NCBI RefSeq assembly: GCF_009906315.1
Contig: NZ_JAAALL010000010.1
Coordinates: 1 to 33,435 of the forward strand
DNA: 33,435 nucleotides
Reading direction: 5' to 3'
Origin: Kineococcus vitellinus
GTDB lineage: Bacteria > Actinomycetota > Actinomycetes > Actinomycetales > Kineococcaceae
Below are positions 1 to 33,435 of this stretch, piece by piece. The notes under the pieces are model-generated. The model searched no databases. It was not told the origin of the DNA and was given only the letters and a program-made list of their open reading frames with translations. The number at the start of each line of letters is the position of its first letter. The stretch's first letter is position 1. The translations under genes and the position numbers were made by a program.

Positions 1-1085
1 GGGGCGGGGTGGCGGTAGCCGAGGCCGGACGTCGCCACCGCCAGCGGGCCGGCGTCCGCGTCGGTGCTGCCGGGCAGGTCGCGGGTGCCCCACGGGGTCG
101 TCGCGTCCGCGCGCAGCACCGACTGCACGCGCGCGTCGCCGGCCACCACGCGCGGCAGCTCCGAGAGCACCCAGCCGAAGGAGCGCACCGGGAAGGCCAG
201 CAGGCCCAGCAGGTAGGCGATCTGCACGAGGTCACCGACCCCGACGGCGCCGCTGGCCGCGCGGACCGTGCCGACGACGAGGACGGCGAGGGTGCCGAGG
301 CCGGGCAGGGCGTCGATGAGCGGGTCGAAGGCGCCGCGGGTGCGCCCGGCGGCCACGTTCGCGTCCCGCAGCCGGTTCGCGTCGCCGGTGAAGCGCTCGA
401 CCTCCTCGTCCGCGAGGCCGAGGGTCTTCACCACCAGCGCGCCCTCGAAGCTCTCGTGCGCGGTCGCGGACACCTCCCCGCGCAGCTGCTGCACGCGCGT
501 CACCAGCGGGGACATCCGCCGCTGGTAGACGACGTTCGCGGCCAGCAGCGCCGGGATCACCAGCAGCCCCACGAGGGCCAGCACCGGGTCCGCCTCGGCC
601 ATCGCCACCCCGGCGACGGCGATGAGGACGACGACGCCGAGGGCGAAGGGCAGCACCGCCATCGCCTGCCAGGTGGCCTCCACGTCCGAGCTGGCCGTCG
701 CCAGCAGCCGGCCCGCGGGGTGGGCGTGGTGCCAGGCCAGCGGCAGCTCCAGGTAGCGGCGCGTCAGCAGCCGGCGGTAGCGGGCCTGCAGCGCGTACAT
801 CGTGGCGCCCGCCCAGATGCGGCGGATGAGGATGCCGACGACGGTCACCAGCGTCACCGCCATGAGCGTCGCGCCCGCCAGCCACACCTCGCCGGTGCTC
901 ACCGACCCCGAGCCGGTGACGGCGGGGACGACGACCCGGTCGGTGACCCGCCCCACCATCCAGCCGGTCGCGGCGGTGCCCGCGCCGTAGAGGGCCGAGC
1001 CGACGATGGCTGTGGTGAAGAGCCGGGGCTCCTCCCGGGCGCCGCGGGCGAGGGTGCGCATGCCGCTGACGAAGGTGCCGCTCAC
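1..1085 (-). CDS. ABC exporter half-transporter, transmembrane part (C-terminus beyond window)
   Basis: The frame reads without a stop from a GTG at 1085 to the window edge, giving about 361 residues. It begins MSGTFVSGMRTLARGAREEP and then shows the six-helix type I ABC exporter membrane domain: hydrophobic stretches near residues 25-45, 65-90, 140-185 and 250-280. Family-typical segments include ATSSDVEATWQAMAVLPFAL and the HESFEGALVVKTLGLADEEV coupling region. The nucleotide-binding domain has only just begun at the edge (GFGYRHP), so Walker A is not visible. Such half-transporters export drugs, lipids or peptides as homo- or heterodimers; the substrate is unknown. The GTG start is preceded by CAGGCT with 7 nt between, a leaderless promoter pattern, so the gene probably has its own promoter in the 63-bp gap after the mutarotase-like gene. 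An in-frame ATG at 1061 is the alternative start. Confidence 0.88.
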   Translation of the reverse strand, partial: MSGTFVSGMRTLARGAREEPRLFTTAIVGSALYGAGTAATGWMVGRVTDRVVVPAVTGSGSVSTGEVWLAGATLMAVTLVTVVGILIRRIWAGATMYALQARYRRLLTRRYLELPLAWHHAHPAGRLLATASSDVEATWQAMAVLPFALGVVVLIAVAGVAMAEADPVLALVGLLVIPALLAANVVYQRRMSPLVTRVQQLRGEVSATAHESFEGALVVKTLGLADEEVERFTGDANRLRDANVAAGRTRGAFDPLIDALPGLGTLAVLVVGTVRAASGAVGVGDLVQIAYLLGLLAFPVRSFGWVLSELPRVVAGDARVQSVLRADATTPWGTRDLPGSTDADAGPLAVATSGLGYRHPA

Positions 1086-1098
1086 TGGGCCAAGCCTG
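1086..1098 (-). promoter_or_regulatory. Leaderless-type -10 element for the ABC exporter gene
   Basis: On the minus strand CAGGCT (1098-1093) is followed by seven bases and then the GTG start at 1085. There is no Shine-Dalgarno sequence. The same hexamer and spacing precede the histidine kinase start at 14412. This is inferred from pattern only; no clear -35 is visible. Confidence 0.35.
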
Positions 1099-1148
1099 TC
1101 ACGATTCAGTGGCCGGTGCCGGACGACGCTCGCCGGGGCGGGCCGGCG

Positions 1149-2012
1149 TCAGGGGCGCGCCCGCGCGGTGCGGGCCCGCACCGACACCCGCCACCCCAGG
1201 TGCCCCGCGGGGTCCAGCCGGCCCACCTGCTGCTCGTCCGCGGTGGCGAGGTCGACGGCCGCACCGAGCAGCGGTTCCACCCCGACCGAGCGGTACGGCG
1301 CGCCCGCGGGCCAGCCGCCGAGGTTACGCCACAGCACCAGGGACAGCGGCCCGGCGCCGCGCAGCAGCTCCCAGCGCAGCGCCAGCCGGTCCGGCCCGTC
1401 GACGACCGCCACCCGGTCGGTGGCGACGAGCGCGCAGCGGGCGGTGCCGTCGTCGGGGCCGAGCCGGTCCAGCCGCACGCCGGCGCCGTCCGGCCAGGTG
1501 GTCCGCGTGAGGGCGCCGGGGCCCGGCGCGTCGAGGACGGTGACGGCCGCCCCGGCGGGCACGAGGAGGCGGGCGGCGGGGGACAGGGCCAGCAGGGCGT
1601 GCACGGCGTGCAGGACGCGCGCCCCCGGCGGGCCCTCGACCGCGTAGCGGGCGCCGACGCCCCCGTCCGGCAGCGCGGTCAGCCGCCGGCGCAGCAGCAG
1701 GGCGCCCGCGCGCACCGACGCGGTCCCGGGCGCCTCGCCCGTCCACGGCCGCGACCAGACCTCGCCGTGGTCCGGCGCGCCGCGCAGCCCGGGGAAGCAC
1801 TCCTCCACACCGCCCGCGTCGACGAACGCCTCCCCCGGGCGCACCGCCGCGCGCTTGCCCGCACCGACGCGCGGGTTGGTCCACAGCCACTCGCGGCCCG
1901 GGGTGCGCAGCGACGTCCACCGCCCGCCGTGCTCCTCGTCGGTGCCGACGGCCAGCGGCTCGGGCAGCAGCGCCGGCTCCGGCCCGGCCCTCGCGCCGGG
2001 CGCAGCGCTCAC
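1149..2012 (-). CDS. Aldose 1-epimerase-like protein (galactose mutarotase fold)
   Basis: A 287-residue protein with GTG start at 2012, 7 bp after the permease stop, so it is probably the last gene of the sugar operon. No signal peptide or membrane segment is seen. The sequence is rich in beta strands and has mutarotase-like landmarks: an N-terminal W-x-S-L...EWLWTNP segment and a C-terminal VLWRNLGGWPAGAPYRSVGVEP segment, as in aldose 1-epimerase relatives that bind a sugar. I cannot place the classical catalytic His and Glu with confidence, so it may be a sugar-binding or anomer-handling protein rather than a proven epimerase. Position behind an importer and next to a glycosidase-like gene supports a role in presenting one sugar anomer to downstream enzymes. 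Confidence 0.8.
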   Translation of the reverse strand: MSAAPGARAGPEPALLPEPLAVGTDEEHGGRWTSLRTPGREWLWTNPRVGAGKRAAVRPGEAFVDAGGVEECFPGLRGAPDHGEVWSRPWTGEAPGTASVRAGALLLRRRLTALPDGGVGARYAVEGPPGARVLHAVHALLALSPAARLLVPAGAAVTVLDAPGPGALTRTTWPDGAGVRLDRLGPDDGTARCALVATDRVAVVDGPDRLALRWELLRGAGPLSLVLWRNLGGWPAGAPYRSVGVEPLLGAAVDLATADEQQVGRLDPAGHLGWRVSVRARTARARP

Positions 2013-2019
2013 CCGGTGC

Positions 2020-2913
2020 TCACTTGTTCGAGCCCACGAGCAGGCCGGAGACGAACTGCTTCTGGAAGAGGAAGAAGACGAGCGCCGTGGGGACGGCCGC
2101 GACCAGCGAGGCCGCCGCGATGACGTTCCACGAGCTGGAGTAGCCGCCCATGAGGTTCAGCAGCGCCGCGGTGACGGGGAACTTCGACTCGCTGCGCAGC
2201 ACCGTCAGCGCCCAGATGAGGTCGTTGAAGATCCACGTCGTCGCCAGCGCGGCGAGGGCCGCGGTGGCGGGGCGGCTGAGCGGCACCACGATCCGCAGGT
2301 AGATGCGCCCCGCTCCGGCGCCGTCGAGGCGGGCGGCCTCGAAGAGCTCCTCGGGCAGCGAGCGCATGAAGCCGTGCAGGACGAAGGTGTAGAAGCCGAT
2401 GCCGAAGCCGACCTGCACGGCGACGAGGGCGAAGAGGGTGTCGGCGATCCCGAGGGACTCGCTGATGCGGGCCACCGGCACCAGCAGCACCTGCGGGGGC
2501 AGCAGGTTGCCGGCCAGCATGACCAGCAGCAGGCTCTTGCGGCCGGGGATCGCGAAGCGGCTGAGCGCGTACGCCGCCCACGAGGACAGCAGCAGCGAGG
2601 CCAGCACCGTGCAGGCGGTGACGACGACGCTGTTGCCCAGCGCCCGCAGCAGGCTGCCGCCGGTGAAGGCCGTGCTCAGGCCCTCCCAGGTGAAGGAGGC
2701 GGGCAGCGCGGCCAGGCCGCGGGAGGCGATGTCGTCGAAGGAGCGCACCGCGATGAGCGCGACGAACACGATCGGGCTCAGCCACAGCAGCGTCAGCGGG
2801 ACCATGACGACGTGCAGCCACGGCGAGCGCGCCCGGCGGGGCCGGCGCACCGCGGGCGGGGCGCCGGCGAGCGAGGTGCCGGGGGTGGGGGTGGTGGCGG
2901 GGACCGTGGTCAC
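2020..2913 (-). CDS. Carbohydrate ABC transporter permease, MalG type
   Basis: A 297-residue inner-membrane permease, GTG start at 2913, overlapping the partner permease by four bases (GTGA). After a cytoplasmic N-terminus with proline- and arginine-rich stretches there are six hydrophobic segments. The CUT1-family EAA loop is clear: EAARLDGAGAGRIYLRIVVP near residues 195-215, which docks on the ATPase. The family moves mono- or oligosaccharides delivered by the lipoprotein encoded two genes upstream. No ATPase gene lies nearby, so it presumably uses a shared MsiK/UgpC-type ATPase encoded elsewhere. The C-terminus SGLLVGSNK is typical of this permease family. Substrate is not deducible. Confidence 0.95.
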   Translation of the reverse strand: MTTVPATTPTPGTSLAGAPPAVRRPRRARSPWLHVVMVPLTLLWLSPIVFVALIAVRSFDDIASRGLAALPASFTWEGLSTAFTGGSLLRALGNSVVVTACTVLASLLLSSWAAYALSRFAIPGRKSLLLVMLAGNLLPPQVLLVPVARISESLGIADTLFALVAVQVGFGIGFYTFVLHGFMRSLPEELFEAARLDGAGAGRIYLRIVVPLSRPATAALAALATTWIFNDLIWALTVLRSESKFPVTAALLNLMGGYSSSWNVIAAASLVAAVPTALVFFLFQKQFVSGLLVGSNK

Positions 2914-3914
2914 GACTCCTCCTCGGCGCGGGCCTGGCGGGCCAGGTAGGTGATGATGAACCCGACCGCCAGCACGAAGATGACGACGGCGATCGCGGAG
3001 GCGTAGCCGAGGTTCCCCGCGGTGAACGCCTGCTGGAACATGTAGGTGCTCAGCAGCTGCGTCGTGTTGTACGGGCCGCCCCGCGTCATCGCCCACACGA
3101 TGTCGAAGGTGCGCAGCGAGTCGATGACCGTGACGGCGAACACCACCGTGTTGACCCCGCGCAGCTGCGGCACGACGATGCGCCAGAACCGCTGCCAGGC
3201 GTTGGCGCCGTCGACGGCGGCGGCCTCCTCCAGCGTCGCGTCGCACCCCTTCAACCCCGCCAGGTAGAGCACCATGATGTAGCCGACCTGGCGCCACACC
3301 GCCGCCACGAGGATCGCGGCCAGCGCCACGTCCGGGTCCGCCAGCCACTGGCGCTGCAGCTCCTCCAGGCCCAGCCCGCCCAGCGCCGCGTTCACCGGGC
3401 CGGCCGGCTGGTACATGACCCGCCAGAACAGCCCCGTCACCGCCATGGAGACCACCATGGGCAGGTAGATGGCGCTGCGGTACAGACCCACCCCGCGGCC
3501 GGGCTTGTTGAGCGCCACCGCCAGCGCCAGGCCGCCCAGCACCGACAGGCCGCCGAAGCCGACGACCCAGGCGACGTTGTTGCGCAGCGCCGTGCGGAAG
3601 ATCGGGTCCGACCACAGGTCCGCGAAGTTCTGCAGGCCCACCGGCTCGGCGGGGGTGATGCCGTCCCAGCGCAGCAGCGACAGCGAGAAGGAGTTCGCCG
3701 CCGGCCAGAACACCCAGAACAGCTCCACCGCCAGCGGCACGAGCAGGAACACCCACACCAGCAGCGGCACCCGCCGCAGCCTGGCCCCCAGCGGTGCGCG
3801 GGCCGGTGCGGGGCGGGCGGGGCCGCGCGGTGGGCCGGGCGAGCGCGGCCGCCCGCGCCGCCCGGCCGGGGCGCCCGCCGTCAGGTCGCCGGTGGTCAGG
3901 TCACCGGTGGTCAC
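2910..3914 (-). CDS. Carbohydrate ABC transporter permease, MalF type
   Basis: A 334-residue permease with GTG start at 3914, overlapping the sugar-binding protein stop by four bases and the next permease by four. The first 50 residues are an unusual Thr/Gly/Pro/Arg-rich cytoplasmic tail that begins with a short repeat (TTGDL twice). Six hydrophobic helices follow, starting VPLLVWVFLLVPLAVELFWV. The EAA loop reads EEAAAVDGANAWQRFWRIVV, with the conserved G and the trailing IVVP. The ending YLARQARAEEES is charged and cytoplasmic. It pairs with the MalG-type protein to form the membrane channel of a CUT1 importer. If the repeat-rich head is wrong, a start further in is possible, but the 4-base overlap favours 3914. 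Confidence 0.94.
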   Translation of the reverse strand: MTTGDLTTGDLTAGAPAGRRGRPRSPGPPRGPARPAPARAPLGARLRRVPLLVWVFLLVPLAVELFWVFWPAANSFSLSLLRWDGITPAEPVGLQNFADLWSDPIFRTALRNNVAWVVGFGGLSVLGGLALAVALNKPGRGVGLYRSAIYLPMVVSMAVTGLFWRVMYQPAGPVNAALGGLGLEELQRQWLADPDVALAAILVAAVWRQVGYIMVLYLAGLKGCDATLEEAAAVDGANAWQRFWRIVVPQLRGVNTVVFAVTVIDSLRTFDIVWAMTRGGPYNTTQLLSTYMFQQAFTAGNLGYASAIAVVIFVLAVGFIITYLARQARAEEES

Positions 3915-5224
3915 TGGCCCCGGACCCCCTCGGCGGCCGCCTGCCACTCCTGCAGGACGGCGTCGCGCGAGCCCGGGTCGGCGAGGAAGCGGGTGAGCGC
4001 GGTGTCCGCCGTCGCCTGCAGCGCGTCCGAGGAGTCGCGGTTGAAGAACTGGGTGATCTCCTGGGTGGAGTTGAGCAGCTCGACGCCCTTCTGCACCAGC
4101 GGGCTGAAGGAGGAGGTGTCCACGTCCGGGGACGTCGGCAGGTTGGAGGAGCCGGACTGCTCGATGAACAGCTGCTGCTGCTCGGGGGAGGCCAGGTAGG
4201 ACAGGAACGCCAGGGTGGCGTCGGGGTCGTCGGTGCCGGCCGCGGCGAAGTAGCCGTCGGTGGGCGCCTCCTCGGCGGTGGGGATCGAGGGGTCCATCAC
4301 CGGCACGGAGAAGAAGTCGAGGTCCTCGCGCTGGTCCTCGGGGAAGTACTGGGTGACGAAGGCGCCGATGAGGTACATCGCCGAGCGATCCTGCGCCATC
4401 GGCACCGTCGCCTCCTGGTTGGAGTAGGAGGCCATGTCGGGGTCGAAGAAGGGGATGAGCCGCTCGTACTGCTCCATCACCTCCACCACCTCCGGGTCGG
4501 TGAAGGAGTGCTCCCCGGCCAGCAGCTCGCGGTGGTACTGGGCGCCGTTGACGCGCAGGTCCAGGTAGTCGAACCAGCCGGAGGCCATCCACGGCGTGGA
4601 GCCGATGCCGTTGGCGAGCGGGACGACGCCCTGGCCGGACAGGTTGGTGCACAGGGCCAGGAACTCGTCCCAGGTGGTGGGCGGGGTGACGCCCCACTTC
4701 TCGAAGGCCGACTTCTTGTAGAAGACCGACCACCAGTAGTAGTTCGTCGGGACGAAGATCTGCGTCCCGTCCTCGGCCGCGGACAGGCTGCGCAGGGCCT
4801 CGGAAAAGCCGGCGCAGGCGCCGTCGCCCTCCCAGAGGCTGGAGACGTCCAGCAGCAGGCCCTCGGAGGCGTAGCTGCGCGCCACCGACCCCGCGTACCA
4901 GCTCATGACGTCCGGCGGGTTGGACGAGCGCAGGTAGTTCGTCAGCTGGGCGCGGAACTGCTCGGTCGCCACCGAGTTCATCGTCACCTCGCCGTCGTAG
5001 GCGTCGACGAGCGCTTCGAGGGCGGCCTTGGGGGCGGTGTCCTGGATGGAGTTCTGGAAGACGACACCGCCGCCACCTCCTCCGCCGCCGCCCGAGCCGC
5101 CGGAACCGCCCGAGCCGCCGCTGCTGACGCAGCCGGTGAGCAGGCCGGCGGCGCCCAGCCCGGCGCCGGTGAGCAGGCTCCGGCGGCTGGTCGCGCCCGG
5201 GCGGGGTGTTCCCGTGCTGGTCAT
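3911..5224 (-). CDS. Extracellular sugar-binding lipoprotein (ABC importer)
   Basis: A 437-residue family 1 solute-binding protein. The start ATG at 5224 has a strong Shine-Dalgarno (AAGGAGG, about 6 nt upstream). The N-terminus has a twin-arginine motif (TSRRSLLTG) and a lipobox LLTGC with Cys32, so it is likely exported by Tat and lipid-anchored. A Gly/Ser linker with nine glycines in a row (residues about 33-53) tethers the lobe. Family landmarks follow: PPDVMSWYAGS, TNYYWWSVFYKKSAFEKWGV, PPTTWDEFLAL and a C-terminal helix-rich end. The many aromatic residues (YYWW) suit carbohydrate binding. It feeds the two permeases that follow with 4-base overlaps. A 104-bp gap separates it from the cellulase-like gene, so it may have an additional promoter. 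Confidence 0.95.
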   Translation of the reverse strand: MTSTGTPRPGATSRRSLLTGAGLGAAGLLTGCVSSGGSGGSGGSGGGGGGGGGVVFQNSIQDTAPKAALEALVDAYDGEVTMNSVATEQFRAQLTNYLRSSNPPDVMSWYAGSVARSYASEGLLLDVSSLWEGDGACAGFSEALRSLSAAEDGTQIFVPTNYYWWSVFYKKSAFEKWGVTPPTTWDEFLALCTNLSGQGVVPLANGIGSTPWMASGWFDYLDLRVNGAQYHRELLAGEHSFTDPEVVEVMEQYERLIPFFDPDMASYSNQEATVPMAQDRSAMYLIGAFVTQYFPEDQREDLDFFSVPVMDPSIPTAEEAPTDGYFAAAGTDDPDATLAFLSYLASPEQQQLFIEQSGSSNLPTSPDVDTSSFSPLVQKGVELLNSTQEITQFFNRDSSDALQATADTALTRFLADPGSRDAVLQEWQAAAEGVRGQ

Positions 5225-5288
5225 CTCGTTCCTCCTTGCGTCGTCGTCGACGCGGTCGGGTCGGGTGGGAACTGGTCGGTAGGGGACT

Positions 5289-5320
5289 CGCGGGTGGGGA
5301 CCCGGAGGTGGGGACCCGCG
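5289..5320. repeat. Direct and inverted repeat in the gap before the sugar-binding lipoprotein gene
   Basis: The 104-bp gap between the cellulase-like stop and the lipoprotein start contains GGTGGGGACCCG twice (5293-5304 and 5307-5318, period 14). The pair is bounded by CGCGGGT (5289-5295) and ACCCGCG (5314-5320), which can pair. It could be an intra-operon hairpin that adjusts expression of the binding protein relative to the enzyme genes, a common arrangement in importer operons, or a regulator site. Function is not shown. Confidence 0.4.
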
Positions 5321-5328
5321 GGTGGAGG

Positions 5329-6618
5329 TCAGGAGGTCGCGGGGGAGCCGGTGGTGAAGAGGGCCGCGCACTCGCGCTGCAGCGCGACGTCGTCCCACAT
5401 GGCGTGCTGCGGTGCGGCGTTGGAGCACACCACCGCGCCCCAGACGCCGAGCTCGTGGGCCTCGCGCACCACCTGCCGGCACAGCTGCGCGCCCACCGAC
5501 CCCTCCTCGAAGCGGGTGTCCTTGGGGGTGTAGCCGACGTAGCCCTCGCCGAGCACGAGCGGGATCCCGCTCGCCGCGGCCCAGTCGGCGGCCACCTGCA
5601 GCCACAGCGAGAGCTTCTGCTCCACGGCCAGGCGGTGCTCGCCCCAGCGCTCGTACAGCCACCGGTCGACGGCGGCCGGGTCGCACCAGTCGTGCACGTA
5701 GATCTCCGGCAGCGAGACGATCGTGGCCCGCAGCTTCCACGCGTTCTCCGCTCCGGGGGTCCAGTCCGCGATGGCCGGTGCGCCCGGGCGCAGCAGCTCC
5801 CGGGCGCGTTCGGCGGGGAAGTCCCCGACGCTGCCGCGCAGCCCGAACTCGTCGACGAGGGCCTGCAGGTTGCCGTAGGCGTAGGGGTGGACGACGAGCA
5901 CGTCGGCGCTCGGCGGCACCGCGCTCAGCGCGGCGACCGGGACGCCCGCGTAGTTCACCGTGCACGGCCGCTCGGGGTGGTGCTGCTTGAAGCGTCGGAT
6001 GCCGCGCTCCAGGCGCTGCGTGAGCGCGGGCACCGCCGCGTCGCCGCGCCCCACGCCGAGGCCGTCGGTGAGGTAGCCGATCTGGACCTCGTTGTGCAGC
6101 TCGGTGAACAGCACGACATCGTCCAGGCCCTCGGCGGCCAGCAGGTCCAGCAGGTCCGCGTGCGCGTCGGCCAGCACCTCGGCGCGCTGCTCGGGGTCCA
6201 CGGCGTGCAGCGCCTCGTACCAGGCGGGGTCCAGCGCGAACGAGGGGGACTGCTGGTACTCCCAGGAGGAGACGATGACGCCGACGCCGTGCCGCTGCGC
6301 GGCGCGGAAGAACTCCAGCGTGTGGGCGCGGGCGTCGATCGTCGTCTCGGCGCCCACGTCGTACCAGCGCACCCCCTGCCCGTACTGCCCGCCCAGCGGG
6401 CCCAGCCGCAGCGCTGCGGTGTCCAGGCCGGAGCGGAACAGCAGGAACGGCATCGCGCAGATGCGCACCGCGCCGTACCCGCGCTCCACGGCCTGCGCGA
6501 ACGCCGCGTCCAGGTCCTCGAACGGCTCGCCGGGACCGGTGCGCACGTACCAGGAGAAGTCCCACAGGCTGATGAGCAGCTTGTCCGGTGCACCGGCCGG
6601 CAGGTTGCGGGTCTTCAC
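5329..6618 (-). CDS. Cellulase-like family glycoside hydrolase (clan GH-A fold)
   Basis: A 429-residue cytoplasmic protein (no signal peptide) starting at GTG 6618, with GAGGAGG 7 nt upstream and a 4-base overlap with the preceding gene. The start MKTRNLPAGAPDKLLISLWD leads into a TIM-barrel sequence. LFTELHNEVQIGY (near residue 175) supplies a candidate acid/base Glu at the end of strand 4. VLGEGYVGYTPKD (near residue 380) supplies a candidate nucleophile Glu at the end of strand 7, the GH-A pattern. VHPYAYGN and the Trp-rich stretch before strand 7 would line the sugar site. Actinobacterial relatives are annotated as cellulase-like family proteins, and I know of no settled substrate. Being intracellular, it probably acts on an imported oligosaccharide or glycoside rather than on cellulose itself. 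Confidence 0.85.
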   Translation of the reverse strand: MKTRNLPAGAPDKLLISLWDFSWYVRTGPGEPFEDLDAAFAQAVERGYGAVRICAMPFLLFRSGLDTAALRLGPLGGQYGQGVRWYDVGAETTIDARAHTLEFFRAAQRHGVGVIVSSWEYQQSPSFALDPAWYEALHAVDPEQRAEVLADAHADLLDLLAAEGLDDVVLFTELHNEVQIGYLTDGLGVGRGDAAVPALTQRLERGIRRFKQHHPERPCTVNYAGVPVAALSAVPPSADVLVVHPYAYGNLQALVDEFGLRGSVGDFPAERARELLRPGAPAIADWTPGAENAWKLRATIVSLPEIYVHDWCDPAAVDRWLYERWGEHRLAVEQKLSLWLQVAADWAAASGIPLVLGEGYVGYTPKDTRFEEGSVGAQLCRQVVREAHELGVWGAVVCSNAAPQHAMWDDVALQRECAALFTTGSPATS

Positions 6619-9600
6619 GAGGGGACCTCCTCGACGAGCGCGGGCGGGACGGTGGCCGGGCGGGGGGACCCGGCCGACAGGTCGTGCGTCAGGTCGTGCA
6701 CCAGGTCGTGCACGGACAGGGCGTGCGCCAGGTCGGCCGCGTGCCGCGAGGAGGCCAGCAGCGGGGCCGCGAGCAGCCGCCGGGCCCGGGCGGGCTCGCC
6801 GTCGAGGACGGCCAGCTGCGCGTCGAGCACCGCGACGCGCCGCTCGCGCACCGCCAGCGGGTCCTCCTCGAACAGCAGCAGGTCCGGCAGCGAGGTGGCG
6901 AAGTAGTCCACCGACGGCGCCGCCGCCGCGAACGCGTTCCGGAAGGCGCGCAGCGAGGCGGCCAGCGCGCGGCCCTCCCCGGAGCGGCCCAGGCGGTGCA
7001 GCGCCAGCACCGACCACGCGGTCGTCTCGCTGTGCTCCTGCGCGCTCATCCCCAGGAAGTCCCCGCGCTGCTCCGCCGCGTCCCGCCACGCCTCGCGGGC
7101 GGCGGTCTCCTCGCCCGCGGCGGCGTGCGCGTCGCCCAGCAGCAGGTGCAGTTGCGCGGTGGAGGCCAGCGGGTGGCGGGCCTCGCCCAGGCAGCGGGGG
7201 CTCTCCAGCGCCGCCCGCAGGTGGGCCAGGGCGCCGCCCGCGTCCCCCGCGGCGAGCGCGTCCAGCGCCAGGCGGGTGCGGGCGCGCTCCCACGCCGACA
7301 GCGCCTGCCCCTCACCGCCCTCCCACGGCTGGAACGTGCGGCCGGTGAGGACCTGCACCGCCCGCTCGGCGCGGCCGGCGCCGACGAGCAGGTGCGCGAC
7401 CTCCACGAGGGCGTCGTGGCGCTGCTCCGCGAGGTCCCAGCGCTCCAGCCAGCGCGCCAGCCGCTGCGCGGGCGCGGTGCCGCGCAGCGCGTCGAGCTGG
7501 TCGGCCTCGAAGCGCAGCCGCGCGTCGTCCGGGGCCAGCGCCAGCGCCCGCTCGTAGGCGCGCTTGGCCCCCGCCAGGTCGTGCCCGCGGTTGACCAGGT
7601 CCAGGCCGAGGTTGCGGTGCACGACCGGGTCGCTCGGGTCGGCGGCCGCGCTGGCGGCCCACTGCTCCGCTGCGTCGGCGTGCCGGCCCACCGCGTACAG
7701 CCAGTGCCCGCGCAGCGCCCGCGCCCGCGGGTCCTCCCCGGCGGCCTCCAGCGCCGCCGCGTCCGCCACCCGGCCCGGGAAGCACCACGCCGCCGGTGCC
7801 TCGCGCGCCGCCTCCCGGGCGGCCGCCGCCTGCGCCGCGCGCCCCAGGGACTCCAGCACCACCGCGCGGTGGTAGCCGAGCAGCGGGCCCGCCGCGCTCT
7901 GCCCGGCCGGGCGGTGCGCCTCCCGCTGCTGCGCCAGCTCGAGCACGGCCAGCGCGTCCTCGCCCTCCCCGGCCCCCGCCAGCTCCAGCGCGACGTCCAG
8001 GCAGGTCTGCGCGTCCGCGCTGGCGGGCAGCCCGTCGAGGTGGCGCAGCCACGCGTCCAGCGGGTCCAGCGCCCGCGCCCGCGCCAGCACCCGCGCGGCC
8101 TGCGCGGAGCGGCCCAGGCGGCGCAGGCACACGACCTCCAGCGCGGCGGCCTGCAGGTGCTCCGGCTCGGTGCGGCGCACGTCCGCCAGGCGGTGCAGCG
8201 CCTGCTCGGTGCGCCCGCGCCGCGCGTCCAGGCGGGCCATCCGGTACCCGGCGGCGGCGCGCCAGGAGCGCGACCAGGACGCGCGCCCGTGCCGCTCGTA
8301 AGCCTCCTCCTCGCGCCCCAGCGCCTCCAGCACCAGCCCCAGCAGGTGGTGGGCGGTCGTGTCCTCCGGCGTGGGGTGGTGCGCGGTGAGGCGGGTCACG
8401 GCCCGCTCCAGCAGCTCCTGCGCCTCCTTCCAGCGCGCCGCCCGGCAGGCCCGCAGCGCCAGCCCGACCAGGCTGGGCGCGTGCCCGGGGTCGCGGCGCA
8501 GCGCCTCGCGCCAGTACGGCTCCGGCGAGCGGGTGGCGTGCCGGTACAGCTCCAGGTGCTGGGCGACCAGCGCCAGCTCCTCCACCGTCGCGACCTGGCC
8601 CGGCGCGGGCGGTTCGCTCGCGCTGGCCGGTTCCTCAGCTCCTGCAGCGGTTCCCGCACCGCCGGCCGTGCGGGCCTCGCCGGTGTCCCAGGCGACCAGG
8701 ACCCGCCCCTCGTGCACGACGGTGACCGCGAGCGTCCGCGCCGCCGCGGGCACGTCGTGCACGGCGGTGTGCGCCGACCCCGGGTCCAGGTCGACCTCGT
8801 CGGCGGCCAGCAGCCGCCCGTCGGCGCGCAGCTCCACCCGCACCCCGCGCCGTGGGCGGGTGACGACGACGGCCAGGCGGGCCCGCTCGCCCTCGCGCAC
8901 CAGGCTCACCGCCGCGTCCAGGCTGGCCCGGTCGACGGCGCCGGTGGCGCGCACCGGGTACCAGTGCTGGGAGAACACCTTGGTCTCCCCGGGGGCCAGC
9001 CGGGCGAAGTCGGGCTGGTTGTCGGTGAACACCCCCGCCATCAGCTCCACGTAGTGCGCGCCGTCGTCGGACAGGTTCGCGTCCCAGGCGTGCCCGAAGG
9101 GGGAGTTCCCCCACGTCCACTGCTTCTTGCCGACGGCGACCTGGTGGTCGGCGACGTGGACGAACCCGACGCCGGTGGCGTGGTCGTAGCCGCCGAAGAA
9201 GTCCTCCCGGCTGCTCAGGCACATGTACGAGGTGGGCACGGGGATGTTGCGGTACCAGTCCAGGCGGTCGCCGGTCAGGGCGGTGCCGTCGGCGGCGCGG
9301 TGCACCTGCCCGGCGCGGGAGGGGTAGTCGACGCCGTAGTAGGGCCGGTCGGCGTGCGGGTAGGCGCTCACCGCGCGCTTGGCGTGGTCGGCGACGAACG
9401 TCGCGTCGTGCGGGAAGAAGGACTGGTAGTCGTCGTCGACGCGGGCCGCGACGTTGGCCCACCACAGGAACGACTGCGGCAGCTCGGAGCGGTTGTACAG
9501 GCGCACCGCCAGCTCCAGCACCGAGCTGCCCGGCCGCAGCCGCAGCGCGTGCACGCCCCGCATGCGGGTGAAGGGGTCGTGGTCGGAGCAGCGCACGACG

Positions 9601-10082
9601 ACGGCGCCGTCCTCCTCCACCTCCGCCGCCCAGTCGGTGGGCAGGTACGTCGCCGGCCGGTGGTGCTGGGGCCAGTTGAACTCCACGCCCCCCGCGATCC
9701 ACGGCCCCGCCAGCCCCACGAGGGCCGGTTTGACGACCGGGTTGGCGTAGAAGAGGTCCTCGCCGCCGGCGAGGTCGCGCACCACGTGGACGCGGCCGCC
9801 GAGCTCGGGCAGCACCACCACGTGCAGCCACTCGTTCTGCAGGTGCACCGCCTGCCAGGCGTGCGGCACCGCCTCCTCGGCGATCGCGTGGTGGAACGGC
9901 AGCGGGTACACCCGGCCCGAGGAGCCCTGGTACACGCGCCGGTCCAGGTAGGCGGGGAAGCGCTCCGGCGGCAGCGGGTGGTACGTCGGCAGGGTCAGCG
10001 GAGCGCTCCACACCGCTGCGGGGGCGTCGGCGAGCTGCGCGGGGCGCGGCGGGAGCTCGATCGTCGACTCGGCACTGAGCAT
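6615..10082 (-). CDS. DUF5107 domain protein with C-terminal TPR array
   Basis: An 1155-residue cytoplasmic protein starting at ATG 10082. There is no Shine-Dalgarno; TAGCGT lies 7 nt upstream, so the mRNA is probably leaderless. Residues about 35-340 form the DUF5107 domain, a beta-sandwich of the galactose-mutarotase/glycosidase type. Landmarks include LPELGGRVHVVRDLAGGEDL, GVEFNWPQHHRPATY and HATGVGFVHVADHQVAVGKK, with conserved acidic, His and Trp residues suitable for a sugar pocket. After a beta-rich linker, residues about 500-1130 are Ala/Leu/Arg-rich helical repeats fitting tetratricopeptide repeats, for example HLELYRHATRSPEPYWREAL and VVHRNLGLDLVNRGHDLAGA. Its role is unknown. As first gene of an operon with a glycosidase-like protein and an importer, it probably binds or processes the imported carbohydrate, with the TPR part as scaffold. 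Confidence 0.9.
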   Translation of the reverse strand: MLSAESTIELPPRPAQLADAPAAVWSAPLTLPTYHPLPPERFPAYLDRRVYQGSSGRVYPLPFHHAIAEEAVPHAWQAVHLQNEWLHVVVLPELGGRVHVVRDLAGGEDLFYANPVVKPALVGLAGPWIAGGVEFNWPQHHRPATYLPTDWAAEVEEDGAVVVRCSDHDPFTRMRGVHALRLRPGSSVLELAVRLYNRSELPQSFLWWANVAARVDDDYQSFFPHDATFVADHAKRAVSAYPHADRPYYGVDYPSRAGQVHRAADGTALTGDRLDWYRNIPVPTSYMCLSSREDFFGGYDHATGVGFVHVADHQVAVGKKQWTWGNSPFGHAWDANLSDDGAHYVELMAGVFTDNQPDFARLAPGETKVFSQHWYPVRATGAVDRASLDAAVSLVREGERARLAVVVTRPRRGVRVELRADGRLLAADEVDLDPGSAHTAVHDVPAAARTLAVTVVHEGRVLVAWDTGEARTAGGAGTAAGAEEPASASEPPAPGQVATVEELALVAQHLELYRHATRSPEPYWREALRRDPGHAPSLVGLALRACRAARWKEAQELLERAVTRLTAHHPTPEDTTAHHLLGLVLEALGREEEAYERHGRASWSRSWRAAAGYRMARLDARRGRTEQALHRLADVRRTEPEHLQAAALEVVCLRRLGRSAQAARVLARARALDPLDAWLRHLDGLPASADAQTCLDVALELAGAGEGEDALAVLELAQQREAHRPAGQSAAGPLLGYHRAVVLESLGRAAQAAAAREAAREAPAAWCFPGRVADAAALEAAGEDPRARALRGHWLYAVGRHADAAEQWAASAAADPSDPVVHRNLGLDLVNRGHDLAGAKRAYERALALAPDDARLRFEADQLDALRGTAPAQRLARWLERWDLAEQRHDALVEVAHLLVGAGRAERAVQVLTGRTFQPWEGGEGQALSAWERARTRLALDALAAGDAGGALAHLRAALESPRCLGEARHPLASTAQLHLLLGDAHAAAGEETAAREAWRDAAEQRGDFLGMSAQEHSETTAWSVLALHRLGRSGEGRALAASLRAFRNAFAAAAPSVDYFATSLPDLLLFEEDPLAVRERRVAVLDAQLAVLDGEPARARRLLAAPLLASSRHAADLAHALSVHDLVHDLTHDLSAGSPRPATVPPALVEEVPS

Positions 10083-10188
10083 GAGCGGGACGCTAGGTCC
10101 GCGCGCCGCCGGGGAGAAGGGACGATCCGACGCGCCGGCCTGGACGATCCGCTGGCCGGCTCCCGGCGCCGAGGGCTACCGTCCGCTC
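10083..10188. promoter_or_regulatory. Divergent promoter region with two AraC-type operator repeats
   Basis: The 106 bp between the DUF5107 start (10082) and the AraC-type regulator start (10189) contain GGACGATCCG at 10120-10129 and again at 10142-10151, 22 bp apart or about two helical turns. Leftward, TAGCGT (10095-10090) lies 7 nt from the ATG. Rightward, TACCGT (10177-10182) lies 6 nt from the GTG. With transcription starting at each start codon, the repeats are centred at about -42 and -64 from both promoters. AraC-family activators typically bind such direct repeats next to the -35 position, so this is a likely operator for activation of the sugar operon and autoregulation. The repeats are seen; the function is inferred. 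Confidence 0.65.
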
Positions 10189-11058
10189 GTGCGGATCCGC
10201 GAGGGCTTCCCCGGCCAGCGGCTGCGCGTCCTGCCCGCCGACGTCGTGCGCGCCGCCTCGGCCGGCGGGCCGACCTCGCGGCTGCTCGTCACCGACGCCG
10301 GGTGGTTCCCCCGTGCCCTGCACCACGGTCGTGCGCGACGCGCGGGGGCGAGCGGCACCGTCGTCATCGTCTGCGCCGCCGGTCGCGGCTGGTGCCGGGC
10401 GGGCGCGGGGACCGTGGCCGTCGGTCCGGGGCAGGCGCTGGTCGTGCCCGCCGGGCTGCCGCACGCCTACGGCGCCGAGGACAGCGACCCATGGACGATC
10501 GCCTGGCTGCACGCGACCGGGCCGGACGCCCGCGAGTTCGAGCGCACCCTCACCGGGGGAGGGCCGCGCGCGGTCGTCGTCGACCTGCACGACGTGGTGG
10601 CGGTGCTGGGCGAGGTGGAGCGCGTCGTCGAGCACCTGGAGACCGACGAGACGGCGCCCACCCTCGTGCGGGCCTCGGGCGCGGCGTGGAACGTGCTGGC
10701 CGGCGTGGCCGCCGACGCCCTCGCCGGCAGCCCCGTGCACCGCGAACCCGTCCGCCGCGTCCAGCAGCACCTGCGGGCCCACCTGGAGGCCCCCGTCTCG
10801 GTGACCGCGCTGGCCGCGATGACGGGGCTGTCGGCCTCCCACTTCGCCGCGCTCTTCCACGCCGCGACCGGGGGAGGGGTGGTCGAGTACGCCAAGCGGC
10901 TGCGGATGGCGCGCGCCTGCGAGCTGCTCATCACCACCTCGCTGCCGGTCGGGGAGATCGCCCGCTCGGTGGGGTACGCCGACGCGTTCTACTTCTCCCG
11001 CCAGTTCCGCAGCGTGCACGGGTGCAGCCCCAGCGCCTTCCGGAGCAGGGAGCAGTGA
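10189..11058 (+). CDS. AraC-family transcriptional regulator
   Basis: A 289-residue DNA-binding regulator. The N-terminal half (about 1-140) is a cupin-like sensor of the AraC type, with the pattern GQALVVPAGLPHAYGAEDSD followed by WTIAWLHATG, as in sugar-responsive members. The C-terminal 100 residues carry two helix-turn-helix motifs: VTALAAMTGLSASHFAALFH and VGEIARSVGYADAFYFSRQF, then HGCSPSAFR. The frame extends up to an ATG at 10081, but that codon overlaps the divergent start and would put the operator repeats inside the gene. GTG 10189, 6 nt after TACCGT, is the better start and gives a normal family length. It probably activates the divergent DUF5107/glycosidase/importer operon in response to the imported sugar. 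Confidence 0.9.
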   Translation: MRIREGFPGQRLRVLPADVVRAASAGGPTSRLLVTDAGWFPRALHHGRARRAGASGTVVIVCAAGRGWCRAGAGTVAVGPGQALVVPAGLPHAYGAEDSDPWTIAWLHATGPDAREFERTLTGGGPRAVVVDLHDVVAVLGEVERVVEHLETDETAPTLVRASGAAWNVLAGVAADALAGSPVHREPVRRVQQHLRAHLEAPVSVTALAAMTGLSASHFAALFHAATGGGVVEYAKRLRMARACELLITTSLPVGEIARSVGYADAFYFSRQFRSVHGCSPSAFRSREQ

Positions 11059-11060
11059 GC

Positions 11061-11080
11061 GGCTGCCGCCGGGCGCAGCC
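11061..11080 (+). terminator. Possible terminator hairpin after the AraC-type gene
   Basis: GGCTGC (11061-11066) can pair with GCAGCC (11075-11080) across an 8-nt loop, 2 nt after the AraC-type stop codon. There is no U-tract, which is common in actinobacteria. The stem is short, so support is weak. Confidence 0.25.
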
Positions 11081-11126
11081 CGCCGCCGGCTCGTGCTCCC
11101 CGCAGGCACGTGCCCCATGACGGCTA

Positions 11127-11163
11127 CATATATCTACTCTTAAAATGTTAGAGTAGATATATG
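11127..11163. promoter_or_regulatory. Perfect 14-bp inverted repeat over promoter and start of the AlbA_2-domain gene
   Basis: CATATATCTACTCT (11127-11140) and AGAGTAGATATATG (11150-11163) are exact reverse complements around the 9-bp spacer TAAAATGTT. The right arm ends in the ATG start codon (11161-11163) of the next gene. TAGAGT (11149-11154) lies 6 nt before that ATG and TAAAAT (11141-11146) lies in the spacer; both are plausible -10 elements, and no Shine-Dalgarno is present. The 37-bp block is strikingly AT-rich against its surroundings. It looks like an operator that covers the polymerase site, most simply bound by the winged helix of the downstream protein itself. Confidence 0.75.
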
Positions 11164-12576
11164 CAGCGTCTCGCCGTCGACCGTGCCTTGGCGATGCCTC
11201 CCGACGAGGTCGGTCGCGCGCTCGGAGTGCTGCCGGAGGACCAGTGGTTCGAGCGCAAGAGCGCTCGGATCAGCCCGCCCAAGCTCAGCCAGGCGGTCGT
11301 CGCCTTCGCCAACGCCGAGGGCGGGACGATCGTCGTCGGTCTCCACGACGGGCGCGTCGAGGGGACGGACGCGGATCCCCGGCACCGCAATGAGCTGCAG
11401 CAGGTGCACGTGCAGCACGTCCAGCCCCCGGCCCGCGTCCACACGCGCCTCGTGCCGTGCCGCACCGATGACGGTCGCGACGACCACCTGCTCCTCGTGG
11501 ACGTCAACCCCGGCGACGAGGTCCACACGACGACCCGGGACGACGTGTACCTGCGGCTCGGTGACGAGACGCGCCGTCTGACCCACGTGCAACGCCGCGA
11601 GCTCTTCTTCGACAAGCGACAGGCCGGGTTCGAGGCCGAGCTCACCACCACCGCCCTCGACAGCGCCGGAGCCGTCGACGCCGAGGCCGCGCAGGAGTAC
11701 GCCGCGCACGTCGGTCACCCGCACTGGCAGGGCCTGCTGGCAGCGCGCGGCCTGGCGCGGGACGGGCACCTCACGATCGCCGGGCTGCTGCTCTTCGGGC
11801 GCAGCCCCGAGAGCGAGCTCCCGAACGCCCACGTGCGGGTGACCCGCTTCGCCGGGCGCGAGCGCGGCACCGGAGCACGTCAGCAGGTGGTCTCCGACCG
11901 CCGGTTCGAGGGGTCCCTGCTGCGACTCCTGCCCGCGGTGTTCGAGCACGTCCGCGAGGTGCAGCCGCGCCGGCGGGCGCTGGGCAGGGCCGGCCGCTTC
12001 GAGGACGTCGCTGCGGTGCCGGAGGATGCCTGGCTGGAAGGCGTCGTCAACGCCGTCGTCCACCGCTCCTACAGCCTGCAGAGCGACCACGTGCACGTCG
12101 ACGTCTTCGACGACCGCATCGAGGTCGAGAGCCCGGGCCGCTTCCCGGGGCTGTCCGACGTGCGGGACCCGCTGTCCGTCCACCGCTTCGCGCGCAACCC
12201 CCGCATCGCGCGGGTCTGCGCCGACCTGGACTTCGGCCAGGAGTTTGGCGAGGGAATTCGCCGCATGTTCGACGAGATGCGGCTCGCGGGCCTGCAACCA
12301 CCCCTCTACCAGCAGACCGAGGGCAGCGTCCGGTTGACGCTGTCCGCCGAAGCGCTCACCCCACACGGCGACCAGCGGCTGCCGGAGGAGACCCGGCTCG
12401 TCGTCGCCGCGCTGCGCGAGGCCGGGCGGCTGGCGACGCGCGACCTCGCGGAGGTGATGGGGCGGACGAGACCGACCGCCGTCCGCAAGCTCGCCGAGAT
12501 GCGGGAGCAGGGCGTCATCCGCTGGAACGGTCAGTCCCCGCGGGATCCGCACGCCTACTGGGACCTCCCGTCGTGA
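11161..12576 (+). CDS. AlbA_2 (Schlafen-type) / ATPase-like transcriptional regulator
   Basis: A 471-residue protein. Residues about 25-130 match the AlbA_2/Schlafen-like divergent AAA domain: QWFERKSARI, then LSQAVVAFANAEGGTIVVGL, and later DDVYLRLGDETRRLTHVQRR. Residues about 290-370 match the GHKL-like HATPase_c_4 module: EGVVNAVVHRSY, VDVFDDRIEVESPGRFPG and NPRIARVCADLDFGQEFGEG. The last 80 residues form a winged helix (ATRDLAEVMGRTRPTAVRKL). Proteins of this make-up are common in bacteria and annotated as putative DNA-binding or ATP-binding regulators; targets are mostly unknown. It stands alone between unrelated genes, so autoregulation through the dyad over its start is the simplest model. 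A defence role has been proposed for some relatives, but nothing here shows it. Confidence 0.88.
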   Translation: MQRLAVDRALAMPPDEVGRALGVLPEDQWFERKSARISPPKLSQAVVAFANAEGGTIVVGLHDGRVEGTDADPRHRNELQQVHVQHVQPPARVHTRLVPCRTDDGRDDHLLLVDVNPGDEVHTTTRDDVYLRLGDETRRLTHVQRRELFFDKRQAGFEAELTTTALDSAGAVDAEAAQEYAAHVGHPHWQGLLAARGLARDGHLTIAGLLLFGRSPESELPNAHVRVTRFAGRERGTGARQQVVSDRRFEGSLLRLLPAVFEHVREVQPRRRALGRAGRFEDVAAVPEDAWLEGVVNAVVHRSYSLQSDHVHVDVFDDRIEVESPGRFPGLSDVRDPLSVHRFARNPRIARVCADLDFGQEFGEGIRRMFDEMRLAGLQPPLYQQTEGSVRLTLSAEALTPHGDQRLPEETRLVVAALREAGRLATRDLAEVMGRTRPTAVRKLAEMREQGVIRWNGQSPRDPHAYWDLPS

Positions 12577-12601
12577 CCCGGCCGATCGGCGGGCACGGGA
12601 A

Positions 12602-13288
12602 TCAGGTACCCGCACCGCTCCCCGGCACCACGAGCCCGCTCTCGTAGGCCAGCACCACCGCCTGCGCGCGGCTGGACAGCCCCAGCTTGGCCATCACCCG
12701 CTTCACGTGCGTCTTCACCGTCGCCTCGCTGAGCACGAACCGCTCCGCGATCTCCGCGTTGCCCAGCCCCTGCCCGACGAGGACGAGCACCTCCCGCTCG
12801 CGCGCGGTGAGGGCGTCCACGGCCGCGGAACCGTTCACCCGCGCGGGGCGGAAGGCCTCGACGAGGCGGTGGGTGATGCGGGGGGTGAGCAGGACGTCCC
12901 CGGCGGCGACAGCCTCGACGGCGGCGATGATCCGCGCGGGCGGGGTCTCCTTGAGCAGGAACCCGGCGGCGCCGGCGCGCAGGGCGGCGTAGACGTGCTC
13001 GTCGAGGTCGAACGTCGTCAGCACGAGGACCTTCGGCGGCCCCCCGCCCGCGTCGCCGTCGGGAGAGCGCTCGGCCAGGATCCGCCGGGTCGCGGCGATC
13101 CCGTCGAGCACCGGCATCCGGATGTCCATGAGCACCACGTCGGGGCGGGTGGCGGCGGTCAGCTCGACGGCCTGCTGCCCGTCGGCGGCCTCGCCGGCGA
13201 CCTCGGTGCCGGGGGCGGCGCGCAGCAGCGCGACGAGACCGGCGCGCACGAGGGCCTGGTCGTCGGCGACGAGGACGCGCACGCTCAC
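12602..13288 (-). CDS. NarL/LuxR-family response regulator
   Basis: A 228-residue cytoplasmic regulator with GTG start at 13288, overlapping the kinase stop by four bases. The receiver domain (1-125) has the acidic pair in VLVADDQALVRAG, the phospho-acceptor Asp in PDVVLMDIRMPVLDG, the conserved Thr in VLVLTTFDLDEHVY and Lys in GFLLKETPP. The output domain (about 160-225) is a LuxR helix-turn-helix: LTAREREVLVLVGQGLGNAE and LSEATVKTHVKRVMAKLGLS. A small Gly-rich insert (GDAGGG) sits in the receiver. It is phosphorylated by the kinase encoded just upstream. The inverted repeat at 14469-14490, between the kinase and the divergent serine hydrolase, is the likeliest nearby target. Confidence 0.95.
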   Translation of the reverse strand: MSVRVLVADDQALVRAGLVALLRAAPGTEVAGEAADGQQAVELTAATRPDVVLMDIRMPVLDGIAATRRILAERSPDGDAGGGPPKVLVLTTFDLDEHVYAALRAGAAGFLLKETPPARIIAAVEAVAAGDVLLTPRITHRLVEAFRPARVNGSAAVDALTAREREVLVLVGQGLGNAEIAERFVLSEATVKTHVKRVMAKLGLSSRAQAVVLAYESGLVVPGSGAGT

Positions 13289-14412
13289 CGCTGCTCCCGC
13301 AGGTTCTCCAGCTCGCGCAGCGGCAGCCGCAGTTCCACGGCGAAACCCCGACCCTTGCGCGGGCCGGCGGTGAGGGTTCCGCCGTAGAGGGCGGCGCGCT
13401 CGCGCATCCCGCGCAGGCCGTGCCCCTCCCGCACGGGCGCGGGGGTCCCCGGGCCGTCGTCGTGGACGCCGACGTGCAGGGTGCCGTCGCGGCGCTCGAC
13501 GAGGACCTGCGCGTGCACGGCGCCCGGCGCGGTGGCGGTGTGCTTGATGACGTTGGTCAGGGACTCCTGCACGACCCGGTACGCGCACAGCTCCTGCCCG
13601 GGGCTCAGGTCGTCGAACGTGCCGCTGGTGCGCACGTCGACGGCGATCCCGGCGGAGCGGGTGCGCTCGGCGAGCTCGGGCAGCGCGGCCAGGCCGGGCT
13701 GGGGCAGGTAGTCGGCGTCGGGGTCGTCGTCGGCGCGCAGCACCTCCAGCAGCCGGCGCATCTCCGCCAGCGCCTCGCGGGTCGTGCTCTCCACCGTCGC
13801 GATCGCCGTCTTCGCCGTGGCGGGGTCGTCGTCGAGCACGTACCCGGCGAGCCCGGCCTGCAGCGCGGTCACCGACAGGTGGTGGCCCACGACGTCGTGC
13901 AGCTCGCGGGCGATGCGGCGGCGCTCGGCGGCGACCGCGCGGGCGGACTGCGCGGCCAGCGCCTGCGTGCGCAGCGCCCAGCGGCGGGTGCTCTCCCCGA
14001 GCGCCCACGCCCCCGCGAGGACGAGGGCGGCCTGCCCGAGGTCGAACCAGCCGAGCGCCACGTCGGCGCCCGCGAGGCCGCCCAGCCCGACGACGGCGAC
14101 CGCGGCGGCGAACAGCGCGGCGGCGACCCGGCGCGAGCGCAGGGTGGCGACGGTGAACATCGCCACGACCACGCCCAGACCGCTGCCGGGGAAGGTGCCG
14201 ATGACGAGCTGGTGGGCCGCCAGCGCGGCCAGCACCACGACCGCCGAGAGCACCGGCACCCGCTGGCGCACCGCGACCGGTGCGACGCTGAGCGCGGCGA
14301 GCACGAGCCCGGGCAGCGCCTCCCCGGCGCGCACTAGCGGCACGAGGGCGAAGAGCGTCAGCAGCGCCGCCAGCGCCGGGTCGGTCAGCGGCGAACCGCG
14401 CAGTCTCCGCAC
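13285..14412 (-). CDS. NarL-type sensor histidine kinase (HisKA_3)
   Basis: A 375-residue membrane kinase with GTG start at 14412. The first 150 residues contain about five or six hydrophobic helices with short loops and no sizeable extracellular domain, so the sensor is probably within the membrane. The dimerisation and phospho-acceptor motif is ERRRIARELHDVVGHHLS, with the His of ELHDV as phosphosite. The ATP-binding domain has QESLTNVIKHT (N box), VHDDGPGTPAP (G1-like) and GHGLRGMRERAALYGG (G2). This is the DesK/NarX-like family that pairs with LuxR-type regulators; such pairs often sense membrane or cell-wall stress. CAGGCT 7 nt before the GTG and no Shine-Dalgarno suggest a leaderless transcript. 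Confidence 0.93.
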   Translation of the reverse strand: MRRLRGSPLTDPALAALLTLFALVPLVRAGEALPGLVLAALSVAPVAVRQRVPVLSAVVVLAALAAHQLVIGTFPGSGLGVVVAMFTVATLRSRRVAAALFAAAVAVVGLGGLAGADVALGWFDLGQAALVLAGAWALGESTRRWALRTQALAAQSARAVAAERRRIARELHDVVGHHLSVTALQAGLAGYVLDDDPATAKTAIATVESTTREALAEMRRLLEVLRADDDPDADYLPQPGLAALPELAERTRSAGIAVDVRTSGTFDDLSPGQELCAYRVVQESLTNVIKHTATAPGAVHAQVLVERRDGTLHVGVHDDGPGTPAPVREGHGLRGMRERAALYGGTLTAGPRKGRGFAVELRLPLRELENLREQR

Positions 14413-14468
14413 GCCCGCGAGCCTGGCACGCCGCCCGCGCCCGCCGCCATCGCCCGTCCGTCCCCCCG

Positions 14469-14490
14469 GCCTACCCCTGCGGGGGTAGGC
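14469..14490. promoter_or_regulatory. Inverted repeat between kinase and serine hydrolase genes
   Basis: GCCTACCCC (14469-14477) and GGGGTAGGC (14482-14490) are perfect complements around TGCG. The site is centred about 69 bp before the serine hydrolase start and about 67 bp before the kinase start, midway between the two divergent genes. A NarL-type dimer could bind such a dyad and control both directions. The dyad is seen; the role is inferred. Confidence 0.5.
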
Positions 14491-14534
14491 GGGGTTGCCC
14501 GCCTCGGGGGACGCGGCGGGACGGCCGGCCTCCC

Positions 14535-14547
14535 TAGCGTCCTCGCC
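14535..14547 (+). promoter_or_regulatory. Leaderless-type -10 element for the serine hydrolase gene
   Basis: TAGCGT (14535-14540) is followed by seven bases and the ATG at 14548, with no Shine-Dalgarno sequence between. The same TAGCGT-N7-ATG layout precedes the DUF5107 gene, and the same hexamer serves the second sugar operon at 24180-24185. Confidence 0.5.
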
Positions 14548-15816
14548 ATGACGACGACGATGCGCACGAACCCCGCAGCGAACCCCGGCACGAGCACCCG
14601 CACCCGCAGGACCCGGCGCACCGCGGGCGCCGTCGCGGCGGCCGCGGCCTGCCTCACGCTGGCGACCGCGCTGCCCGCGACCGCGACTCCGCCGCGCGAC
14701 CACGACGCGCACCTGCGCCAGGTGCTGCAGCAGGACGCCGACGCGCTGCTGGCGCAGGGCACCCCCGGCGTCCTCGCCGAGCTCGACCGCGCCGGCCGCC
14801 GTGACGTCACCGTCCGCGCCGGGTACGGTGACGTCGCCGCGCAGACCCCCGTCCCCGAGGACGCGCGGTTCCGCATCGCCAGCGTCACCAAGCCGTTCGT
14901 CGCCGCGACGCTGCTGCAGCTCGTCGGCGAGGGCCGCCTCTCGCTGGAGGACACCGTCGAGCAGCACCTGCCCGGTCTCGTGCAGGGCGGCGGCAACGAC
15001 GGGAACCTCGTGACGGTCCGCCAGCTGCTGCAGCACACCAGCGGCCTGCCGGAGTACCTGCTGGCGATGCCGCAGCTGTTCAGCGAGGAGGGTTTCCAGC
15101 AGCACCGCTTCGACGAGGTCAGCCAGCGGCAGGCGGTCGCCCTCGCGATGACGCAGGCGCCGACGTTCGCGCCGGGCACGAGCTGGAACTACTCCAACAC
15201 CAACTACGTCCTCGCCGGGATGGTCATCGAGCAGGTCACCGGGAACACCTGGCAGCACGAGGTGCGCGAGCGGATCGTGCGTCCCCTCGGCCTGCGGCAC
15301 ACCACCCTGCCGGGCAGTTCCTCGGAGATCCCCGGCCCGCACGCCGTCGGCTACGAGCGCTTCCCCGGCGAGGGCGCCACCCCGGAGGACCCCCGCTACG
15401 GCGAGGCCGTTGACGCCACCGAGCTGAACCCCTCCTGGGCTGGAGCGGCCGGGGAGATCATCAGCACCACCGACGACGTCAACGAGTTCCTGCAGGCGCT
15501 GGCGGGCGGGCGGGTGCTGCGCCCCGCGCAGTGGGTGGAGATGACGGCGACCGTCGCGGCCAGCGAGGACTTCCGCACCAACTGGCCCGGCGCCCGCTAC
15601 GGCCTGGGCATCATGTGGGTGCCGAACTCCTGCGGCGGGATGTGGTCGCACGGCGGCGACATCCAGGGGTTCATGACCCGCAACGGCGTCACCCCCGACG
15701 GCCGCCGCAGCGTCGTCGTGTCCTTCAACACCGACTCCCCGGTGCCGCAGCCGGGCGCGCAGGTCCCGGCCGGGGACCTCGCCACGCAGCTCATCGACGA
15801 CGCGCTGTGCCGGTGA
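14548..15816 (+). CDS. Exported serine hydrolase, beta-lactamase / DD-peptidase fold
   Basis: A 422-residue secreted enzyme. Residues 1-47 are a long signal peptide: an Arg-rich head (RTRRTRRTAGAVAAA) and a hydrophobic core ending in ATA. The twin arginines hint at Tat, but Sec is possible. The mature part has the three motifs of the penicillin-recognising serine hydrolases: SVTK (S112, K115; SxxK), YSN in WNYSNTNYVLAG, and HGG in WSHGGDIQG. Family helices such as LQLVGEGRLSLEDTVEQHLP and VTVRQLLQHTSGLPEYL are typical of class C beta-lactamase-like D-Ala-D-Ala carboxypeptidases and esterases. The histidine replacing the usual K-T-G lysine is common in the carboxypeptidase/esterase branch. The adjacent, divergent two-component pair probably controls it in response to envelope conditions. 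The natural substrate is open. Confidence 0.92.
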   Translation: MTTTMRTNPAANPGTSTRTRRTRRTAGAVAAAAACLTLATALPATATPPRDHDAHLRQVLQQDADALLAQGTPGVLAELDRAGRRDVTVRAGYGDVAAQTPVPEDARFRIASVTKPFVAATLLQLVGEGRLSLEDTVEQHLPGLVQGGGNDGNLVTVRQLLQHTSGLPEYLLAMPQLFSEEGFQQHRFDEVSQRQAVALAMTQAPTFAPGTSWNYSNTNYVLAGMVIEQVTGNTWQHEVRERIVRPLGLRHTTLPGSSSEIPGPHAVGYERFPGEGATPEDPRYGEAVDATELNPSWAGAAGEIISTTDDVNEFLQALAGGRVLRPAQWVEMTATVAASEDFRTNWPGARYGLGIMWVPNSCGGMWSHGGDIQGFMTRNGVTPDGRRSVVVSFNTDSPVPQPGAQVPAGDLATQLIDDALCR

Positions 15817-15826
15817 GCCCTGCCAC

Positions 15827-15859
15827 CATAATCAAGGTTGAGCAGCAACCTTGATTATG
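15827..15859. promoter_or_regulatory. Perfect 14-bp inverted repeat over the promoter of the Fic gene
   Basis: CATAATCAAGGTTG (15827-15840) and CAACCTTGATTATG (15846-15859) are exact reverse complements around AGCAG. TATGAT (15856-15861) overlaps the right arm and lies 6 nt before the ATG at 15868; there is no Shine-Dalgarno sequence. The dyad therefore covers the -35 to -10 region of a leaderless promoter. It also lies 10 bp after the serine hydrolase stop and could fold as a hairpin there, but it lacks a GC-rich stem. Autorepression by the Fic protein's own winged helix is the simplest reading. Confidence 0.72.
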
Positions 15860-15867
15860 ATGGCGGC

Positions 15868-17133
15868 ATGGTCCGACTCGTCAGCGCCGTCTGGAGCCCC
15901 GACCAAGGGGACGTCGCCGGCTTGCCGCGCCGGCACCGCCGCCCGTGCCGCTACGACGCCTTCGTCCCCGACCGCCTCGTGGGGCGGGAGGTGCTGCTGC
16001 CCGCCGACGTGACCGCCGACGTCTCCGACGCCGAACGGGCGGTGCAGCAGCTCAACGCCTCCGGGGTGCCGTACCGCGGCTACGAGGCGATCGCCCGGCT
16101 GCTGCTGCGGGCCGAGGCGGTGGCGTCCTCGCGCATCGAGGGGCTGGAGATCGGCGGGCGCCGGCTGGCGCGCGCCGACGCCGCCCGTGCCGCCGACGGC
16201 TCCTCGCCCGACGAGGGCGCCGCGGAGGTGCTCGGCAACATCGACGCGATGCGGGCGGCCGTCGAGGACGTCGCCCGGCGACCCCGGCTGGACGTCGGCG
16301 CGATCCGCGACATCCACCGCGCCCTGCTGGCCGGAACCCGCGACGCCTCGTGGGCCGGTCAGGTGCGCGACCGGCAGAACTGGATCGGCGGGTCGAGCTA
16401 CGACCCCTGTGCCGCGGACTTCGTGCCGCCGCCGCCGGACGAGGTCGATGCGCTGCTCGAGGACCTCGTGGAGTACCTGGAGTCCGACCTGCACCCGCCC
16501 GTGGTGCAGGCGGCTCTCGCGCACGCGCAGTTCGAGACCATCCACCCGTTCGCCGACGGCAACGGGCGCACCGGCCGAGCCCTCGTCCACGTGGTCCTGA
16601 CCCGGCGGGGCCTCAGCCCGCACCACGTGCCACCGGTCAGCCTCGTGCTGGCCACCCGCAGCCGGGACTACGTGGCCGGCCTGGAGGCCTTCCGCGCCGA
16701 GGGACACGACGGCCTCGCCGAGTGGGTCGCCACGTTCGCGGCCGCCACGACCGAGGCGTGCGAGCGGGTCGCCGGGCTGACCGACGGCCTGGCGGTGCTG
16801 GACCGGCGCTGGCGCGAGGCGGTGGGGACCGTGCGGGCGGGCTCGACGGTGGCGCAGCTGCTCGACGACGTGCTGCCGCAGACGCCGGTGGTCACCGTCG
16901 CCTCCCTCGTCGCGGCGACCGGCCGGTCCGTGCAGGCCGTCAACGAGGCCGTCGAGCGCCTGCACTCCGCCGGCGTGCTGCGGCAGACGACCGCCGGGCG
17001 GCGCAACCGCGCCTTCGAGGTGGACGGGCTGATCGACCTCATCACCTCCTTCGAGCGCTCGCTGGCCTCCCCGGCCGGCGACACGGCGGTCGAACCGCCC
17101 GCCCGGCCGGTGCCACGGCGACCGGGCCGCTGA
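15868..17133 (+). CDS. Fic-family protein, class II, with C-terminal winged helix
   Basis: A 421-residue protein. The N-terminal part (about 30-110) is the Fic_N-type domain and holds the inhibitory helix ASSRIEGL, which fits (S/T)xxxE(G/N) with S87, E91 and G92. E91 is expected to block productive ATP binding, as in class II Fic proteins. The Fic core carries HPFADGNGRTGR (226-237), an intact HxFx(D/E)GNGRxxR motif, so AMP transfer from ATP to a hydroxyl side chain is predicted. Residues about 300-405 form a winged-helix module (VASLVAATGRSVQAVNEAVE), typical of Fic proteins thought to bind DNA. No antitoxin gene lies nearby, as expected when the inhibitor is built in. The target protein is unknown. 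ATG 15868 is chosen because it follows TATGAT by 6 nt; an in-frame TTG at 15838 would run through the dyad. Confidence 0.92.
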   Translation: MVRLVSAVWSPDQGDVAGLPRRHRRPCRYDAFVPDRLVGREVLLPADVTADVSDAERAVQQLNASGVPYRGYEAIARLLLRAEAVASSRIEGLEIGGRRLARADAARAADGSSPDEGAAEVLGNIDAMRAAVEDVARRPRLDVGAIRDIHRALLAGTRDASWAGQVRDRQNWIGGSSYDPCAADFVPPPPDEVDALLEDLVEYLESDLHPPVVQAALAHAQFETIHPFADGNGRTGRALVHVVLTRRGLSPHHVPPVSLVLATRSRDYVAGLEAFRAEGHDGLAEWVATFAAATTEACERVAGLTDGLAVLDRRWREAVGTVRAGSTVAQLLDDVLPQTPVVTVASLVAATGRSVQAVNEAVERLHSAGVLRQTTAGRRNRAFEVDGLIDLITSFERSLASPAGDTAVEPPARPVPRRPGR

Positions 17134-17170
17134 CGACGGGCGGGGGAGGACGGACGGGCGAGGACGATCC

Positions 17171-18985
17171 TCAGGTGGCGGGTTGCGCAGTGGTTCCGGT
17201 GCGCTCGCGCGCCCACTGCTGCACCGCGTCCGCCGCCACGGGCCGGGAGAACAGGTACCCCTGGACGACGTCGCAGCCCATGGCGGCCAGCGCCTCGCGC
17301 TGCTGCTCGGTCTCCACGCCCTCGGCGACCGTGCGCACGCCGAGGGCCTGGGCCAGCTGCACGCAGGCCCGCACGATGGCGGTGTCGCCGTCGCTGGCGC
17401 CCAGGCCGGTGACGAAGGAGCGGTCGATCTTCAGCTCGTCGACGGGGAAGCGCTGCAGGTAGGTCAGGCTCGCGTAGCCGGTGCCGAAGTCGTCGACGGA
17501 GACGCCGACGCCGAGCTCCTTGAGCGCCACCAGCGTGGCGGCGGCCGTGGCGGGGTCCGCCGCGAGCGAGGTCTCGGTGACCTCCAGGACGAGCAGGTGC
17601 GCCGGGAGGCGGTGGCGGCTCAGCGCGGTCGTGACCGCCTCCACCAGGCCGGGGTCGGTGAGCTGGCGCGTCGACAGGTTCACGGCGACCTCGACGGTCG
17701 CGCAGCCGGGGTCGCGGGCCCAGTCGGCGGCCTGGGCGACGGCGGCGTCCAGGACCCAGGCGCCCAGCTCGCGCACCAGGCCGGACTGCTCGGCGAGCTC
17801 GATGAACTGCACCGGCGCCAGCAGCCCCCGCGTCGGGTGCTGCCAGCGCACCAGCGCCTCCACGCCGACCAGCCGCCCGTCGCGCAGGCGCACCTGCGGC
17901 TGGTGGTGCAGGCGCAGCTGGCCGTCGGCGATGCCGCGGCGCAGTTCGCCGAGCAGCCGCAGGCGGTCGGCGGCCGCGCCGGTGCGGGTGGGGTCGTGCA
18001 CCTCCACGCGCCCGCGGCCGCGGGCCTTGGCGCGCTGCACCGCCACCGCCGCATCGTGCAGGACGCGCTGCGCCGCACCCGGGCCGGGCGGGGCGACGGC
18101 CGCGCCGATGCTCGCCGAGGCGACGACCTCCAGGCCGTCGAGGACGACCGGGGCGGTGAGCGCCTCCAGCAGCCGCTCGGCGAGGCCGCGGGCCGCCTCC
18201 ACGTCCTCGCAGCGCTCCACGACGGCGAACTCGTCGGCGGACAGGCGGGCCACCACGGCGCCCTCGCGCACGGCGGCGCCCAGCCGCGCGGCCACCGTCA
18301 GCAGCAGCTCGTCGCCGGCGGCGGTGCCCAGGCTCTCGTTGACGACCGCGAAGTGGTCCAGGTCCACCACGAGGACCCCGACGTCGCTGCGGCCGGCGGC
18401 GAGCGCCGCGCCCAGGTGCGCGGCCAGCCCGGCGCGGTTCGGCAGCCCCGTCAGCGGGTCGGCCAGCGCGAGGCGGCGCGCCTCGCCCTCCGCGGCGGCG
18501 CGGGCGTCCTCGGACTCCTCCGCGCGGTGCAGGGCGGCGATGAGCTCCTGCTCGTGGGCGCGCCGCTCGGGGGCGGCGAAGACGACGAGGCGCACCTCCG
18601 CGTCCGCGCCGGCGCGCGCGGGCACGCGGGTGGCGGTGACCAGGGCCGGGCGGCGGCTGCGGTCGGCGGCGACGACCTCCACGACCACCTCGCTGACGCT
18701 GCCGGTCGTGCCCAGCTGCGGTGCGCTGTGCGTGGACCACAGGATGCGGTCGCCCACCGGCAGCAGCCGGCCGAACGCCGAGCCCAGCAGGTCCTCGCGC
18801 CGGTGCCCCGTCCAGGTCAGGAACGTCTCGTTGACGCGGGTGATCCGCCCGCCGTCGGTGGTCGTGAGGTACCCGCAGGGGGCGTGCTCGAACAGCGCCT
18901 CGAACCCCCCGTCGGACGGCCCGTCGGACGGCACCTCGGCGGCGCCGCCGGGGGTCGCCGGAGTCGCGGGGGTCGTGGTGGTCAC
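17171..18985 (-). CDS. PAS - degenerate GGDEF - EAL protein (probable c-di-GMP phosphodiesterase)
   Basis: A 604-residue cytoplasmic signalling protein, GTG start at 18985, overlapping the hydrolase gene by four bases. Domains in order: a Thr/Pro-rich head, PAS (about 25-145; FEALFEHAPCGYLTTTDGGR, VNETFLTWTGHRREDLLGS), a coiled linker (145-170), GGDEF-like (about 170-330; ADPLTGLPNRAGL, VDLDHFAVVNESLG) and EAL (about 345-595). The signature loop is SADEF at 249-253 instead of GGDEF, so cyclase activity is unlikely and the domain may only bind GTP. The EAL domain keeps the known catalytic motifs: VEALVRWQHP, NLSTRQL, EVTETSL, VDDFGTGYASL, LKIDRSFV, AEGVET and QGYLFSRP. It should therefore hydrolyse c-di-GMP. 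The PAS domain probably receives a signal from the RsbQ-like partner. Confidence 0.93.
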   Translation of the reverse strand: MTTTTPATPATPGGAAEVPSDGPSDGGFEALFEHAPCGYLTTTDGGRITRVNETFLTWTGHRREDLLGSAFGRLLPVGDRILWSTHSAPQLGTTGSVSEVVVEVVAADRSRRPALVTATRVPARAGADAEVRLVVFAAPERRAHEQELIAALHRAEESEDARAAAEGEARRLALADPLTGLPNRAGLAAHLGAALAAGRSDVGVLVVDLDHFAVVNESLGTAAGDELLLTVAARLGAAVREGAVVARLSADEFAVVERCEDVEAARGLAERLLEALTAPVVLDGLEVVASASIGAAVAPPGPGAAQRVLHDAAVAVQRAKARGRGRVEVHDPTRTGAAADRLRLLGELRRGIADGQLRLHHQPQVRLRDGRLVGVEALVRWQHPTRGLLAPVQFIELAEQSGLVRELGAWVLDAAVAQAADWARDPGCATVEVAVNLSTRQLTDPGLVEAVTTALSRHRLPAHLLVLEVTETSLAADPATAAATLVALKELGVGVSVDDFGTGYASLTYLQRFPVDELKIDRSFVTGLGASDGDTAIVRACVQLAQALGVRTVAEGVETEQQREALAAMGCDVVQGYLFSRPVAADAVQQWARERTGTTAQPAT

Positions 18986-19821
18986 GGCCGCCCGGGCAGG
19001 TGCGCGAGGACCGCGGCGGCCGTCGCCGCCGGTGCGCTCACGTGCGGGCAGTGCCCGGAGGCGTCCAGGGCCACGAGCGTGGCGTGCGGCAGCCGCGCGG
19101 CGACCTCGCGCACGGCGCTGTCGACGGCGAGGGCGTCGTCGCGGCACTGCAGGACGACGGTCGGGGTGCTCACCCGGGTCAGCAGCTCGCGGGAGTCGGT
19201 GGTGAACGTCGCCCGTGCGAAGTCGCGGGCCGTGCCGGGGTGCAGCTGGCGCATGGCGCCGGTGAACTCCTCGCCCAGCTCGGGCCGGTCCGCGTTCCCC
19301 ATGAGCATGGGGGCGACGGTGGCGGTCCACGACAGGTAGTTGTGGTCCAGGGAGTCCAGCAGCTCGGCGACGTCCTCGTCGGAGAACCCGCCCTCGTAGC
19401 CGGTGGCGGCGTCGTCGGTGTAGCGCGCGGACGGGGCGACCATCACGACCTGCGCGAAGCGCTCCGGCGCCCGCAGCGCGGCGCGCGCGGCGATCATCGA
19501 GCTGACGCTGTGGCCCACGACGACGACGTCGTGCAGGTCCAGCTCCTCGCACACCGCCACCAGGTCGGCGGCGTAGCCGTCGAGGGTGGAGTAGCGCTCG
19601 CGGTCGTAGGCCGCGGGGTCGAAGCCGCCGGCACCGGCCTGGTCCAGCAGCACGACGCGGTGCCCGTCCAGCAGCGCCGGCAGCACCCGGTCCCAGGCGT
19701 GCTGGTCGGTGCCGAAGCCGTGCACGAGGAGCAGCACCGGGCCGGCCGGGTCGCCCAGGACGCGCACGCGGTGGCGGGCGGCTGCGGTGCCGACCGTCTC
19801 GACGGTGGGGTGGGTGGTCAC
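18982..19821 (-). CDS. RsbQ-like alpha/beta hydrolase
   Basis: A 279-residue cytoplasmic hydrolase of the RsbQ/KAI2/D14 type. The start GTG 19821 has GGAGGAG 6 nt upstream, and that Shine-Dalgarno lies inside a small ACTCC/GGAGT hairpin. Match to Bacillus subtilis RsbQ, recalled from memory, runs along the whole length: LLVHGFGTDQHAWDRVLPAL, HRVVLLDQAGAGGFDPAAYD, RYSTLDGYAADLVAVCEELD, VVVGHSVSSM and VVLQCRDDALAV...GHCPH. The expected triad is S105, D228 or D229, and H257. In Bacillus, RsbQ works with the PAS domain of the phosphatase RsbP in energy-stress signalling, probably by making or sensing a small ligand. Here the overlapping next gene is a PAS-GGDEF-EAL protein, so the output would be c-di-GMP level. 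A plain esterase is the alternative. Confidence 0.9.
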   Translation of the reverse strand: MTTHPTVETVGTAAARHRVRVLGDPAGPVLLLVHGFGTDQHAWDRVLPALLDGHRVVLLDQAGAGGFDPAAYDRERYSTLDGYAADLVAVCEELDLHDVVVVGHSVSSMIAARAALRAPERFAQVVMVAPSARYTDDAATGYEGGFSDEDVAELLDSLDHNYLSWTATVAPMLMGNADRPELGEEFTGAMRQLHPGTARDFARATFTTDSRELLTRVSTPTVVLQCRDDALAVDSAVREVAARLPHATLVALDASGHCPHVSAPAATAAAVLAHLPGRP

Positions 19822-19987
19822 GGCGGACTCCTCCGGAGTGGTGCCCCGCGCGGTCTCGACGGGCTGCCCCGGGAGCATCGGCAGGTGCGGGCCGGGGCTT
19901 GAGCGGCGCCGCCCGCGGGCCCGGCCGGTGGCGGCCGGTCGACCCCGCAGCACCCGGTCGGCCCGCGCGCGGCCGGCGGCCGGTGCG

Positions 19988-20000
19988 CCACGATCAGCGG
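19988..20000 (+). promoter_or_regulatory. Possible leaderless-type -10 element for the 304-aa gene
   Basis: CACGAT ends 6 nt before the GTG at 20001 and keeps the two best conserved -10 positions (A at 2, T at 6). No Shine-Dalgarno is present. The rest of the 179-bp divergent gap (19822-20000) is GC-rich with no other site I can support. Confidence 0.3.
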
Positions 20001-20915
20001 GTGCGGATCGTGGTGGACAGGGACAGCGTGGCGATGGGTGACGACGTCGAGCCCCACCGGCGCATCGTCGAGGTGCCCGACGACGCCCCGCTGGAGGAGG
20101 TGCTGCGCCGCACCGCCCCCGACGTCTCCGTCTCCGGCGGCTCCACCTGGATCACCACCTGGAACGGCGTCCCCGTCGCCGTGCACTCCTCCCGCTGGGG
20201 CACCGGCAGGGTCTGGGACGAGCGCTACCGCACGCTCGCCGACCTGCCGCCCGGCGAGGGCACGCCGGTGCTGTTCCACCGGTACTGGGCGCAGGTGGAC
20301 GCCGACTGGCTGCTGGAGCGGCTGCGCGCCGGGGAACCCCTGGACCGCGGGACCCTGGAGCGGCAGTGGGCGCCCCTCGCCGAGCAGCGCCGCGAGCACG
20401 CGCTGCGCGAGCGCGAGCGCACCCACCCGGGCCGGCTGCTCGACACCGCCACCGTCGCCGCGCTGACGGCGCTGGGCGCCCGCGTCGAGGTGCACACCGA
20501 CCGGGTGTGCCGCTTCACCGTCGAACCCGCCGGGGGTCCCGGTGCCGCCTGGCGCGCCGAGCTGCACGACACGATGACGCTGGTGTGGACGCCCGCGGGG
20601 CGCTGCGGCAGCGTGCGCCCGACCGCGCTCGCGCAGCCGTGGCTGGTCGCCCTCGTCGGGGCCGCGGTCAGCGGCCGGGGTGCGGACGCGCTGCCCGCAC
20701 CGGCCGTCGCCTCGGACGTGCGCCGCAGCCCGTCGCTGTGGACGGTGACCCGCACGGTGGACGGCCGCCAGGAGCTGGCGCAGCTGCCCGACGAGGAGCA
20801 CGCGCAGTGGTTCCGCCGCACCCTGGGCCGCTCGGTGCAGGAGGTGGCCGCCGCGTACGCGGACGTGCCGGAACGGCCCCGCGGCCTCGGCCGGTGGCTG
20901 CGCCGCAGGCGCTGA
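20001..20915 (+). CDS. Uncharacterised protein, 304 aa
   Basis: I do not recognise this protein. It has no signal peptide or membrane segment. It begins MRIVVDRDSVAMGDDVEPHR and has an acidic N-terminal third with strand-like segments (GGSTWITTWNGVPVAVHSSR). A charged helix rich in Arg/Glu follows near residues 120-150 (AEQRREHALRERERTHPG), then a beta-rich middle and a strongly basic end (RGLGRWLRRRR). GTG 20001 is preferred over the upstream ATG at 19899, whose extra 34 residues are Pro/Arg-rich and look non-coding. Codon bias at third positions is normal for the window, which supports a real gene. It is followed by another orphan, the 88-aa protein, after a 236-bp gap. Confidence 0.7.
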   Translation: MRIVVDRDSVAMGDDVEPHRRIVEVPDDAPLEEVLRRTAPDVSVSGGSTWITTWNGVPVAVHSSRWGTGRVWDERYRTLADLPPGEGTPVLFHRYWAQVDADWLLERLRAGEPLDRGTLERQWAPLAEQRREHALRERERTHPGRLLDTATVAALTALGARVEVHTDRVCRFTVEPAGGPGAAWRAELHDTMTLVWTPAGRCGSVRPTALAQPWLVALVGAAVSGRGADALPAPAVASDVRRSPSLWTVTRTVDGRQELAQLPDEEHAQWFRRTLGRSVQEVAAAYADVPERPRGLGRWLRRRR

Positions 20916-20922
20916 GCGCCCG

Positions 20923-20961
20923 CCGGGAGCGTGGCCGGGGACCTCGGACGAGGGCTCCCGG
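20923..20961. terminator. Possible terminator hairpin after the 304-aa gene
   Basis: CCGGGAGC (20923-20930) and GCTCCCGG (20954-20961) are complementary across a 23-nt GC-rich loop, starting 7 bp after the stop codon. The loop is long and no U-tract follows, so this is only suggestive. Confidence 0.3.
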
Positions 20962-20973
20962 AGGGGCCGGTGA

Positions 20974-21000
20974 GGGAAGTTCTCGCAGGTCAGCGGTGTT
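20974..21000 (+). promoter_or_regulatory. Possible SigR/SigH-like promoter before the 88-aa gene
   Basis: GGGAAG (20974-20979), 18 bp, then GTT (20998-21000) resembles the GGAA(T)-N18-GTT consensus of the thiol-oxidative-stress ECF sigma factors of actinobacteria. It would give an mRNA leader of roughly 140 nt before the GTG at 21152. A single short motif match can occur by chance. Confidence 0.3.
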
Positions 21001-21151
21001 GAGGAGAGTGGCGGGGCACCGTCGAGGCCCCGGGCTCCACCCCTCGTCGCCGCGAGCGACTCCCGTGCCGACAGGCGCGCTCCCGGTGCACCGCCACCAC
21101 CCTCTCCCCGGCCCCCCAGCGGGACCGGACCCACCCAGCCAGGAGGCAACC

Positions 21152-21418
21152 GTGAAGGGCGATCGTGTCGAGATCGTCGTCGACGCCGGCGGCGACACCC
21201 GCACCTACCAGGTCGAGGCGACCCGCGCGGGCCGCCGCGTGGACGTCAGCCACGGGCGCGGGCTCGTGGAGGTCACCGAGGTCACCCGCGGCGGCACGCC
21301 CGTGCGCACGGCCCGGTTCATGGCGGCGCGCGTCATCGCGCTCGTCGAGCACCCCTCGCCCCGCGCGGGCGCCGAGGACGACGAGGAGACGGTGACGCCG
21401 CTGCGCGTCACCGCCTGA
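21152..21418 (+). CDS. Small uncharacterised protein, 88 aa
   Basis: The GTG start at 21152 has a strong Shine-Dalgarno, AGGAGG at 21141-21146, 5 nt upstream, which fixes the start. The product (MKGDRVEIVVDAGGDTRTYQ...) looks like a small mixed alpha/beta or beta-rich domain. Strands of alternating hydrophobic residues (VEIVVDAG, RRVDVSHGRGLVEVTEVT) are followed by a helix (TARFMAARVIALVEHP) and an acidic tail (AGAEDDEET). There are no Cys residues, no signal peptide and no family I can name. It sits convergent to the Nramp-like gene, sharing a terminator region. Confidence 0.75.
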   Translation: MKGDRVEIVVDAGGDTRTYQVEATRAGRRVDVSHGRGLVEVTEVTRGGTPVRTARFMAARVIALVEHPSPRAGAEDDEETVTPLRVTA

Positions 21419-21445
21419 CGCACCCCGCTCGACGCACCACCCCGC

Positions 21446-21484
21446 GGCGTCGCCGGACCGCCCTCACAGGCGGCCGGCGACGTC
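21446..21484. terminator. Bidirectional terminator hairpin between convergent genes
   Basis: CGCCGGACCGCC (21451-21462) pairs with GGCGGCCGGCG (21469-21479) around the loop CTCACA, with one bulged A. Pairing continues outward by several bases to about 21446 and 21484. The structure covers the 45-bp gap between the 88-aa gene and the Nramp-like gene and includes the latter's stop codon and last codons. It has no U-tract, so it would be an actinobacterial L-shaped terminator working for both directions. Confidence 0.6.
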
Positions 21485-22801
21485 CGTCACGAGCAGCGCG
21501 GTGAACAGCACCGAGGCCGCTCCCAGCAGCCCGTTGGACACCCAGCCGGAGCGGCCCTCGCGCGCGATGCGCCGGGAGTTCAGCAGCAGCATGAGCGTGA
21601 TGGCCAGGAACGGCATGAACACCGAGCCGAGCAGGCCGTAGACCAGCGTGAGCCCGAACGGCTTGTCGATGAACAGCAGCGCCATCGGCGGGAACGTCAG
21701 CCACAGCAGGTACCCGCGGAACGCGAGCGACCTCTCCACCGCGACGGCGCGGTAGCCCTCGCGCGTCGGCTCCGCGCCCGTGACGTCGGCGCGGGCGGCG
21801 CCGCCGGGACCGACCTCGGCGGCGCGCCCGTGCGGCAGCCGCACCGCGCGGGTGAGGTCGGCGAACATCAGCGACACCCCGTTCCACACCCCCAGCAGCG
21901 ACGACGACGTCACCGCGAGGAACCCGACGAGGAACAGCAGCCGGGCCCACTGCCCGTAGGTCTCGCCCAGCGCCGCGCCGAGGGTGAGCAGGCCGTCGTC
22001 GCCCTCGGTGAGGTCCTGGCCGAAGAGCATCGTCGAGCCGACGACGAGCATCGCGACGACGAAGATCCCGGTCATCGCGTAGCCCACGGCGTTGTCCAGC
22101 CGCATCATCGACAGCCAGCCGGTGCCGCGCCAGCCCTTGGCGAACATCCAGTACCCGTAGGCCGCCATCGTGATGGTGCCGCCGACCCCGCCGACGAGGC
22201 TGAGGACGTAGATCGTCGAACCGTCCGGCAGCCGCGGCACCAGACCGCTCGCCAGGTCCCCCAGGTCGGGGGTGACGAGGACGGCGACGGAGACGACGGA
22301 GACGAACTTCAGCAGCACCAGCACCGTCATGAACTTCTCGAACGCGTGGTAGCGCTGCGCCCACACGAGCAGCAGCCCGGCGACACCGGCGATCATCGCC
22401 CAGTAGCGCACCGACAGGCCGCCGAAGAGGGCGTTGAGCGGCAGGCCCACCGCGGACATCGCCGTCGCCCCGTACACGAAGCCCCACAGCACGATGTAGA
22501 CGCCGAAGAACGTCGTCGCCCACCGCCCCAGCCGGCGCCAGCCGTCGAGCAGCGTCGTGCCGGAGGCCAGGTGCCAGCGGCCGACGCCCTCACCGAGCGC
22601 CAGCTTGAGGACCGCGCCGGCCACGGCCGCCCACAGCAGCGCGGTGCCGTACTGGGCCCCCGCCACCATCGTCGCGACCAGGTCGCCGGCGCCGACGCCG
22701 GTGGCCGCGGCGAGCAGGCCGGGGCCGATCTGCCGGACCTTCTGCCGGACCCCGACCGGGGGCGTGAGGTGGACGGAGGGGCCGGTGTCGACCGTCGCCA
22801 T
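21464..22801 (-). CDS. Divergent Nramp-family transporter
   Basis: A 445-residue inner-membrane protein with about eleven hydrophobic helices and the Nramp/LeuT-type layout. Helix 1 has the family frame GPGLLAAATGVGAGDLVAT, but the metal-binding DPGN is replaced by GAGD (37-40). Helix 6 has TITMAAYGYWM where classical members have the MPH metal ligands. So it belongs to a divergent branch, and transport of Mn2+ or Fe2+ should not be assumed. A charged loop near residues 325-360 (Gly/Ala/Arg-rich) separates helices 8 and 9. Start ATG 22801 has GAGGAG 9 nt upstream. It follows the LacI-type gene by 104 bp on the same strand, and that gap holds alternative hairpins. Confidence 0.85.
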   Translation of the reverse strand: MATVDTGPSVHLTPPVGVRQKVRQIGPGLLAAATGVGAGDLVATMVAGAQYGTALLWAAVAGAVLKLALGEGVGRWHLASGTTLLDGWRRLGRWATTFFGVYIVLWGFVYGATAMSAVGLPLNALFGGLSVRYWAMIAGVAGLLLVWAQRYHAFEKFMTVLVLLKFVSVVSVAVLVTPDLGDLASGLVPRLPDGSTIYVLSLVGGVGGTITMAAYGYWMFAKGWRGTGWLSMMRLDNAVGYAMTGIFVVAMLVVGSTMLFGQDLTEGDDGLLTLGAALGETYGQWARLLFLVGFLAVTSSSLLGVWNGVSLMFADLTRAVRLPHGRAAEVGPGGAARADVTGAEPTREGYRAVAVERSLAFRGYLLWLTFPPMALLFIDKPFGLTLVYGLLGSVFMPFLAITLMLLLNSRRIAREGRSGWVSNGLLGAASVLFTALLVTDVAGRL

Positions 22802-22873
22802 GGGTTCTCGCTCCTCGTCGCGCGGGAAGGGCCGGGACGAGGCGCCGAGGGCGGCGCCTCGGCGGTCAGCCTA
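22802..22873 (-). promoter_or_regulatory. Leader of the Nramp-like gene with alternative hairpins and a pairable Shine-Dalgarno
   Basis: On the minus strand, TAGGCT (22873-22868) is a plausible -10. The predicted RNA then opens with a 9-bp hairpin, CGAGGCGCC (22861-22853) with GGCGCCTCG (22846-22838). Overlapping bases can instead form CGCCGAGG/CCTCGGCG (22864-22857 with 22850-22843). The 3' arm continuation CCTCGTC can also pair with GACGAGG, which covers the start of the Shine-Dalgarno GAGGAG. Mutually exclusive pairings of this kind could control translation. Alternatively the hairpin is simply the terminator of the LacI-type gene. No known riboswitch class is recognised. Confidence 0.35.
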
Positions 22874-22905
22874 CGAGGAGGGGTGCGCGGCGCGCGGCGG
22901 CGCGC

Positions 22906-23949
22906 TCAGCCGCTCCCGCGCGGCGGCGCCGTCGAGCCGCGCACCACGAGCTGGGTGGCGAGCTCGATGTGGTGCGGGTCGAGGACCTCCCCGTCGACCA
23001 GGCGCAGCAGCATCTCCAGCGCGAAGCGGCCCATGTCCTGCAGGGGGGTGCGCACCGTCGTCAGGGCGGGGGTCACCCACCGGGCCACGTAGGTGTCGTC
23101 GAAGCCGACGACGGAGAGGTCCTCGGGCACCCGCACGCCGTGGGCGCGGGCGGCCTGCACCACGCCGAACGCGCAGACGTCGGTGACGGCGAAGATCGCG
23201 GTGGGCGGGTCGTCGGAGGTGAGCAGCCGGCCGGCGAGCTCGGCGCCGGCGTCGAAGCCGAACCCGCCGTCGACGACCAGTTCGGGGTCGACGGGCAGGG
23301 CGGCGTTGGCCATCGCGGCCCGGAAGCCGTGCAGGCGGGCCTGGCTGATGGCCGCGCCCGCGGGGCCGCCGAGGTGGGCGATCCGGCGGTGCCCCAGCGA
23401 GATCAGATGCTCGGTGGCGGTCAGCCCGCCGGTCCAGTTGGTGGCGCCCACGCTCGCGACACCGGCCTGCGGGGTGTGGACCGGGTCGACGACGACCAGC
23501 GGCAGCCGCACCTTGGCGAACCCGGCGACCTGCTGCGAGGTGAGGTCGGAGGTCACGACGAGGACCCCGTCGCGCCCGGCCTTGACCAGCCGCCGCGCCC
23601 ACGTCGCCCCGCTGCTGTAGCCGGACATGCCGTCGGAGAAGCGCCCCACCACGACGTCGGCGTCGGCGCTGGTGCCCGCGTCGGTGACCCCGCGGATGAG
23701 CTCGGTGGCGTAGGGGCTCATGAAGTCGTCGAAGATGAGGCCGATCGTGCGGTGCCCGCCGGCGGCGCGCTTGGGCGGTGCCTGCAGGTACTCGTGCTCC
23801 AGCAGCAGGCGCTCGATGCGCTCGCGGGTGCGCGCGCCCACGTCGTCGCGGCCGTTGAGCACCTTCGACACGGTGGCCGTGGACACCCCCGCCTCGGCGG
23901 CGATGGCCGCGAGCGTGGGCCGCTTGCCGCGGCCGGGAACCTCGCCCAC
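22906..23949 (-). CDS. LacI-family transcriptional repressor
   Basis: A 347-residue regulator starting at GTG 23949, with GGAGGA just upstream. The N-terminal helix-turn-helix and hinge are classical: TLAAIAAEAGVSTATVSKVL followed by NGRDDVGARTRERIERLLLE. The periplasmic-binding-protein-like effector domain starts at TIGLIFDDFMSPYATELIRG, has GHRRIAHLGGPAGAAISQAR in the middle, and ends with the family's SVVGFDDTYVARWVTPALTT and RTPLQDMGRFALEMLLRLVD. It diverges from the second sugar operon and almost certainly represses it, with release on binding the imported sugar or an early product. TTGCGAA-containing sites in the gap are candidate operators and would also allow autoregulation. Confidence 0.95.
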   Translation of the reverse strand: MGEVPGRGKRPTLAAIAAEAGVSTATVSKVLNGRDDVGARTRERIERLLLEHEYLQAPPKRAAGGHRTIGLIFDDFMSPYATELIRGVTDAGTSADADVVVGRFSDGMSGYSSGATWARRLVKAGRDGVLVVTSDLTSQQVAGFAKVRLPLVVVDPVHTPQAGVASVGATNWTGGLTATEHLISLGHRRIAHLGGPAGAAISQARLHGFRAAMANAALPVDPELVVDGGFGFDAGAELAGRLLTSDDPPTAIFAVTDVCAFGVVQAARAHGVRVPEDLSVVGFDDTYVARWVTPALTTVRTPLQDMGRFALEMLLRLVDGEVLDPHHIELATQLVVRGSTAPPRGSG

Positions 23950-24155
23950 CCGTCCTCCTCCACCTCGGCGGGCCCGCCCGCGCGTCCCGGCCGGCCCCGC
24001 GCCGGCCGGCCCATCATCCCGCAGCACCCGCGCCCGGCCGGCCGCCCAGCGGAGCGGGGAGCCCACGGATGTTGCGAAACGCCACGGTAGGGGAGAGGCC
24101 GGATCGGAGCAACGGCCCCGGGGATCCCAGCTCGAAGCTTGCGGTGGAGAACCCC

Positions 24156-24185
24156 TTGACGTTCTGAGCTGCGGCGTCCTAGCGT
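24156..24185 (+). promoter_or_regulatory. Promoter of the second sugar operon
   Basis: TTGACG, an 18-bp spacer and TAGCGT match the actinobacterial housekeeping sigma consensus well (TTGACn ... TAnnnT). It faces the sugar-binding protein gene and is followed within 20 bp by the best repressor-site candidate, an arrangement that suits repression of early transcription. Confidence 0.65.
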
Positions 24186-24200
24186 CTGCCGCGTCCAGTC

Positions 24201-24220
24201 TTTCGCGCAACATTGCGAAC
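24201..24220. promoter_or_regulatory. Candidate LacI-type operator (second copy of core at 24071-24080)
   Basis: TTCGC (24202-24206) and GCGAA (24215-24219) form an inverted repeat around 8 bp, within TTTCGCGCAACATTGCGAAC. The heptamer TTGCGAA occurs here (24213-24219) and again at 24072-24078, 141 bp away. LacI-family sites are usually palindromes with central CG and TTnCG/CGnAA halves, so both copies are reasonable operators and could allow looping. The exact boundaries are uncertain. Confidence 0.45.
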
Positions 24221-24340
24221 ATCCGGTCCGCCGACGGTGGTGGTCCGGCAGCGACGACGCCGTCCGACGCGCTCCAGCGCCACGGCTGCACGGGCCCGGC
24301 ACGCGGTCGTGCCGGGGCACACACGACGACGGAGGACACC

Positions 24341-25648
24341 GTGCACGACACCTTCCCCGACCCCGCTCGGCACCTGAGCCGGCGCCGGCTGCTCGCCGGT
24401 GGCGCGGCGGCCGGCACCGCAGCGGCGCTCGCCGCGTGCGGCGGCGGCAGCGACGCCGGCGGTGGTGGCGGCGGCACCACCCTGCGCATGTGGACGTGGG
24501 CCTCGGAGTTCGAGGACGCCTTCGCGGCCGCGGCCGCCGAGTACCACGCGCTGCACCCGGACGTGACGATCGAGCCGCGGTACTGGAGCTTCGCCAACTA
24601 CGCCCCCTCGCTGCAGGCGGCGCTCGCGGCGAAGGAGGAGGCCGACATCTTCATGCCGCTCGTCTCCACGCTGGCCCTCGGCCAGGCCGAGCGGATCATC
24701 GACCTCAAGCAGGCGCTCGGGCAGGACTTCCTCGACGGGTTCTTCCCCTCCACCAACGAGGAGAACGTCTACGAGGACGGCCAGTACGCCGTCGGCTGGG
24801 CCGCCCAGACCTTCGGGCTGTTCTACAACACCACCATTCTGGACCAGCTGGGCCTGCAGCCCCCGGAGACCTGGGACGACCTCGCCGCGATGGCCCCGAA
24901 GATCAACGCGGCCGGGTACGTGACGATGTCCATCCAGGGCAACCCGTCGAACCAGCTGTCCGACTTCATGCTGCCCATCATCACCCAGATCACCGACGAC
25001 CCCCAGGTCGTGCTCGACCTCGACGCCCACGAGCAGGACGGCGTCAGCTGGGACAGCGAGCCCGTCGTGCAGGCGCTCACCGTCGTCAAGCAGCTCAAGG
25101 ACGCGGGCGTCTTCTCCGACGGCGTCCTGGCCACCGACAGCGACACCTCCAACAGCACCTTCACCAGCGGCAAGGCCGCGATGCTGTTCACCGGTTCCTT
25201 CTTCCCGCCCTCGCTGCAGACGACGGCGCCCCCGGAGTTCCTCACCCAGTACGGCATCGCCAAGACGCCCGCCATCGCACCCGGCGGCAAGCACTGGTGC
25301 GCCAACCAGGCCGGCTACACCTGGGCCGTCAGCTCCGGATCGCAGAACCAGGAGGCCGCGGTCGACTTCCTGAAGTACCTGTACGAGCCGGAGCGCTACC
25401 TGGCGATGATGAACGACACCTTCTCCATGCCCAGCACGAAGGCCGCCGCCGACGGCGTCACCAGCTCGGACATCAAGACCATGACCTCCTGGCTGCTGGA
25501 CGGCGAGGGCGCCCCGCACATCATGTTCGGCAAGGGGACGCTGGACTCGGTGACCAACGGCGTCGTCTCGGTCGTCGACGGCTCGGCCACCCCGGCCGAG
25601 GCCGCCAAGGCCATCGAGGCCGCCGTCGTGCAGAACCGGAAGATCTGA
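24341..25648 (+). CDS. Extracellular sugar-binding lipoprotein of the second importer
   Basis: A 435-residue family 1 binding protein. GTG 24341 is preceded by GGAGGA. The N-terminus has a twin-arginine motif (LSRRRLLAG) and a lipobox LAAC with Cys33, so Tat export and lipid anchoring are likely, followed by a Gly-rich linker. The mature part begins TTLRMWTWASEFEDAFAAAA and has FGLFYNTTILDQLGLQPPET and MLFTGSFFPPSLQ, typical of carbohydrate binders. Tyr and Trp residues near HWCANQAGYTWAVSSGS would line the ligand site. It delivers substrate to the two permeases encoded next. It shares only general family features with the first binding protein, so the two importers probably take different sugars. 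Confidence 0.95.
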   Translation: MHDTFPDPARHLSRRRLLAGGAAAGTAAALAACGGGSDAGGGGGGTTLRMWTWASEFEDAFAAAAAEYHALHPDVTIEPRYWSFANYAPSLQAALAAKEEADIFMPLVSTLALGQAERIIDLKQALGQDFLDGFFPSTNEENVYEDGQYAVGWAAQTFGLFYNTTILDQLGLQPPETWDDLAAMAPKINAAGYVTMSIQGNPSNQLSDFMLPIITQITDDPQVVLDLDAHEQDGVSWDSEPVVQALTVVKQLKDAGVFSDGVLATDSDTSNSTFTSGKAAMLFTGSFFPPSLQTTAPPEFLTQYGIAKTPAIAPGGKHWCANQAGYTWAVSSGSQNQEAAVDFLKYLYEPERYLAMMNDTFSMPSTKAAADGVTSSDIKTMTSWLLDGEGAPHIMFGKGTLDSVTNGVVSVVDGSATPAEAAKAIEAAVVQNRKI

Positions 25649-25662
25649 GGTCGCCGCCCGCG

Positions 25663-26613
25663 ATGACCACGACGACACCCACCCGGAGACCACCCGCGGT
25701 GGTCTCCCGGCGCCGCGCCCGGCGCCCCCTCACCGGCTGGTCCAACCCCACCGGACTGGCGTTCGTGCTGCCCGCACTCGCCTTCTTCGCGATCTTCATC
25801 GCCTACCCCGTCGTGCGCACCTTCGCCCTGTCGATGACCACCTCCGACGGGTTCGGCGGTTCCTCCTTCGCCTGGTTCCACAACTACGGCGTCATGGTGA
25901 CCGACCCGATCTTCCGCAAGGCCGCGGTCGTCACGCTCGTCTACACCGTGGTCACCACGGTGCTGCACACCGTCCTCGCGCTGGTCCTCGCGCTCGTCGT
26001 GCACGCCGGCCCGCGCCGCAGCGCCGTCGTCTACCGCACCCTGTTCTTCCTGCCCGCCGCGGTCTCGCTGACCGTCACCGGCCTGCTGTGGCGCATCGGC
26101 CTCACCCCGGTGTTCGGCGTCTTCAACCGCGTCCTGGACGCCGTCGGCCTCGGCTCGCTGCAGCACGAGTGGCTGGGCGACACCGCCACCGTGCTGCCCA
26201 CGATCATCGTCGTGTCGCTGTGGCAGTCGACGGGGCTGTTCATGCTCATCTTCTACGCGGCCCTGGGCAACGTGGACACCTCCATCGCCGAGAGCGCCCG
26301 CGTCGACGGCGCGGGGCCGCTGCGCGAGGCGTGGAGCATCACGATCCCCATGCTGCGTCCCGTCATCGAGGTCGTCGTCATGCTCAACGTCCTCAACGGG
26401 CTGAAGGTCTTCGACCTCAACTTCGTCATGTCCAACGGCGGCCCGCTGCACGCCTCGGAGTCGCTGAGCAGCTACACCTACCTGCTGACCTTCGGCTCCT
26501 CCACCGGCGGGGTGCCCTCCTTCGGCTACGGCTCGGCGATCAGCGTCGTCGTCTTCCTCGTCGCCGGCATCGCCACGCTGCTGCTGTACCGCTTCCGGAA
26601 GGGGGAGGCATGA
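25663..26613 (+). CDS. Carbohydrate ABC transporter permease, MalF type (second importer)
   Basis: A 316-residue permease starting at ATG 25663, 14 bp after the binding-protein stop. A basic N-terminal tail (RRPPAVVSRRRARRPLTGW) precedes six hydrophobic helices starting at LAFVLPALAFFAIFIAYPVV. The EAA loop reads ESARVDGAGPLREAWSITIP, and the later segment NGLKVFDLNFVMSNGGPLHA is typical of MalF-like CUT1 permeases. It ends in a short basic tail (RFRKGEA) and overlaps the next permease by four bases (ATGA). An ATPase gene is absent here as in the first importer. Confidence 0.95.
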   Translation: MTTTTPTRRPPAVVSRRRARRPLTGWSNPTGLAFVLPALAFFAIFIAYPVVRTFALSMTTSDGFGGSSFAWFHNYGVMVTDPIFRKAAVVTLVYTVVTTVLHTVLALVLALVVHAGPRRSAVVYRTLFFLPAAVSLTVTGLLWRIGLTPVFGVFNRVLDAVGLGSLQHEWLGDTATVLPTIIVVSLWQSTGLFMLIFYAALGNVDTSIAESARVDGAGPLREAWSITIPMLRPVIEVVVMLNVLNGLKVFDLNFVMSNGGPLHASESLSSYTYLLTFGSSTGGVPSFGYGSAISVVVFLVAGIATLLLYRFRKGEA

Positions 26614-27491
26614 GCTCCACCACCCTCCAGCGCCCCCGCGCGGCGGTGGTGCGCCGCCCGCGCCGCGGCGCCGCCGCGATCTCGCGCCGCGTCCTGTGGC
26701 ACGCGGTGATGATCGCCGTCGCCGTCGGCGCCGTCGCGCCGCTGCTCTACATGGTGCTCACCTCGATCCGCCCCCAGGCGACGGCCTTCAGCGGGCCGAT
26801 CGTGCCCGACCGGCTCACCGGCGTCGGCTACGACTTCGCCTGGAACGAGCTGCAGATCTGGCGCAACTTCCTCAACAGCGTCCTCATCACCGGCACCACC
26901 CTGGTGCTGACGATCGCGGCCGCCACCCTCGCCGGGTACGCGTTCTCCCGGATCGGCTTCACCGGGCGCAACCTGCTCTTCTTCGTCGTCACCAGCGCCC
27001 TGTTCCTGCCCGGTGTCGCCACCCTCATCCCCGTCTACCTGGAGCTGCAGAGCTTCGGCCTGCTCGGCAGCCGGCTGGGCCTCATCCTCGTCTACACCGC
27101 CGGGGGCGTGTCGTTCTCGCTGTTCCTCATGCGGACGTTCTTCGACGCCCTGCCCCACGAGCTCAGCGAGGCGGCCCGCATCGACGGCGCCAGCGAGGTG
27201 CAGATCTTCTGGCGCGTCATGCTGCCGCTGGCCGCGCCGGGCATCGCCACCGTGGCCATCTTCCAGATGATCAACGTCTGGAACGAGCTGCTCTTCGCCA
27301 GCGCCCTCATCTCCGACCCCGCCAACCGGCCCATCCAGCCGGTCGCGAACTCCCTCATCGGCCAGTACGCCACCAACTGGCCGGCGCTGACCGCCGCCAT
27401 GACGCTGTCCGCGCTGCCGATGGTCGTCGCCTACGTCGTCTTCCAGCGCTGGTTCGTCGCCGGCCTCACCGCCGGGGCGGTGAAGGCGTGA
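26610..27491 (+). CDS. Carbohydrate ABC transporter permease, MalG type (second importer)
   Basis: A 293-residue permease starting at ATG 26610, linked by 4-base overlaps on both sides. The head is basic (RPRAAVVRRPRRGAAAISRR). Six hydrophobic helices follow, including LWHAVMIAVAVGAVAPLLYM. The EAA loop is EAARIDGASEVQIFWRVMLP, a close match to the CUT1 consensus. The ending FQRWFVAGLTAGAVKA is the standard MalG-type C-terminus. Together with the MalF-type protein it forms the channel of an importer energised by a shared ATPase. Confidence 0.95.
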   Translation: MSSTTLQRPRAAVVRRPRRGAAAISRRVLWHAVMIAVAVGAVAPLLYMVLTSIRPQATAFSGPIVPDRLTGVGYDFAWNELQIWRNFLNSVLITGTTLVLTIAAATLAGYAFSRIGFTGRNLLFFVVTSALFLPGVATLIPVYLELQSFGLLGSRLGLILVYTAGGVSFSLFLMRTFFDALPHELSEAARIDGASEVQIFWRVMLPLAAPGIATVAIFQMINVWNELLFASALISDPANRPIQPVANSLIGQYATNWPALTAAMTLSALPMVVAYVVFQRWFVAGLTAGAVKA

Positions 27492-28429
27492 GCGTCGACG
27501 TCCTCACCCCCCGCCGGCTGGGGTGCACCGGGTTCGCCGTCACCGCCCTGGGCGTGGGCACCGCCGAGCTCGGCGACATGGCGAACGTGTACGCGCCCGT
27601 CCCCGAGGAGCAGGCGCTGGCGACCGCCCGGCGCGCCTTCGCCGGCCCGCTCACCTTCGTCGACACCTCCAACGGCTACGGCTCCTCCGAGCGGCGCCTG
27701 GGCACCGTGCTGCGCGAGATCGGTGGCGTGCCCGAGGGGGTCCTGCTGGCCACCAAGGTCGACCCGGCCGACGGCGGTCCCTTCGACGGCCCGCGGGTGC
27801 GGGAGTCGGTGCGCGAGAGCATGGACCGCCTCGGCCTGGACCACCTGCCGCTGCTGCACCTGCACGACCCCGAGCGCATCGGCTTCGAGGCGGCGACGGC
27901 CCCGGGCGGCCCGGTGGAGGTCATGCGCGAGCTCGTGCAGGAGGGCCTCGTCGGCCACCTCGGCGTCGCCGGCGGCGACGTGGAGCTCATGCGCCGCCTC
28001 GTGGCCACCGGCGCCTTCGAGGTCGTCCTCAACCACAACCGCTGGACGCTGCTGGACCGCTCCGCGGGCCCGCTGCTGGCGGACTGCGCCGCCGCCGACG
28101 TCGCCTTCCTCAACGGCGCCCCCTTCGGCGGCGGGATCCTCGCCAAGGGCCCGGCCGCCGCGCCCCGGTACTGCTACGCCCCGGCCTCCCCGCGGCTGCT
28201 GGCCGCGGCCACCGCGATCGAGGCCGCCTGCGCCCGCCACGGCGTGCCGCTGGCCGCGGCCGCGCTGCAGGACTCGCTGCGCGAGCCCCGGATCACCTCC
28301 ACCGTCGTGGGCTCCTCGCGCCCCGAGCGGCTGGAGCAGACCCTCGCCCTGGCCGCCGTCCCCGTCCCCGACGAGCTGTGGTCCGAGCTCGCCGACCTCG
28401 TCCCCGAACAGGAGCACTGGCTCGCATGA
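27488..28429 (+). CDS. Aldo/keto reductase, aldose 1-dehydrogenase-like
   Basis: A 313-residue cytoplasmic NAD(P)-dependent oxidoreductase; GTG 27488 overlaps the permease stop by four bases. The start RRLGCTGFAVTALGVGTAEL is the family's first strand-helix. The catalytic tetrad can be placed: D59 in FVDTSNGYG, Y64, K90 in LLATKVD and H124 or H126 in LLHLHDPER. The nucleotide-binding C-terminus contains SLREPRITSTVVGSSRPERL. The layout resembles the D-threo-aldose (L-fucose/D-arabinose) dehydrogenase branch, which oxidises an aldose at C1 to its lactone. That would be the first catabolic step after import, with the IlvD/Edd-type enzyme as a later step. Substrate and cofactor preference are inferred from context. 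Confidence 0.88.
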   Translation: MSVDVLTPRRLGCTGFAVTALGVGTAELGDMANVYAPVPEEQALATARRAFAGPLTFVDTSNGYGSSERRLGTVLREIGGVPEGVLLATKVDPADGGPFDGPRVRESVRESMDRLGLDHLPLLHLHDPERIGFEAATAPGGPVEVMRELVQEGLVGHLGVAGGDVELMRRLVATGAFEVVLNHNRWTLLDRSAGPLLADCAAADVAFLNGAPFGGGILAKGPAAAPRYCYAPASPRLLAAATAIEAACARHGVPLAAAALQDSLREPRITSTVVGSSRPERLEQTLALAAVPVPDELWSELADLVPEQEHWLA

Positions 28430-29541
28430 GCACGACCACCTCCACCCCCACGCCCGGCACGCCCGGCACGCCCACGACGTTCGCCGTCGTCGGCAGCGGC
28501 TGGCGCTCGGAGTTCTTCCTGCGCCTGGCCCGGGCCGCCCCCGACCGGCTGCGCGTCGCCGGTGTCGTCACCCGCACCGCCGAGCGCGGGCAGGAGGTCA
28601 CCGCCGCCTGGGGCGTGCCCACCTCCCGCACGATCGCCGACCTGCTGGCCGCGGGGCGCCCGGACTTCGTCGTCGCCTCCGTGCCGTGGGGGCAGATGCC
28701 GGTCACCGTCCGCGAGCTCGTGGACGCCGGCGTGCCCGTGCTCGCCGAGACCCCGCCCGCCCCCGACCTCGACGGCCTGCGCTCGCTGTGGAACGACGTC
28801 GGCCCCGGCGGGCGCGTGCAGGTCGCCGAGCAGTACCTGCTGATGCCCGGCCACGCCGCCCGCCTGGCCCTCGTGCGCGAGGGCGTCATCGGCGAGGTCA
28901 CCTCCGTGCAGCTGTCGTCGACGCACATGTACCACGCGGTCTCGCTGGTCCGCGGCCTGCTCGGCGTCGACATGGACGAGGTCGTCGTCAGCGCCCGCGA
29001 GTTCCGCGCACCGCTGGTGGACCCGCTGAGCTTCGGCGGCTGGGACACCGGCGCCGTGCCCGAGCCGCGCACCACCACGCTGGCCACCCTCGACTTCGGC
29101 GACGGGCGCAGCGGCCTGTACGACTTCACCGACAACCAGTGGTGGAACCCGCTGCGGGCCCGGCGCATCGTCGTGCGCGGCTCGATCGGCGAGATCGTCG
29201 ACGACGCCGTCACCCGCATGGTCGACCCCACCAGCCCGGTCACCTCGCACCTGTCCTACCGCCGCCGCGGCGTCGACATGAACCTCGAGGGCGTCGACCT
29301 GGACACCGTGAGCTTCGACGGGCGCGTGGTCTACCGCAACGCCTGGTCCGGCACCCGGATGTCCGAGGACGACGTCGCCGTCGCGCAGATCCTCGCCGAC
29401 ACCGGCGCCTGGGCGCGCGGGGAGGGCTCCGAGCCGTACCCGCTGGCGCAGGCCTGCCAGGACCACGCCATCGCGCTGGCGATGGGCGAGTCCGCCCGCA
29501 CCGGCGCCGACGTGCGCGTGGCCAAGGAGGTGTGGGCCTGA
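28426..29541 (+). CDS. Gfo/Idh/MocA-family oxidoreductase
   Basis: A 371-residue cytoplasmic enzyme starting at ATG 28426 with a 4-base overlap. After a Thr/Pro-rich head, TFAVVGSGWRSEFFLRLA gives the Rossmann GxGxxx nucleotide fold. The usual EKP catalytic motif is replaced: the segment reads VLAETPPAPD, so the conserved Lys is missing and Thr stands in. The substrate domain includes VAEQYLLMPGHAARLALVRE and the WWNPLRARRIVVRGSIGEIV sheet. These proteins normally oxidise or reduce a sugar or cyclitol. The lost EKP lysine suggests altered chemistry or a role other than simple hydride transfer. Gene order between the aldo/keto reductase and a tautomerase-like gene points to sugar or sugar-acid processing. 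Confidence 0.87.
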   Translation: MSTTTSTPTPGTPGTPTTFAVVGSGWRSEFFLRLARAAPDRLRVAGVVTRTAERGQEVTAAWGVPTSRTIADLLAAGRPDFVVASVPWGQMPVTVRELVDAGVPVLAETPPAPDLDGLRSLWNDVGPGGRVQVAEQYLLMPGHAARLALVREGVIGEVTSVQLSSTHMYHAVSLVRGLLGVDMDEVVVSAREFRAPLVDPLSFGGWDTGAVPEPRTTTLATLDFGDGRSGLYDFTDNQWWNPLRARRIVVRGSIGEIVDDAVTRMVDPTSPVTSHLSYRRRGVDMNLEGVDLDTVSFDGRVVYRNAWSGTRMSEDDVAVAQILADTGAWARGEGSEPYPLAQACQDHAIALAMGESARTGADVRVAKEVWA

Positions 29542-29936
29542 TGCCGCTCGTGCGCATCGACCTGCCCGACACCACCTCCGCCGAGCAGCGCCGGGCCATC
29601 GGCGACGCCGTGCACGCCGGTCTCGTGGAGGGGCTGGCGATGCCCGCCGACGACCGCTTCCAGGTCCTGCGCGCCTCGCCCGCCGCCTCGTTCTCCTTCG
29701 ACCCGCACTTCATGGGCGGCACCCGCCGCTCGCCGGTCTTCCTGGAGGTCCTGCTCGTGCGCGGGTACTCCACCGAGGTCAAGCGGGCCACGTTCGCGGC
29801 CGTCGCCCGCCACCTGGAGGCGGCCGGCGTGCGCCCCGACGACGTGTTCCTCGCGCTGCACGAGAACGGCGGCGAGGACTGGTACGTCGGCCGGGCCGGG
29901 GACGCGGACGAGGACCGACCCGGGGACGAACCGTGA
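29541..29936 (+). CDS. Tautomerase-like protein with N-terminal proline
   Basis: A 131-residue protein starting at ATG 29541, sharing one base with the upstream stop (TGATG). After removal of Met the N-terminus is Pro (MPLVRIDLPDTTSAEQRRAI), the hallmark of the 4-oxalocrotonate tautomerase/MIF superfamily, where Pro1 acts as base. The length of about 130 residues fits the longer tautomerase-like subgroup (two beta-alpha-beta units; second unit from SPVFLEVLLVRGYSTEVKRA). FFxxG-type loop residues appear in SFDPHFMGG and the end HENGGEDWYVGRAG is conserved-looking. In a sugar-acid pathway it could interconvert keto/enol forms of a 2-keto-3-deoxy acid. That is inference; no substrate is known. 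Confidence 0.85.
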   Translation: MPLVRIDLPDTTSAEQRRAIGDAVHAGLVEGLAMPADDRFQVLRASPAASFSFDPHFMGGTRRSPVFLEVLLVRGYSTEVKRATFAAVARHLEAAGVRPDDVFLALHENGGEDWYVGRAGDADEDRPGDEP

Positions 29937-31057
29937 GGGCGGCGGTGCTGCGCGCCGTCGGGGAACCGGTGCGGGTGGAGGACGTCGAGCTGGACGACCC
30001 CGGCCCCGAGGAGGTCCTCGTGCGCGTCGAGGCCGCCGGGGTCTGCCACACCGAGCTGCACTACACCAGCGGCGACATCCCCTGCCCGCTGCCCGTCGTC
30101 CTCGGCCACGAGGGCGCCGGCACCGTCGAGGCCGTCGGGGAGCGCGTGGACGACCTGCGCCCCGGGCAGCGCGTCGGCTTCACCTGGCGACCGCGCTGCG
30201 GGCGCTGCGAGGCCTGCGTCACCGGCCGCCCCGTCATGTGCGTGGCCGGTCGCGTGCAGGCCCGCAGCGGCGGGCTCGTCGACGGCACCACCCGGCTGCA
30301 CCGCGGCGCCGAGCGGCTGCACCACTTCCTCGGCGTCTCCTGCTTCGCCGAGTCCGCCGTCGTCTCCCGCGGCGCGCTCGTGCCGCTGCCCGAGGACGTG
30401 CCCGCGGCCGTCGCGGCGATCGCCGGGTGCGCCGTCGTCACCGGCGTGGGGGCCGTCGTCAACGTCGCCTCCGCCGGCGCCGCGCTCGCCGGCCGCTCGG
30501 TGCTCGTCGTCGGCGCCGGCGGCGTCGGCCTGTCCGCCGTCATGGGCGCGGTGCTCGTGGGCGCCGGGCAGGTGGTCGTCGTCGACGTTGCCGCCGACAA
30601 GCTGGCCCTGGCGCGCCGCCTGGGCGCGACCGCCACGCTGGACGCCTCGAGCCTCGCGGACGGCGGGGTCGTGGAGGCCGTGCGCGAGCTCACCGGCGGC
30701 GGCGTCGACGTCGCGATCGAGGCCGTCGGCCGTCCCGCGACGCTGCAGCAGGCCTTCGCCGCGCTGCGCCCGGGCGGCACCGTCGTCGCGGTCGGCCTCT
30801 CGGCCGCCGACGCCACGGTCGCCGTCCCCGTCAACGAGCTCGTGCAGCAGCAGAAGCGCCTGGTGGGGAGCCTCTACGGCTCCGCGAACCCGGCCGTGGA
30901 CCTGCCGCGGCTGCTGGCGCTGCACCGCAGCGGCCGGCTGCCGCTGGAGCAGCTGCTCGGGGCCAGCCACCCCCTCGACGGCGTCGCCGACGCCTACGAG
31001 CAGCTGCGCGCCGGCGCCGTCGGCCGCGCCGTCGTGCTGCCGGGGGCCGCCGCGTGA
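29933..31057 (+). CDS. Zinc-dependent alcohol dehydrogenase (MDR family)
   Basis: A 374-residue medium-chain dehydrogenase; GTG 29933 overlaps by four bases. The catalytic zinc site has C38 in AGVCHTELHY, H59-E60 in VVLGHEGAGT and a Cys in AGCAVVTGVGA. The structural zinc lobe is complete: C89, C92, C95 and C103 in RCGRCEACVTGRPVMC. The Rossmann part has VLVVGAGGVGLSAVMGAVLV and then VVVDVAADKLALARRLGA, with Asp suggesting NAD. This is the class III/benzyl-alcohol-dehydrogenase-like group. In this operon it could oxidise a polyol or reduce an aldehyde formed on cleavage of the keto-deoxy acid. It may handle glycol-aldehyde or lactaldehyde, but that is a guess. Confidence 0.93.
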   Translation: MRAAVLRAVGEPVRVEDVELDDPGPEEVLVRVEAAGVCHTELHYTSGDIPCPLPVVLGHEGAGTVEAVGERVDDLRPGQRVGFTWRPRCGRCEACVTGRPVMCVAGRVQARSGGLVDGTTRLHRGAERLHHFLGVSCFAESAVVSRGALVPLPEDVPAAVAAIAGCAVVTGVGAVVNVASAGAALAGRSVLVVGAGGVGLSAVMGAVLVGAGQVVVVDVAADKLALARRLGATATLDASSLADGGVVEAVRELTGGGVDVAIEAVGRPATLQQAFAALRPGGTVVAVGLSAADATVAVPVNELVQQQKRLVGSLYGSANPAVDLPRLLALHRSGRLPLEQLLGASHPLDGVADAYEQLRAGAVGRAVVLPGAAA

Positions 31058-31821
31058 GCGCGTTCGCCAGCTACCCCAGCCTCGCCGGGCGGGCCGTGCT
31101 CGTCAGCGGCGGCGCCAGCGGCCTCGGCGCGGAGTTCGTCACCCGCTTCGCCCGCCAGGGCGCCCGGGTCGGCTTCGTCGACGTCCAGGACGAGGCGGGG
31201 CGGGCCCTGGCCGAGCAGCTGGCCGCGGACGGCTGCCCGCCGCCGGTGTACCGGCACGCCGACGTGCGCGACCTCGCCGCCTACGCCGCGGTCCTCGAGG
31301 AGGTCGCCGCGCTGACCGGCCCGGTCACCGTCCTCGTCAACAACGCCGCCGACGACACCCGGCGGCCGCTGGCCGCGGTGGACGAGGACTCCTGGGACGC
31401 GGGGTTCCGGGTGAACCTGGACCACCAGTTCTTCGCGACGCGGGCGGTGGCGCCGATGATGCGCGCCGCCGGCGGGGGTTCGGTGGTCAACCTCGGTTCC
31501 ATCAGCACCCACGTCAAGCTCACCGACCTCGTCGTCTACCGCACGGCCAAGGCCGCCGTCGAGGGGCTGACCCGCGCGCTGGCGCTGGAGCTGGGCGGGG
31601 ACCGGATCCGGGTGAACTGCGTCATCCCCGGCTGGGTGATGACCGCCCGGCAGCTGGAGCAGTGGGTGGACGCCGAGGCCGAGGCGGTGCTGGACCGCGA
31701 GCAGGTGCTGCCGCTGCGGGTGCTGCCCGAGGACGTCGCCTCGCTGGTGCTGTGGCTGGCCGCCGAGGACAGCAGGGCCTGCACGGGGCAGAACTGGATC
31801 GTCGACGCGGGGTGGATGTGA
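31054..31821 (+). CDS. Short-chain dehydrogenase/reductase (SDR)
   Basis: A 255-residue classical SDR; GTG 31054 overlaps by four bases. The cofactor motif is SGGASGLG (18-25), with Ser in place of the usual Thr. FVDVQDE (about 41-47) has the Asp that favours NAD. NNAA (96-99), the catalytic Ser around 149-151 in NLGSIST and YRTAK (Y162, K166) complete the active site. The end CTGQNWIVDAGWM is unusual only in its final residues. Close relatives are sugar dehydrogenases (for example galactose, xylose or fucose), so it may act at the aldose stage as partner or alternative to the aldo/keto reductase, or on a keto-deoxy acid later in the route. Confidence 0.93.
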   Translation: MSAFASYPSLAGRAVLVSGGASGLGAEFVTRFARQGARVGFVDVQDEAGRALAEQLAADGCPPPVYRHADVRDLAAYAAVLEEVAALTGPVTVLVNNAADDTRRPLAAVDEDSWDAGFRVNLDHQFFATRAVAPMMRAAGGGSVVNLGSISTHVKLTDLVVYRTAKAAVEGLTRALALELGGDRIRVNCVIPGWVMTARQLEQWVDAEAEAVLDREQVLPLRVLPEDVASLVLWLAAEDSRACTGQNWIVDAGWM

Positions 31822-33435
31822 TGGGCGTGCAGGACACCGGGCAGCACGAGCACGAGCAGGACGATCAGCACGAGCAGGGCGAGCGGGCGCCGCTGCGCAG
31901 CAGGGCCTGGTTCGGCGCCTCCGGGCGCTCGGGGATGCTCTACCGCTCCTGGATGCGCAACCAGGGCTACGGCGCGGAGGTCTTCGACGGCCGGCCCGTC
32001 ATCGGCATCGCCACCACGTGGTCGGAGCTCTCGCCGTGCAACGCGCACCTGGACCGGGTGGCCGAGGCCGTCAAGCGCGGGGTGTGGATGGCCGGGGGAT
32101 TCCCGCTGGTCTTCCCCGTGATGTCGACCGGCGAGACGCTCATCCGCCCCACCGCCATGCTCTACCGCAACCTCATGGCGATGCAGGCCGAGGAGCTCAT
32201 CCGCGGCAACCCCCTCGACGGCGTCGTGCTGCTCTCCGGCTGCGACAAGACGACCCCGGCGCTGCTCATGGGCGCCGCCAGCGTCGACCTGCCGGCGATC
32301 GTCGTCACCGGCGGGCCGATGCTCAACGGCAAGTTCCGCGGCGAGGACGTCGGCTCGGGCACCCACGTGTGGCGCTTCGAGGCCGAGATGAAGGCCGGGC
32401 GGATGAGCGCGCAGGAGGGCGCCGTCGCCGAGGGCTGCATGGCCCGCTCCGCCGGGCACTGCATGACGATGGGCACGGCCTCCACCATGGCGTGCGTCGC
32501 CGAGGCCCTGGGCATGCAGCTGCCCGGCTCGGCGGCCGTGCCGGCCGTCGACGCCCGCCGCGGCGAGGTCGCCCAGGCCGCCGGCCAGCGGATCGTCGCC
32601 ATGGTGCACGAGGACCTGCGCCCCAGCGCCGTCATGACGCGCGGCGCCTTCGAGAACGCGATCCGGGTGGTCGCCGCGATCGGCGGTTCCACCAACGCCA
32701 TCGTCCACCTGCTCGCCCTCGCCGGCCGGCTGGGGGTGGTGCTGTCCCTGGACGACTTCGACGTCCTCGCCCGCGACGTGCCGACGGTCGTGGACCTCAT
32801 GCCCTCCGGGCGCTTCCTCATGGAGGACTTCTGCTACGCCGGGGGACTGCCCGCGGTGCTGCGCGACCTCGCCGAGAACGGCCTGCTCAACACCGGCGAG
32901 AGGACCGTCACCGGCCGCACCATCGGCGAGCTCGTCGCCGACGCCCCCTGCTGGGACCGCGAGGTGATCCGCGCCTTCGACGCGCCGCTGCAGCCGGCGG
33001 GTTCGGGGACCGCGGTGCTGCGCGGGAACCTCTGCCCGCGCGGCGCGGTCCTCAAGCAGTCGGCCGCCTCACCGGAACTGCTGCAGCACACCGGCCGCGC
33101 CGTCGTCTTCGACTCCCCGGAGGCCTACCACGCCGTCTGCGACGACGAGGACCTCGACATCAGCGCCGACGACGTCATCGTCGTGCGCGGCGCCGGTCCC
33201 CGCGGCTACCCCGGCATGCCGGAGGTGTCCAACGTGCCGCTGCCCGCCAAGCTGCTGCGCGCCGGCGTCAGCGACATGGTGCGCATCAGCGACGGCCGGA
33301 TGAGCGGCACGGGTTTCGGCGCGGTGGTCCTGCACGTGGCGCCCGAGGCCGCCGTCGGCGGACCGCTCGGCCTGCTGCGCACCGGGGACGTCATCACCCT
33401 CGACGTCCCCGCCCGCCGCCTGGACGTGCAGCTGA
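31821..33435 (+). CDS. IlvD/Edd-family sugar-acid dehydratase, L-arabinonate dehydratase type (3' end beyond window)
   Basis: The gene starts at ATG 31821 (1-base TGATG overlap) and runs off the window after 538 codons, lacking about 40-60 residues. It should remove water from an aldonate to give a 2-keto-3-deoxy acid. The iron-sulfur cysteines are C73 (SPCNAHL), C141 (SGCDKTTPA) and C214 (GHCMTMGTAST), spaced 68 and 73 apart as in Rhizobium L-arabinonate dehydratase as I recall it. The Lys of CDKTTPA, the Ser of ISDGRMSGTG, NAIRVVAAIGGSTNAIVHLL and LRGNLCPRGAVLKQSAASPE are also conserved. Similarity to that enzyme is high along the full visible length, more than to the valine/isoleucine enzyme. 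Residues 8-21 are a His/Glu/Gln/Asp-rich tail not found in relatives. The exact aldonate is unknown. Confidence 0.95.
   Translation, partial: MGVQDTGQHEHEQDDQHEQGERAPLRSRAWFGASGRSGMLYRSWMRNQGYGAEVFDGRPVIGIATTWSELSPCNAHLDRVAEAVKRGVWMAGGFPLVFPVMSTGETLIRPTAMLYRNLMAMQAEELIRGNPLDGVVLLSGCDKTTPALLMGAASVDLPAIVVTGGPMLNGKFRGEDVGSGTHVWRFEAEMKAGRMSAQEGAVAEGCMARSAGHCMTMGTASTMACVAEALGMQLPGSAAVPAVDARRGEVAQAAGQRIVAMVHEDLRPSAVMTRGAFENAIRVVAAIGGSTNAIVHLLALAGRLGVVLSLDDFDVLARDVPTVVDLMPSGRFLMEDFCYAGGLPAVLRDLAENGLLNTGERTVTGRTIGELVADAPCWDREVIRAFDAPLQPAGSGTAVLRGNLCPRGAVLKQSAASPELLQHTGRAVVFDSPEAYHAVCDDEDLDISADDVIVVRGAGPRGYPGMPEVSNVPLPAKLLRAGVSDMVRISDGRMSGTGFGAVVLHVAPEAAVGGPLGLLRTGDVITLDVPARRLDVQL

Follow-up and report, generated by a model that had tools for sequence, protein, structure and literature searches.

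An AraC-linked operon of Kineococcus vitellinus with a YphG-family DUF5107-TPR protein, probably for the use of imported galactosides

The window analysed here is an entire contig of 33,435 bases from the soil-type actinobacterium Kineococcus vitellinus, whose nearest related loci also come from Kineococcus. It contains a six-gene operon on the minus strand, encoding a DUF5107-TPR protein, a PF12876 protein of clan GH-A, a binding lipoprotein, two CUT1 permeases and a mutarotase-like protein, with the gene of an AraC regulator lying divergent to it. This operon probably stands under AraC control and serves the use of imported galactosides. The substrate is suggested by the GH36, GH35, GH53 or galactonate-route genes that neighbour related loci, by the likeness of the receptor to AcbH and by a transporter type that tracks GH36. 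As a galactoside-use operon around two unassigned families, the locus is ordinary in kind and informative for YphG of E. coli. The features of the locus are as follows.

6615-10082, minus strand: DUF5107-TPR protein of the YphG family, 1155 aa (PF17128 159 bits, YphG alignment, model)
5329-6618, minus strand: PF12876 clan GH-A TIM-barrel protein, probable retaining glycosidase (PF12876 74.7 bits, model)
3911-5224, minus strand: AcbH-like sugar-binding lipoprotein (SBP_bac_1 4.5e-32, AcbH match, Tat/lipobox N-terminus)
2910-3914, minus strand: MalF-like CUT1 permease (BPD_transp_1 2.1e-15; GTG start overlaps the stop of the binding-protein gene)
2020-2913, minus strand: MalG-like CUT1 permease (BPD_transp_1 1.4e-15; GTG start overlaps the stop of the MalF-like gene)
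1149-2012, minus strand: mutarotase-like protein (weak PF01263; conserved H82, H138 and E246)
10081-11058, plus strand: AraC-family regulator (AraC_binding and HTH_18; true start probably about 10189)
10121-10151, minus strand: direct repeat, probable AraC operator (core conserved upstream of DUF5107)

The genes named in the sequence-only reading of this DNA are borne out at these coordinates by Pfam, which identifies DUF5107 with TPRs, PF12876, SBP_bac_1, two BPD_transp_1 and AraC/HTH_18. The start of the GH-A gene is corrected to the GTG at 6618. GTGA overlaps occur at three joints (DUF5107/GH-A, binding protein/first permease and first permease/second permease) and support a single transcript.

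The same reading regarded the genes as one regulated set and would have been given up if they were not co-conserved in relatives, which is not what the neighbourhoods show. In a sample of 80 loci with the GH-A gene, drawn from many actinobacterial families, DUF5107 lies within about 10 kb of GH-A in 50, and AraC is present in 48 of those 50. Of 396 genomes sampled from the phylum, only 12 contain DUF5107. The co-conservation of GH-A with DUF5107 is thus far above chance. Gene order varies among relatives, with DUF5107 at times downstream or on the opposite strand, so the linkage is kept despite rearrangement. The locus is patchy, since the GH-A gene is found in only 3 of the 12 genomes of the window's family, and some Streptomyces possess GH-A and lack DUF5107 entirely. 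In loci of the Streptomyces violaceusniger type AnmK adjoins GH-A, which is taken as clade synteny.

The regulation of the set, besides the GTGA overlaps and the presence of AraC, is in line with an operator-like repeat. The homology of AraC to most relatives starts at about residue 34-39, and its beginning near residue 37 indicates that the start at 10081 is probably over-extended. With the real start probably near 10189, a regulatory gap of about 100 bp would separate the AraC and DUF5107 genes. This gap contains the direct repeat CGGATCGTC-N13-CGGATCGTC, with a period of 22 bp and the core TCGTCCA. Of 40 loci, 36 have a TC[AG]TCCA core upstream of DUF5107, compared with a mean of 0.5 and a maximum of 3 in shuffled sequences. 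Within the genome, the repeat at 10121-10151 alone is free of mismatches, and every other site has 3; together with the mismatched ones there are 13 sites, against 6 in the reversed control, which is some excess. AraC probably binds this repeat, which would be its operator.

The transporter has the composition of a CUT1 importer, a binding protein with two MalFG-type permeases, and a shared ATPase is presumed, as none is encoded within the locus. The N-terminus of the binding protein is of the Tat/lipobox type (SRRSLL...LLTGC), and no signal peptide is apparent at the N-termini of the three enzymes; this agrees with the earlier proposal that the substrate is imported before intracellular hydrolysis. 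The best PDB match of the binding protein, and its nearest solved relative, is AcbH of Actinoplanes (E 7e-48), which is reported to be a β-D-galactopyranose receptor (Licht 2011, as cited in PMC8233162). AcbH takes up free β-D-galactopyranose, while the window protein is likened to it from sequence similarity alone. On the GH-A tree, independent contrasts link the window's transporter type to GH36 (about 7.7 to 0; median p 0.008).

The neighbours of GH-A in related loci point to ordinary galactosides or galactan, and not to the unusual glycoside or special anomeric form that had been suggested earlier. Of the 80 loci, 24 have a GH36 and 25 a GH35, and none has both. The closest solved relatives of the GH36 are the α-galactosidases AgaB/AgaA (E 6.5e-101), and the GH35 is closest to β-galactosidases. 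An oxidative galactose route is encoded in several loci that lack DUF5107: it consists of an SDR, a galactonate dehydratase (586.7 bits to the equivalog, against a cut-off of 311) and a PfkB kinase whose nearest relatives are KDG/KDGal kinases. GH53, a family of endo-galactanases, occurs in two Streptomyces loci of this galactonate type and in Allonocardiopsis. The two nearest Kineococcus loci have a GH36 between permease and mutarotase. GH36 is absent from the locus of the window, and the only one in the genome, on another contig, is 41% identical to the locus GH36 of relatives; a galactokinase-type gene is present in the genome. The locus shares AraC, a CUT1 importer and intracellular glycosidase without signal peptide with bacterial GH36/GH35 galactoside operons, but its core is formed by the DUF5107-TPR and PF12876 proteins, with no GH36.

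DUF5107 and galactonate dehydratase exclude each other (0 of 50 loci with DUF5107 against 10 of 30 without it, Fisher 2e-5). Functional replacement as the cause was dropped, since very few events on the GH-A tree are involved and shared ancestry suffices. The headgroup of plant galactolipids (α-Gal-β-Gal-glycerol) would suit a GH36 with a β-galactosidase and was set aside as a substrate for want of direct support.

The GH-A protein matches PF12876 with 74.7 bits (cut-off 25), the only family that Pfam yields, with no match to PF00150 (GH5 Cellulase), and has the TIM barrel of its family. Its model (pLDDT 92.5) is closest to 3gyc (Z 35.2), followed by GH5_7 enzymes (about 21-23) and GH42-type β-galactosidases (about 19.6). 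In the model H177-N178-E179 follows strand 4 and G359-E360 (GEG) follows strand 7, numbered from the codon at 6624 (2 is to be subtracted for the GTG start at 6618). Both glutamates are invariant in 56 sequences, and E179 as acid/base and E360 as nucleophile would form a probable, positionally intact retaining pair. The hydrolase proposed by the sequence-only reading looks active. The protein is probably a galactosidase: in some loci with the galactonate route no other intracellular glycosidase was found, and there it presumably releases the galactose.

The fold of the GH-A protein, whose nearest matches beyond 3gyc are mannanases and exo-mannosidases of GH5_7, would also fit a mannoside or a galactomannan fragment, from which GH36 would trim α-galactose in the relatives and GH-A would act as a β-mannosidase. 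This appears unlikely, as GH5-type folds dominate such searches at 10-15% identity, GH35 is not a mannan enzyme, and the loci that combine GH-A, galactonate dehydratase and GH53, with no other galactosidase detected, favour galactose release by GH-A. A β-L-arabinopyranoside or another galactose-like sugar in place of a D-galactoside is very unlikely: a β-L-arabinopyranosidase model, the one NCBIfam hit for the neighbouring GH36, scores far below cut-off, the closest solved relatives of this GH36 are the α-galactosidases, and both the galactonate dehydratase equivalog and the AcbH-like receptor speak for galactose.

The small protein encoded at 1149-2012 scores 14.3 bits with PF01263, below the gathering score of 27 (E 0.027; best E in its family 0.019). 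H82, H138 and E246 are invariant in 11 homologues, and a weak hhalign alignment, otherwise of no use, pairs H138 with the His of the GalM family.

The DUF5107-TPR protein gives a PF17128 match of 159 bits (cut-off 24.4) followed by TPRs, and is homologous to E. coli YphG over its full length (34% identity, 1085 aa, E 3e-178). PF17128, a subsequent TPR superhelix and a length of about 1100 aa are the hallmarks of the YphG family. This kinship, and the similar make-up of the E. coli operon, had been missed by the sequence-only reading. In yphABCDEFGH, YphG lies as a full-length homologue beside a sugar ABC importer, the mutarotase YphB and a divergent regulator. The E. coli importer, however, is of another type with its own ATPase, as opposed to CUT1 in the window, the regulator is NagC-like and not AraC, the Zn dehydrogenase YphC is present and a GH-A protein is absent. 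No functional paper on DUF5107, PF17128, PF12876 or yphG was found in the literature searched.

The predicted structure of the protein (pLDDT 80.8) contains a GalM-fold domain at about residues 20-380, with low pLDDT at about 218-290, and then a TPR superhelix. Its closest structural match is 5cd6 (Z 29.2), followed by GalM (Z 20.7 for that of B. subtilis, and 20.5). The prediction, which had been proposed as a check, thus places the DUF5107 domain on the GalM supersandwich fold (4bze, Z 20.7, rmsd 3.1, 251 aligned). 5cd6 (BDI_1685) and 3gyc from Parabacteroides distasonis are the only solved relatives found for the DUF5107-TPR and PF12876 proteins (Z 29.2 and 35.2). BDI_1685 is half-length relative to the window's protein, and a DUF5107 protein of P. 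distasonis has a signal-like N-terminus and belongs to a SusCD locus, unlike the enzymes of the window with no apparent signal peptide.

The suggestion of two mutarotase-fold proteins thus stands by structure for the DUF5107 domain and only weakly, with PF01263 below cut-off, for the protein at 1149-2012. That both are mutarotases is unlikely, since DUF5107 lacks the catalytic-acid motif of GalM. The His of that strand (TNHxYFN) is absent, and FLWWAN stands in its place in 10 of 10 YphG-type members, according to a correspondence made by hand from strand order and spacing. The domain has no PF01263 match at E up to 1, and hhalign of the domain to GalM sequences yields nothing usable. The invariant E346, by contrast, is spaced to N355-Q356-P357 as in the E...NHP of E. 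coli GalM, a likeness by position only. Together with GalM as the closest fold after 5cd6, it would fit a large mutarotase, whose GalM-fold domain interconverts galactose anomers and whose TPRs tether it to partner enzymes. This is rather doubtful, given also that a separate mutarotase-type gene is located near the DUF5107-TPR gene in E. coli, Klebsiella, Cetobacterium and a number of actinobacteria. With the His motif missing and the separate gene often present, a second ordinary mutarotase was demoted to a rival explanation.

An alignment of ten DUF5107-TPR family members (Actinomycetota, Enterobacterales, Bacteroidota and Fusobacteriota) has 152 invariant columns. Invariant residues are found within NWPQHHRP, FLWWAN, GKKQW, ELM and NQPDF of the sandwich and within PWEGGEG and DxFAxSxP of the TPR part. 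About 150 residues are invariant across four phyla, and many polar ones among them lie in the sugar domain or in loops of the TPR part, PWEGGEG for instance. This pattern resembles a catalytic pocket more closely than the docking surface of a cytoplasmic sensor or scaffold, which would bind the imported sugar and signal to AraC/ROK through the TPRs, or gather enzymes. Such a role, to which the usual protein-binding function of TPRs and the proximity of AraC in 48 of 50 loci, and also in Bacteroidota and Fusobacteria, would be suited, is unlikely; the enterobacterial regulator, moreover, is of the ROK type.

The contexts of the family in other phyla are counted in favour of the galactoside reading. 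In Klebsiella the DUF5107-TPR gene is accompanied by a ROK regulator, a sugar porter and an aldose epimerase, in Cetobacterium by AraC, a sugar ABC transporter and a GalM-like protein, and in Phocaeicola and Persicobacter by AraC, a sugar MFS porter and a GH2 closest to the exo-β-1,4-galactosidase BT4151, with BT4151-like scores below the cut-off of the model. For the MFS porters beside DUF5107 in these phyla, the best matches are XylE-type transporters, also below cut-off. These XylE-type matches and low BT4151-like scores speak against the galactoside reading, as do the lack of GH36 in the locus, the GH5_7 mannan enzymes as the nearest characterised folds of GH-A, and the GH-A genes of Streptomyces without DUF5107.

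Mutarotation is often supplied separately and no other catabolic enzyme is evident in the Klebsiella operon, which suggests that the DUF5107-TPR protein performs a different step. It most likely handles a galactosyl substrate and is not a second ordinary mutarotase, with its step deduced from this context. That it is an enzyme other than a mutarotase is put forward tentatively. A more specific possibility is that the DUF5107-TPR proteins, YphG included, are new glycoside-cleaving enzymes that use the GalM fold and have their active site closed off by the TPR superhelix; in the Klebsiella operon of regulator, DUF5107, porter and mutarotase, DUF5107 occupies the place expected of a glycosidase. 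This reading is quite unlikely.

In the proposed galactoside pathway the lipoprotein and two permeases would bring in a sugar that contains galactose; with a transporter of this type, it is probably an α-galactoside, or else free galactose. Intracellular enzymes would then release galactose, the GH36 α-galactosidase in the operon of relatives and here GH-A as the recognisable glycosidase. The DUF5107-TPR protein would act on the anomeric centre of the galactosyl substrate, in the step that directly precedes the mutarotase, its conserved TPR loops probably helping to shape the pocket, and the small mutarotase-like protein would equilibrate the released sugar for the genome-encoded galactokinase.

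YphG is a large protein of E. coli K-12 named only by its DUF, and the locus gives a concrete guess at the substrate of its family. The galactoside link for PF12876 and PF17128, with DUF5107-TPR proteins across four phyla, narrows the annotation gap to a list of ligands and assays. If true, an enzyme that has the GalM fold but lacks its customary catalytic acid would extend the known range of that fold.

In the two nearest Kineococcus relatives (L005 and L006), a GH36 alpha-galactosidase gene sits between the permease and the mutarotase genes, whereas it is absent from the window at the corresponding place, 1149-2020. Some other loci carry a DUF4380 protein, which is found near DUF5107 in L071 (19233-20432), L072, L079, L057 and L055, near the GH-A protein in L067, and directly adjoining DUF5107 in the Microbacterium/Amnibacterium loci, where it perhaps takes the place of the mutarotase-like gene.

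GH-A is kept in Streptomyces violaceusniger-type strains (L045, L049-L051, L068, L075-L077), and DUF5107 is absent from the stretch retrieved around GH-A in these loci. Several of them also carry, near GH-A, a GntR gene together with an anhydro-N-acetylmuramic acid kinase.

Two further parts of the window, the second being separate from the DUF5107/GH-A operon, comprise:

11123-11167, AT-rich inverted repeat (18-nt arms, 94%; spacer 9 nt)
11161-12576, gene with Schlafen/AlbA_2 and HATPase_c_4
23720-27491, a further ABC transporter set of sugar type, the second in the window, made up of a binding protein and a permease
29933-31057, Zn dehydrogenase accompanying this set

The repeat extends into the ATG of the Schlafen/AlbA_2 gene, and it was found once in this GC-rich genome. 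It looks like a dedicated autoregulatory operator.

In Parabacteroides distasonis (L127), a DUF5107 protein that comes after SusC, SusD and a DUF4091 protein (9992-13641) is shorter, and its N-terminus is signal-like; it perhaps represents an exported branch of the DUF5107 family.
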